From NCBI GenBank assembly GCA_036023115.1, contig JAYKKT010000046.1:5416001-5480000 (forward strand): 64,000 nt of DNA, in the 5' to 3' direction. Positions 1 through 64,000 of the stretch are shown here, one piece after another. The stretch comes from Brasenia schreberi. Lineage: Eukaryota; Streptophyta; Magnoliopsida; Nymphaeales; Cabombaceae. Made by a program: the position numbers and the translations under genes. The notes under the pieces are model-generated. The model saw only the letters and a program-made list of their open reading frames with translations, did no database searches and was not told the DNA's origin. The number at the start of each line of letters is the position of its first letter. The stretch's first letter is position 1.

Positions 1-1671
1 ATTTGGGTCAAACCTCTGCCCACACACATTGGTAGTGCAGGTATATAACGAAACTGCTCCTAGTTCAGCTTGTGATGAGCTCATTCCGTTGGTTTAGGAT
101 CGACATGAGTTGTACATATGTAAATATATACAAACACACACGGACAAACACACACATAAATAAAATATATGCATGTCTTTATAGGTATACATATAAGAAT
201 CAATGTACCCATATCATTCGAGGTAATTGAGTGGGCATTTAAATGTGCCAATGCAACTGTATAAACAAGTACATCTTGAACCAAGCTTTGAGGGTGCTCA
301 TTTTAAATGAGAATTAGATTTGTAACTTCAACGAGCTACTCGTGTTTGGCTCATCGAACTCGACTTGTGCAGCTGCATCAATGGAATGCTTATTACGGTA
401 CTCTGCCTGTACAACGAACGAGTCAGGTTCTTGAGATCTTGATCCGGGATAAGCAGCAGAATGGGATCCGAAGCAGGAGTGGCTCAACATATGTTGAGGC
501 CAAAGCGGAAAGCGGAGACTTTATGTGACTACAAAATTTGAAACCTAATTCTAAAAGTTTTGGGGCCTACAAGAATTGATAGCATAATTAGTTTTTAACC
601 TTCGGGGTTTATTAAGGTGGCTGCCCTAATGGCCTTACCCACGAGCCACCGCGATCTAGGGTAGCCATCAACAATAAGAACAGCGTAAAAATACTTTCTC
701 AATATTTTTTGAACAGAATCACCTCATTGCACAACCTTCTTCTCTCACAACCATTTTCCCGTTGATTTTTCACTCTCTTTCTTCCCTCTTTTCCTTTCTC
801 AATTGTTACTTTCACCAACAGTCCGTCCACCAATCCGTGTTCAGCTTTCCCGGCCAGACCCCTAAAACCGGGCTGGACCGCATCCGGTTCGATGGTTTGA
901 GGGTAAGGGGGAATGATTGTGCACCCAAGTGGGTTAACACCCCTTAAATTATGGTTCGATGCGCCACTGGAGTGTTGATTGTGATTTCTGTTGCTCAGCT
1001 TAATAAGTCAAAACTATATCATGATCCGCGATGCTGTATATACAACTCCCACAAAGCGGCCAACCTTTTCCCACACTAAGTGGATTCACACGTGTAAGAG
1101 AGCGCATCGATCGTCACCGGACATCAGAGCATTGGAGATGGAGCAACCACTTTCAACTCTGCAACTCTTCGCGACTCCTTTCCCTTCCCCTTATTTTTTC
1201 ATTATTGTTCGAGTTGACATCAATGGAGGTATGGCTCCTATTGCTAATACTCTAGTTGATAAACATGAGAAAATGCAGCATATTTAGCTGAAAATTTCAT
1301 GCCTTCAAATCCAGGAAACTTTGACACAGGTTTCGTATATGCTAAATAACTTTCAAAGGCTAAAAGTCGTATATGGTCGTACCTATAAACTTCGTACCAA
1401 TTAGTGAAGGGCACAAATAACCTTTCTGGTGGTTATAATGGATTCAACACACATAAGCGAATTGTCCTTGTGTCTGTCTTGTACTCAACATTCAAACAAA
1501 GGAGCTCAACTTTTCACAGCTCTACAACTCGCAAACGAAACAAATGTTTGTGTTGTTATACGCTGCAGTACTTAATTCAAGTAAAGGTGTTCTTTGTAAA
1601 CCATGATGATATTTCTAGAGTGACCTTATTGTGTCTGTGTGTGAGAGAGAGAGAGGGAGGGAGAGGTTATA
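1..1671. other. No gene recognised
   Basis: I see only short open frames with no family signature on either strand. A GA-rich tract sits near 1641-1660 and a T-rich stretch at about 1668-1690, which probably marks the 3' tail of the LINE that follows on the minus strand. The segment may hold old repeat debris, but nothing I can name. Confidence 0.4.
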
Positions 1672-4600
1672 TTCTTTTTTCTTTTTTCGGAAGATGAAAG
1701 GAGCCAAAGGATGAGTTACACAACAGGATACTGCTCAGATACCAATACATGTACGTAAAGCTCTCTGGTCTTGGCTCACCAAATGCTCAAAGAAACCTGG
1801 TATCTTCTCCCATAACATGATCTCTGGTAACAGCTCGAGGCTCTTCTCTGCTAGTCTATGTGCACATGCCTTCCCTGTTTATATGCGAGAACTTCAAGCC
1901 TCATTCCCATTGAAGAAGACAGTATATGCGATTGAATACAATATATTTTCTTCTGATCCTGCTACCTTGTCCCCCTTGAACCAATTCACAAGGATATCAG
2001 AGAGTCACATTCCATAACCACATTTCTGAATCCCAGCATCCATGCTGGTTTTAGGTTTAGTAAGATTCCCCAAGCCTCCACAATTAAAGCTGAAGACCAA
2101 TATTTTTGGAGAAGCCCCTTATCCATCTTCTATGGTGATCTCGCAAGATGTCCCTGCAACATGCAAGTCCCGGGTTGCTTTTGCTCGTGCCATCACTGTT
2201 GATTTTGATTCAGCCTTGTTCCCTTGAAGCCCATGTAATTCTCAGTATGCATGTTTTCTTCGTAGTAGCTCCTGATGTTGAGGCCTTTGCTGTTGAAATA
2301 TTCTTTGTATTAGACGTGATCCTCTCTGTTACAATGCCGTTTGTTACTTTAGTTTTAAGCGAATAGTGAATCATTTCTTCTCTTCCATATGCTCCAGCAG
2401 CCAACACGAAACACAGTTCTGCATTCAACATCTGATTTTGTCTGTCTTTTCTCTCTAGGTTTTGCAAAAGCCAGTGCTGAAAATCTAAAAGAGAAAAACT
2501 TAGTCGATCTCTCTCATGAATTAAGTTTCTCTATACCTTTATAGCTTTAAGGCAGTCTCTCATGGCGTGCAGGGTCTCCTCCGGTTCTTTGCAACGCACA
2601 CCAACCCACTATAGCATTCGACCATTTCCTCTGGAGCTTAGTTGTCTGTAGCCGGTGGTTGGCTGCTTTCTGTAGGAACATTGATCCGCATCCTCTTCGG
2701 GCATGGCCATCTCCATATTGTTTTCCAAATCGGTGCTTGTCAACGCCCCCATCTTCACTTAAAGCTTTATATCACTTTTGACAGAGTACAACCCATTTGG
2801 TGTGCCGTTATCATTTTCGGGATTCGGATTAGGGGGAGTTCGATACTACATTATTGGGAATCGTATCATATATTTTGTCCCAATCGTAGTCACCTGCTTC
2901 CTTGAGCAAATCGGCAACTCTATAATCTTTTAGAACTGTGGAATCTCAGCAGGGATTTCTTCCTTCATGATTATATTATGGTCGATTCGCATCTCATCCC
3001 AGAAGGAAGTATTCTCGCCGTCACCAACTACCACCACTTCCTCTTTGTTAAGCTGATTCCACCCACCCCCCGGGCCTTCCATAGGGCCGGTGATGCAAGT
3101 CTTCTAATTCCTGGGCTGCTCGTTACCGGTTCACCCCTGTTGCGTTTCTCTGAGTATCGTTGTCCACATGCAGTTGTCATTTATTCTAAGACTCCAGGCT
3201 AATCGCATGAGACAAACGCCATTCATGGTGGATAATTTCCGCGTAGCCAAACCATCATTTACTTTTGGTTTCAGCAGTGTTTCCCATTTCACTGGATGAA
3301 ATTTCCTTCTCCCTACTTCATGGCCCCAATTCAACGACTTTTTGCATTCTTTCTAATTCGTTGTATACGGATTTAGGTACCTTGTTTACCACATCATTAA
3401 ATATAAAGTGATTGAAGCCGACTGATTTAGAATAAAGTAACCCTTCCCGCCATACTCAGGCTGTTGAACTTCCACTCATTTAACCGGTTGTGTACCTTTT
3501 TAATGATGTACTAATAATTCTTTTTCCTGTTTCTGTTATATTTCAGTGGAATACCCAGATAAACACCTAGGTCATCTGACAACTGGAAACCGAATTTTTT
3601 CAAGCACTTCCTTCTTCACCTGAGGTGGCGTATTGTCTGAGAAATAAATATGAGAGTTTGCTTGGTTCACCCTCTGACCCGAGCTCTCACAGAACTTCGT
3701 ATCTCCATGGTAACTGAGATTTGTTTCATCGATGCCCCTCGGAAGATTATGAGATCATTAGCGAACATTAAGTATGTTATTTCAAATCTCTTTTACCTAC
3801 CCAAATTGCCTCCATCTCTTTTCCATGACTGCTTCCTGTATCAAATGAGATGGTTTTTCCATACAAAGTAAAAAGATATAGGGTGAAAGCAGGTATCCTT
3901 GTCTATAATGCTAGAAGGTTTAGAGTACTGGGACTTCACACCAATCCAAAGTAAACAAGTGCTTTCCAATGTAATTCAACCCATGCTTGCCCCATTGGCA
4001 AATTGGTTTCTTTCAGCACCTCCTTTATAAAGTTCTAACCTATTCTTTTCTGGCTTTTTCGAAGTCTATTTTAATTGCCATGTTAGCCCTTTTTACCTCT
4101 CATCTTCTCCATCTGATGCACAAGCTCACTGCAACATTGATGGTGTCTTGGATATGCCAGCCCGCTAGCTACGAGCATTTTGCGGGCTTTCTACTTTTGG
4201 TATGAAAACCAGTAAAGTATTGTTAATGTTCTCTATGTCTTCCGCTCCTTGAATGATGCTTTTTATGTACTTCGTCAGGCCCAATCACATGAAGTGATGA
4301 AATACAGCTGCGACGCCATCCTCTCCAGGTGCTTTGGTTGCTCTCATGTTGAAGATCGCCATTTTAATCTCTTCTTCAGAAGTTTTAGGCCATTGAATTG
4401 TTTGAATCTTTTTCATCGGAATTCCTGGGAGACGACATCCTGTTGAGACATTCAGTTCTCTCGCCTCCCTCCAAGTAAAACTTCTTGTAAATGTCGGCAT
4501 CCATGTTCAGTAAAGTCTCTTAGTCATTAACCCATATACCATCCTCATTTCTTAACATTACTATCTTATTTTTCTTCCAACAACGGTCTTCAAATGGTGA

Positions 4601-5520
4601 AAACGTGTGTTTCTATCTCCTTCATTAAATCCACTTTGTTCGGGCTTTTTGAAGTGACCCCTCTTGGTTGATGGTGTTTTGTAGCTGCCCCTGAAGCTTT
4701 TCCTCAAGATCAAATAAGGCCTTAAACAATCCTCATGGGTTAACCAGGATAATTCAAATAAAAAAGGTTTCCCGATTAGATATGGTGGCATACCTTCCAG
4801 TTGGAGTAGAAGAGGGTGGTGAGCGGAGCAAGCAGACTACTGCGGGAGTTAGCACCAACTGTTTAGTCTCTCGAAGGCTCTATCACAATTCCTCGCGCGC
4901 AGGCCTCTCCACTTGTAATTGAAGCATATTTTATGAAGTTCAACGAGTCGACAAGCTTGAATTTGATTGTTAAATCCTTTGCATCTACTTGTGTTAATCA
5001 GTGTTCCTGCCATCTTTCATCTATGCCTCTTATTTCATTGAAGTCTAACCATGGGATTTGAGTTTGGGAAGCTATGACTTCTAGTTTTCTACCATAGGTC
5101 CTTCTCGAGAGTATCATTATGCTGTGCGTATACTGCTGTAAGCTCCCATCTTTTTTCTCCAAAGTGTTCGACTCCACATGACAGAATTGAACGTTTGCTT
5201 CAATCAGTTTAAGTGTGTCAAATGCCTTTTCCAGGCTATCCATATACCTCCGGCATATCCCTGAAAAGAAATAGTAATATGACCACCAAATTCCATCTTA
5301 CAAAGGCGCTTCTGCAAGTAAGATTATAACGCTAACGTCTTCCTGGTTAAGGTTGCAGCTATCCTCTTAAAGACCCCTCCACGTGCTCCTCTACAGTTCA
5401 AGGTTCGGAAATTGTGTTGGAGATTCCTTGCTTCGAGCGACGTACAGTTCTCTTTGGTCCTATAGTGTCTTATCGCCTGAAAAGCGTGTAGCGGAATGTT
5501 TTTGTTTGAGGTTTTCATAA
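1672..5520 (-). mobile_element. Degenerate L1-clade LINE (ORF2 relic)
   Basis: Read on the minus strand, fragments appear in the order of a plant L1 ORF2. An endonuclease start (LNCRGARGGVFKRI) lies near 5400 and a DFNEI-type endonuclease piece near 5040. The pre-RT motif (GDRNTRFHHLKT) is near 4600, the RT entry (KAPGEDGVAAVFHHF) near 4300, and an RT active-site relic (FANDLIIF for the usual FADD) at about 3740-3765. The zf-RVT region (HPVKWETLLKPK) is near 3300, a WKRRN motif near 2380, and an RNase H tail (SALIVEAWGILLNLKPAW) near 2050. Stops and frameshifts lie between almost all of these, so it is dead. The T-rich stretch at about 1668-1690 would be the poly(A) tail. ORF1 is not identifiable. 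The L1 placement with C-terminal RNase H comes from domain order; the exact ends are estimates. Confidence 0.8.
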
Positions 5521-5998
5521 AGTAGTTTCTCGAGAGAGGAACTCGGTTTGTTTTCTTTCTAGACTATTTCACTGTATTACTTTTTTGTATCAGCTGCTTC
5601 GTTTAAATAGGCAGCATGCTCCCCCCTCTTCCCGCGTTTCTCTCCTGTGGCTTTTCTCGTCTGGAGTGTTATCTAGAGCATTACCAAAAATCTCGGTAAC
5701 ATCTTCTGGTTATGATATTTCCTTATCTAAGATACAGGTAACGGTATGGATCCAGTCCAGCCGTTACCTATGCTAGATGAGCCGAGAATGGTTAGATCAC
5801 ATCATCTCTCATTGGTCATTTGAGTCAAGTGTGCAAACATACTTGTTTCCTCCCACTCTTACACGATTTCTCTTAGTACTGTCTTTCCACGACCGCTACT
5901 GCAATCGATGCTCGTTGTATGGTTAATTTCTTACACAACAATTTATCCGTTGTATGGTTGTTTACCTATAATACTTTTATCCATTGTGTAGTTATTTT
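5521..5998. other. Unassigned spacer between two elements
   Basis: No gene is visible. Near 5920-6009 the motif of a copia LTR edge (CCTACACAACA on the plus strand) appears more than once in slightly different form. This suggests that the 3' LTR of the following minus-strand copia was rearranged or cut short here. The rest could be the lost 5' part of the L1. Confidence 0.3.
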
Positions 5999-6103
5999 CC
6001 TACACAACAATCAAATATACCTCAAACCCATGTTTGTAACATATTTTTAGAAAAGTTCATCTCTTATGCCTTTTGTCAAGGGGTCTGCCAACATATCATT
6101 TGT

Positions 6104-9063
6104 TTATGAGATGGATATTTTCTTTCTCATAACCATATCATGAACATAGTGGTATTTCACCATTATATGCTTGCTTTTTGAGCAATTAGCTCCACTCTTG
6201 ATAAGAGTAATTGCTGCATTGTTATCACAGTAAATAACAATTGACTCATCGGTTATTTCTAACTTCAAATCTTTTATAAAGTGGCTTATCCAGACAGCAC
6301 TCATTGCAGTCATACAGCAAGCTACATATTCAGTTTCCTGTGTATGCAATGCTACACAGCTCTGTTTCTTACATGCTCAAAAAACAACACCACCTCCAAA
6401 TAAGAATATTTGTCCCGAGGTTAATTTTCTCTCATCTTTGCTCCTAGCAAAGTCAGCGTCTGAGTATCCTACCACTTTCAATTCATCTGCTTGAAAACAT
6501 AGTTGCAAGTCTTTTGTTTCTTTCAGATATCTTAAAATCCTTTTCACAGCTACCTAGTGTTGCCAACCAGGATTACTTTGATATCTACTTACAAGACCAA
6601 AAATAAAGCTGATATCATGTCTTGTATACAATATAGCATACATCAAGCTATCAACAACTTGTGCATAAGAAACATTAGGCTTATCGTCTCCTTTACCGAG
6701 ACAATAGCCTTACTTAATTTGACCCCTTTTGCAACAGGTGTATCTGCAGACTTGCATTCACCTATTTTAAACTTCTTTAGGATATAGTCAATATATCTTT
6801 CCTGACTCAAGTATAAGAGTTTATATTCTCTATCTCAAGAGATCTTTATTCCCAAGATATAGGATTCTTCTCCCATATCCTTTATGTCGAACTTCGAGTT
6901 CAACCATGACTTGGTTTTGATAATCATCTCGTTGTCGTTTTCAGTTAACAATATGTCATCTATATATAATGACAAGATAACAAAGTGGCTTCCATTGTTC
7001 CAGACATATACACAGTGATCAAGTTTATTAGCCACAAACCTAAGTTCTATAATGGTATTTTGAAAAATCAAATACCATTGGCAAGGTGATTGTTTTAGGC
7101 CATATAGGGATTTTTTCAACCTATATGCTTTATCTTCTTGGCCTTCAACCATAAATCCTTCAGGCTGTTGCATATATATATGATTTCTTCTAAATCTCCA
7201 TTTAGAAAGGCTATCTTTATATCTAACTGATGTAAATCCAAATCATAATATGCATATATTGCTAGGATTATACGTATAGATGTAAATTTCGTAATTGGGG
7301 AATATATTTCAACATAATTTATCTCCTCTTTTTGCGAAAAACTTTTTACAACCAACCTCGCTTTATACTTGTCGATTGTACCATTGAACTTATATTTCTT
7401 TTTCAGAACCCATTTACAGCCTATGGCTTTCCTTCCTTTTGGCAAATCAGTCAATTCACAGACTTGGTTTTTCTCAATGGATTTAATTTCCTCATCCATG
7501 TCTTCTCCTAGTCTGTTGCTTTTAATGAGTTCATTGCTTGTTGATAAGTCAAGTTATTAGTCAACTCATCAAAATTCACCAAATTACATACTTCTTCTAC
7601 AAGATAAGTATGATAATCCTTTAAGTAGGACGGAGTGACTCTTGGCCTTTTATGTCCACTTAAGATATCGGTAGTTTCAAAAAGATCTTCAATGGACTCA
7701 AAAGATGATTGGTCTAAGTCTATCAAATCATCAACACATTCCTCATTGTTTTCAAGGATGTCATTCTTAGTATCTTCTAAGAATTCAATATCTCTGCTTT
7801 CAATGAGTCTGTGATCCTTATGATAAAACCGATATCCTTTTGAGCCTTTCGAATATCCAATGAATATACATCTCAAGGACCTATTGTTTAGCTTATCTCT
7901 AGACTAATCAAGGATTTTAACATGTGCAACAGACCTCCACCTCCTGAGATTACCTAGGATGGGTTTTCTTCCAAACCACATCTCATATGTGTAGTGAATA
8001 CAACTTTACATGGTACTCTATTGAGTATGTAAATCGCTGTACTTACTGTTTTTCTCCAAAATACTCTTGGAAGAGAGACATCAATCAATAATAACCTTGT
8101 CATATTCAACAAGGTTATGCTGTATCTTTCAGCTACACCATTTTGCTGAGGTGTCCTCGGCATTATATTTTACTTTGCAATACCAAAGTCTTTACAGAAT
8201 TCCAAAAATTCTACCGAGGTATATTTACCTCCTCTGTCTAATCTTAAGACTTTAATCGAATGTCCTAATTGGTTTTCCACTTCTTCTTTATATTCTTTAA
8301 AAGCATCAAGTGCCTCAAATTTATTTGTAAAAGATATAGATACATATATCTAGAGTAATCATCGATAAAGGTTATAAAATAACACTTTCTACGATGTGAC
8401 TTTACTCTAAAAGGTCTAAATAAATTTGTGTGAATAATCTCCAACAGGGTTGTTGCCCTTGTTGATTCTTTGGAAAAAAACTTTTCTTGTCATTTTTCCT
8501 TATATAAAAGCTTCACATTTGTTGAAAGTATTTTTCTCAAATCCAATCAATAAGTCAAAGTTGGATAATTTCCTCAACTTTTTCAAACTTGTATGCTCTA
8601 GGCATTTATGCCACATATTCACATCAACAATAAAGGGACTATTAATATAAGCAGAAGTTGTACCAATTTCATTATTAGAAAGCTTAAATAGTTCATGTTC
8701 TACATCCAATTCCCTAGAGAATAATATTCTCCCATGCTTTCCCACAGTCACCTTGTTAGAAATAAACCTAACCTCAAAACCTTTCTTTACCAAGGCAGGG
8801 ACCGAGACTAAATTGCGCCTTATAGATGGCACAATTAACACATTAGTCAATACAATTGGTTTGCCTTCAACAAATATTCTAAATGACTCAATACCCAAAA
8901 CATCCGAGAAAGTATTATTTCCTATGTAGACTCGATGTTCCCTGGGTTTGTATTCCTTCACATCCATTGCTCCTTCTTTGGTCTTTGAGATGTGTCGTGT
9001 AGCTCTTGAGTTTATCCACCAAACTATTACTGGGTGGTTCAAATACAAGCATTCTGAAATCAT
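6104..9063 (-). pseudogene. Copia pol relic (PR, IN, RT, RNase H)
   Basis: The minus strand carries, from high to low coordinates, these parts. The protease and gag-pre-integrase region is at 8500-9063, where the protease active-site DSGA has become NSRA and an LVSVPALVKKGFEV motif follows. The integrase C-terminal part is at 7954-8163 (TPQQNGVAERY, carrying the catalytic glutamate). A linker is at 7508-7876. The reverse transcriptase is at 6835-7499 (GCKWVLKKKYKFNGTIDKYK, LYGLKQSP, SLYIDDILL). RNase H is at 6104-6349 (TEYVACCMTAMSAVWI, YCDNNAAITL). The parts lie in several frames with stops between them, so no polyprotein can be made. Confidence 0.85.
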
Positions 9064-9415
9064 GCAGATTATGTCTTGCTTCTCTGATTGTCCGCGTTAT
9101 GGGTTGTTTCCTTCACCTTTTTTGTTGCGGCAGTCCCTTTTGTAATGTCTCATTTTTCAACAGTTGAAACACTTAACCCAAGAAGCGGTTTCTTTCGATT
9201 TCTTAAAATTTTGATCGCATTTCCTGTTATTCTTGCCAAACTTCTTATTTGGTTTTTTCTTTTGCTTGATTTTGGAGCTAAACACTATAAGCCGCCTTGC
9301 GAAAGACCCCCTCCTGGTAGAGCCAAAGGCAGCTATCGCTGTCTATTGCTAGTTTTAGGAGCAACTTAGAAAGGTTAATCTCAGGTCCTAATCTAAAAGC
9401 AGTGGTGTTCATGTT

Positions 9416-9916
9416 TCATGACGAGGATAGACTGTTTAGTATGATAGATATCTGCATCGGTTCCAGAAAGACTGATTTTACTACGGCTAAGTCCCTAGCC
9501 ATTACCAACATATGGTTTACATGCTCTACTATATTATCTTCTTCTTTCATTCTGAAGGAGTTATACTTTTGTAGTAACAACTGCACATGTAATTTTGCAA
9601 TTGTATCATACTTAGCTGTTATTGAGTCAAACAACTCTTTAGCGGTCTCGTATTCTTTGAAGACCCTAATCAAGTCATCCTCCATATAGGTCAATATGAT
9701 TGTCCTTGCTATAGTGTCGCCTTTTAGAAATGTTTTATATATTTCTACTTATTGCTCACTTGCGTATAGAAGTAGTGGACGCAAAGTTTTCTTCAAGACA
9801 TACTCAACACCTTCAAGTGTTAGAGCCAGTGAGATTCTCTTCTTCCATGTTTGGAAGTTAAGACTGTTCAACTTTTCAGTTTTTGCCAACTCAGATACAC
9901 ATATCATAGAGCTCAT
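9416..9916 (-). pseudogene. Copia gag relic
   Basis: A start codon at about 9916 on the minus strand opens a gag-like frame with LNSLNFQTWKKRISLAL, typical of the copia gag N-terminus. A second frame at 9416-9694 continues with DDLIRVFKEYETAKELF and KLHVQLLLQKYNSF (UBN2-type gag). A frameshift separates them near 9700-9750. This copy is the guide for recognising the two halves of the split copia further right. Confidence 0.75.
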
Positions 9917-10803
9917 TTTTATGTGTTTGGCAATAATAATAATTAAACGGTCTAAAAAAAAAACAAATATAAAACAAAGAGCACACATAGCAGGAATCAT
10001 GTTATAACGATGCATAATATCATAAAAATAAACTAACGATAATTTCATAAGCTCCTTAGGACAAATTTGAAATTTTTCCAAGGAATTTATGCCTTTATAC
10101 CCGTTAAACAATACCAAGGGCAGAACCATAATTTTAATTGTCTGTCCTCTTTTGATTTTTTTTTAAAAAGCCTAAGGACAAACTTGTAAAATTACTCTTT
10201 GGTATTTCTGTAAAATTCGTGACTGATCGGGGTTAAAACTGTAATTTTAACCCTCAGGCCGAAACTGTAAGTTTTTCAAAAGTATAGGGGCAATCCTGTC
10301 TTTGATTATATGATAGAACTGAAATTATCTCAACCGAGAGGGGCATAAATGTAAAACGATAGCTCAGTTTTTCGTAATTTTCACAAACCGCTAGAGGGTA
10401 AAACAAACTTTTTGCTTAGTAAGGGCAAAGTAGTCTTTTTACACAAAAATATCTAGACAATTCGATAATTTTGCCCAATGAAAAAATTGTAAATACTAAA
10501 AACCGACAGGGCAGAATAAACTTTTTAGTCCGCTGCCCCAGGCGGTTTTGGAAAACCGCCAGTTTCAGCTCAAGGTTTTCTGAAACCGCCTGGCGGTTTT
10601 GCAGCCTGGTATTTAAGGAGTGAGAATCTTAAAGGTAAAAGAGACAGGGGGAAGAGAGAGAGAAAGAGCGAGAGGGCGATCGTCCGCCGACCGCCGGTGT
10701 TTCCCTTGTTTTTTTTATGGGAGATTACAATGGGAGGGGAGAGAGAGAGGCTTTTGAGTTTTGGTAGTCCGCCTTCATGCCATTTAAGGTTTTGGCCGTT
10801 ACT

Positions 10804-10940
10804 GGCTTTCTGCCTTCTGGTCGTAGGCGACTTTGGTCCTTCCGGCTTTCTTACCTTCTAGTCGTGGGCGGTTTTGGCATTTTCGGCTTTCCTGCCTTCT
10901 GGCCATGGGCGGCTTTAGCCTTTCCGGCTTTCCTCCCTTC
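10804..10940 (-). repeat. Leader minisatellite, about 40-bp unit, 3+ copies
   Basis: On the plus strand GGCTTTC recurs at 10804, 10843, 10885 and 10926, each followed by a similar CCTTCTGGTCGTGGGCGG-type sequence, giving units of 39-42 bases. The array is at the same place in the copia leader as the 34-35-base array at 29581-29724, although the units differ. A GGCGGTTTT/AAAACCGCC palindrome-rich segment lies just left, at about 10540-10600. Confidence 0.6.
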
Positions 10941-10974
10941 TCATTCACTTTTTCTCCGTCCATACCGAATTCTC

Positions 10975-11268
10975 TTACTCCTTGTTATCCACTCCTTTAA
11001 GGGCTTGGTTGAAGGTTCTCTGCATCTCTTTTGTGCTATGATCACGAGGTACTGTGAGGATCATCAGATCCTTGAGTCCTACATTAATCTCTTCTTCTGT
11101 CTCTTCATTTGATTTGTTCCATCCACCGGTCGCTGAATTCTGGTTGGCGGCGCGGGAAAGTTCTTGTTTATCGCTTAAAAGGTAAGTAAGAAAAGAGGTC
11201 GCAGGGAGAGCAAGAGACTGGATTCGAATCGGTTGTCTCAGTATGATTAACATCAAGGGCGTCTTCAA
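10975..11268 (-). other. Coding-like minus-strand frame, unrecognised
   Basis: An open frame on the minus strand has an unusually polar, protein-like C-terminal half (SNEETEEEINVGLKDLM, then VPRDHSTKEMQRTFNQAL). It is preceded on that strand by an acceptor-like TTACCTTTTAAG at about 11170-11181. It sits just outside the copia leader, so it could be a captured or flanking host exon, or chance. I do not recognise the family. An isolated exon would run about 10975-11170. Confidence 0.2.
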
Positions 11269-14220
11269 GAAGATTAATTACTCTCCATGATTTGGAACTG
11301 TTGTATCATGTAATCCTACGTACAACATACAGTGAAGCTAATAATGAACTAATGATTTCATAGGAATCTATATGACACCATCACTTGTGCGTAGGGAAGT
11401 ACATTGTTCGGATTCAACATGGTTGGTATGCGATCGACTGAATTGGGGAACTAAAAACATAGGTGTGGCATGGGATTCGAACACATATGTGAAAGACCAA
11501 AACCATGTCACACATGAGAACAGTATTCGAGCACATATGTGGCGTGGGATTCGAGTGTAAAACATTGTTTAGGATGCTTTATTTGATGTATTCAGCATGA
11601 AAATTACAAATCAAATAGTATTTGGGTATGTTTTTAGATACCGAGTCCAAACCCTAATGGGATTTGCTCATACTCGTACATACTTGTCTTGAAGAGATGA
11701 GTTCGAAAAGTCTGCTAGAAACAGGAGATGACACAGTGAGATGTCATTATCAAATACGTTACTCATAGGCGATGAGCTTTCTCGTATTTCAATACTTTGT
11801 TGACTTTCAAAGGAGAAAATGACATTTTCCTATTAGTGGGCTCAATCTCTACTCTATCAAGGTATATTTGAGCAACTCGAGCTTGCACCATGAGACTTGT
11901 CCACTTTTTGAGCTTGAGCCAGTTGACTCGATTAAGCTCAGCTCAAGATCAAGCTCTTTGATGGAATTCTATTAAATTTGACTGTGCTCATGAATAAACA
12001 CAAACAGGACACCAGAATAGCCAAAATGTATTTGCTTGGGCCACATATTAATGGATTTTCTTAATTTAAGTATATTATAACTGTATGTATTAATATATTG
12101 TGAGATGCTAGAGCCGAGTATTAGTGAGCTCGAGCACGATGCACTCACATATCGAGTAAGAGTTGGCGTACTTTTGATTGTTTTACGCCTAACGAAGATA
12201 TGTGATTTTTTTGCGGTGGCATGGGTTACATTTGAGGTTGCCAATTGTTTATGCATGTGAACGAATTAAAAGTAAATAAATTAGAAAAAATGGCAATCAA
12301 ATAGCCCATTCATCTTTGATCATTGTCCTTTTTTCCTTTCTTTTTGACAATGCATTAATGATCACGTGCTAACTAAAGGGAATTAAGTCAAGATACCCAA
12401 TCAAAATCCCAAGTTAATTTACATCCGTATCTAACTTCATGAAGCACACAAAACACTTTAACAAGGATTCTCAATTTCGTGACGTCTTACTCCTACTGTT
12501 GTTCCAGTTACGTTTGTTGGTAACAGTAAGAATAAATTATTTTCTGACTGTTTCTATACCGACTATTATGGGCAGCCGTAATAAATGTTAATTCCGCAGT
12601 TATTGTGACAACCAGAATACGTAGAGCTGTTGTTTCTGCCGACTTGTTCCGGCTGTCTCAAAAAGTACTCCGACTGTAGGAATACACCCTATTCTGACTA
12701 TTATTATTCCGGCTTTAAGATTCTTACTGTCACAACAGTCGGAATTACGTCTTCAATATTCAACAATCCGAATATGCTCAACTTAAGCAGCCTAATATGA
12801 TTAGGCAACGTAATATCAATCCATTGGCTTTACTAAAGTTCTTCAGCTAATTAATAGCATAGCTAGATCGCTTCTCCCTTTATTTGCGCACAATGGATTG
12901 GTTATTGGATTTGTTTACTGCTATGAACTAGCAGTCTTTTGGACTACCATCGGACTCTTGTCTGATAAATCTGCTGGCTTGCCGTGCCACTAATTGAATA
13001 ATACATGCGATACTGTCTTCCATTTGTTGCCTTCAAGCCGACAGTTGCACTCTTCATCTTTTCCACGTTGCTCATTAAGAAAAGATACAAATGCAATCAT
13101 CATGAAGTGTCTTCCATGCCAGAAACTTCACTATTTCTCATTAATTTGAATGGATTTAATGAAGTATGAAAGTTTTGTACGTTCCAGAACAATCTAAGCT
13201 GGCGCAGACAATACCTTGTCCTTGGTATAGTTGGATGCTCTGAAGCATAACACTAATTCTAAGCACAAGTAAATTAACCAATACCTTGTCCTTGTTATAG
13301 TACGATAAGAATTTTTCATTTTAAATCGAAAGAAAGAACTTTTTAGATAAGCTCATTTTAGAACCTTGTAGGTGGTGCATGGTGGCTGTAAAGATGGCAG
13401 GTGGTGATATGGCGGTCATGAAGACTATGGGGAGGATGGTGGTGTATGCATATGCCTAATGGACCATAAATATAATCCATGGTATGATGAAGTTCTGTTC
13501 TAGAAATAAAATCAATTGAGAAACAGCGTTTAGTTGCTCATTTTTACAAACCTGCCAGCATATACAGTTGTTGCAATGGCGAGATGTAAAATAGAACATA
13601 AACTATCTGGTTCTGATATAATTGGAGGACAAAATACATTAAATGCTTCAAAAGAAACTGCCGGTTTTGGTTATGGTTTCATTTAAGAACATTTGGCTTG
13701 GTTATGCTTTCAGGTTTAGTTTGTCCGGTTTAGTTTGTCTCTTCCAGACCGTTTCAGTTTCAGTTCAAACCACTTGGCCAGTTCCAAATTAGCCATGTCT
13801 ATGTAAAGGAGGTGGATGATGGTAGGTGTGGCAAATCGTGATGGTAGTGAAAGCAGTGGTGGATGATGGTGGCATAAAGACAGCAAAAGATGACAGTACA
13901 ATTGTAGATAATAGTGATGTACGGACAGCTAAAGCGCGTAAATGTTGGTGATGAGAACATTGGATAACAGTGTTCGAGGTTGTATTAATACTTAACAGTG
14001 GAGGACAACAGCTAAACACTAGCTGTACAGGGCAACAATACGATGGGATGTGGTGTGGATGCCGGAAAACTGAAGCCATAAATTTTCTTTTTTAATCATC
14101 GAAGAAAATGGCACGTTAAAACAATAGGTACGACCAATATTCATCAAACCAGACCGGTCGATAAACTGGGGAAGGCACTGGTTCATTAAAAGTGGTTCAA
14201 TTGGGTCGAACTGGTAACAG
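11269..14220. other. Intergenic; simple-sequence and MITE-like content
   Basis: I see no gene. A TIR-bearing MITE-like element occupies 12481-12751. GGTGATGG-rich low-complexity DNA occurs at 13360-13450 and 13800-13990, and a doubled TCCGGTTTAGTTTG motif near 13715-13740. Open frames here are short and without family signature. Confidence 0.4.
12481..12751. mobile_element. MITE-like element with terminal inverted repeats
   Basis: The left end (GACGTCTTACTCCTACTG...) and the reverse complement of the right end (GACGTAATTCCGACTGTTGTG...) agree over about 28 bases with a few mismatches and one gap. Inside, TCCGACTG/CCGACT/TCCGGCT motifs recur on both strands, as in subterminal repeats of DNA transposons. 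There is no coding capacity. Flanking TCAAT direct repeats are weak, so the superfamily is left open. Confidence 0.5.

Positions 14221-14313
<93 letters not shown>
14221..14313. repeat. (TA)n microsatellite upstream of PME gene 1
   Basis: About 92 bases of nearly pure TA repeats, followed by GATA-like and GTATAT tracts. It ends about 200 bases before the first start codon of the PME gene, so it lies in the probable promoter region. Confidence 0.95.
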
Positions 14314-14317
<4 letters not shown>

Positions 14318-14432
14318 GATAGATACACGCATATGATATGTATGTATATGTAGAGAGAGGCGCTTTGATGGTTAACTCATATATAGAAAAACACTTCAAG
14401 ATATAACAACAATTAATCATCACTTGCCCATG

Positions 14433-14443
14433 TTTATATAAAC
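14433..14443 (+). promoter_or_regulatory. Putative TATA box of PME gene 1
   Basis: TTTATATAAAC lies 67-77 bases before the start codon at 14510, a usual distance in plants with short leaders. Inferred from position and consensus only. Confidence 0.5.
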
Positions 14444-14509
14444 CCACTGATCATTTCTTTTCCTTCCACCTATGTAAAACAATTGAAAGCACATAGAAAG
14501 TGGGAGATC

Positions 14510-15590
14510 ATGAGTGCGAGGATGTCTCTCTCAACTACTGTATTGCTTGCATTCACCATCATCACCGTTCTCTTCACCCTCTTCCCTTTCATCTCTTCAC
14601 AAAACGTCACCCTTACCCCAGACAAAGCGTGCAGCGTCACCACCAACCCTTCCTTTTGCAGATCTATGATTCCTCCAAAATCTAGTTCCAATCTCTACGG
14701 CCACGGAAAATACCTGATCAATAAGTCCCTGGACCAATCGTCCAGGTTTTCCTCTCTCATAGAAAAAAGAATCCGAGAGAAATTGTCCATTTCTGGACAA
14801 GCAAAGCGCGCACTCAAAGACTGCCTCCTTCTATCCCAACTAACCACAGACTTTCTGGTGTCATCTCTCACCGCCATCAACGCCAACGATATCACCAATC
14901 TTCCGGACGATCAAGGCGAGAAAGTGCACACCCTCCTGAGCGCCATCATCACCAACCAGCACACTTGCTGGGACGGGTTGTCCGAAGCGTCCTGTTTGCG
15001 ACAACTGAACAATTTGTACACCCCGCTCATCAAGGCCACCAAGCTTTACAGCACGTCCCTCGCCATGTTCGCCCATTCATGGTATCCGAAAAAGCAAAGC
15101 GAGGGGAAGAAGGTTATACCAGGACGCGGACTCTGGGACGACGGTGTTCCGGACTGGGTGCAGAACCCGGAGTTGTTCCGGACAAAGAGTCCGAGGAGGA
15201 TGATTCAGCAGGGGGATGGGGTACTGGTGAGTAACGTCGTATATGTTGCCCAGGACGGGAGCGGGAACTTCACGACGATCATGGACGCGGTTTCCGCGGC
15301 GCCAAAAAACCTGAATTCGAGCATGGGATACTTTCTGATATTCGTGGGGGCAGGGGTGTACAATGAGTACGTGACCGTAAGCAAGAATAAGAAGTATATA
15401 CTGATGGTGGGGGATGGGATTAACAAGACCATCATTACAGGCAATCGGAGCGTCGGAGCTGGCTGGACCACCTTCAACTCTGCCACTCTCGGTTCTCTCT
15501 CTCTCTCTCCACACCAGGGCTGCTTCGGATAGGCTGCTCCTACTCCAGCAGGCCATGAAGTTTCCAGTTTCCTGACTCGTTGCGATCTAT

Positions 15591-15644
<54 letters not shown>

Positions 15645-16516
15645 AGAGGCATAGTTCTAAAACGTCCTCACGCATCTCAATCACTTGATATTTTTTATTT
15701 AAAGGTCAACCGTTAATGTTCAAAATCAAATAATTAAGATATTTAGATAGATTAGAACATTCTCTCTCTATATATAAAGTTTGCGTTGATTTGTGACTGA
15801 TGCACAAAAACTGTCATTGAACAGCTGTGGTTGCGCGAGGCTTTGTAGCAATTGGCATAACAGTGCAGAACACGGCGGGAGCGGTGAACAACCAAGCAGT
15901 GGCGGTCAGGAACGGCGCCGACCTCTCCACGTTCTACCAATGCAGCTTTGATGGATACCAAGACACTCTCTACACCCACTCCCTCCGTCAGTTCTACAGA
16001 GAATGCGATATCTATGGCACCGTCGACTTCATCTTCGGCAATGCCGCCGTCGTCTTCCAGGACTGCAACATCTACCCCAGATTGCCGATAGAAGGCCAAA
16101 GCGACACGATCACGGCTCAAGGACGGACGGACCCAAATCAGAACACTGGAATCTCCGTAATCAATTGCTCCATCTCCGCCACCCCAGATCTGGCCGCGTC
16201 GAGCTTCACAGTTCAATCGTATCTCGGCAGACCATGGAAGCAATACTCAAGAACGGTGTTCATGGTTTCCTACATGAGCAATGTGATTGATCCTGCCGGT
16301 TGGTTAGCTTGGTCCGGTGATTTCGCAGTGAACACATCGTATTATGGTGAGTACGAAAATACCGGACCGGGTGCCGACACGAGCAACAGGGTTAAGTGGC
16401 CCGCCTACCATGTGATGAACTCAAGCGACGCAGATAACTTCACTGTGACTAACTTCATTCAGGGGGACGTCTGGTTGCCAACTACGTCCGTCCCTTTCTT
16501 TTCTGGCCTCAGTTGA
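14510..16516 (+). CDS. Pectin methylesterase with PMEI pro-domain (PME gene 1)
   Basis: Two exons, 14510-15491 and 15825-16516, encode 557 residues, normal for a type-I PME. It removes methyl esters from cell-wall homogalacturonan, releasing methanol. Residues 1-30 form a hydrophobic signal peptide. The PMEI pro-domain follows with its four cysteines (C41, C50, C105, C153), and then the pectinesterase domain from about 243. Catalytic-site residues are all present: Q351, Q373 and D374 in GYQDTLY, D395 in VDFIFG, R463 and W465 in YLGRPW. The intron is phase 1 at the family's conserved place (SATL/AVV). Its donor reads G|GTTCTC, weaker than in the sister genes, and the intron holds a (TA)n tract. 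A processing-type basic site may be GRGLW (205-209) or SPRR (227-230). The start at 14510 was chosen because it is the first in-frame ATG; M at 14522 is an alternative. Confidence 0.92.
15595..15641. repeat. (TA)n microsatellite in intron of PME gene 1
   Basis: About 47 bases of TA repeats within the 333-base intron (15492-15824). Confidence 0.95.
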
Positions 16517-17488
16517 GATCTATCGAGAAATTAAGTTACTAGAGCTAAACATATATACTAAGCTCATTAGTTAGTTCCTTTTAAGTCTGAAGTTGGTCTT
16601 GATTTGTTATTTTGCTAGTTGAAGAAGACGGGGAGACTATGGTGAGGACGGAAAGTCAGCTATCTTAATGTATGGAATCATTTCTATTGGGTCTGCAATT
16701 GGTATTTTCTAGTTCACTTCTAGGATGACTGTGAGAAGATGGAGACTAAGCATATACAGTTTCATGATCTTCATTCAATCCTCTCTTTTTCTTTTTGAAA
16801 TTGTGTGTGGAGGGTTTGGAAGATTGGAACTGGGAACTTTTCAATTTTGAGGCTTGAAGATTGAATGTGTTTGTTTTTGGGTGAAATATGACCCGAATTA
16901 TGAACTGACCCGAAAATTCTTCTTCATGTCTATCCAAGGGAACAGTAATAAAATGTGGGTAGTCGTGCTTCTTACCCGAAGATACACAATCCAAAGACAT
17001 TAAGTTGTTATCGGCAGTGACTTGAAAAGAATATGGGTATATTTTCGGGTTGACTTGTTTTCCAGACAAACTCGAAGTGACCCCCCCACATAGATACGAA
17101 CTGGAACACGGAAATGGCATCCGACAAAATGAGTAAAGATAAAGCCAAGGCATCGCCTTATGGCACTACAATGAAATAGACGGGATAGAAGGATGGCAAG
17201 GCTGTTAACACGCTGTCAATCTCCAGTAAGCTTCCAAGTATGATGGCCTCGGTTCAGATGTCAACGGGTTGGATCATTTAAAAACAAAATCCAGGCAAAT
17301 CGGATCTGGCATAACTGGGACCAGATATAAGTCCGTTAGTTCGCTTGTTAAGTTTCATTACTGAATCCACTGCGTGTAAATAATAGGTGTTTGTATTTCC
17401 TTTGCGAAACGTAAAAGTAGATTCTTATTGTGGATATGGGTATGGACCTCAGTCCTGAATACTAGATCTGAATCATGTTGGTGACAAC
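16517..17488. other. 3' flank of PME gene 1; no gene recognised
   Basis: A minus-strand open frame of 135 codons (16746-17153) has no family signature and contains CCCGA/ACCCG motifs typical of non-coding repeat debris in this window. No clear polyadenylation signal stands out. Confidence 0.35.
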
Positions 17489-17942
17489 GTACTGGTTTCC
17501 TTAATAAAGTACGACTAATCAGGTTAGGAGACAGACCCAAACCCATATCCTCATGTGCAACCGTGCAGGTTAATGACTGACTAGGGATTGAAATATTGGT
17601 CCAATCCAAGGGGATCCAACCCAATCTGACCCGAAGGACGTGACGATTGCCCAGTTTGACTGGGTATAGATCATGGAAAACCTTAATACCCTTGAACATG
17701 TATGGGTGGTTATACAGATAAGTACCCAAACTATATATGTATATATAGAGAGAGAGGTTTATTTCCTGCAACTTTTTTGTTAGTTTCAGTCATTAACCTG
17801 CATGGTTGCACGAGCGATGAGGATATGGGTTTGGATCTGTCTCCTAACCTGATTAGTCGTACTTTATTAAGGAAACCATTACGACTAATCAGGTTAGGAG
17901 ACAGATCAAAAACCCATATCCTCATCGCTCGTGCAACCGTGC
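17489..17942. repeat. Inverted-repeat cluster with a 57-bp-arm hairpin
   Basis: A module of about 60-95 bases occurs three times in alternating orientation: 17491-17585, 17785-17880 (inverted) and 17881-17942. The last two form a nearly perfect palindrome. Arms 17804-17860 and 17881-17938 pair with one small mismatch or indel around a 20-base spacer. Each arm has CACGAGCGATGAGGATATGG and its complement. The cluster abuts the duplicated PME block at 17942. Transcripts through it would fold into a long hairpin. Confidence 0.85.
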
Positions 17943-19233
17943 AGATATCAATATTGGTCGGATACTTTTCAGGAGATTAAAACGTGGAGAAAATTTTAAA
18001 AAGTTGCTTTCCTTTGAGATTCTCGATCACGATAAACAACTCTATTTCAAACTAAAACTAACAAAAAAGAAACTACATTAATTCATTGCCTTACGATACA
18101 AACACTAGGGGTGGCAATTCAAAAGTGACCTGACCCATTGACCCGATTCGCCTCCTAACATTAAAAATTCTTTTGTCTGTTTGTAACAAGGAAATATTAT
18201 TTGAAATATGTTTGAAAAAATATTTTAATGTTTTCGGATACCAAAGCACATTTAGTGGCTAACTAAGTGAGATTTTCTTACTGGGTCCCTTGGAATAGTA
18301 TTTGGTAAACATAGTTGACAAAGGATAAGCCTACCTCTTCATCCATATATGGACCTTTAAATTCTCATCATTAATAGCCCAAAACTACAAAGAGAAATAA
18401 GCCTACCTCTTCATCCTTCAGTACAAATCTGGTGATAGAACAAAATAACCTCCCAACAGAAAGATGCTAATGTAAATCTTTATATATTTTTAAGCCTGTA
18501 AAAGATCAAAATAGATGCATGTTAAAAATTGTAAAATTAGTGAAAATGGTTGCTTTCTTGTATTGCCCTTTAAACATAATAAAATCATAACAAATTAGTT
18601 TGCAGCTTTGTAAATCTCACTTTACAAGCACAAACCAATAGTTCCCCTGGGTAGGGGGTGGACTCACAAGCTGAAGGTCATTTAAATTGGCTGTGGCCAA
18701 ATTCATTTGCAGTGACTCAACTGCACTAAAAATGTTTTATTATTGGTGAATTGAAGTAAGAGATGGCTTTAATTAACATTTACCTTATTGAAGACCCATT
18801 AATCTATCAGCAGTTTTAAGTACATATAAATGTAACTAATTCGAGGTTTAAACGACAACTCTGCTGAACTGTATGTGATGTATTCCTGAAATAATGTAAA
18901 TTCTCCATATGAAATCATTCAAAGGGATGGTATCATCTCAACTGCTCCCTCGCAGCTGTAGTTGGTGAAGGATTTGTAGCAATTGGTTTACCATTCGCAA
19001 CACAGCCGGGCCGACGAAGGGTCAGGCAGTGGCGGTAAGGAGCGTTGCCGAACGCTCCGCTTTATACAAATGCAGCTTCGAGGGATACCAAGACACTCTC
19101 TACACCCACTCCCTCCGCCAATTCTACAGAGAATGAGATATCTATGGCACCGTCGACTTTATCTTTGGCACACTCTCTACACCCACTCCCTCCGCTTTCT
19201 ACAAAAAAGGTATCCGACCAATATTGATATCTG
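17942..19233 (+). repeat. Duplicated PME-2 intron/exon block bounded by 24-bp inverted repeats
   Basis: From CAGATATCAATATTGG (17942) to the exon part ending at 19170, this block matches 20992-22254, the intron and exon-2 start of PME gene 2, almost base for base with a few indels. It then jumps to a second copy of CTCTACACCCACTCCCTCC (19171-19195). It closes with the exact reverse complement of its own first 24 bases (19210-19233). So it is a recent local copy with a scrambled right end. The PME fragment inside is listed separately. Confidence 0.85.
18956..19195 (+). pseudogene. PME exon-2 fragment (pseudogene)
   Basis: After a copied acceptor (CCTCGCAG, ending 18955) the frame starts like PME gene 2 ([11 protein letters not shown]) and runs through the [14 protein letters not shown] region. 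It is broken by a one-base deletion near 18988 (GGTTTACC for GGTATTACC), and TGC has become TGA at about 19135-19137. The sequence stops being collinear at 19170, within the VDFIFG motif. No exon 1 is present. It cannot encode an enzyme. Confidence 0.9.
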
Positions 19234-19297
19234 GACGGTTTTTGATATATACATGCATACATACATATGTACATGCAACTATACACACACGTGCACA

Positions 19298-19412
<115 letters not shown>

Positions 19413-19905
19413 AAGTCATTCAATTTAACTTTAAATTATTATTTCATTCTATTGATTAACAAGTTGTGGTTAGGCAGTATCCGTTTGAAGATTCTTTTAC
19501 ATTGACCCCCAAACCAGAAAAGCTGTGTCCTGTGTGACTCTCTCTTGGCTTCACTTAAAATGGTAGAAGAATTTGATTGTGCATTAAGATCATCGAAAGG
19601 TAACTTATATTGATCACTTCTTTTTTTTCACAAAGGATGTACTTGGGCATGAATAATGACAAAGTTATGCTCAACTACAACTCCGGTTCACAACTTCCCA
19701 AATTATACAAATGTATATGGATAAATAATCCATACTCGTATACATGCATAAACAAGTAGAGCATGTGAGTCTATATATACTCGTATACATGCATAAAGAA
19801 ACCCTGGCCTTTTGAATAACTTCGACTTTTCATCCCTCCACTTCCTTTCTACCGAAACCACAAAAGGTAAGAGCCAATACCACCGATACATCACCATGAA
19901 AACAG

Positions 19906-19915
19906 CTTATAAATG
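19906..19915 (+). promoter_or_regulatory. Putative TATA box of PME gene 2
   Basis: CTTATAAATG lies 64-73 bases upstream of the start codon at 19979, similar in spacing to PME gene 1. Confidence 0.5.
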
Positions 19916-19978
19916 TCATTCTTCCTCTTCACTCAAAATTCACACAAGCCAATCCCACAATTAACGCTTAATTAGACG

Positions 19979-22712
19979 ATGGGACACACTGCTCTCTTCG
20001 TCACTTTCATCTCTCTTTCCTTCACCTTCCTCCCTTGCTCTTTCTCACACAACGCTTTTCCGAAACTCACCCGAGATGTCGCGTGCAATGTCACTATGAA
20101 CCCTTCATTTTGCAAATCTATCATCCCTCCTCGATCTCTCTCGAATCTCTACGGCTATGGAAAGTACCTACTCAGTAGGTCCCTAGATCGATCCTCCATG
20201 CTTTCATCTCTCATAGATCGAACCATCAAAGACATGAAGCCCTCCCTTCCCCAACAAGCAGCAGGTGCACTCAAAGATTGCCTCCTTCTCAGCCAATTAA
20301 CAACAGACTTTTTGATCTCTTCAACCACAACCCTCAACGATACAAGCAGCCCTACCGCCATCGACGTCGTCGGCCAAGCGGACTTAGTCCAGACACTTCT
20401 GAGTGGCATAGTCACCAACCAGCAGACCTGTTTGGACGGGCTTATCCAGTCTAACTTCCGCCAAAGAGGCCACAATCTCTTTAAAACATTGGTTGATGGA
20501 ACTGAGCTATACAAGGCCTCCCTCGACGTGTTCGCTCACTCTCGGCCTTTGAAGAGCCGGAAGGCCGATGACCCGGGCCGGCAGTTGCTGGACGAACTTA
20601 GAGTAGGGGCCGATGGTGCATTTCGTTGGTTCAACAAGTACATCTCCCAGTTTAGTCATCCGGAAAGGAGGATGGCACTGCAGCCGGTGGTCAATGTGGT
20701 GGTCGCCCAGGACGGTACTGGAAACTACAGCACGATTGGCGAGGCAATCGCCGGTTCTCCTACCAACAATGACGGTAACAAAGGGTTCTACGTTATAAAG
20801 GTGAAGGCAGGAGTGTACCACGAATATGTGACGGTAGGCCAGAGTAAGAAGTACGTAATGATGGTGGGAGACGGAATCGGCAATACCATCATCACCGGCA
20901 GCCATAACGTCGTCGACGGTTCCACCACCTTCAACTCCGCGACGCTTGGTGAGCCAGCACACCTCTTGGTTATGTTTAAATATTGTAATTACAGATATCA
21001 ATATTGGTCGGATACTTTTCAGGAGATTAAAACGTGGAGAAAATTTTTAAAAGTTGCTTTCCTTTGAGATTCTCGATCACGATAAAGAACTCTATTTCAA
21101 ACTAAAACTAACAAAAAAGAAACTACATTAATTCATTGCCTTATGATACAAACACTAGGGGTGGCAATTCAAAAGTGACCTGACCCATTGACCCGATTCG
21201 CCTCCTAACATTAAAAATTCTTTAGTCTGTTTGTAACAAGGAAATATTATTTGAAATATGTTTGAAAAAATATTTTAATGTTTTCGGATACTAAAGCACA
21301 TTTAGTGGCTAAGTAAGTGAGATTCTCTTAAAGTACTGGGTCCCTTGGAATAGTATTTGGTAAACATCGTTGACAAAGGATAATGTAGTAAGGTTTAAGC
21401 GATGGCAATTCAGCCATATATGGACCTTTAAATTCTCATCATTAATAGCCCAAAACTACAAAGAGAAATGAGCCTACATCTTCATCCTTCAGTACAAATC
21501 TGGTGACAGAGCAAAATAACCTCCCAACAGAAAGATGCTAATGTAAATCTTTATATATTTTTAAGCCTGTAAAAGATCAAAATAGATGCATGTTAAAAAT
21601 TGTAAAATTAGTGAAAATGGTTGCTTTCTTGTATTGCCCTTTAAACATAATAAAATCATAACAATTTAGTTTGCAGCTTTGTAAATCTCACTTTACAAGC
21701 ACAAACCAATAGTTCCCGTGGGTAGGGGGTGGACTCACAAGCTGAAGGTCATTTAATTGGTGATTTAAATTGGCTGTAGCCAAATTCATTTGCAGTGACC
21801 CAACTGCACTAAAAATGTTTTATTATTGGTGAATTGAAGTAAGAGATGGCTTTAATTAACATTTACCTTATTGAAGACCCATTAATCTATCAGCAGTTTT
21901 AAGTACATATAAATGTAACTAATTCGAGGTTTAAACAACTCTGCTGAACTGTATGTGATGTATTCCTGAAATAATGTAAATTCTCCATATGAAATCATTC
22001 AAAGTGATGGTATCATCTCAACTGCTCCCTCGCAGCTGTAGTTGGTGAAGGATTTGTAGCAATTGGTATTACCATTCGCAACACAGCCGGGCCGACGAAG
22101 GGTCAGGCAGTGGCGGTAAGGAACGGCGCCGAACGCTCCGCTTTCTACAAATGCAGCTTCGAGGGATACCAAGACACTCTCTACACCCACTCCCTCCGCC
22201 AATTCTACAGAGAATGCGATATCTATGGCACCGTCGACTTTATCTTTGGCAACGCCGCTGCCGTCTTTCAGAACTGCAACATCTATGCCAGGTTGGGGGA
22301 CGGGAATACTAACACTGTGACAGCCCAAAGCCGATCAGATCCGAACCAGAACACCGGCACGTCCATCATCAATTGCAATATCCTGGCTGCTTTTGATAAC
22401 ACCAATGTTAAGACGTTTCTTGGAAGGCCGTGGGGGGAGTACTCGAGGGTGGTGGTTATGCAATCCTATCTTGGTAGTTTGATTAACCCGTCCGGCTGGA
22501 TGCCGTGGTCCGGTGATTTTGCACTGAAAACGCTGTACTATGGAGAGTACAAGAATTCAGGGCCCGGTTCCGACACTAGCCGGAGGGTTACATGGCGGGG
22601 ATATCATAGGATGACGGCGAAAGACGCTGGCGGCTTCACTGTGTCTAAGTTTTTGCAAGGAGATGCTTGGTTGCCTAAAACCACAGTGGCTTACACGGGA
22701 GGCTTGGTTTGA
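19979..22712 (+). CDS. Pectin methylesterase with PMEI pro-domain (PME gene 2)
   Basis: Exons 19979-20948 and 22036-22712 encode 548 residues. A signal peptide covers about 1-24. PMEI cysteines are C36, C45, C101 and C151. A subtilase-type processing motif RQLL is at 201-204, and the pectinesterase domain runs from about 239 to the end. Q347, Q369, D370 (GYQDTLY), D391 (DFIFG), R453 and W455 (LGRPW) are all in place, so it should be active on homogalacturonan. The 1087-base phase-1 intron has canonical GTGAGC and CGCAG ends. Most of this intron plus the first 220 bases of exon 2 have a recent copy at 17942-19170. ACAAAAAATAAAG-like A-rich sequence near 22820 may serve polyadenylation. It is closest in sequence to PME gene 5 and the truncated gene 3, for example in the DGxxxGFYVI/VKAGVY region. 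Confidence 0.93.
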
Positions 22713-26001
<3,289 letters not shown>

Positions 26002-26367
26002 TACATCACCAAAATCAGTAGCTGTGGTTATAAGTGATTTGACGTCGTACCATGCCGCTTGAAGGTTTCTGTGTGACGTTACTGGGTGGAAAAGTCTACT
26101 CGCTGATTGGCCTGCGGCAAAGCTGAGTCGTCATGGTGGTTTAACAAAGCAATTAATCCGACTTTGGACTATTTGACTTCTGATATTTTACATTACTATT
26201 TAGCCGGCATTTTCCTTAGAAAACTCCAAGTTCATTAAAATATCGCGTATTCTTTCTTCTTATCATTATGCATTATTCATGGTTCCTTATCTGGCGCAAT
26301 ACGCAATCTCAGAACAGAGAGAGAGAGAGACGGGGGGATGACGCACGCGCGTTCAATTTGACTTTTG

Positions 26368-27924
26368 ATGCCTACAAAGAAGCAAATATATTCAGATCGC
26401 GATGGTGTCCCTCGGTGGGTCAACAAGCACGTCTTCAGGTTTCATCATCATAAAAGGAGGATGGCTCTGCAGACTGCGGGCAGTGTGGTGGTTACTCAGG
26501 ATGGTAGCGGAGACTACCGCAGTATCAACCAGGCCGTTGCAGCTGCTCCTACTAATAACGACGGTAGCAAGGGTTTTTTCGTGATACAAGTAAAGGCGGG
26601 AGTGTACAAGGAGTATGTGACTATAGATAAAAAGAAGAAATACATAATGATGATCGGAGATGGCATCGGCAAGACCATCATCACCGGCAGCAAAAGCGTC
26701 GGTGGTGGATCCACCACTTTCAATTCTGCAACTCTTGGTGAGCGGCCTTGGTTCGGTTTCTATTTCCTTAGGTTCACGCAAACACACACACACATTTATT
26801 TATGCCGCCCGAACAACTAACTAATTATTCTATTTTTTTAATGTATAAATAACAAGCTAAAAAAGATCAAGACTCGTTAACTTTGGACCTCATCATAACA
26901 AGTATGTTTATAAGAACATATGTCAAAAGTCAACTTCAAGGTTCAAAATGATGCATATATGCGCTCACATATAAATATATTTATATATATCTGTTTGCAT
27001 GTGGGCGAGTGGCCCAGGGAACAAATTGACTACTTAAAATTTCTCGTGTATAGATGATAAGCTAAAAGGATTTAACAGTAGTTAACGTTGGGCCTCATTA
27101 TAACCGTGATATTTATAAGGCGTTTGTATCAACGATATATTTCAAGGTTTATATATATATAATCCAGCTAAAAATGTGGTTTATATGATGGAAATGTCAC
27201 ATACACGGGCACGCGCTGACACAAACATAAATTGAAGCTTAATTAGACGTGGTTTGTTTTGTCAGCGGTAGTAGGGGAAGACTTTGTTGCAATTGGCATC
27301 ACGGTGCGCAACACAGCTGGGCCATCGAATCATCAGGCAGTGGCTGTAAGGAGTGGCGCAGACCGTTCTGCTTTCTACAAATGCAGCTTTGAGGGATACC
27401 AAGACACTCTCTACCCCCACTCCCTCCGCCAATTCTACAGAGAGTGCGATATCTATGGCACCGTCGACTTTATCTTCGGAAACGCCGCCGTCGTCTTCCA
27501 GAACTGCAACATCTACGCCCGGCTGCCCAACCATGCCCAATTCAACACTTTGACGGCACAAGGCCGAACCGACCCGAACCAGAACACTGGCACCTCTATC
27601 ATGAACTGCAACATCCTTTCTACTCCTGAATTATCCAATAATTCTAACGTTAAGACGTTCCTTGGTAGGCCGTGGAAGCAGTACTCAAGAACCGTCTTCA
27701 TGCAATCCTATCTTGGTAGTTTGATCGACCCTGCCGACTGGTCCCCGTGGTTTGGCGACTTTGCTCTAAAAACGTTATACTACGGTGAGTATAGCAACCA
27801 GGGGCCTGGTGCTGATACTGGACGGAATTTCACATGGCCGGGATTTCATGTGATGACGGCAAAAATGCCAGGCGATAGCTCACCTGCCTTGGGAAAGGTA
27901 CCTAAAATATTCCTCTCCAAGTAA
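26368..27924 (+). pseudogene. Truncated PME lacking PMEI domain and C-terminus (PME gene 3)
   Basis: Exon 1 homology starts only at the linker before the pectinesterase domain (DGVPRWVNKHVF); there is no signal peptide and no PMEI domain upstream. The first ATG is 26368, donor G|GTGAGC after 26737, acceptor GTCAG ending 27265, and exon 2 runs from 27266. The frame stays open through GYQDTLYPHSLRQF, VDFIFGN and LGRPWKQY, so the catalytic residues are present. Homology stops at about 27864, after FHVMTAK. A SINE-like sequence (GATAGCTCACCTGCC) then follows and the frame ends at 27924, about 55 residues early. The 342-residue reading frame is therefore intact but lacks both ends. It is most likely a pseudogene. 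A GA-rich tract and (TA)n(GA)n lie upstream. Confidence 0.85.
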
Positions 27925-28234
27925 AAAAAAAATCATCATTAGTCTACAAAGACCAAAGACCATCCTATGCACCTTATGGGAGTCGAACTCCTCAGAAAAG
28001 GCTGTTGTGGGGTTTTGTGTGTGTGCGGGAACAAATGCACAATTCCAAGACAGACACGTGAATCAAAATCGCGACCTACCATGACCATATAGGATATGAA
28101 TTATCAAGCAGTCGAGAAATATTCATTGCATAAAACCAAAACCAGATAACTGAAAAAATGGACACGTATATTTATTCCTCATCTCTCTTTATATATATAT
28201 AATACCGACAGGTCACAGGAGATCAGGGCACTAG
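27865..28234. other. SINE-like debris after PME gene 3
   Basis: The segment begins with GATAGCTCACCTGCCTTGGG, similar to the SINE-like copy at 33505-33612 (AATAGCTCACCTGACTAGGG). A poly(A) run follows at 27924-27933. A GGGAGTCGAACTCC box-B-like motif sits at about 27977-27990. It may be the insertion that ended PME gene 3. No gene is seen. Confidence 0.35.
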
Positions 28235-28397
28235 CTAGTTAGCTACATGGAGGCGCACCAATTTCTTGGCGGAGCTGTGGTCGGAGCCCTCCTGGGCGTG
28301 CCGCAGACTGTTGCCAAGCTTCCCCGCCGCATCCGAGTATCGAATCCTGCAGACACCGTAGGCCCTTCTGTAGCGCTCCTCGTTGTTGTTCAATATC
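28235..28397 (-). pseudogene. PMEI / invertase-inhibitor relic, 3' half
   Basis: Minus-strand frame with AYGVCRIRYSDAAGKL followed by NSLRHAQEGSDHSSAKKL. This resembles the second half of the PMEI domain, where a cysteine and tyrosine (C...Y..A...L) sit in helix 4-5. It is GC-richer than its surroundings. At 28392-28397 it meets the copia gag at the shared motif AATATC (GATATT on the minus strand). Its 5' half is found on the plus strand at 35037-35383, and the frames agree across the motif. The frame ends early (stop at 28235-28237), so the usual C-terminal helices are missing. The product would have inhibited PME or invertase in the apoplast or vacuole. Confidence 0.65.
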
Positions 28398-29580
28398 CTA
28401 ATTAGGCAATCCTCTATGTACATTAATATTATTGTTTTAGTTATGGTATCATCTCAAAGGAATGCTTTGTATGCATCATTTTCTTCTTATGAATGATGCA
28501 GTCAAACTAGGTGGTAGGATTGTATCCTTTAAAACATAATTTATATATTCAATTGTAAGTACTAAAGGGACACATCTTTTCCATAAAAGTTTAGATCATT
28601 CAGTTTTTTTGTTTTTGTCAACTCCGATATAGAAATTTTAGAGCTCATTTTAATTTGTTTGGTAAAAATAATAATAGGACGGTTTAAGAAAAAAGAAAAA
28701 ATAACCAACCACGTGTATTAGTAGACAATACTAGTTTACAACAATTTACAGATACTATTTGAAAAATTATGTCTAAGTACCTATGAGTATTTTCAGTTGA
28801 TACTTAGATATCAAATGAAAAAATTCTTAATTTGACTTTATTATTTTAGAATCAACCAATAGATGAATCTATAATCTTTCTTTTTATTTCATGCTACTGT
28901 AATTTCTTAAGAAACCTTAGGGGCAAACTAGAAATTTTACTCTTCTGTCCTGTTTTAAAATTTTTCAAAAAAACTCATGGCAGAATAGTAAAAACTCACC
29001 TGCTTTTCTTATAAAATGCATGAATGATTGAGGGTAAATTCATAATTATACCCTTTAGCTTGTTTTTAATTTTTTTTAAAAAGAAATGGGTGGTACTATT
29101 TTTTACGCAGTAGCAAATCTGTGAATTTTCAACCATATAGGGGTAACTTCATACTTTCATAGTATGGTATTTCATAAATTTCAAAAACTAGAAGAGGATA
29201 GTTTTTTCTTTTCATCGGATGAAATTATCTTTTTACTTAAAAATATCTAGGATTTTTATAATTTCATTTAGTGGCAGATTTGAAATTTTAAAGAATGCTA
29301 GGGGCAAAATAGACTTTTAAGCCCATTGCCCAAAACGATTTCTGGGAAACCGTCAGCGGTTTCGGCATCGATGGTTTTTCAATCGTGGTTTAAAAAACTG
29401 TTGAGCGGTTTTAAATGACAAGGAGGAGAGAGAGAAGGAGAGAGGTGCGGATAGGGGAGAGAGAGAAAGAGAGGGAGAGAGGCGATGGGGAGAGAGAGTA
29501 GAGGGGGAGAAGAGAGAGAGAGAGACAAGGGAGAGAGTTGGTCTTTCTAATGAGTTTGTCGCTCTCTTTCTCTTGCCGCT

Positions 29581-29724
29581 CTCCGCCTTCTCTTGCCTTT
29601 CACTGGGCTTATTGCTCCGCCTTCTTTTATCTTTCCCTGGGTTTACTGCTTCGCCTTCTCTTGCTTCTTGGCTAGGCTTACTATTTCGCTTTCTCTTGTC
29701 TTTGGTTGGGCTCAATGCTCTGCC
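29581..29724 (-). repeat. Copia leader minisatellite, 34-35-bp unit, 4 copies
   Basis: CTCCGCCTTCTCTTGC-like units start at 29581, 29615, 29649, 29684 and, in part, 29718. They lie between the GA-rich leader and the primer-binding site, at the place that corresponds to the array at 10804-10940. Confidence 0.7.
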
Positions 29725-29774
29725 TATTTTTTTTGTTGTTAATTTGACTGTTCTTATATGTAGGTTTTCGACAA

Positions 29775-29790
29775 CCTCACTATGATACCA
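29775..29790 (-). other. Copia primer-binding site
   Basis: The minus strand reads TGGTATCATAGTGAGG just after the LTR end (...GCAACA plus one base). This resembles the complement of the 3' end of initiator methionine tRNA (TGGTATCAGAGC), the usual copia primer. Confidence 0.8.
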
Positions 29791-29791
29791 G

Positions 29792-30215
29792 TGTTGCATC
29801 GAGATCGACATTGATGCTTGCGTGAATGCTGGAGTTTGCAGTGAAAGGTGTCGGAAGATGTGTAGAGTGAAAAAAAGAGAAGAAGAGAGAATGAGAGGGG
29901 TTGTTTACACCTTTCCCGCAGACGGCTCAGTTTCCAGCATACGACTTTCTCATGAAAGATTTCTCTTTTTCGATTTGTGTATATCTATATTTTTCTTGAT
30001 CCTACTCTCTTCGGTATTTATGGAGAGTGATCACGATTTCATCTTTTTGAATTACTCATTTCAGCTTTTTGTTACATGTCGTTTTTCTAATTTTTTAATG
30101 TATACATTTTAAATCTTTTATACCTTTTGTATATCTTTTGTATATGTAACTTTTTTGCTCGGATTTATAGGCGAGAATGGTCATATTATGCGTTAGAGAG
30201 AAACCTTAAAATTCA
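29792..30215 (-). repeat. 5' LTR of the split copia (partial)
   Basis: The reverse complement matches 38791-39271 along most of its length, for example ATCGTGATCACTCTC before the TATA box (CATAAATACC) and AATATGACCATTCT near its 5' side. The outer 60 or so bases are not recognisable, so the 5' end is estimated. Confidence 0.75.
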
Positions 30216-31063
30216 TTTGAAATATCATTTTCATTAGATCAGTCCAAGTTGCTTGTTAATCATCTGTGCTTTTTCTATTTTTGTTGGAGATTTTACCAAT
30301 AACGGTATATTATGGCTATGGGTGACCCAGAGCATTGATAATGCAATAGAAATCCTATCAGTGTCTTGATTCTTTCTGGTGTAACCGCCATTAATGGGTG
30401 GCAGTGTCACAAATAGCACGACGGATTACAGTTAAACCCAGCCTGGCTGACCTCGAGTAAGATCCATATTTTCTATGAAACATAGCAAAACAATCTGAAG
30501 GAATGATCTCTAAGATCACACTAGGAGGTATAGCTACAAATTGTTTGAGTGCCAAGACCGGCCGTTACGGCAGAAGTGAGGGGCTGCCCTTTATTCCCGG
30601 AGATTTGCTCAACTCTCTATTATGGCACCCGTGCATATCAAAACGGATAAAACCGGCAATTTTTGGATTTTAATCTACAATCCTTGACATTGTAATCTCA
30701 ATGCTCATGATCACACTCCACCGACCTCCCCACTTTTGGAGCGTCCATCTCAGAGGATATTATCAGAGAGAGAGAGAGTTGTCTCTGGTACGGAGGTATG
30801 AAAAAGAGAGAGAAAGAGAGAGGAGCAAGCTTTCTCCTTGCATTGTTATATTTTGCTTCATGCAGGAGATCAGGCCAGGCACCAACTTCATTGTGAGATT
30901 TGATTCATCAAGAAAGACGCAGCAGGAAAGGTGGCTTTTCCTTCAGATATACGTGATTTTGATCCAAAGGTAAGAGTGCCCAGTTTTGTTCATGTGCAAT
31001 TGAGTGCAAACCAACAAGGACACAAAAAATTCTATTGGTCCTTGTAAATAAAAGGCAGGAAAA
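30216..31063. other. 5' flank of PME gene 4
   Basis: No gene is recognised. GA-rich tracts lie at 30762-30775 and 30803-30820. An acceptor-like CATGCAG (ending about 30866) and a donor-like AAAG|GTAAGA (about 30969) frame a 100-base segment that could be a 5'-UTR exon of PME gene 4; this is a guess. No convincing TATA box is near the start codon. Confidence 0.3.
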
Positions 31064-33414
31064 ATGATTATGGATGACATAGACAATTTGGCGAAGAAAA
31101 AGAATATCAGGTGGAGGAGGATATGTTTCTGTTTCTTCTCCATCATATTCATGGCTGCAGCAGGAATTGGCATTGCCTCGGCCGTCGTGGGAGCAAATAG
31201 AAGCCATGACACCAACGACGAGGACGATCAAAATGGCTCATCTTCAGACTCAATCTCTACGATATGTGCAGAGACAGATTATAAGGACGAATGCATCGCT
31301 GGCCTATCAACAGCATTACTTTATGATTCATCTGTTGGCCGTCCAATGGAATTGATAAAGACAACATTTGGGCTCACAATCTATGAACTAGAAAAAGCAT
31401 TGAATCTTACCATTGAAGCTGCTTCAACCCAGAAGAATTCAACTGATTCCATGAAACTTCAGTCTCTTATTGATTGTCGAGAACTCCTACAATATGCTAT
31501 CGAGGAGCTTCAAGATTGTATGAATGCCATCTCTTCGATTGATCTTAAAGAACTTCCAAATCGAAGAGATGATCTTAGGAATTGGTTAGGAGCTGTCTTG
31601 TCCTACCAAAGTTCATGTGTTGATGGCCTAAGGTATGACCCAATGAACACAACCATTCAGAATGGAGTTATCAATGCTACAAAGCTCACTAGCAATACTC
31701 TTGCTATAGTTACGGAGATCACATCAATTCTCACCAATCTTCACTCTGGTTCGAAGTTGAGCCGTAAACTCACTGAGAACGATGAAAAAATTCCGTGCCT
31801 TGATCACCAACAAGATAGAACAGGCTACCCATCCTGGTTTGAATTGAGATACAGAAAGCTCATAGTTCTGCATGATTCAGGCAAAGTGACACCAAATGCT
31901 GTGGTAGCCAAGGATGGAAGCGGGCAATTCATAACGATATCTGCAGCCCTTGAAGCAATGACTTCACAGTACGAAGGTAGTAGGTATGTGATTTATGTAA
32001 AAGAAGGCATTTATGAAGAGCAAGTCATTGTGACAAAGAAGATGAAGAACGTTCTGATGTATGGTGATGGACCAAGGAAGACTATCGTCACCTGTCACAA
32101 AAATTTTGTGGATGGAACAACCACCTACCAGACGGCTACATTTGGTAAGTACTTTAGGATTATATTTTCCATATAAACATGGGTGAAACTGCACGCTAAT
32201 ACACTCTCAATCAAAAGCTATTTTAGCAGTAACTCTTGGTCAGTTCAAGTGGTTTGACACTTGTTCCCCTCAAGCAATTCTCGAGTTCGAGTCTTGTGAA
32301 TGGAGCAAATCAGCGCTGAAAGAGCTTTACCCCTGCAGTGGGCCGACCCGGCTCTTAGTCAGGGTCCTTTAGGCTCCCGGATACCAGCAATGCGCTTCAC
32401 AAAAAAAGAAAACTATTTTAACAGCTCCATCAGATCTCTGCAAAGCTAGCTGTTTCATTACTCTGTCTAGGGGATCTTTATGTCAAACGATGGATCAGGC
32501 TGTCACACCAAACTCTTCCGGGAAATTTAGTTATTTCCCTCTGTTTGCAATTGTATTAACAAGTTAAGAATATTCAGAAGCAGCATCCCCTTGTTCATTC
32601 ACTTAATACAAGGAAAGAATTTCCAAGAAACCACGTTATTCACTTCCTCTGTTTTGGACTAGCAAGTTCAAATATCATCTGAAACATATTCTCATTTATT
32701 GGCTTTGGCATTTCAGCGGCAATTGGTGATGGCTTCATCGCGAAGTCAATGGGATTCCGGAACACAGCAGGGGCAGCAAAGAACCAATCAGTTGCCCTTA
32801 GGGTGCAATCAGACAAGTCTGCTTTCTTTGATTGTCTAATAGATGGGTTCCAAAACACTCTTCATGCACAAGCCCATCGCCAATTCTACAAAAACTGCGT
32901 TATCTCAGGCACAAGAGACTTCATCTTCGGTGACTCTGCTACATTTCTGCAAAACTGCACCATTTTTGTTAAAAGACCAATGGATCATCAACAGAACACA
33001 ATCACAGCTCAAGCAAGGAGTGACAAGAGAAGCCCAACGGGAATAATTATACAGAATTGCCAAATTGTGCCACATGCTAAGCACTCGCCGGTTAGATCGA
33101 ATACACCCACGTATCTAGGCCGTCCCTTGAAGCAGTACTCAAGATCAGTGGTGATGGAATCAAATTTAGGTGAATTGATCAACCCACAAGGATGGATTTC
33201 TTTAGATGGTAGCTTTGCTTTGGACACATTATTCTTTGCGGAGTATGGAAACAAGGGGCCTGGTGCTGACACTAGTAAAAGGGTGAGATGGAAAGGTTAC
33301 AAAGTGATCACCAGCAGATCAGAGGCACTTAATTATACAGCTGGTAACTTCATTCAAGGTGGACAGTGGCTGAAGAGAGTTGGAATACCTTATGTGCTTG
33401 GCTTACTCAACTGA
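31064..33414 (+). CDS. Divergent PME-like protein, catalytic Asp replaced (PME gene 4)
   Basis: Exons 31064-32144 and 32717-33414 encode 592 residues; donor G|GTAAGT, acceptor TTTCAG, phase 1 at the family position. The N-terminus is basic (KKKNIRWRR) and then hydrophobic (about 20-43), so it is more a signal anchor than a simple signal peptide. PMEI cysteines are C68, C77, C138 and C185. A basic RKL processing-like site is at 234-236. The pectinesterase domain spans about 278-592 and reaches the normal C-terminus. Two key residues differ: the usual QDTL aspartate is asparagine (N407 in DGFQNTLH), and the tryptophan of LGRPW is leucine (L498 in LGRPLKQY). Q384, Q406, D428 (RDFIFG) and R496 are kept. 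The open frame without stops suggests selection. It may be a weak or inactive PME, or act through its PMEI part. It lies within the inverted block. Confidence 0.9.
32230..32412 (+). mobile_element. SINE with target-site duplication, in PME gene 4 intron
   Basis: A 183-base unit has a box-A-like TGGTCAGTTCAAGTGG near its start, a box-B-like GAGTTCGAGTC, a GC-rich tRNA-unrelated body and an A-rich tail. Direct repeats flank it: CTATTTTAGCAG (32218-32229) and CTATTTTAACAG (32413-32424), 11 of 12 identical. These are the marks of a SINE inserted by LINE machinery. Confidence 0.85.
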
Positions 33415-33995
33415 TATTATGTGATCATTCATTTGGGGTTTTGGTGGTTCATAAATGGGAAGAAAGCTGTATATGGCGTAGAGGTGAAGGAGGTTTTCAC
33501 TGGACTGCACAAAGAGCAATAGCTCACCTGACTAGGGGATCGACTCTGAAGGTCACGAACTCGATACCTGGATTCGGCCTTACTGTCGGAGCAAAGAAAA
33601 GGTTTTCATTTTCACGATGCTGACAAGTCCTCAAGATCATTAGAAGCTCAAATATGTTCTGTATATGACCTTGCTATAGGGAGCCTGTGCATCAATATGA
33701 GAGCGATATTGTCAAACATTGCTGTATACCCTATCCTTATGTAAATGAGGCAGATGACACTGTATATATGTTTCTCATTTCATTGTGACGCTCATTGTCT
33801 CGTAACGGTTTGACCATATTAGCACTATAGAATAGGAGGTGAGCACAAAAAGCACTAACCTGGCTAGGGGTCAATATGCAACTTGGAGGTCATGAGTTTG
33901 ATACCTGGGATGTGCATCTGGATTCAGCCTCCCTATTATACCAAAGAAGATATAGAGAAAGTAACAGGTGTAAGGGTTTCTCATCATCATCTTTG
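33415..33995 (+). mobile_element. Two related SINE-like copies downstream of PME gene 4
   Basis: Segments at about 33505-33612 and 33835-33960 share an order of motifs. They are GCACAAAGAGCA, then CACCTGACTAGGGG or AACCTGGCTAGGGG, then a box-B-like GGTCACGAACTCGATACC or GGTCATGAGTTTGATACC, then a GGATTCAGCC-type segment. They differ from the intronic SINE. No clear target-site duplications were found, so the boundaries are approximate. Confidence 0.5.
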
Positions 33996-34530
33996 ATGCA
34001 TCTAAGAAAACTAAGATTCTTAGTTTTGTTCTCTCTATATTTAGTTATCCTAAAAATATATCTTTTACATTTTTTTTAGTTAAGCTTTTTATATAAATTC
34101 TTTCAAATTTCAGCTTTTACTTCACTAACGGCCTTTTTAGTTTCTTTCTTTGCTTTCTTATAAATGTCTCAAGTTTCACTAGCCTTCTTGGCATAATGCA
34201 ATTTGTAACATGACTTTTTGTTTTGATTTTATTTTGCACCACTTCACTCCATCACGAAGTTTCTTTTTGTACCGGTATGCCTCTCTTAGATTCGTCTAAT
34301 ATATCTTTTGCCACTTCTCTAATATGTATAAATATATTGTTACACATATCATAAGGTAGGTGTACCTACTTAATTTCAAGCATCTCCTTTAAGAATTTTT
34401 TATTTAAATATATCTTCTTCCCTACCGTCTAGTCTGAATAACTCTATGCATATATTATTCTTTATCCACTTTTTACTATTAAAAGTAGAGGTTGAGTTAT
34501 TAAGCTTTTTATTGAAATTACCTTGTAATA
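33996..34530 (-). mobile_element. RTE-clade LINE fragment
   Basis: The plus-strand sequence matches 61190-61730, the minus-oriented RTE copy, over about 530 bases with moderate divergence. For example, CACTAACGGCCTTTTTAG here corresponds to CACTAACGGCCTTTTTCG there. It covers only the segment between endonuclease and reverse transcriptase and is truncated at both ends. Confidence 0.8.
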
Positions 34531-35036
34531 CGAGAGAGATACAAAATCAATCAATTGGTTGCTTTTATTGCAAATGGCCCTAGAGGCTGAAGTTTTTTGG
34601 ATAAAAGTGGGGTTACATCATGTGATCTGAGACATCATGATCTAGCACCATAGCGCTTCATTCATGTCATGAAGATATAACAAGAATAATGAAGTTTCGG
34701 GTTCAGACCACAAACTACGACGCCACTTGATCCATGGACACGATCTATTAATGAAGCCCCCATTACAGGCTTAGTTTAGCGTAGACGATCTATCGTGATC
34801 TGAGAGTCATGTTTAGGTTAGAGTAGACGACGATCAATTCAAATCTACAAAATAGGAAAACCAAGCATATGCATTGCGTTCACTTGGTCCACATTTAAAC
34901 AACCACACCTAGAATTCATGGCCAAGACCCAAAAATAACTTTCACTTGGTCTCTATTTAAACAACCCGAATGCCTCTCATTCATGCATTAATAAGAGCCT
35001 CTGTCACAAAGAAAGGTCGTCTAAGTTGATTGCAGC
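34531..35036. other. 5' flank of the PMEI relic
   Basis: No gene. Two similar stretches, CACTTGGTCCACATTTAAAC (34910-34925 region) and CACTTGGTCTCTATTTAAAC (about 34950), contain ATTTAAA and lie 80-130 bases before the PMEI start, where a promoter would be expected. Confidence 0.3.
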
Positions 35037-35383
35037 ATGAATTCAGCAAGGTTTCAGAACTCTCTCGGACTCAAGCTATGCCTCCTCTATCTCTTCATCC
35101 TCTGCACCTTCTTCCCCGCAGAGGCGTTGCCCAGGCGAGGTATACCATCCCGGCCACGCCTAGGATGGCGAAGTTTGCAGGAAAAACCAAACCAATCTAA
35201 ACGATACACGCATTGATCTTGTATGCTCAAAAACACGGTTCTATAAACTCTGCATTAGACTCTCACTACCGACCCCCGGCACGCGACCGGTGCCGACACT
35301 GCCACTCTGGTCGTCACGGCCATAAAATCGACTATGGAGAAGGCCAGGTAGACGTCTCTTCTCATAGGCAGTAGGCTGATATT
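35037..35383 (+). pseudogene. PMEI / invertase-inhibitor relic, 5' half
   Basis: ATG at 35037 opens a signal-peptide-like start (KLCLLYLFILCTFFPAEA, cleavage about residue 30). In the +1 frame follows LVCSKTRFYKLCIRLS (about 35218-35265), the first cysteine pair of a PMEI domain with the usual eight residues between them. Back in the first frame comes TTDPRHATGADTATLVV and STMEKA (35265-35345), matching the DPR...AD...A helix of the family. So two compensating frameshifts have broken the gene, and a TAG follows at 35347-35349. At 35378-35383 (GATATT) it stops and copia gag begins. The missing 3' half lies at 28235-28397 on the minus strand. Taken alone the first frame would give a 59-residue secreted peptide, but the PMEI remains explain it better. 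Confidence 0.75.
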
Positions 35384-37497
35384 CGAAGAATACAAGATAA
35401 CAAAAGAGTTGTTTTATTCAATAACAACTAAATACGATATTACACCTAAACTACATGTTCAGTTACTACTACAAAAATATAACTCCTACAAAATAAAAGG
35501 AAATAATATAGTAAAACATTTGAACCAAATGTTGGTAATGGCAAGGGACTTAAGATTAGGAAGAGAAACAAACTTTTTTGAGTTACCCTTAAAACTACCA
35601 ATTGAACAAAACCACATGAATACAAATAAAAGAATAAGTTGCTAGTAGCTGAAGAAGAGATCGAAACAAACTCTAGACCAAACCAAAAAAAGAATAAACT
35701 AAATAAAAAGTTTAATAAGAATAATAAGAAAGACGATCAAACTTTTAAGAAATCATAGGAAATTGTTTCTCGTATCAAGTGCTTCAACTATGGGAAGATA
35801 GGGCAACGTGGTCAATCAGAGAAGCAGGACATAATTTGCATGGTTTTATAATGCCTCTACATATATCGTCCAATATCTGGTTGGTGGATTGACTCTAGAA
35901 CAACAAGATATTAGGCCGAAAGGAATATAAATCAGGAGAACATAAGGTGTATATAGAAAATAACACATTTTCAGATATCCTTGATATGGGGTCCTTTAAG
36001 ATTTATATAGAAGGCATGTCGATTGTTTTAACTGATGTATTAATTGTGTCAAATATAAAGCATAATTTGATCTCCGTTCCTGCATTGGTTAAGAAAGGTT
36101 TTGAAGTCAAGTTGGTCCTTCACAAAGTAATCATAGGAAAACATGAAATGATAGCCTTTTCAGAATTGTTCGATAATAAACAAGGTTTGTTCAAATTAAA
36201 TGAAAGAGAAGGATTTTTCTACTTATGCCAATTGTGCTTTTAATATTGATGTGAATGTATGACATAGACTCCTAAGATATATAAGTCTGAAAATGTAGAG
36301 AAAATTATCCGACTTTAACTTATTTCTAGTTTTTCAGAAAAACACCTTTGCTAAATGTGACAAGAAAATATTTACTAAGGAGATAACAAGGGCAACAATC
36401 CTATTAGAAATCATTCACACTGATTTATGTAAACATTTTAGGACAAGAACTTAACGTGAAAAGGCATATTTCATAACATTTATCAATGATTACTCGAAAT
36501 ATAAATCTCTCTTGGTACATAAATTTGAAGCACTTGAAGCATTCAAAAAATATAAGTAGAAAGTTAATCAATTGGGGTATATAATCATAGTCTTGAGATC
36601 GGATAGAGGTAGTAAATATATCTCTACATAAATTCTAGAATTCTATAAAAACTATGATATTTTAAAGCAAAATACAATGCACATAACACCTCAACAAGAT
36701 AGTATAGTAGAAAGATATAATATGACCTTACTGAATATGATTAGGTCCATGTTAATAGACGCATCTTTGACAAGGGTATTTTGAAGAGAAATAGTAAATA
36801 CAACTGTGTATATTCTAAACAGAATACCATGTAAAGTTGTATTCTTTATGCCATATGAGATGTGGTTTGGAAGAAAATCCAACATAAGTCATCTCAGGAG
36901 GTGGGGATCTATCACTCATGTGAAAATCTAAGATTAGTGCAACGATAAGCTAGACAACGGATCCTTAAGATGTATATTCATTGAATATCCTAAAGGTTCA
37001 AAAGTATATTATTTTTATCACAAAGATCATGGACTGATAGAGAGTAAAGATATTGAATTTTTAGAAGATACTAAGAATGACATCTTTGAAAATAATGATA
37101 AATATATTGATGATCTAGTAGATTTAGATCAATCATCATTTGAACCTATTGAAGATCTTCCTAAAACAACCAAAACTTTAAGTTGACATAAAAGGCCTAG
37201 GATTGCATCATCCTACTTAAAGGATTATCATATTTATCTTACTCAAGAAGTATGCAATTTAGTAGATTTAGATAAGTTGACTGATAACTTGACTTATCAA
37301 CAGATTATTGACTCATCTGAATCAACATACTAGGAGAAAGTCATGGACGAGAAGATTGAATCCATTGAGAAAAAATAAGTCTGGAAGTTGGCTGATTTGT
37401 CAAGAGGAAGAAAAAGTCATAGGCTACAAGTATGTTCTGAAAAAGAAATATAAAGTCGATGGATCAATCGACAAGTTTAAAGCGAGATTAGTTGCAA

Positions 37498-37650
37498 AGC
37501 CCGAAGGATCTATTATTTGTAAAAAATATTTTCTTAAATGTAAACTTATATAAAATCATATATATGTAACAACCTGAAGGATCTATTATTTGTAAAAAAT
37601 ATTTTCTTAAATATAAATTTATATAAAATCATATATATGTAACAACCTGA
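37498..37650 (+). repeat. 76-bp tandem duplication in copia RT
   Basis: The stretch from GAAGGATCTATTATTTG to ATATATGTAACAACCT occurs twice in a row with only a few differences (about 37500-37573 and 37574-37648). It interrupts the RT frame just before the KAYRLKKSLYGLKQSP-like region. Confidence 0.85.
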
Positions 37651-38110
37651 AGGATATAGAATTGAAGGCCAAGAAGATAAAGTATATAGGCTGAAAAAAT
37701 ACTTATATAGTCTTAAAGAGTCACCTCATTAATGATATTTGACCTTTCAAAATCTCATTATTAATCATGGATTTGTAACCCATGAACTTGACCACTATGT
37801 ATATATCAGGAACAACAGGTGTTCCTTTGTCATCTTATCATTATATGTAGATGACATATTGTTGATTGGAAATGATAATGAGATGATTATCAAAACCAAG
37901 TCATGGTTAAACTCAAGGTTTGAAATGAAGGATATGGGGAAAGCATCATATATCCTGGTTATAAAGATTTCTCGAGATAAAAAATCTAAACTTTTATGCA
38001 TAAGTCTGGAGAGATATATTGATTATATCCTCAAAATGTCTAAAATGGGTGAATGAAAGTCTGTATCATTGCAAAAAGGATAAAACTTTGCAAGACTGAT
38101 TGTCCCAATA

Positions 38111-38788
38111 AATATATATAAAACTTATGTTTGTAACATGCTTTGAGAAAAGATCTTTTGTTATGCCTTTAGTTAAGGGGTCTGCTAACATATCATCTTT
38201 TGGGATATATAAGATAGATATTTCCTTTCTTATAACTATATCATGAACATAGTGGTATTTTAACCATTATATGCTTGTTTTTGGAGTTATCAATTCCACT
38301 CTTAATTAGAGTAATTATTGCATTGTTGTCACAATAAATGACAACTAGCTTGTTGGCTATATCTAGCTTCAAATCACGTATGAAGCGGTTTATCCAAACA
38401 ACACTAATTGCAATCATACAACAAGTCATATACTCAACTTCCTATGTACACAATGCTACACATCTCTGTTTTTTGCATACCCAAGAAACAACTTCACCTC
38501 CAAATAAGAATATTTGTCGTGAGGTTGTTTTGCTGTCATTTTTGTTTCCAACAAAGTTAGTGTCTGATTATCCCACCACTTTTAGTTCATATGCTTGAAA
38601 ACACAATTTCAAGTCATTTGTTCCTTTAAGATATTTTAAAATCCTTTTCAAAACTATCCAATGTTGCCATATAGGATTACTTTGATATCGGTTTAGAAGA
38701 TCAACAACGAAGCTAATATCAGGTCTTGTACATAACATAGCATACATCAAGCTACTCATAGCTTATGCATAAAGAATGTTAGGCTTTG
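38111..38788 (-). repeat. Inverted RNase H/3' end inside the split copia
   Basis: RNase H motifs (AISVVWINRFIRDLKL, YCDNNAIITLIKSG) and the preceding RT-connection motif (MYAMLCTRPDISFVVDLLNR) read on the minus strand. The rest of the element and its 3' LTR read on the plus strand. The segment matches 6015-6680 of the minus-strand copia, base order preserved. One junction is after CCCAATAA (38110) and the other directly before the LTR edge (38788). Confidence 0.88.
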
Positions 38789-38790
38789 AT

Positions 38791-39271
38791 TGTTGTGTAG
38801 GTAAAAAACACACACAAAAGGTAATGATTGAAATAACAATCATACATGAAAAGTGAGAGGTAAAATCAATATGTCAAGATACGAGGCTTGAATGGCCAAG
38901 TGAGAGATGTAACACTGAATATGACCATTCTTGATTGTAAATCAGAGAAAAAGTGTTACATATACAAAACATATACAAGATTTAAAACATATATGTTAAA
39001 AAAGAGGGAAAATAATATGTAATGGAAAGCCCAAACAAGTAAACGAGGAAGATGAAGTCGTGATCACTCTCTATAAATACTGAAGAAAGTAAGATCAAGA
39101 AAATATAGATATACAGAAATCAAAAAAGAGAAATCTTCCTCAAGAAAGCTGTGTGTAGGAAATTGTGTAAACAATCCCTCTCATTCTCTCTTCTTCCCTT
39201 TTTTTACTCTCGAGATCTTCAACGCCTTCCGCTGCAAACTCCGATATTCATACAAGCATCAACGTCCAACA
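38791..39271 (+). repeat. 3' LTR of the split copia
   Basis: 481 bases begin TGTTGTGTAGG and end ...GTCCAACA, so they have TG...CA ends with a TGTTG/CAACA inverted repeat. A TATA box (CTATAAATAC) is at 39071-39080. It matches the partial 5' LTR at 29792-30215. Confidence 0.85.
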
Positions 39272-39907
39272 TTCTGTGTACCAAAGCTTAGCTTATCTCA
39301 CACTAAGTGCTACGTGACAAGGGTGTGGATGCTGGATACGGAAATTTAAAAACCGCGGTTGCAAAAACACACACACCGTATATTATGATTGAGAATTTTT
39401 CGTAAAAACTAAAAGGTAAGGTCTTAACTTTCATAAGTTATTAATTGACATAGAAATAGATTCGTATTCTATGAATTCTGTTCTTGACATGATACAAATT
39501 TCTTCGGAAGTTAAGCTTTCTAATTAAAGTATTTAAAATAGTTACTACTGTACTCGATAGGCTCTCGGTGAAAGAATCAAGTGTGATAGTCTGCCGGTGG
39601 ATTCTTAAATTCTACTGTACTCGATACTGTTATATTAAAATTTGTCTAAAATGCATTCTTTATGCAACTGTAATATGTTGTAATGCTGCTCATATATTAT
39701 TCCCCATCTCACCGTTGGGAATGGGATATGGGATGTGCAGAATGCATGGTCCCATACGACAACTTCTAATATGGAATCTGAATCCAATTAATAGACTACG
39801 GCCACAAGGAGTTACGATTCCCCTGGTTACGCGGCGACTCGAAATAACTTCGTCTTGAAGGTTTTGAGTATGACACAGTTACCTGGCGTGTTCGGGTCTG
39901 CCAAATC

Positions 39908-39968
<61 letters not shown>

Positions 39969-40668
39969 TATATATATATATATATATATGTCCTACCACT
40001 ATTGAGGCTTTCCACTCATGCCCGATGGTTATTTTTTTTGGAGCATGAGATACGTATTTTCCCAAAAGCTCTTAAAGCTTTTTAAAACAGCAGGAAGGCT
40101 AATCAAGGGTTGTGATTTCAGAACTGTTTACTTATTTTCGTTCACTGTATTATGAGAACCAACTGCTTTGGGGATGAGAGACGAAGCCTGGGGAATATGA
40201 GGTGCAGCTGGCCCAAGTGAGTTAACATAGGAGAGTATAGTCAAGCTCGGATTAGCTCGGCCTTACTCTTTTAAGAAGTGATCAGCCTAGCCCAGCTTGC
40301 CAATCGGACAAGACAAAATTGAAATATAAAGAAAATCAGAATTAGCTGGACTTGGAGGAAAAATTAAGATAAGAGCACCACAATGACATTTTACATATGG
40401 AGGACTTGCAATCCTTTGAACAATTCAGTTCTTATAACCACAATATGACAAACAGGAGATCAAATTTATTGCTGCGTAGAACAATCTAATCAAATACATA
40501 ACGAATCATTGAACAAAACCTATGAAGGCCTCCTCTCTTTAACTTGGGGACAAATAAAGAATGAAATTAAGTTCCTTATTTCAACAAAACTAAAGAATGG
40601 ACGGATTTAATGGTGGTAGTCTTATAATTACCACCCTTCTTTTATGCTTCTCTTCCCCTTCGAGGAAA
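39272..40668. other. Intergenic between copia and PME gene 5
   Basis: No gene recognised. It contains a (CT)n(TA)n microsatellite (39907-39988). A TTTATT at about 40466 could act as the polyadenylation signal of PME gene 5 on the minus strand. Confidence 0.35.
39907..39988. repeat. (CT)n(TA)n compound microsatellite
   Basis: About 58 bases of CT repeats followed by about 20 bases of TA repeats. Confidence 0.95.
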
Positions 40669-42406
40669 TTAGGCTGTGAAGGGCACAGTAGTCTTCGGCA
40701 GCCAAACATCTCCTTGCACGAAATCGGAAAGAGTGAAGGCACTAGCATCTTTTGCAGTCATGACATGAAATCCAGTCCATTTAACTCTTCCAGTAGTGGC
40801 CGCGCCAGCGCCGCGGTTGCTATACTCACCGTAATATAACGTGCTAAGTGCAAAGTTACCGGACCAAGGCGTCCAGCCGGCAGGGTCGATCAAGCCACCC
40901 AGATTGGATTGCATGAACACAGTTCTTGAGTATTCCCTCCATGGCCTTCCCAGATACGTCTTGACACTTGAAGTGCGCCCGGCGAGATCAGCAGCGGCCG
41001 CGATGTTGCAATTGATTATGGAAATGCCGGTGTTCTGGTTCGGATCACTTCTGCCTTGTGCCGTCAAGGTGTTGAACTGTCCGCTGTTAGGCAGCCTGGC
41101 GTAGATATTGCAGTTCTGGAAGACGACGGCCGCGTTGCCGAATATGAAGTCGACCGTGCCGTAGATGTCGCATTCTCTGTAAAATTGGCGGAGTGAGTGG
41201 GTGTAAAGAGTGTCTTGGTATCCCTCGAAGCTGCATTTGTAGAAGGCGGAGAGGTCTGCGCCGTTCCTCATTGCCACCGCTTGGTGCTTGGCTGCGCCGG
41301 CTGTGTTGCGGACCGTGAAGCCAATACCAACAAATCCTTCTCCAAGTACAGCTGCGAAAAAGATAAGGAGCCTTTTAGTACTTTTCCACGGCAACACAAG
41401 ATAACATTATATATATGCGTGTGCGTGCGCGTGTTGAGAGAGAGAGGGGTCGCTCACCTAGAGTTGCAGAATTGAAAGTGGTGGAGCCACCAACAACGCT
41501 TTTGCTGCCAGTGATGATGGTCTTGCCGATCCCGTCTCCGACCATCATTATATACTTCTTTTTCTTGTCTATGGTCACATACTCTTGGTAGACTCCTGCT
41601 TTCACGTTGATGAGGTAGTAACCCTTGCTACCGTCGTTGGTGGTAGGAGCAGCAGCGATGGCCTCATTGATGGTGCGGTACTTTCCAGTACCGTCCTGCG
41701 CTACCACCACACTGCCCACCGTCTGCAAAGCCATCCTTCTCTTCTCTGCAGACCGGAAGATGCGCTTGTCAACCCACTGCGGTACACCATCGGCCCCGAC
41801 TCTAACCCCGTCCAGCAACTGACGGCCCAGCTTGGTGGCCTTGCTGTTCTTGAAGGGCTTAGAGTGGGTGAGCATGGCCAGGGATACACTATACAGCTGA
41901 GTTCCATTAACCAATGGTGCATAGAGCTTATGACCGCGTTGGAGGAAGTTAGCCTGGGTGAGCCCATCCAAGCAAGTCTGCTGGTTGGTGACTATGCCGC
42001 TCATAAGGGTCTGGACTAACTCGGCTTGGTCAACAGGCACGGTGGTGTTGCCGTTGGAGTTGAGGGTGGATAAGGAAGACAGCAGGAAGTCTGTGGATAA
42101 CTGAGAAAGAAGGAAGCAGTCACCGAGCGCACCCGATGCTTGTTGAGGAAGGGAGGCATTGTCTCTCATGGTTTGGTCTATGAGGGACGAAAACCTAGAG
42201 GATTGAACCAGGGACTTCCTGACGAGGTATTTTCCATAGTTATAGAGATTAGAGAGTGACTGAGTGGGCAATACGGACTTACAGAAGGAGGGATCGGTGG
42301 TCACATTACATGCATTTTCCGGCGTGACCGCAGGCGAAGTGATATTCTGTGAGAAAGAGGAAGAGAAGAGCAGAGAAAGGAAGGTGATGAAGGTGACTAG
42401 CATCAT
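40669..42406 (-). CDS. Pectin methylesterase with PMEI pro-domain (PME gene 5)
   Basis: On the minus strand, exon 1 is 42406-41458 and exon 2 is 41351-40669, giving 543 residues. The 106-base intron has GTGAGC and CGCAG ends at the conserved phase-1 site. A signal peptide covers about 1-19. PMEI cysteines are C33, C42, C97 and C145. RQLL (195-198) is a typical subtilase processing site before the pectinesterase domain, which begins at about 232. Q340, Q362, D363 (GYQDTLY), D384 (DFIFG), R452 and W454 (LGRPW) are complete, so it should be catalytically active on pectin. Two ATGs are adjacent at the start; the first is used here. It is a close relative of PME genes 2 and 3 but in opposite orientation. 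Confidence 0.94.
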
Positions 42407-42462
42407 CGTATACTTATTGTTCGGCTTGGAGTTTGTATGTGTTAGACGAAGGTGGCAAGGGT

Positions 42463-42472
42463 TATTTATATA
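42463..42472 (-). promoter_or_regulatory. Putative TATA box of PME gene 5
   Basis: The minus strand reads TATATAAATA, 57-66 bases before the start codon at 42406, the same spacing as in PME genes 1 and 2. Confidence 0.55.
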
Positions 42473-43154
42473 TGATGGGGATGTACGAGTGTGGTGTTTT
42501 ACTTTATATATATGTATTGTTTATTGACAAGAGAGAAAATGATTCAACAGTTGAACTTTCAATGCCTTGCCGCACCCTCACTCTCGCCTTCTCTTCGTAA
42601 CGTGGACCAAATGTAGCTCAGCCGGAACCACCTAGGAACGTAGGTCTAGTATAACGCGGTTTACTCACATTCTAATTCTGTGGTTATTTGGATATTCACT
42701 CTGTTATTGACCATCAAGGTTCGTGCTGCTTGTGGTTTGGCTATGTACTGAGCTCATTTTTGTGTAACTATTTATTTTTACAAGCATTAATTATGTATAT
42801 ATATTAAAAAGCCATGTCAATATACCCAATTGGTTGCACATGGATGTACAATCTAATGATCAAATGTATTTTCAGCGAAAACCAGTTAAGGAAAGATGGA
42901 TTTGTGGCATTTGCTTGTGAAGACTTCAACGTTTGGTTCAGGCTAAGCTTGATTCACAAGCCACAAACAGCCTTTGCTCGGCTCGAGCAGCTTGATTACG
43001 ACTTGTGGTGGGAACTTATTGACCTGTACTATTGGCTCCTCACCGACTCGGTTTGAGATTTCCTCCCCAGCTAGTTTCAAGAAACAAGATGCCATTTGCA
43101 CAGAGCCTCTGACTGCATTAAATAATGTTGGAGTCAACAAGTGCTCCAACCCAA

Positions 43155-43157
<3 letters not shown>

Positions 43158-43242
<85 letters not shown>
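43158..43242. repeat. (CT)n(TA)n compound microsatellite
   Basis: About 42 bases of CT followed by about 42 bases of TA repeats, the same arrangement as at 39907. Confidence 0.95.
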
Positions 43243-43245
<3 letters not shown>

Positions 43246-44499
43246 TGCGTGTGTACCTCAAACGACGACTGAAGTTGGCTGCAGCAAAGGCACGCATTGA
43301 CATTTGAATGGTCAAATGTAGAGAAATGTTGACTTTGTTTGTTGCTTTAAGGAAAAGAATATGGGATTTAAGGAAATCTCTCTCTTGTGATATGAGAGCA
43401 TATGTTATATTTCTGAAACCTTAGACAAACCCTACGAACTTATATATATATATATCACCCATTGATGAAATGGATTAACATAGACCCAACCCGAATAAGT
43501 TTGAAGCTCTATTCAATTTGATATTTAATTATCAGAGTTAACCACGCTGCAACGAAAGAAAGACAAATAGATCAACTCAAAACCAAAACCACTCGTATCT
43601 ATACCAGGTGGGGTTGGAAAATGGAAATTAACAGACGTCCAAGTTTAACCATTCCGAATTTGATGAACCAATGAAGCGAGTGAAGAACTCCGGCCCTTGT
43701 TCCTTTCTTACGATGCTAGCCTTCATCCCCATTTTCTACAATGGAATAGAACTTATTGGAGTTAAGACCTGGTTCACCCGAACTAACAATGCCATGGGTA
43801 TGTGGTATCGTCGGAATCTTGTCACAATGGATGGGTCGTTTCTGAATCCGGTGGTCACTATTCCGTCGTCTCTTACCAAACCGAGTCTTGCCAAGGTTTA
43901 CAGCAAGCCACCACCACCAGAGTTTCCTAGTACGCCTTCGCGGCCTGGCTTCGAATCCTTAGGACTCACAGATCCCGCATCCAAGCTACTCTCCTCCTGC
44001 TGGAGAACTCGGGACTGTTTGTGTACATTGGAAGGTAGGCTCGAGATTCCCGTTGTTTTATATCCGTATTAATTGAACACGGAGATAATACTCAATTTAG
44101 AAAAGCAACAACGCATAATTTGATCATCATGTCAAGATCTCTTAAAGATGTTTTATAAACATGGAGGAGACACATCTCTTACAAGATTTCGACTCATTAA
44201 ATATAAAGCTCTTAATTTAAAATATTAAATTTCACTTTATATTAACCATGTTTTTCCAACACCAACTAGTCCACTGTGGTGGATGTAGATTTAAGGCTTG
44301 GCGAACTCCAAGGCACCAAGTTTTGAAAAATAAAAAGAAAAGTGTAGCCCATGGTTGAAGCTGTGGGTGATAAGGATAGTCCACGGCATGCAGTTTTTTT
44401 TAATAATAGATTCCATGCTAGGATCGTCGGTTGCAATTCCAATTTTGAAGTCTAAACCATTTGACATTGGAGAAAAGAATTTTAAAATTGAAATTTAAA

Positions 44500-44502
<3 letters not shown>

Positions 44503-44543
<41 letters not shown>

Positions 44544-44917
44544 GAACTGGTAGCTTGCAATCATCCCTTCCAGTTTCGAGCTAGTGTTTTAGATCCATGA
44601 AAGGAGAAATCGGAACCGAACTGGGTGGTCTCCGGTTATGGGTTCAGTTTTAATGGTTTTAGTTCCAATCAGTTCCTGACCCGATTCAATTATGATTGAA
44701 ACTGTCGGGCCGTATCTACGTCTGTGTGTAGCGTTGGCAGTTTAACGTTTAGGTTAGGTCTCATGATTATGGCATCTAAATGGTGTCTTTTTCAGGGAAT
44801 AATTCTCATAGAAGCGGAACAAAAACATGTCTAAAAGATTTGCTTTTAGGATTATGCCTGCCAAACCCATACTTATTTGCTCTGCTCCAAACGTGAGCAA
44901 ATGAACATTCAATCATC

Positions 44918-44970
<53 letters not shown>
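44503..44970. repeat. Two (TA)n tracts flanking a degenerate repeat
   Basis: TA runs at 44503-44540 and 44921-44970. Between them lies the ACCGG-rich degenerate segment noted for this interval. Confidence 0.9.
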
Positions 44971-44975
<5 letters not shown>

Positions 44976-46198
44976 AAGAAAGATATGAAATAACCACCAC
45001 CGAAAGGGAAACCATGGAAGTCGGTTCTTAATGATCGTGTTGAATCCAAAGAGAATATCATGTTATTATAAAATTCCATTAGAAATGTACGTGAGAATCA
45101 CCATGCTGATTGGATAGGTTTTATTTGCTTATGATTGTTCAAATATCTTACTTTGACGAAAACATCTTTTAATCATGCATGATAAAAAATTTATGTAGCT
45201 GACCCCACTTAGTGCGGAAGGAGGCTTCATTTTGGTCTTGGTTTTGGCTGGAAGAATGTGTGCTTTGATCTCTATAATAGGTTCTTAATTCACTGCAAGT
45301 GATCTTTACGATGATTTTGATTAATTTATTTCGATGTGTTAAGTACCCACACATATATATAGATTCATGAGAGCAACTTTACCTAATAACCAGGCCAAGC
45401 CTTCTCATTAAGGGTCCGATCTCTCTAGGGTTATTTCCTATTCTCCAAGATGTCATTCTTTGCGTCCTCACAAAGCAGAAAATCCTCAAAGAGGACGTGG
45501 TTTTGGGGACCAACAGCGGACTGGACCAAGGTGGAGACGTTCTTGGCACCAAGTACATCCAACCAAGGGCCACCACCCAGCAAGAAAATTGAGCCGTGGG
45601 CAGTAAACTCTCAGAGCAAACAGCAACCCGCCATTAACGACTGTCAAGCATCATCTAATTCTGCTAGGACTAACGCAGATGTGCCTGCCATGGAAGATCT
45701 TTTCTTGTAGCTTTTAAGTATGTTAGTCTGGAATGTGAGTTTCATAGATCCGTAGCTTTTTCTCAATCTAGGATGACGAGCTTGATGACGGACGTGGTTG
45801 TATTTGTTATCTGCAAGTTACTGGTTGGTGTTTAATGAGATGGTGGGTTTGAAAATGGATCAGCTGTTCCAATCATAAAGAAATTAGGCAGGGCATCGGC
45901 CGGAATCAGGACTGGTCATAGACCTAGAATTGGAACTTGGTGTTCTTTTTTTTTCGAGTCCGGTTCGACAAAAGTGATGGTTCAAGTTTTTTTTTTTTTT
46001 TTTTAATATTTTAGGTTATTTAATGACAATTATTTATAGATAATGACGAATGATATTTTTTATGTATTTTATTTACATTTTTAAATTTTAACCGTCTAAC
46101 AATATTAGTACACTTTTTATACTTTTGTAAATATATTTTATTTATATTTTTAAATTTAAATATTAACCATCTAACAACATAAGTGCATATACCAGTTC

Positions 46199-46200
<2 letters not shown>

Positions 46201-46247
<47 letters not shown>
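46201..46247. repeat. (TA)n microsatellite upstream of sucrose synthase
   Basis: 47 bases of TA repeats, about 285 bases before the sucrose synthase start codon. GATACG/CGAATACG motifs follow it at 46268-46290. Confidence 0.95.
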
Positions 46248-46251
<4 letters not shown>

Positions 46252-46532
46252 GTATTTAGTACTTATTACGATACGGATCGAATACGATATTTTAGAACGT
46301 TGATTGACGGTTTAGCCAAACGAGGGGCGCGCGTCTGGAAAGGTTAGCGAGAAATAAACGCTGAGAGCCATGTCCGATATAACGGCGTCTCGTCTTCCAA
46401 CGTGACGCGTTAAAACCACGCAGACCAGCCAACGTCTACGACGGATTATCCGATCATTCGTTGGCTACCGAGTGCGATAAAGGAACGAACGATACCCTAA
46501 TCGTTTTCGCCATTGGTGTTTCAATTTTGGTG

Positions 46533-54366
<7,834 letters not shown>

Positions 54367-54570
54367 GTATGTTTTCTGCAACCTTTTTTATGTAGATATT
54401 TGTTCTGCCTATTTCCAAATTGCTTTTAGCTTTTGATATGCTGAATCCTAATCCTATTAGCTTACTAAGCAGCTGCAGTACATTCTTGTAGTGGTATATC
54501 TTAGTTTTCATACTGAATCAGTGTTTTGAGCATCTGAGAATGAATGATTAACATAATCTTATGATATCAT

Positions 54571-54907
54571 TGTTAACATGTAATAGGGCGGGCCACTAGG
54601 GCCCTGGCCATCCAGTTAACCGTTGGGGAGATCTTATCGACAACCATGCTGGCCATTCAGTTGCTTACTACTTTCTTCTCTCTCTCACTTCTTGTAATGT
54701 TTGCTCTATAAATAGAGCTTCAATCAATAAACACCACAAGCTGTCTTGCACAGCCTTTTGATTCTTGATTTGGCTCACTCTCTTGATTCTTTGACTCTTG
54801 TTGTATTCTTGACTTGAGACATCCATATTTGGATGCTTTTATATATTGATGATTTCTAACATATTGACATTTTATGACTTGGCCGATTCAACATTCAAGC
54901 ATCAACA
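54571..54907 (+). repeat. Copia 5' LTR
   Basis: 337 bases, beginning TGTTAACATG and ending ...CATCAACA, with TG...CA ends. A TATA box (CTCTATAAATAGAG) is at 54714-54727. Confidence 0.8.
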
Positions 54908-54917
54908 AATATTTATA

Positions 54918-54933
54918 TGGTATCAAAATCTCG
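54918..54933 (+). other. Copia primer-binding site
   Basis: TGGTATCAAAATCTCG, ten bases after the LTR, resembles the initiator-methionine-tRNA complement (TGGTATCAGAGC) used by copia elements. Confidence 0.75.
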
Positions 54934-55103
54934 TTTTGAAGAATTCAAGTACATCGGGAAGCGTGCCAAGATTACAAAGTTCATGAAATTGCTTAAAATT
55001 TGAGGTAACACTAAGACCTTTGATTTTTGTCTAAAATAGAGAGCAAAAATTAATCTTTTAGATGTATTCTTGACTAAAAATGCTATCAAAGTTGGGTAAG
55101 AAC

Positions 55104-56086
55104 CAATGTTATAAAAATCGTATTGTATGATATGATACGATTTTGTCATGTATCGTATAAATATATGGTATGATACAGGGCATGTATCGCTTATCGCGAT
55201 TTATCATGTCGTATCGTACGATACAGGGTGTATCGCATCGTATCGTAAAGTCTATGTTGATTTTTCTGTTATAAATTTTGGAAATCCAAACTTGTAGATT
55301 TTATTTATGCTTCTTCTCAAACCATTTTTCACGTAATTTCCTTGCTTTAAGATCTACTTTGTTCTTGTTGATTTCATGGTTTATTCACAAGATTCTCAAG
55401 TATTTCATCTAATCAAACTCCCCATCTCTAGGGTTTTTGTGAAATTCATGTCATACATCTTTCCTTTGGCATTCTATCATATTTTTTATTTGAAAATTTT
55501 GGGGGTTTTGTAGATTTTGTGATTCTTAACCTCTAAAAAGTCTTTTTCTTCTTGTTGATTGTCCACTCTTGTATTAATGGCTTCCGATCGAGTCGATCCG
55601 ACTTGAAAGTATTATACTCCGGTGCCTATGAAGGTAATAGGCTTGTGAACAAGTGCATGTTTTGCAATGCTGTAAAATATGGTGATATTTCTCGTATGAA
55701 ACATCACCTTGTGGGAATGAAGAAAGATGCTAGTGCATATCCTCGGGTTCCTGAAATAGTGAAGTATTAGATAGAGCATGTATTAGAGGTTTCGAAGGAG
55801 AAGAAGAGATTAAGGGTGAGAGAGGGTAGAAATAGGTGGTTGGAATATGTCTTAACCATTTCAAGATGCTTCTGCTAAATGGATGTATGGTAGTGGTGGT
55901 GATGAATTCTATGGCGCAACTGAGCCTGAGATGTGTTATACAAGTTTTGTTCATTAATTTTAAATTTTTTTTTATTATTATTATTATTTAAAAATTGTGT
56001 ATCATACCGTACCGTATGATACGGTATGATACAACCGTATTGGTGCCTAGTGCGATACTTGCACCGATACGGTTTTTACAACATTA
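55104..56086 (+). mobile_element. Non-autonomous hAT-like element with BED-finger remnant
   Basis: Terminal inverted repeats are CAATGTTATAAAAATCGTAT and, reversed from the right end, TAATGTTGTAAAAACCGTAT. Flanks GTAAGAAC (55096-55103) and GCAAAAAC (56087-56094) agree at 6 of 8 positions, fitting the 8-base duplication of hAT. Inside, near 55640-55770, lies KCMFCNAVKYGDISRMKHHL and then PRVPEIVK, a BED zinc finger as in plant hAT transposases. The rest of the transposase is missing. Subterminal GATACG/CGTATC motifs are dense at both ends. Confidence 0.75.
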
Positions 56087-56430
56087 GCAAAAACTATGAA
56101 AAAATATTTTTTGTCAAAAGATTTTTTAGATTATATTTATGGACGATTCAAGAACCAACCTTAGACATTGAAGATTTGGATGATGATGATGTTTCAACGC
56201 AAAAGAAATACAAGCAAGATCTGAAAACTTAGGAAAAGATGAATGCTAAAATAACTTGAATTATTCTACAAAATGTAGATAGAAAACTTAGAAATAAAAT
56301 TAATGTTTTCGAAAATTCTTTTAAAACTTGGGAGTACTTAAAAAAAATCTACTCTGAAGATATTTCGTCTTTCAAATTGATCTTATAGAAAAGATGATAA
56401 TGCTTAAATAAGGGAATTTAAGCATTAAAG

Positions 56431-56689
56431 ACTACAACAACAACAACAACTAAGCCTTTTCCCATACTAGACGGGGTCGACTACATGGATTCTTTGTTTC
56501 CACAGATCCCTATCGTGTGCCATGTTAGCAGTTAACTCCCAATAAGCTAGATCATTCTTTATTGTTTCTTTCCAACACTTTTGTGGTCGTCCTCTACCTC
56601 TTTTAATACTTTCCAAATTTAGTTTTTCTAACCTTCTTACAGGTTCTTCTTTTGATCTTCTTTGTATGTGTCCAAACCATCTTAACCAT
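56431..56689 (-). mobile_element. 3' end of the minus-strand RTE LINE
   Basis: The reverse complement matches 59681-59936 of the plus RTE copy, including the end of the reading frame ([20 protein letters not shown] region) and the (GTT)n tail, here (AAC)n at 56434-56450. It is the missing 3' part of the copy at 59937-62190, split off by insertion of the plus copy. Confidence 0.85.
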
Positions 56690-59600
56690 CTTTAACTCCG
56701 CCCATGTAAGGGATCACCCTTGCATTGCCGGTCCCAAGCCCGGATAAAGGAGGAGGGTTGTGTTAGGCTTCCGACAGCCAGCGTAAAACTTCATCGGATT
56801 TCTACAACATGGATTACAAAAATTATGAGCATTGCTTTGGGGCGTTCCCGCCTAGCGACGTGCTGCAGAGCCCGAATGCAGTAAGAAGTAAGCAAGGGCC
56901 ACTACATTTTCGCCCGAATGTAGTGAATCAATTGCAGAGAGGGTTCCCACATCATGGACGAGTGTGGGTAAAGAAGTTAGTCCCGCTACATTGCCGCCCG
57001 AATGTAGTGAAAAATTTTAAGAGAGGGTCTTCGCATTTTGATTATGGACGGATGAGGGGGGTAAGGAAGCTAGTCCTAGATAATAAGATTCGTATTGGTT
57101 CTTGGAATATCGGAACATTATCGGGTAAGCTAATGGAGGTGGTAGATACTATGATTCGGAGAAAGATTCATATTCTATGTTTACAAGAGACAAAATGGGT
57201 TGGAGAAAAAGCAAAGGAGATAGAGGATACAGGTTTTAAATTATGGTACTCAGGTAAAGAAAAGGCCCGAAACAGAGTTGGTATTATCATAAATAAAGAT
57301 TTAAAGGAGAGTGTAGTAGACATACAATGATATGGTGACCGAATCATGACATTGAAATTAGTGTTAGGAGTAGAGGTTTTGAATATAGTTTGTGCTTACG
57401 CACCCCAAGTAGGACTAGAAGATAGTATAAAGACAGTTTTTTGGGAAGAGTTAGATAAGGTGTTTCAAAAGATTCCACAAAGGGAGATGATTTGTTTAGG
57501 AGGAGATTTAAATGGACATGTCGGTAAAGAGGCATTAGGATATCAAGGGATTCATGGAAACTTTGGTTATGGGGATATAAATGAGGAAGGTAGGGAGATT
57601 TTAAATTTTGCTATGTCATTTGATCTCTAGTCAATACAATCTTCAAAAAACGAGATGAACATTTAATTACTTATAAGAGTGGCTTATCACAAACACAAAT
57701 TGATTACTTTATTTGTAGAAAAAAAGATAGAGCGTGTTGTAAAGATTGTAAGGTAATTCCAGGAGAAAGCTTAACCACCCAACATCGACTTTTAGTTATG
57801 GATTTACAAAAAAAAAATGGACAAAGAAGAAAAGAGTGCATCGAGCTATTCAGACTAAATGGTGGAACCTCAAAAGTGAGAAAGAAGATATATTTAAACA
57901 AAAAGTCCTTCAAGGAGATGTTTGGAATTATGTTGGCACATCCTCTGATATGTGGAACAATATGGCTATACATATTAGGAAAGTGGCGAAAGATGTGTTA
58001 GGGGTATCTAAGGGAGGTGTACCGGCACAAAAAGAAGCTTGGTGGTGGAGTGAAGTAGTACAAAACAAAATCAAGGCAAAGAGGGCATGTTACAAATTAC
58101 ATTATGCGAAGAAAACTAGTGAAACTTTAGAAGCTTATAAGGAAGCAAAAAAGGCCGTTAGTGAAGCAAAAGCTAAGATTTGGGAGGACTTATATAAAAA
58201 ACTCAACTCAAAAGAGGGTGAAAGAGACATTTTTAGGATAGCTAGGGCTAGAGATAAGAAAACTAAAGATCTTAATTATGTTAGATGCATAAAAGACGAG
58301 GATGAAAAAATTCTAGTGGCAAATGATCATATAAGAAATAGATGGAAAAACTATTTTTATAATCTTTTTAATGAAAATAAAGATGTTAGTATTAGTTTAG
58401 GAGATTTAGCCAAGTCAGAAAAGTATATAAACCACAATTTCTACCGACGTATTCAAAAGAGTGAAGTCAAAGAGGCTCTTAAACATATGAAGAGTGGTAA
58501 ATCGGTAGGACCAGATAATATTCCTATAGAAGTTTGGAAAATACTAGGAGAAATAGGAATCACTTGGCTCACAAGACTATTTAATGAAATATGGAAAAAC
58601 CAAAAGATGCCCGAGGAATGGAGAGCAAGTACACTTATATTCAAAATTGTGCGAATTATCGAGGTATCAAGTTAATGAGTCATACTATGAAATTATGGGA
58701 AAGAATTATTGAACGTAGGTTAAGACAAGTATCAAGTACAACAGAGAACCAATTTGGATTTATGCCTGGTAGATCTACTATTGAAGCGATTCACCTTTTG
58801 AGACGTCTTATGGAACATTTTAGAGCAAAAAAGAAAGACCTTCACATGATATTTATTGATCTAGAAAAAGCTTATGATAGGGTACCGAGGGAGGTTCTTT
58901 GGAGAACTTTAGAAAAAAGAGGTATCCCATTGACATATATTAACCTTATAAGAGATATGTATGATGGTGCAAAAACATGTGTGAGGACTCATGAAGGAAC
59001 GACAGACTTCTTTGAAGTTAATATTGGGTTACATCAAGGATCAACTTTAAGTCCATACTTATTTATAATGGTGATGGATGAGTTAACAAAACATATTCAA
59101 GATGAAGTACCTTGGTGTATGTTATTTGCAGATGACATTGTATTAGTGGAGGAGTCTAAAGAAAAAGTTAATAGAAAATTGGAACTATGGAGAGAAACAT
59201 TAGAAAACAAAGGCCTCCGACTTAGTAGAACAAAGACAGAATATATGGAATGTAAGTTTGATCATTTGGCTACTTCAGAGGACATAGAAATTAAAATTGG
59301 CACACATTGCATTCCCCAAAAGGAAAGTTTTAAATACCTAGGGTCAATTTTTTAAAGTGATGGAAGAATTGATGGAGATGTTACACATAGAATTAATGCT
59401 GGTTGGTTAAAATGGAGAGGAGCATCAGGTATTCTTTGTGACAAGAAGATACCATTAAAATTAAAAGGTAAATATTATAGAGCAGCAGTTAGGCCTGCCA
59501 TGTTTTATGGTTCTGAGTGTTGGGCAGTTAATCATCAACATGTACAAAAGATGTCTGTGACAGAAATGAAGATGTTGAGATGGATGAGTGGTCATACAAG

Positions 59601-59936
59601 AAAAGACCGTATACATAATGAGGTTATTAGAAACAAATTAGGAGTGGCACCAATAGAGGATAAAATGAGAGAACATCGTTTAAGATGGTTTGGACATATA
59701 GAAAGAAGATCAAAAGAAGAACCTGTAAGAAGGTTAGAAAATCTAAATTTGGAAAGTATTAAAAGAGGTAGAGGACGACCACAAAAGTGTTGGAAAGAAA
59801 CAATAAAGAATGATCTAGCTTATTGGGAGTTAACTGCTAACATGGCACACGATAGAGATCTGTGGAAACAAAGAATCCATGTAGCCGACCCCGTCTAGTA
59901 TGGGAAAAGGCTTAGTTGTTGTTGTTGTTGTTGTTG
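56690..59936 (+). mobile_element. RTE-clade LINE, nearly full length, plus strand
   Basis: A leader of about 120 bases precedes the reading frame. Domains in order are the apurinic endonuclease (57085-57800: GSWNIGTLSGKLMEV, LCLQETKWVG, GGDLNGHVG), a linker, and reverse transcriptase (58440-59340: [73 protein letters not shown]). A C-terminal region follows up to the stop at 59896, and the 3' tail is (GTT)n. RTE elements end in such short repeats rather than poly(A). Only a few stops and frameshifts break the frame (near 57328, 57629, 58650 and 59355), so it is one of the youngest elements here. Confidence 0.9.
56898..57080 (+). repeat. Two-copy direct repeat at RTE protein start
   Basis: A unit of about 88-95 bases containing CACTACATTTTCGCCCGAAT and CGCTACATTGCCGCCCGAAT occurs twice in the region before the endonuclease. 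It is each time followed by GAGAGGGT and a TATGGACG/CATGGACG motif. Confidence 0.7.
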
Positions 59937-62190
59937 AACCTCATTATGTATACGGTCTTTTCTTGTATGACCACTCATCCATCTCAACATCTTTATTTCT
60001 GTCACAGACATCTTTTGTACATGTTGATGATTAATTGCCCAACACTCAGAACCATAAAACATGGCAGGCCTAATTGCTGCTCTATAATATTTACCTTTTA
60101 ATTTTAATGGTATCTTCTTATCACAAAGAATACATGATGCTCCTCTCCATTTTAACCAACCAGCATTAATTCTATGTGTAACATCTCCATCAATTCTTCC
60201 ATCACTCTGAAAAATTGACCCTAGGTATTTAAAACTTTCCTTTTGGGAAATGCAATGTGTGCCAATTTTAATTTCTATGTCCTCTGAAGTAACCAAATGA
60301 TCAAACTTACATTCCATATATTCTGTCTTTGTTCTACTAAGTCGGAGGCCTTTGCTTTCTAATATTTCTCTCCATAATTCCAATTTTCTATTAACTTTTT
60401 CCTTAGACTCCTCCACTAATACAATGTCATCTGCAAATAACATACACCAAGGTACTTCATCTTGAATATGTTTTGTTAACTCATCCATCACCATTATAAA
60501 TAAGTATGGACTTAAAGTTGATCCTTGATGTAACCCAATATTAATTTCAAAGAAGTCTATTATTCTTTCATGAGTCCTCATACATGTTTTTGCACCATCA
60601 TACATGTTTCTTATAAGGTTAATATATGTCAATGGGATACCTCTTTTTTCCAAAGCTCTCCAAATCGCATTAATTCTATGTGAAGGTCTTTCTTTTTTGC
60701 TCCAAATTGGTTCTCTGTTGTACTTGATACTTGTGTTAACCTACGTTCGATAATTCTTTCTCATAATTTCATAGTATGACTCATTAACTTGATACCTCGA
60801 TAATTCGCACAATTTTGAATGTCTCCCTTGTTCTTATACATGGGTATAAGTGTACTTTCTCTCCATTATTCGGGCATCTTTTGGTTTTTCCATATTTCAT
60901 TAAATAGTCTTGTGAGCAAGTGATTCCTATTTCTCCTAATATTTTCCAAACTTCTATAGGAATATTATCTGTTCCTACCGATTTACCACCCTTCATATGT
61001 TTAAGATCCTCTTTGACTTCATTCTTTTGAATACGTCGGTAAAAATTGTGTTTATGACTTGGCTAAATCTCCTAAACTAATACTAACATCTTTATTTTTA
61101 TTAAAAAGATTATAAAAATAGTTTTTTCATCTATTTCTTATATCATCATTTGCCACTAAATTTTTTTCATCCTCGTCTTTTATGCATCTAACATAATTAA
61201 GATCTTTAGTTTTCTTATCTCTAGCCCTAGTTATCCTAAAAATATCTCTTTCACCCTCTTTTGAGTTGAGTTTTTTTATATAAGTCCTCCCAAATCTTAG
61301 CTTTTGCTTCACTAACGGCCTTTTTCGCTTCCTTCTTTGCTTTCTTATAAGCTTCTAATGTTTCACTAATTTTCTTAGCATAATGTAATTTGTAACAGGC
61401 CCTCTTTGCCTTAATTTTATTTTGTACTACTTCACTCCACCACCAAGCTTCTTTTTGTGCCGGTACACCTCCCTTAGATACTCCTAACACATCTTTCGCC
61501 ACTTTCCTAATATGTATAGCCATATTGTTCCACATATCACAATGTGTGCCAACATAATTCCAAACATCTCCTTGAAGGACTTTCTGTTTAAATATATCTT
61601 CTTTCTCACTTTTGAGGTTCCACCATTTAGTCCGAATAGCTCGATGCACTCTTTTCTTCTTTGTCCATTTTTTATTTGAAAATCCATAACTAAAAGTCAA
61701 TGTTGGGTGGTTAAGCTTTCTCCTGGAATTATCTTATAATCTTTACAACACGCTCTATCTTTTTTTCTACAAATAAAGTAATCAATTTGTGTTTGTGATA
61801 AGTCACTCTTATAAGTAATTAAATGTTCATCTCGTTTTTTGAAGATTGTATTGACTATAAAGAGATAAAATGTCATAGCAAAATTTAAAATCTCCCTACC
61901 TTCCTCGTTTATATCCCCAAAACCAAAGTTTCCATGAATCCCTTGATATCCTAATGCCTCTTTACCGACATGTCCATTCAAATCTCCTCCTAAACAAATC
62001 ATCTCCCTTTGTGGAAACTTTTGAAACACCTTATCTAACTCTTCCTAAAAAACTATCTTTATACTATCTTCTAGTCCTACTTGGGGTGCGTAAGCACAAA
62101 CTATATTCAAAACCTATGCTCCTAACACTAATTTTAACGTCATGATTCGGTGATTCGGTCACCATATCGGTGATTCGGTCACCATATCAT
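59937..62190 (-). mobile_element. RTE-clade LINE, minus strand, main part
   Basis: This is the same family as the plus copy, in the opposite direction. Endonuclease remnants lie at 61700-62029 (GGDLNGHVGKEALG), the linker at 61251-61700 and RT at 59937-60996 ([24 protein letters not shown]). Several deletions and frameshifts lie near 60700-61130. It starts within the endonuclease (5'-truncated at 62190, next to a doubled 20-base GGTGATTCGGTCACCATATC). It breaks off at 59937 in the C-terminal region (RKDRIHNEV), where the (GTT)n tail of the plus copy begins. Confidence 0.9.
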
Positions 62191-64000
62191 AATAATGTCA
62201 ATGTTGCAAAAGAAGTTGTTATTGTCGCCTCTAAGCCGGGAACAAATATGAAGACATATAAGCCCCTCATGTGAAAAACTTCGAAGGACAAATAGATGGA
62301 TAAAAAAAAGCCCACGGTACCATGACCGAACAAGGACATGATATGCCATTATTGCAAGAAAAGTGGTCATATCAAAATCACTTATCCTCTTTTTTGAAAA
62401 AAATATGGAAACACGAGAGCCATGGAGGACAAGGATAAAGGAGTTTTGCCTACCAACATCAAAACTTATTCAAAGAAAAGGCAAACATTTCCAAAAATGC
62501 TCCCTCCACTTCTCAAGGTATGTCTTGTTTTTAAACTCAAGTCCTTTTTATATGACACATAGTGAAAAATCTTTGAAATTTTTTCTTAAGATATCTTTGG
62601 AAAACATGTTTTTACCGTCGATGGTACGAAACTTTAAATTAAAAAAATTAGAGACTTTGAAAAAGAAAATTTTAAAATTCAAAATGTAAGTTCTATACCT
62701 AAGTTGAATCTAAATCTTCTCTCAATTGCTCAAATGTGTGATAATGGTTGTATAATCACTTCTAATCTAAGAATTGTGTGGTACAGAATCACCAATCGAA
62801 GAAGGTGATTGGTCAAGGCCATAGAGAAGATAGTTTAGTTATGTCAAATTTTGAATCTTTAATATAATTCATGATAATACTCTTTGGCATAAACATCGTG
62901 GACATTTGAATATGAATGGACTATGTAATTTTCGTTTGTTGAAGAAAAATGAGTTTCGTAATTTTGATTGTAAAAAATGTATCATTAGAAAAATGCATCA
63001 TCTACCTTTTAGTAAAAGAAATTTTGTAACAAGTAAATCTTTTGAATTAATACATTCCGATGTTTGGGGACTAACTCTTGTTGTTTTCAAAAGAGGAGTA
63101 TAATATTATGTAACCTTTATGAATGACTTTACTTGGATATATCTATTGAAACATAAATTGGAAGTATTTGAATTATGGTAAAAAATCAATTTGGTTCTAC
63201 TATTGAGATTTTTAGATCTGACTGGGGAGGAGAATACTTACCAAAGAATTTTCAATTTTTTTTTGAAACAAATGGAATTATACATCAAAAATCTTGCACC
63301 AAAATCTCACAACAAAATGGGTTAATAGAAAGAAAATATAGGCACATTATAGAAACTTGTAAAACACTTTTAATTACTAGTAACATTCCTAAGTTCTTAT
63401 TGGTGGAAGCTACTCTTACCTCCGTATATCTCATTAATAGAATGCCTTCAACCCATCTTAAAAATATTTCTCCTTTTAAAAAATGGTATAATCTATCATC
63501 TTATTATGAAAGACTAAAGGTTTTTTGTTGCAAATATTTTGTTTATACTGATAAAAATGATAAGTTGTCCCCTTGAGCTATTGAATGTGTTTTTCTTTGA
63601 TATGGAATCGACGAAAAGGTATATAGATGTTTTGACTCTATCAATGATAAACTATATATTTCTAAGGATGTGAAATTTCTTGAAGATAACTATTATTATA
63701 AATTTAGTTCTATTAAAAATAATAAGTAATATTCTTCGTATGATTTTTCAAATTTAGAAGATAGTGAAACTGATGATAGTGATCTTGAAGACAATCTTGA
63801 TGTTATCCAAGATGATGAGAATGATGTTGAAGACACAACATATTCTTGACCATTTTTCGTTGCACTACACTAAAAGACCTAGGGAATAAAATACCTCATG
63901 ATTAGAACCTAGAATTTCAAAACCTCAATGCTTTTTATCTTATGAATCTTTTAGATCTCAACGAAAAAACTTGATTGTCACCCTTTTACAAGTAAAAGAG
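62191..64000 (+). pseudogene. Copia gag end, protease region and integrase relic
   Basis: Continuing the element that starts at 54571. It has a zinc knuckle (CHYCKKSGHIKI, the last cysteine changed to Y) at about 62343, then PKLNLNLLSIAQMCDNG near 62700. A gag-pre-integrase motif (LWHKHRGHLNMNGL) is near 62885. The integrase core shows its D-D-E positions (HSDVWG near 63055, RSDWGGEY near 63215, NGLIERKYRHI near 63325) and RMPSTHLKNISPF near 63445. Stops at about 63100, 63175 and later break the frame. The acidic linker to RT begins near 63740. Confidence 0.85.

Follow-up and report, generated by a model that had tools for sequence, protein, structure and literature searches.

An inversion of about 7 kb that appears to have split a PMEI gene and a copia retrotransposon in a PME cluster of Brasenia schreberi

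A block of about 6.98 kb lies turned round within a cluster of PME (pectinesterase) genes of Brasenia schreberi, at 28397..35378 of the window, by which we mean the whole stretch of 64,000 nucleotides that was analysed (C46:5416001-5480000, from a genome of 1,055,133,615 bases in 92 contigs). Given its reciprocal junctions and the gene order in C60, we consider the block a real inversion that is derived in C46, with a probability of about 0.95, as read from the assembled sequence. The event itself is of a known kind and, in kind, ordinary. The block carries gene 4, the 5' part of a copia retrotransposon (copy 2) and the N half of a PMEI gene, while the remainders of the copia element and of the PMEI lie outside it. 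A search of the contigs of the same genome also found PME clusters on C57 and C60, and 90 kb of each was compared with the window (18 stretches in all), with one further C60 stretch added later. C46 and C60 differ by a K2P distance of 0.052-0.089 over the flanks, an intron and the genes that were compared, and we refer to C46, C57 and C60 as putative homoeologues, which is our reading of collinear copies that have diverged by 5-9%. C57 is uninformative on the inversion, because PME3, the PMEI, gene 4 and copia copy 2 are all missing from the 90 kb read.

At the left junction (28392..28397, minus strand) the 5' part of the copia gag runs into the PMEI C half, and at the right junction (35378..35383, plus strand) the PMEI N half runs into the 3' part of gag. 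A sequence-only reading of this DNA had reported the same six bases at both places, and its strings and coordinates are exact: AATATC at 28392-28397, which is GATATT on the minus strand, and GATATT at 35378-35383 on the plus strand. Its translations across the junctions are likewise as claimed, with the minus frame reading ...EDCLIRI and then LNNNEERYRRAYGV..., and the plus frame reading ...TSLLIGSRLI and then FEEYKITKELF.... On its own GATATT means little, since the window contains it 35 times, along with 25 occurrences of AATATC. The two junctions are nevertheless reciprocal, with the same two parent sequences exchanged at each, which is the pattern of a two-break inversion. Indeed, flipping 28397-35378, as had been proposed, accounts for both broken sequences, and the homoeologous stretch of C60 has the uninverted order on both sides.

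As a yardstick for the copia side we used copia copy 1 (5951..10680, minus strand), which lies outside the inversion and is uninterrupted at the gag site. Aligned to it without gaps, in the register that puts base 9665 of copy 1 under the first base of GATATT, the left piece agrees at 28/40 bases before GATATT and at 13/40 after it, and the right piece at 14/40 before and 32/40 after. The copia of C57 gave 28 and 12 of 40 for the left piece and 13 and 32 of 40 for the right piece, before and after GATATT respectively. This comparison with an uninterrupted copia, which the earlier reading had called for, came out in its favour: the match of the left piece is confined to the bases before GATATT and that of the right piece to those after it. 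BLAST against the window placed 28397-29486 on 9665-10680 of copy 1 and 35382-35581 on 9661-9462, using queries that ended at or near the junction; uncut gapped alignments ran weakly past it.

The remaining parts of copy 2 fit a single element that has been divided between the block and its right flank. Within the block, on the minus strand, lie the leader and the 5' part of gag (28397..29782), a primer binding site, TGGTATCA (29783..29790), which we take to be of the tRNA-Met type, the adjoining 5' LTR of 406 bp (29792..30197) and the 5' target site duplication TTCTC (30198..30202). Outside the block, on the plus strand, lie the rest of gag and pol (35383..38907), which contain many stops, a polypurine-tract-like sequence, GGCCAAGTGAGAGA (38894..38907), the 3' LTR of 364 bp (38908..39271) and the 3' target site duplication TTCTG (39272..39276), which has 4/5 bases in common with the 5' copy. 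The two LTRs stand in opposite orientations and are 82.3% identical over 362 columns. By its LTR pair, primer binding site, polypurine tract and short target site duplication, in which one base differs, copy 2 is a Ty1/copia LTR retrotransposon. Its unmended fragments contain Pol_BBD, SH3_retrovirus and RVT_2 in copia order; 3/5 of them match a retroelement family, and the other two match only unrelated families below the cut-off. The gag pieces gave no convincing Pfam match, and a stretch of gag from copy 1 had no homologue in the protein database (2 candidates).

The second broken sequence is the PMEI. Its C half (28240..28391, minus strand) aligns, over 28255-28391, to C60:13674618-13674754 with 92.7% identity in 137 columns, and its N half (35037..35377, plus strand) aligns, over 34805-35390, to C60:13675342-13674752. 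For the PMEI, and for it alone, the halves were joined in silico, and the joined sequence scored 48.6 bits against PF04043. The N half scored 31.1 bits by itself and 31.9 bits with the tail it has at the present right junction, and all eight of eight shuffled tails gave 31.2-34.0 bits; Pfam found nothing in the C half alone or at the present left junction. The sequence 1xg2_B, presumably kiwi PMEI, also aligns across the join. A profile of our own, built from the N-terminal parts of 110 of the 120 PME proteins fetched, scored the PMEI weakly, with 23.7 bits for the join and 19.3 for the N half, a gain of only 4.4. Searched against the protein database with E up to 0.001 (20 candidates), the joined PMEI yielded no homologue, so that an intact relative came only from the same genome. 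The claim that the parts join in reading frame across GATATT stands in part, in that the PMEI join is in frame locally, but the gene as a whole is not open. Compared with C60, the N half has two frameshifts (a +1 and a -1 indel) and one stop (CAG to TAG), the C half has lost 134 bp near the 3' end, and the PF04043 match of the joined sequence covers profile positions 3-101 only. The C46 PMEI is a decayed pseudogene.

In C60, by contrast with this decayed copy, the PMEI is uninverted, its frame is open throughout and its PF04043 match covers positions 3-156. The two halves from the window meet in C60 at the predicted point, with 36/40 bases in common on the N side and 37/40 on the C side, the latter after a 3-base shift. 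The proposed check against an intact PMEI was thus borne out, the unbroken C60 copy matching the N side before the junction and the C side after it. PME3, the left flank of the block (26365..27924, plus strand), lies left of the PMEI on C60 in the same order as in the window, with 26398-27871 aligning to C60:13671758-13673258 on the plus strand. PME5, the right flank beyond the copia (40669..42406, minus strand), is found on both other contigs, with 40086-42929 aligning to C57:7220603-7223448 and 43342-40086 to C60:14017592-14020847. The further C60 stretch, read in reverse, carries window positions 43342-40086, then 40085-39583 in pieces, then 39338-39272, and directly thereafter 30194-31075 and gene 4. 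There, 39272 is joined directly to 30198 with one TTCTC and no copia, from which it follows that the flank at 30198 adjoined 39272 before the copia inserted and before the block turned. An uninverted copy is therefore present in C60, unbroken on the PMEI side and as an empty site only on the copia side, and the synteny comparison that had been suggested identifies the window order as the derived one. The ancestral order is put together from two C60 pieces that lie about 347 kb apart, with 13746001-14014000 between them not included. C60 has a break of its own at about window position 33795/33798, and since the halves on its two sides complement each other, the ancestral block would have been continuous there too.

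Gene 4 was turned with the block, as the earlier reading had pointed out, and its coding sequence is open. Exon 1 (31064..32144, plus strand) encodes a PMEI domain (PF04043, 93.7 bits) and the start of the pectinesterase (PF01095, 92.7 bits), and exon 2 (32717..33414, plus strand) encodes the rest; with the splice sites as read, the spliced protein has 592 aa, and the frame is open over all 592 codons in C46. Among the 120 matches listed of 1546, the highest identities were to Nymphaea thermarum (63%) and Victoria cruziana (61%). The C60 counterpart is broken: tblastn returned five pieces in shifting frames, one of these shifts being the intron, with a stop in one piece, and left residues 104-111 and 522-553 without coverage. 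A tblastn search of 90 kb of C57 with gene 4 found other PMEs only, the best at 49% identity. The two homoeologues thus show reciprocal loss, gene 4 being kept in C46 and the PMEI in C60.

How the ends were joined is a question on which the GATATT bears directly. The sequence-only reading had taken it as shared by the two junctions, and it is indeed present at both; the C60 PMEI and two other copia copies lack it, and it need not be an old microhomology. At the PMEI site C60 reads GTCATT followed by GAAGAAC where the window reads GATATT followed by GAAC, and at the gag site both copy 1 and the C57 copia read GGTCTT, so that GATATT occurs in 0/3 of the unbroken relatives read, each of which has 4/6 bases like it. 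One account, to which we give slightly less than an even chance, is microhomology-mediated joining, in which both parent sites already contained GATATT when they broke. An identical 6-mer at both junctions speaks for it, given that at least six matching bases at the breakpoints were found in only 0.2-0.3% of random inverted pairs, and the sister copia copies are so well diverged near the junction (28/40 and 32/40) that their GGTCTT does not exclude a GATATT in copy 2. The PMEI side is harder to accommodate, since the GTCATT of C60 calls for two adjacent differences at just this place, and at 7.2% divergence the probability of at least two changes in six bases is 0.065. The other account, for which we would put the chance at evens, is end-joining in which a short staggered break in the copia was filled in, leaving copia bases at both junctions, and a few PMEI bases were lost. 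It needs no prior substitutions in the PMEI, where GTCATT already shares G and ATT with GATATT, and only two copia bases would have been doubled and two PMEI bases lost. Staggered breaks that give inverted duplications are known from Drosophila inversions, at the kilobase scale in the part of the report available (PMC3355041). Against it count the tiny extent of the duplicated stretch, the lack of a known parent copia site and a further 3-base GAA difference from C60 beside the left junction, which has no unique explanation. We hold the two accounts about level.

Either form of joining presupposes a genuine inversion, and two other origins for the present order were weighed. The block might have been placed in the wrong orientation during assembly, in a genome that holds many similar copies. 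Scaffolding errors normally leave gaps or use long repeats; the window contains no N bases (0), both junctions are reciprocal within the same six bases, with PMEI gene sequence as one of the two parents, and both PMEI halves have diverged by about 7% from C60 and so are not C60 pieces. We regard such an artefact as very improbable. Even less credible is ectopic recombination between inverted transposon copies, which would fit with the location of one breakpoint in a copia and with the rice survey, where, in the portion available, Ty1-copia elements are commoner at inversion breakpoints than in resampled controls (PMC10030860). At the other breakpoint, though, PMEI sequence continues up to the junction (36/40 and 37/40 against C60) with no second transposon, and the near-matching target site duplications belong to one element. 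We rejected recombination between repeats, as the ends of the block do not carry chimeric elements with exchanged target site duplications. BLAST of 28397-31100 and 35379-40200 against the window (E up to 1e-3; 31101-35378 was left out as a query) detected no long inverted repeat at the opposite junction, which argues that the inversion was not driven by one there.

We therefore return to a simple two-break inversion, for which the following course of events is proposed. The ancestral order would have been PME3 (+), PMEI (-), gene 4 (-) and PME5 (-). A copia element then entered C46, but not C60, at a TTCTC some 0.87 kb upstream of gene 4, as the empty C60 site shows; on the simplest reading this took place after the divergence of C46 and C60, unless the insertion was sorted as an old allele. 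Later, one break in the PMEI and one in the copia gag would have released the piece of about 7 kb between them, and end-joining that used little or no homology would have put it back in the opposite orientation. The GATATT at both junctions would then be a 6-base microhomology or else a short scar of fill-in synthesis that copied copia bases. The outcome is a split PMEI, now a pseudogene, a split copia, and gene 4 turned round with an open coding sequence. The inversion must be later than the copia insertion, because it cuts the copia. The order of events would be duplication, copia insertion, and then inversion and gene decay, of which either may have come first. The LTRs of copy 2 are at odds with this timing, as their K2P distance of 0.207 exceeds the 0.052-0.089 between C46 and C60 although the C60 site is empty. 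Either the dating is wrong or mutation in the LTRs runs about 2.3-4 times faster, and the latter, a raised rate within the element, is likely. Transitions in CG/CHG contexts were not in clear excess, with 20/46 in the LTR pair and 14/32 in the flank pair, so these counts do not establish methylation as the cause of the higher rate.

The block is accompanied by other inversions in the same cluster. Copia copy 2 contains a second, internal one, about 0.66 kb long and close to where pol ends (38125..38784, minus strand, ends approximate), where 38106-38786 matches 6008-6682 of copy 1 in the opposite sense and the sense resumes at about 38785. In C57, window positions 15037-20010 (about 5 kb) are reversed; 14680-15036 and 20011-20039 are absent, 9 additional bases are present, and the breaks fall within PME1 and where PME2 begins. 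Most of the PMEI part of PME1 is lost through this rearrangement, so C57 is probably the derived copy here. C60, for its part, seems to have an inversion spanning about 349 kb, one break of which lies immediately downstream of gene 4, to judge by how the two pieces are oriented and by their ends at window positions 33795 and 33798. No target duplication was seen by eye at the ends of this inversion. Four inversions in and around one PME cluster, across three copies (C46, C57 and C60), raise the idea that the cluster is a recurrent inversion site, with an independent inversion in each homoeologue and reciprocal loss of the PMEI (C46) and gene 4 (C60). We offer this as a lead that is rather doubtful at present; if the clustering is real, the cluster would be a place to test why breaks recur in tandem gene arrays. 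More generally, the C46 block provides a worked case of a small inversion that can be ordered, within one genome, after a transposon insertion and a genome duplication, and it illustrates how the members retained in one PME cluster came to differ between its homoeologues.

Similar rearrangements have been described in other systems. In the available part of the rice inversion index, 59 of the 100 inversions sampled lacked a clear inverted repeat of more than 10 bp at their breakpoints, and the C46 inversion resembles the small inversions of that pan-genome in having a Ty1-copia element at one breakpoint (PMC10030860). Unlike in that survey, as far as its available text extends, a single inversion is traced here almost base by base by comparing homoeologues within one genome, and it is polarised by the empty site of a transposon (PMC10030860). 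With the staggered-break, NHEJ-type inversions of Drosophila mojavensis it shares a short sequence common to both junctions and a lack of long homology; the duplicated segments given in the accessible part of that work measure 1 to several kb, whereas in C46 at most 6 bases are involved (PMC3355041). In the polyploid Brassica napus, LTR elements of the Copia and Gypsy types are described, in the portion of the study at hand, as common in inversions and at their breakpoints, a point of likeness to the C46 block, and that study is a survey at the population scale, whereas the present case is a reconstruction at the level of bases (PMC12599057).

Within the pectin methylesterase (PME) cluster, PME sequence is duplicated in tandem at 17942-19170 and 20992-22251, with the two copies 97-99% identical and spaced about 3.05-3.08 kb apart, and this duplication is recent. 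Sequence comparison of window 14679-20040 with C57:7216519-7220343 (stretch L019), on a contig whose PME cluster is read as homoeologous, points to an inversion of about 5 kb in C57. Relative to the window, 357 and 29 bp are missing and 9 bp are extra at its breakpoints, and through this inversion the PMEI (pectin-methylesterase-inhibitor) part of PME1 is mostly gone in C57. On C60, the other contig with such a cluster, gene 4 (C60:14022969-14025297, L027-L028) is a pseudogene and the PMEI gene is open; the loss is thus reciprocal between the C46 and C60 copies.

C60 also carries an apparent 349-kb inversion (C60:13676482-14025681), whose ends, lying in L011 and L028, both fall at 33795/33798 of the window. 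Both ends are adjoined by repeats of the family found at 56-62 kb of the window. There, a large near-palindrome (56431-62151) has arms at 57338-59625 and 59937-62151 that are 95-98% complementary, in several pieces, and separated by about 0.3 kb; related copies are present in both C57 and C60, and it looks like a mobile element family.

In copia copy 2, the retrotransposon split by the C46 inversion, comparison with copy 1 (5951-10680) revealed an internal 0.66-kb inversion at 38125-38784, with a few bases lost or doubled at its ends. Its LTRs (29792-30197 and 38908-39271) diverge more than the homoeologues do, yet the homoeologous site is empty.
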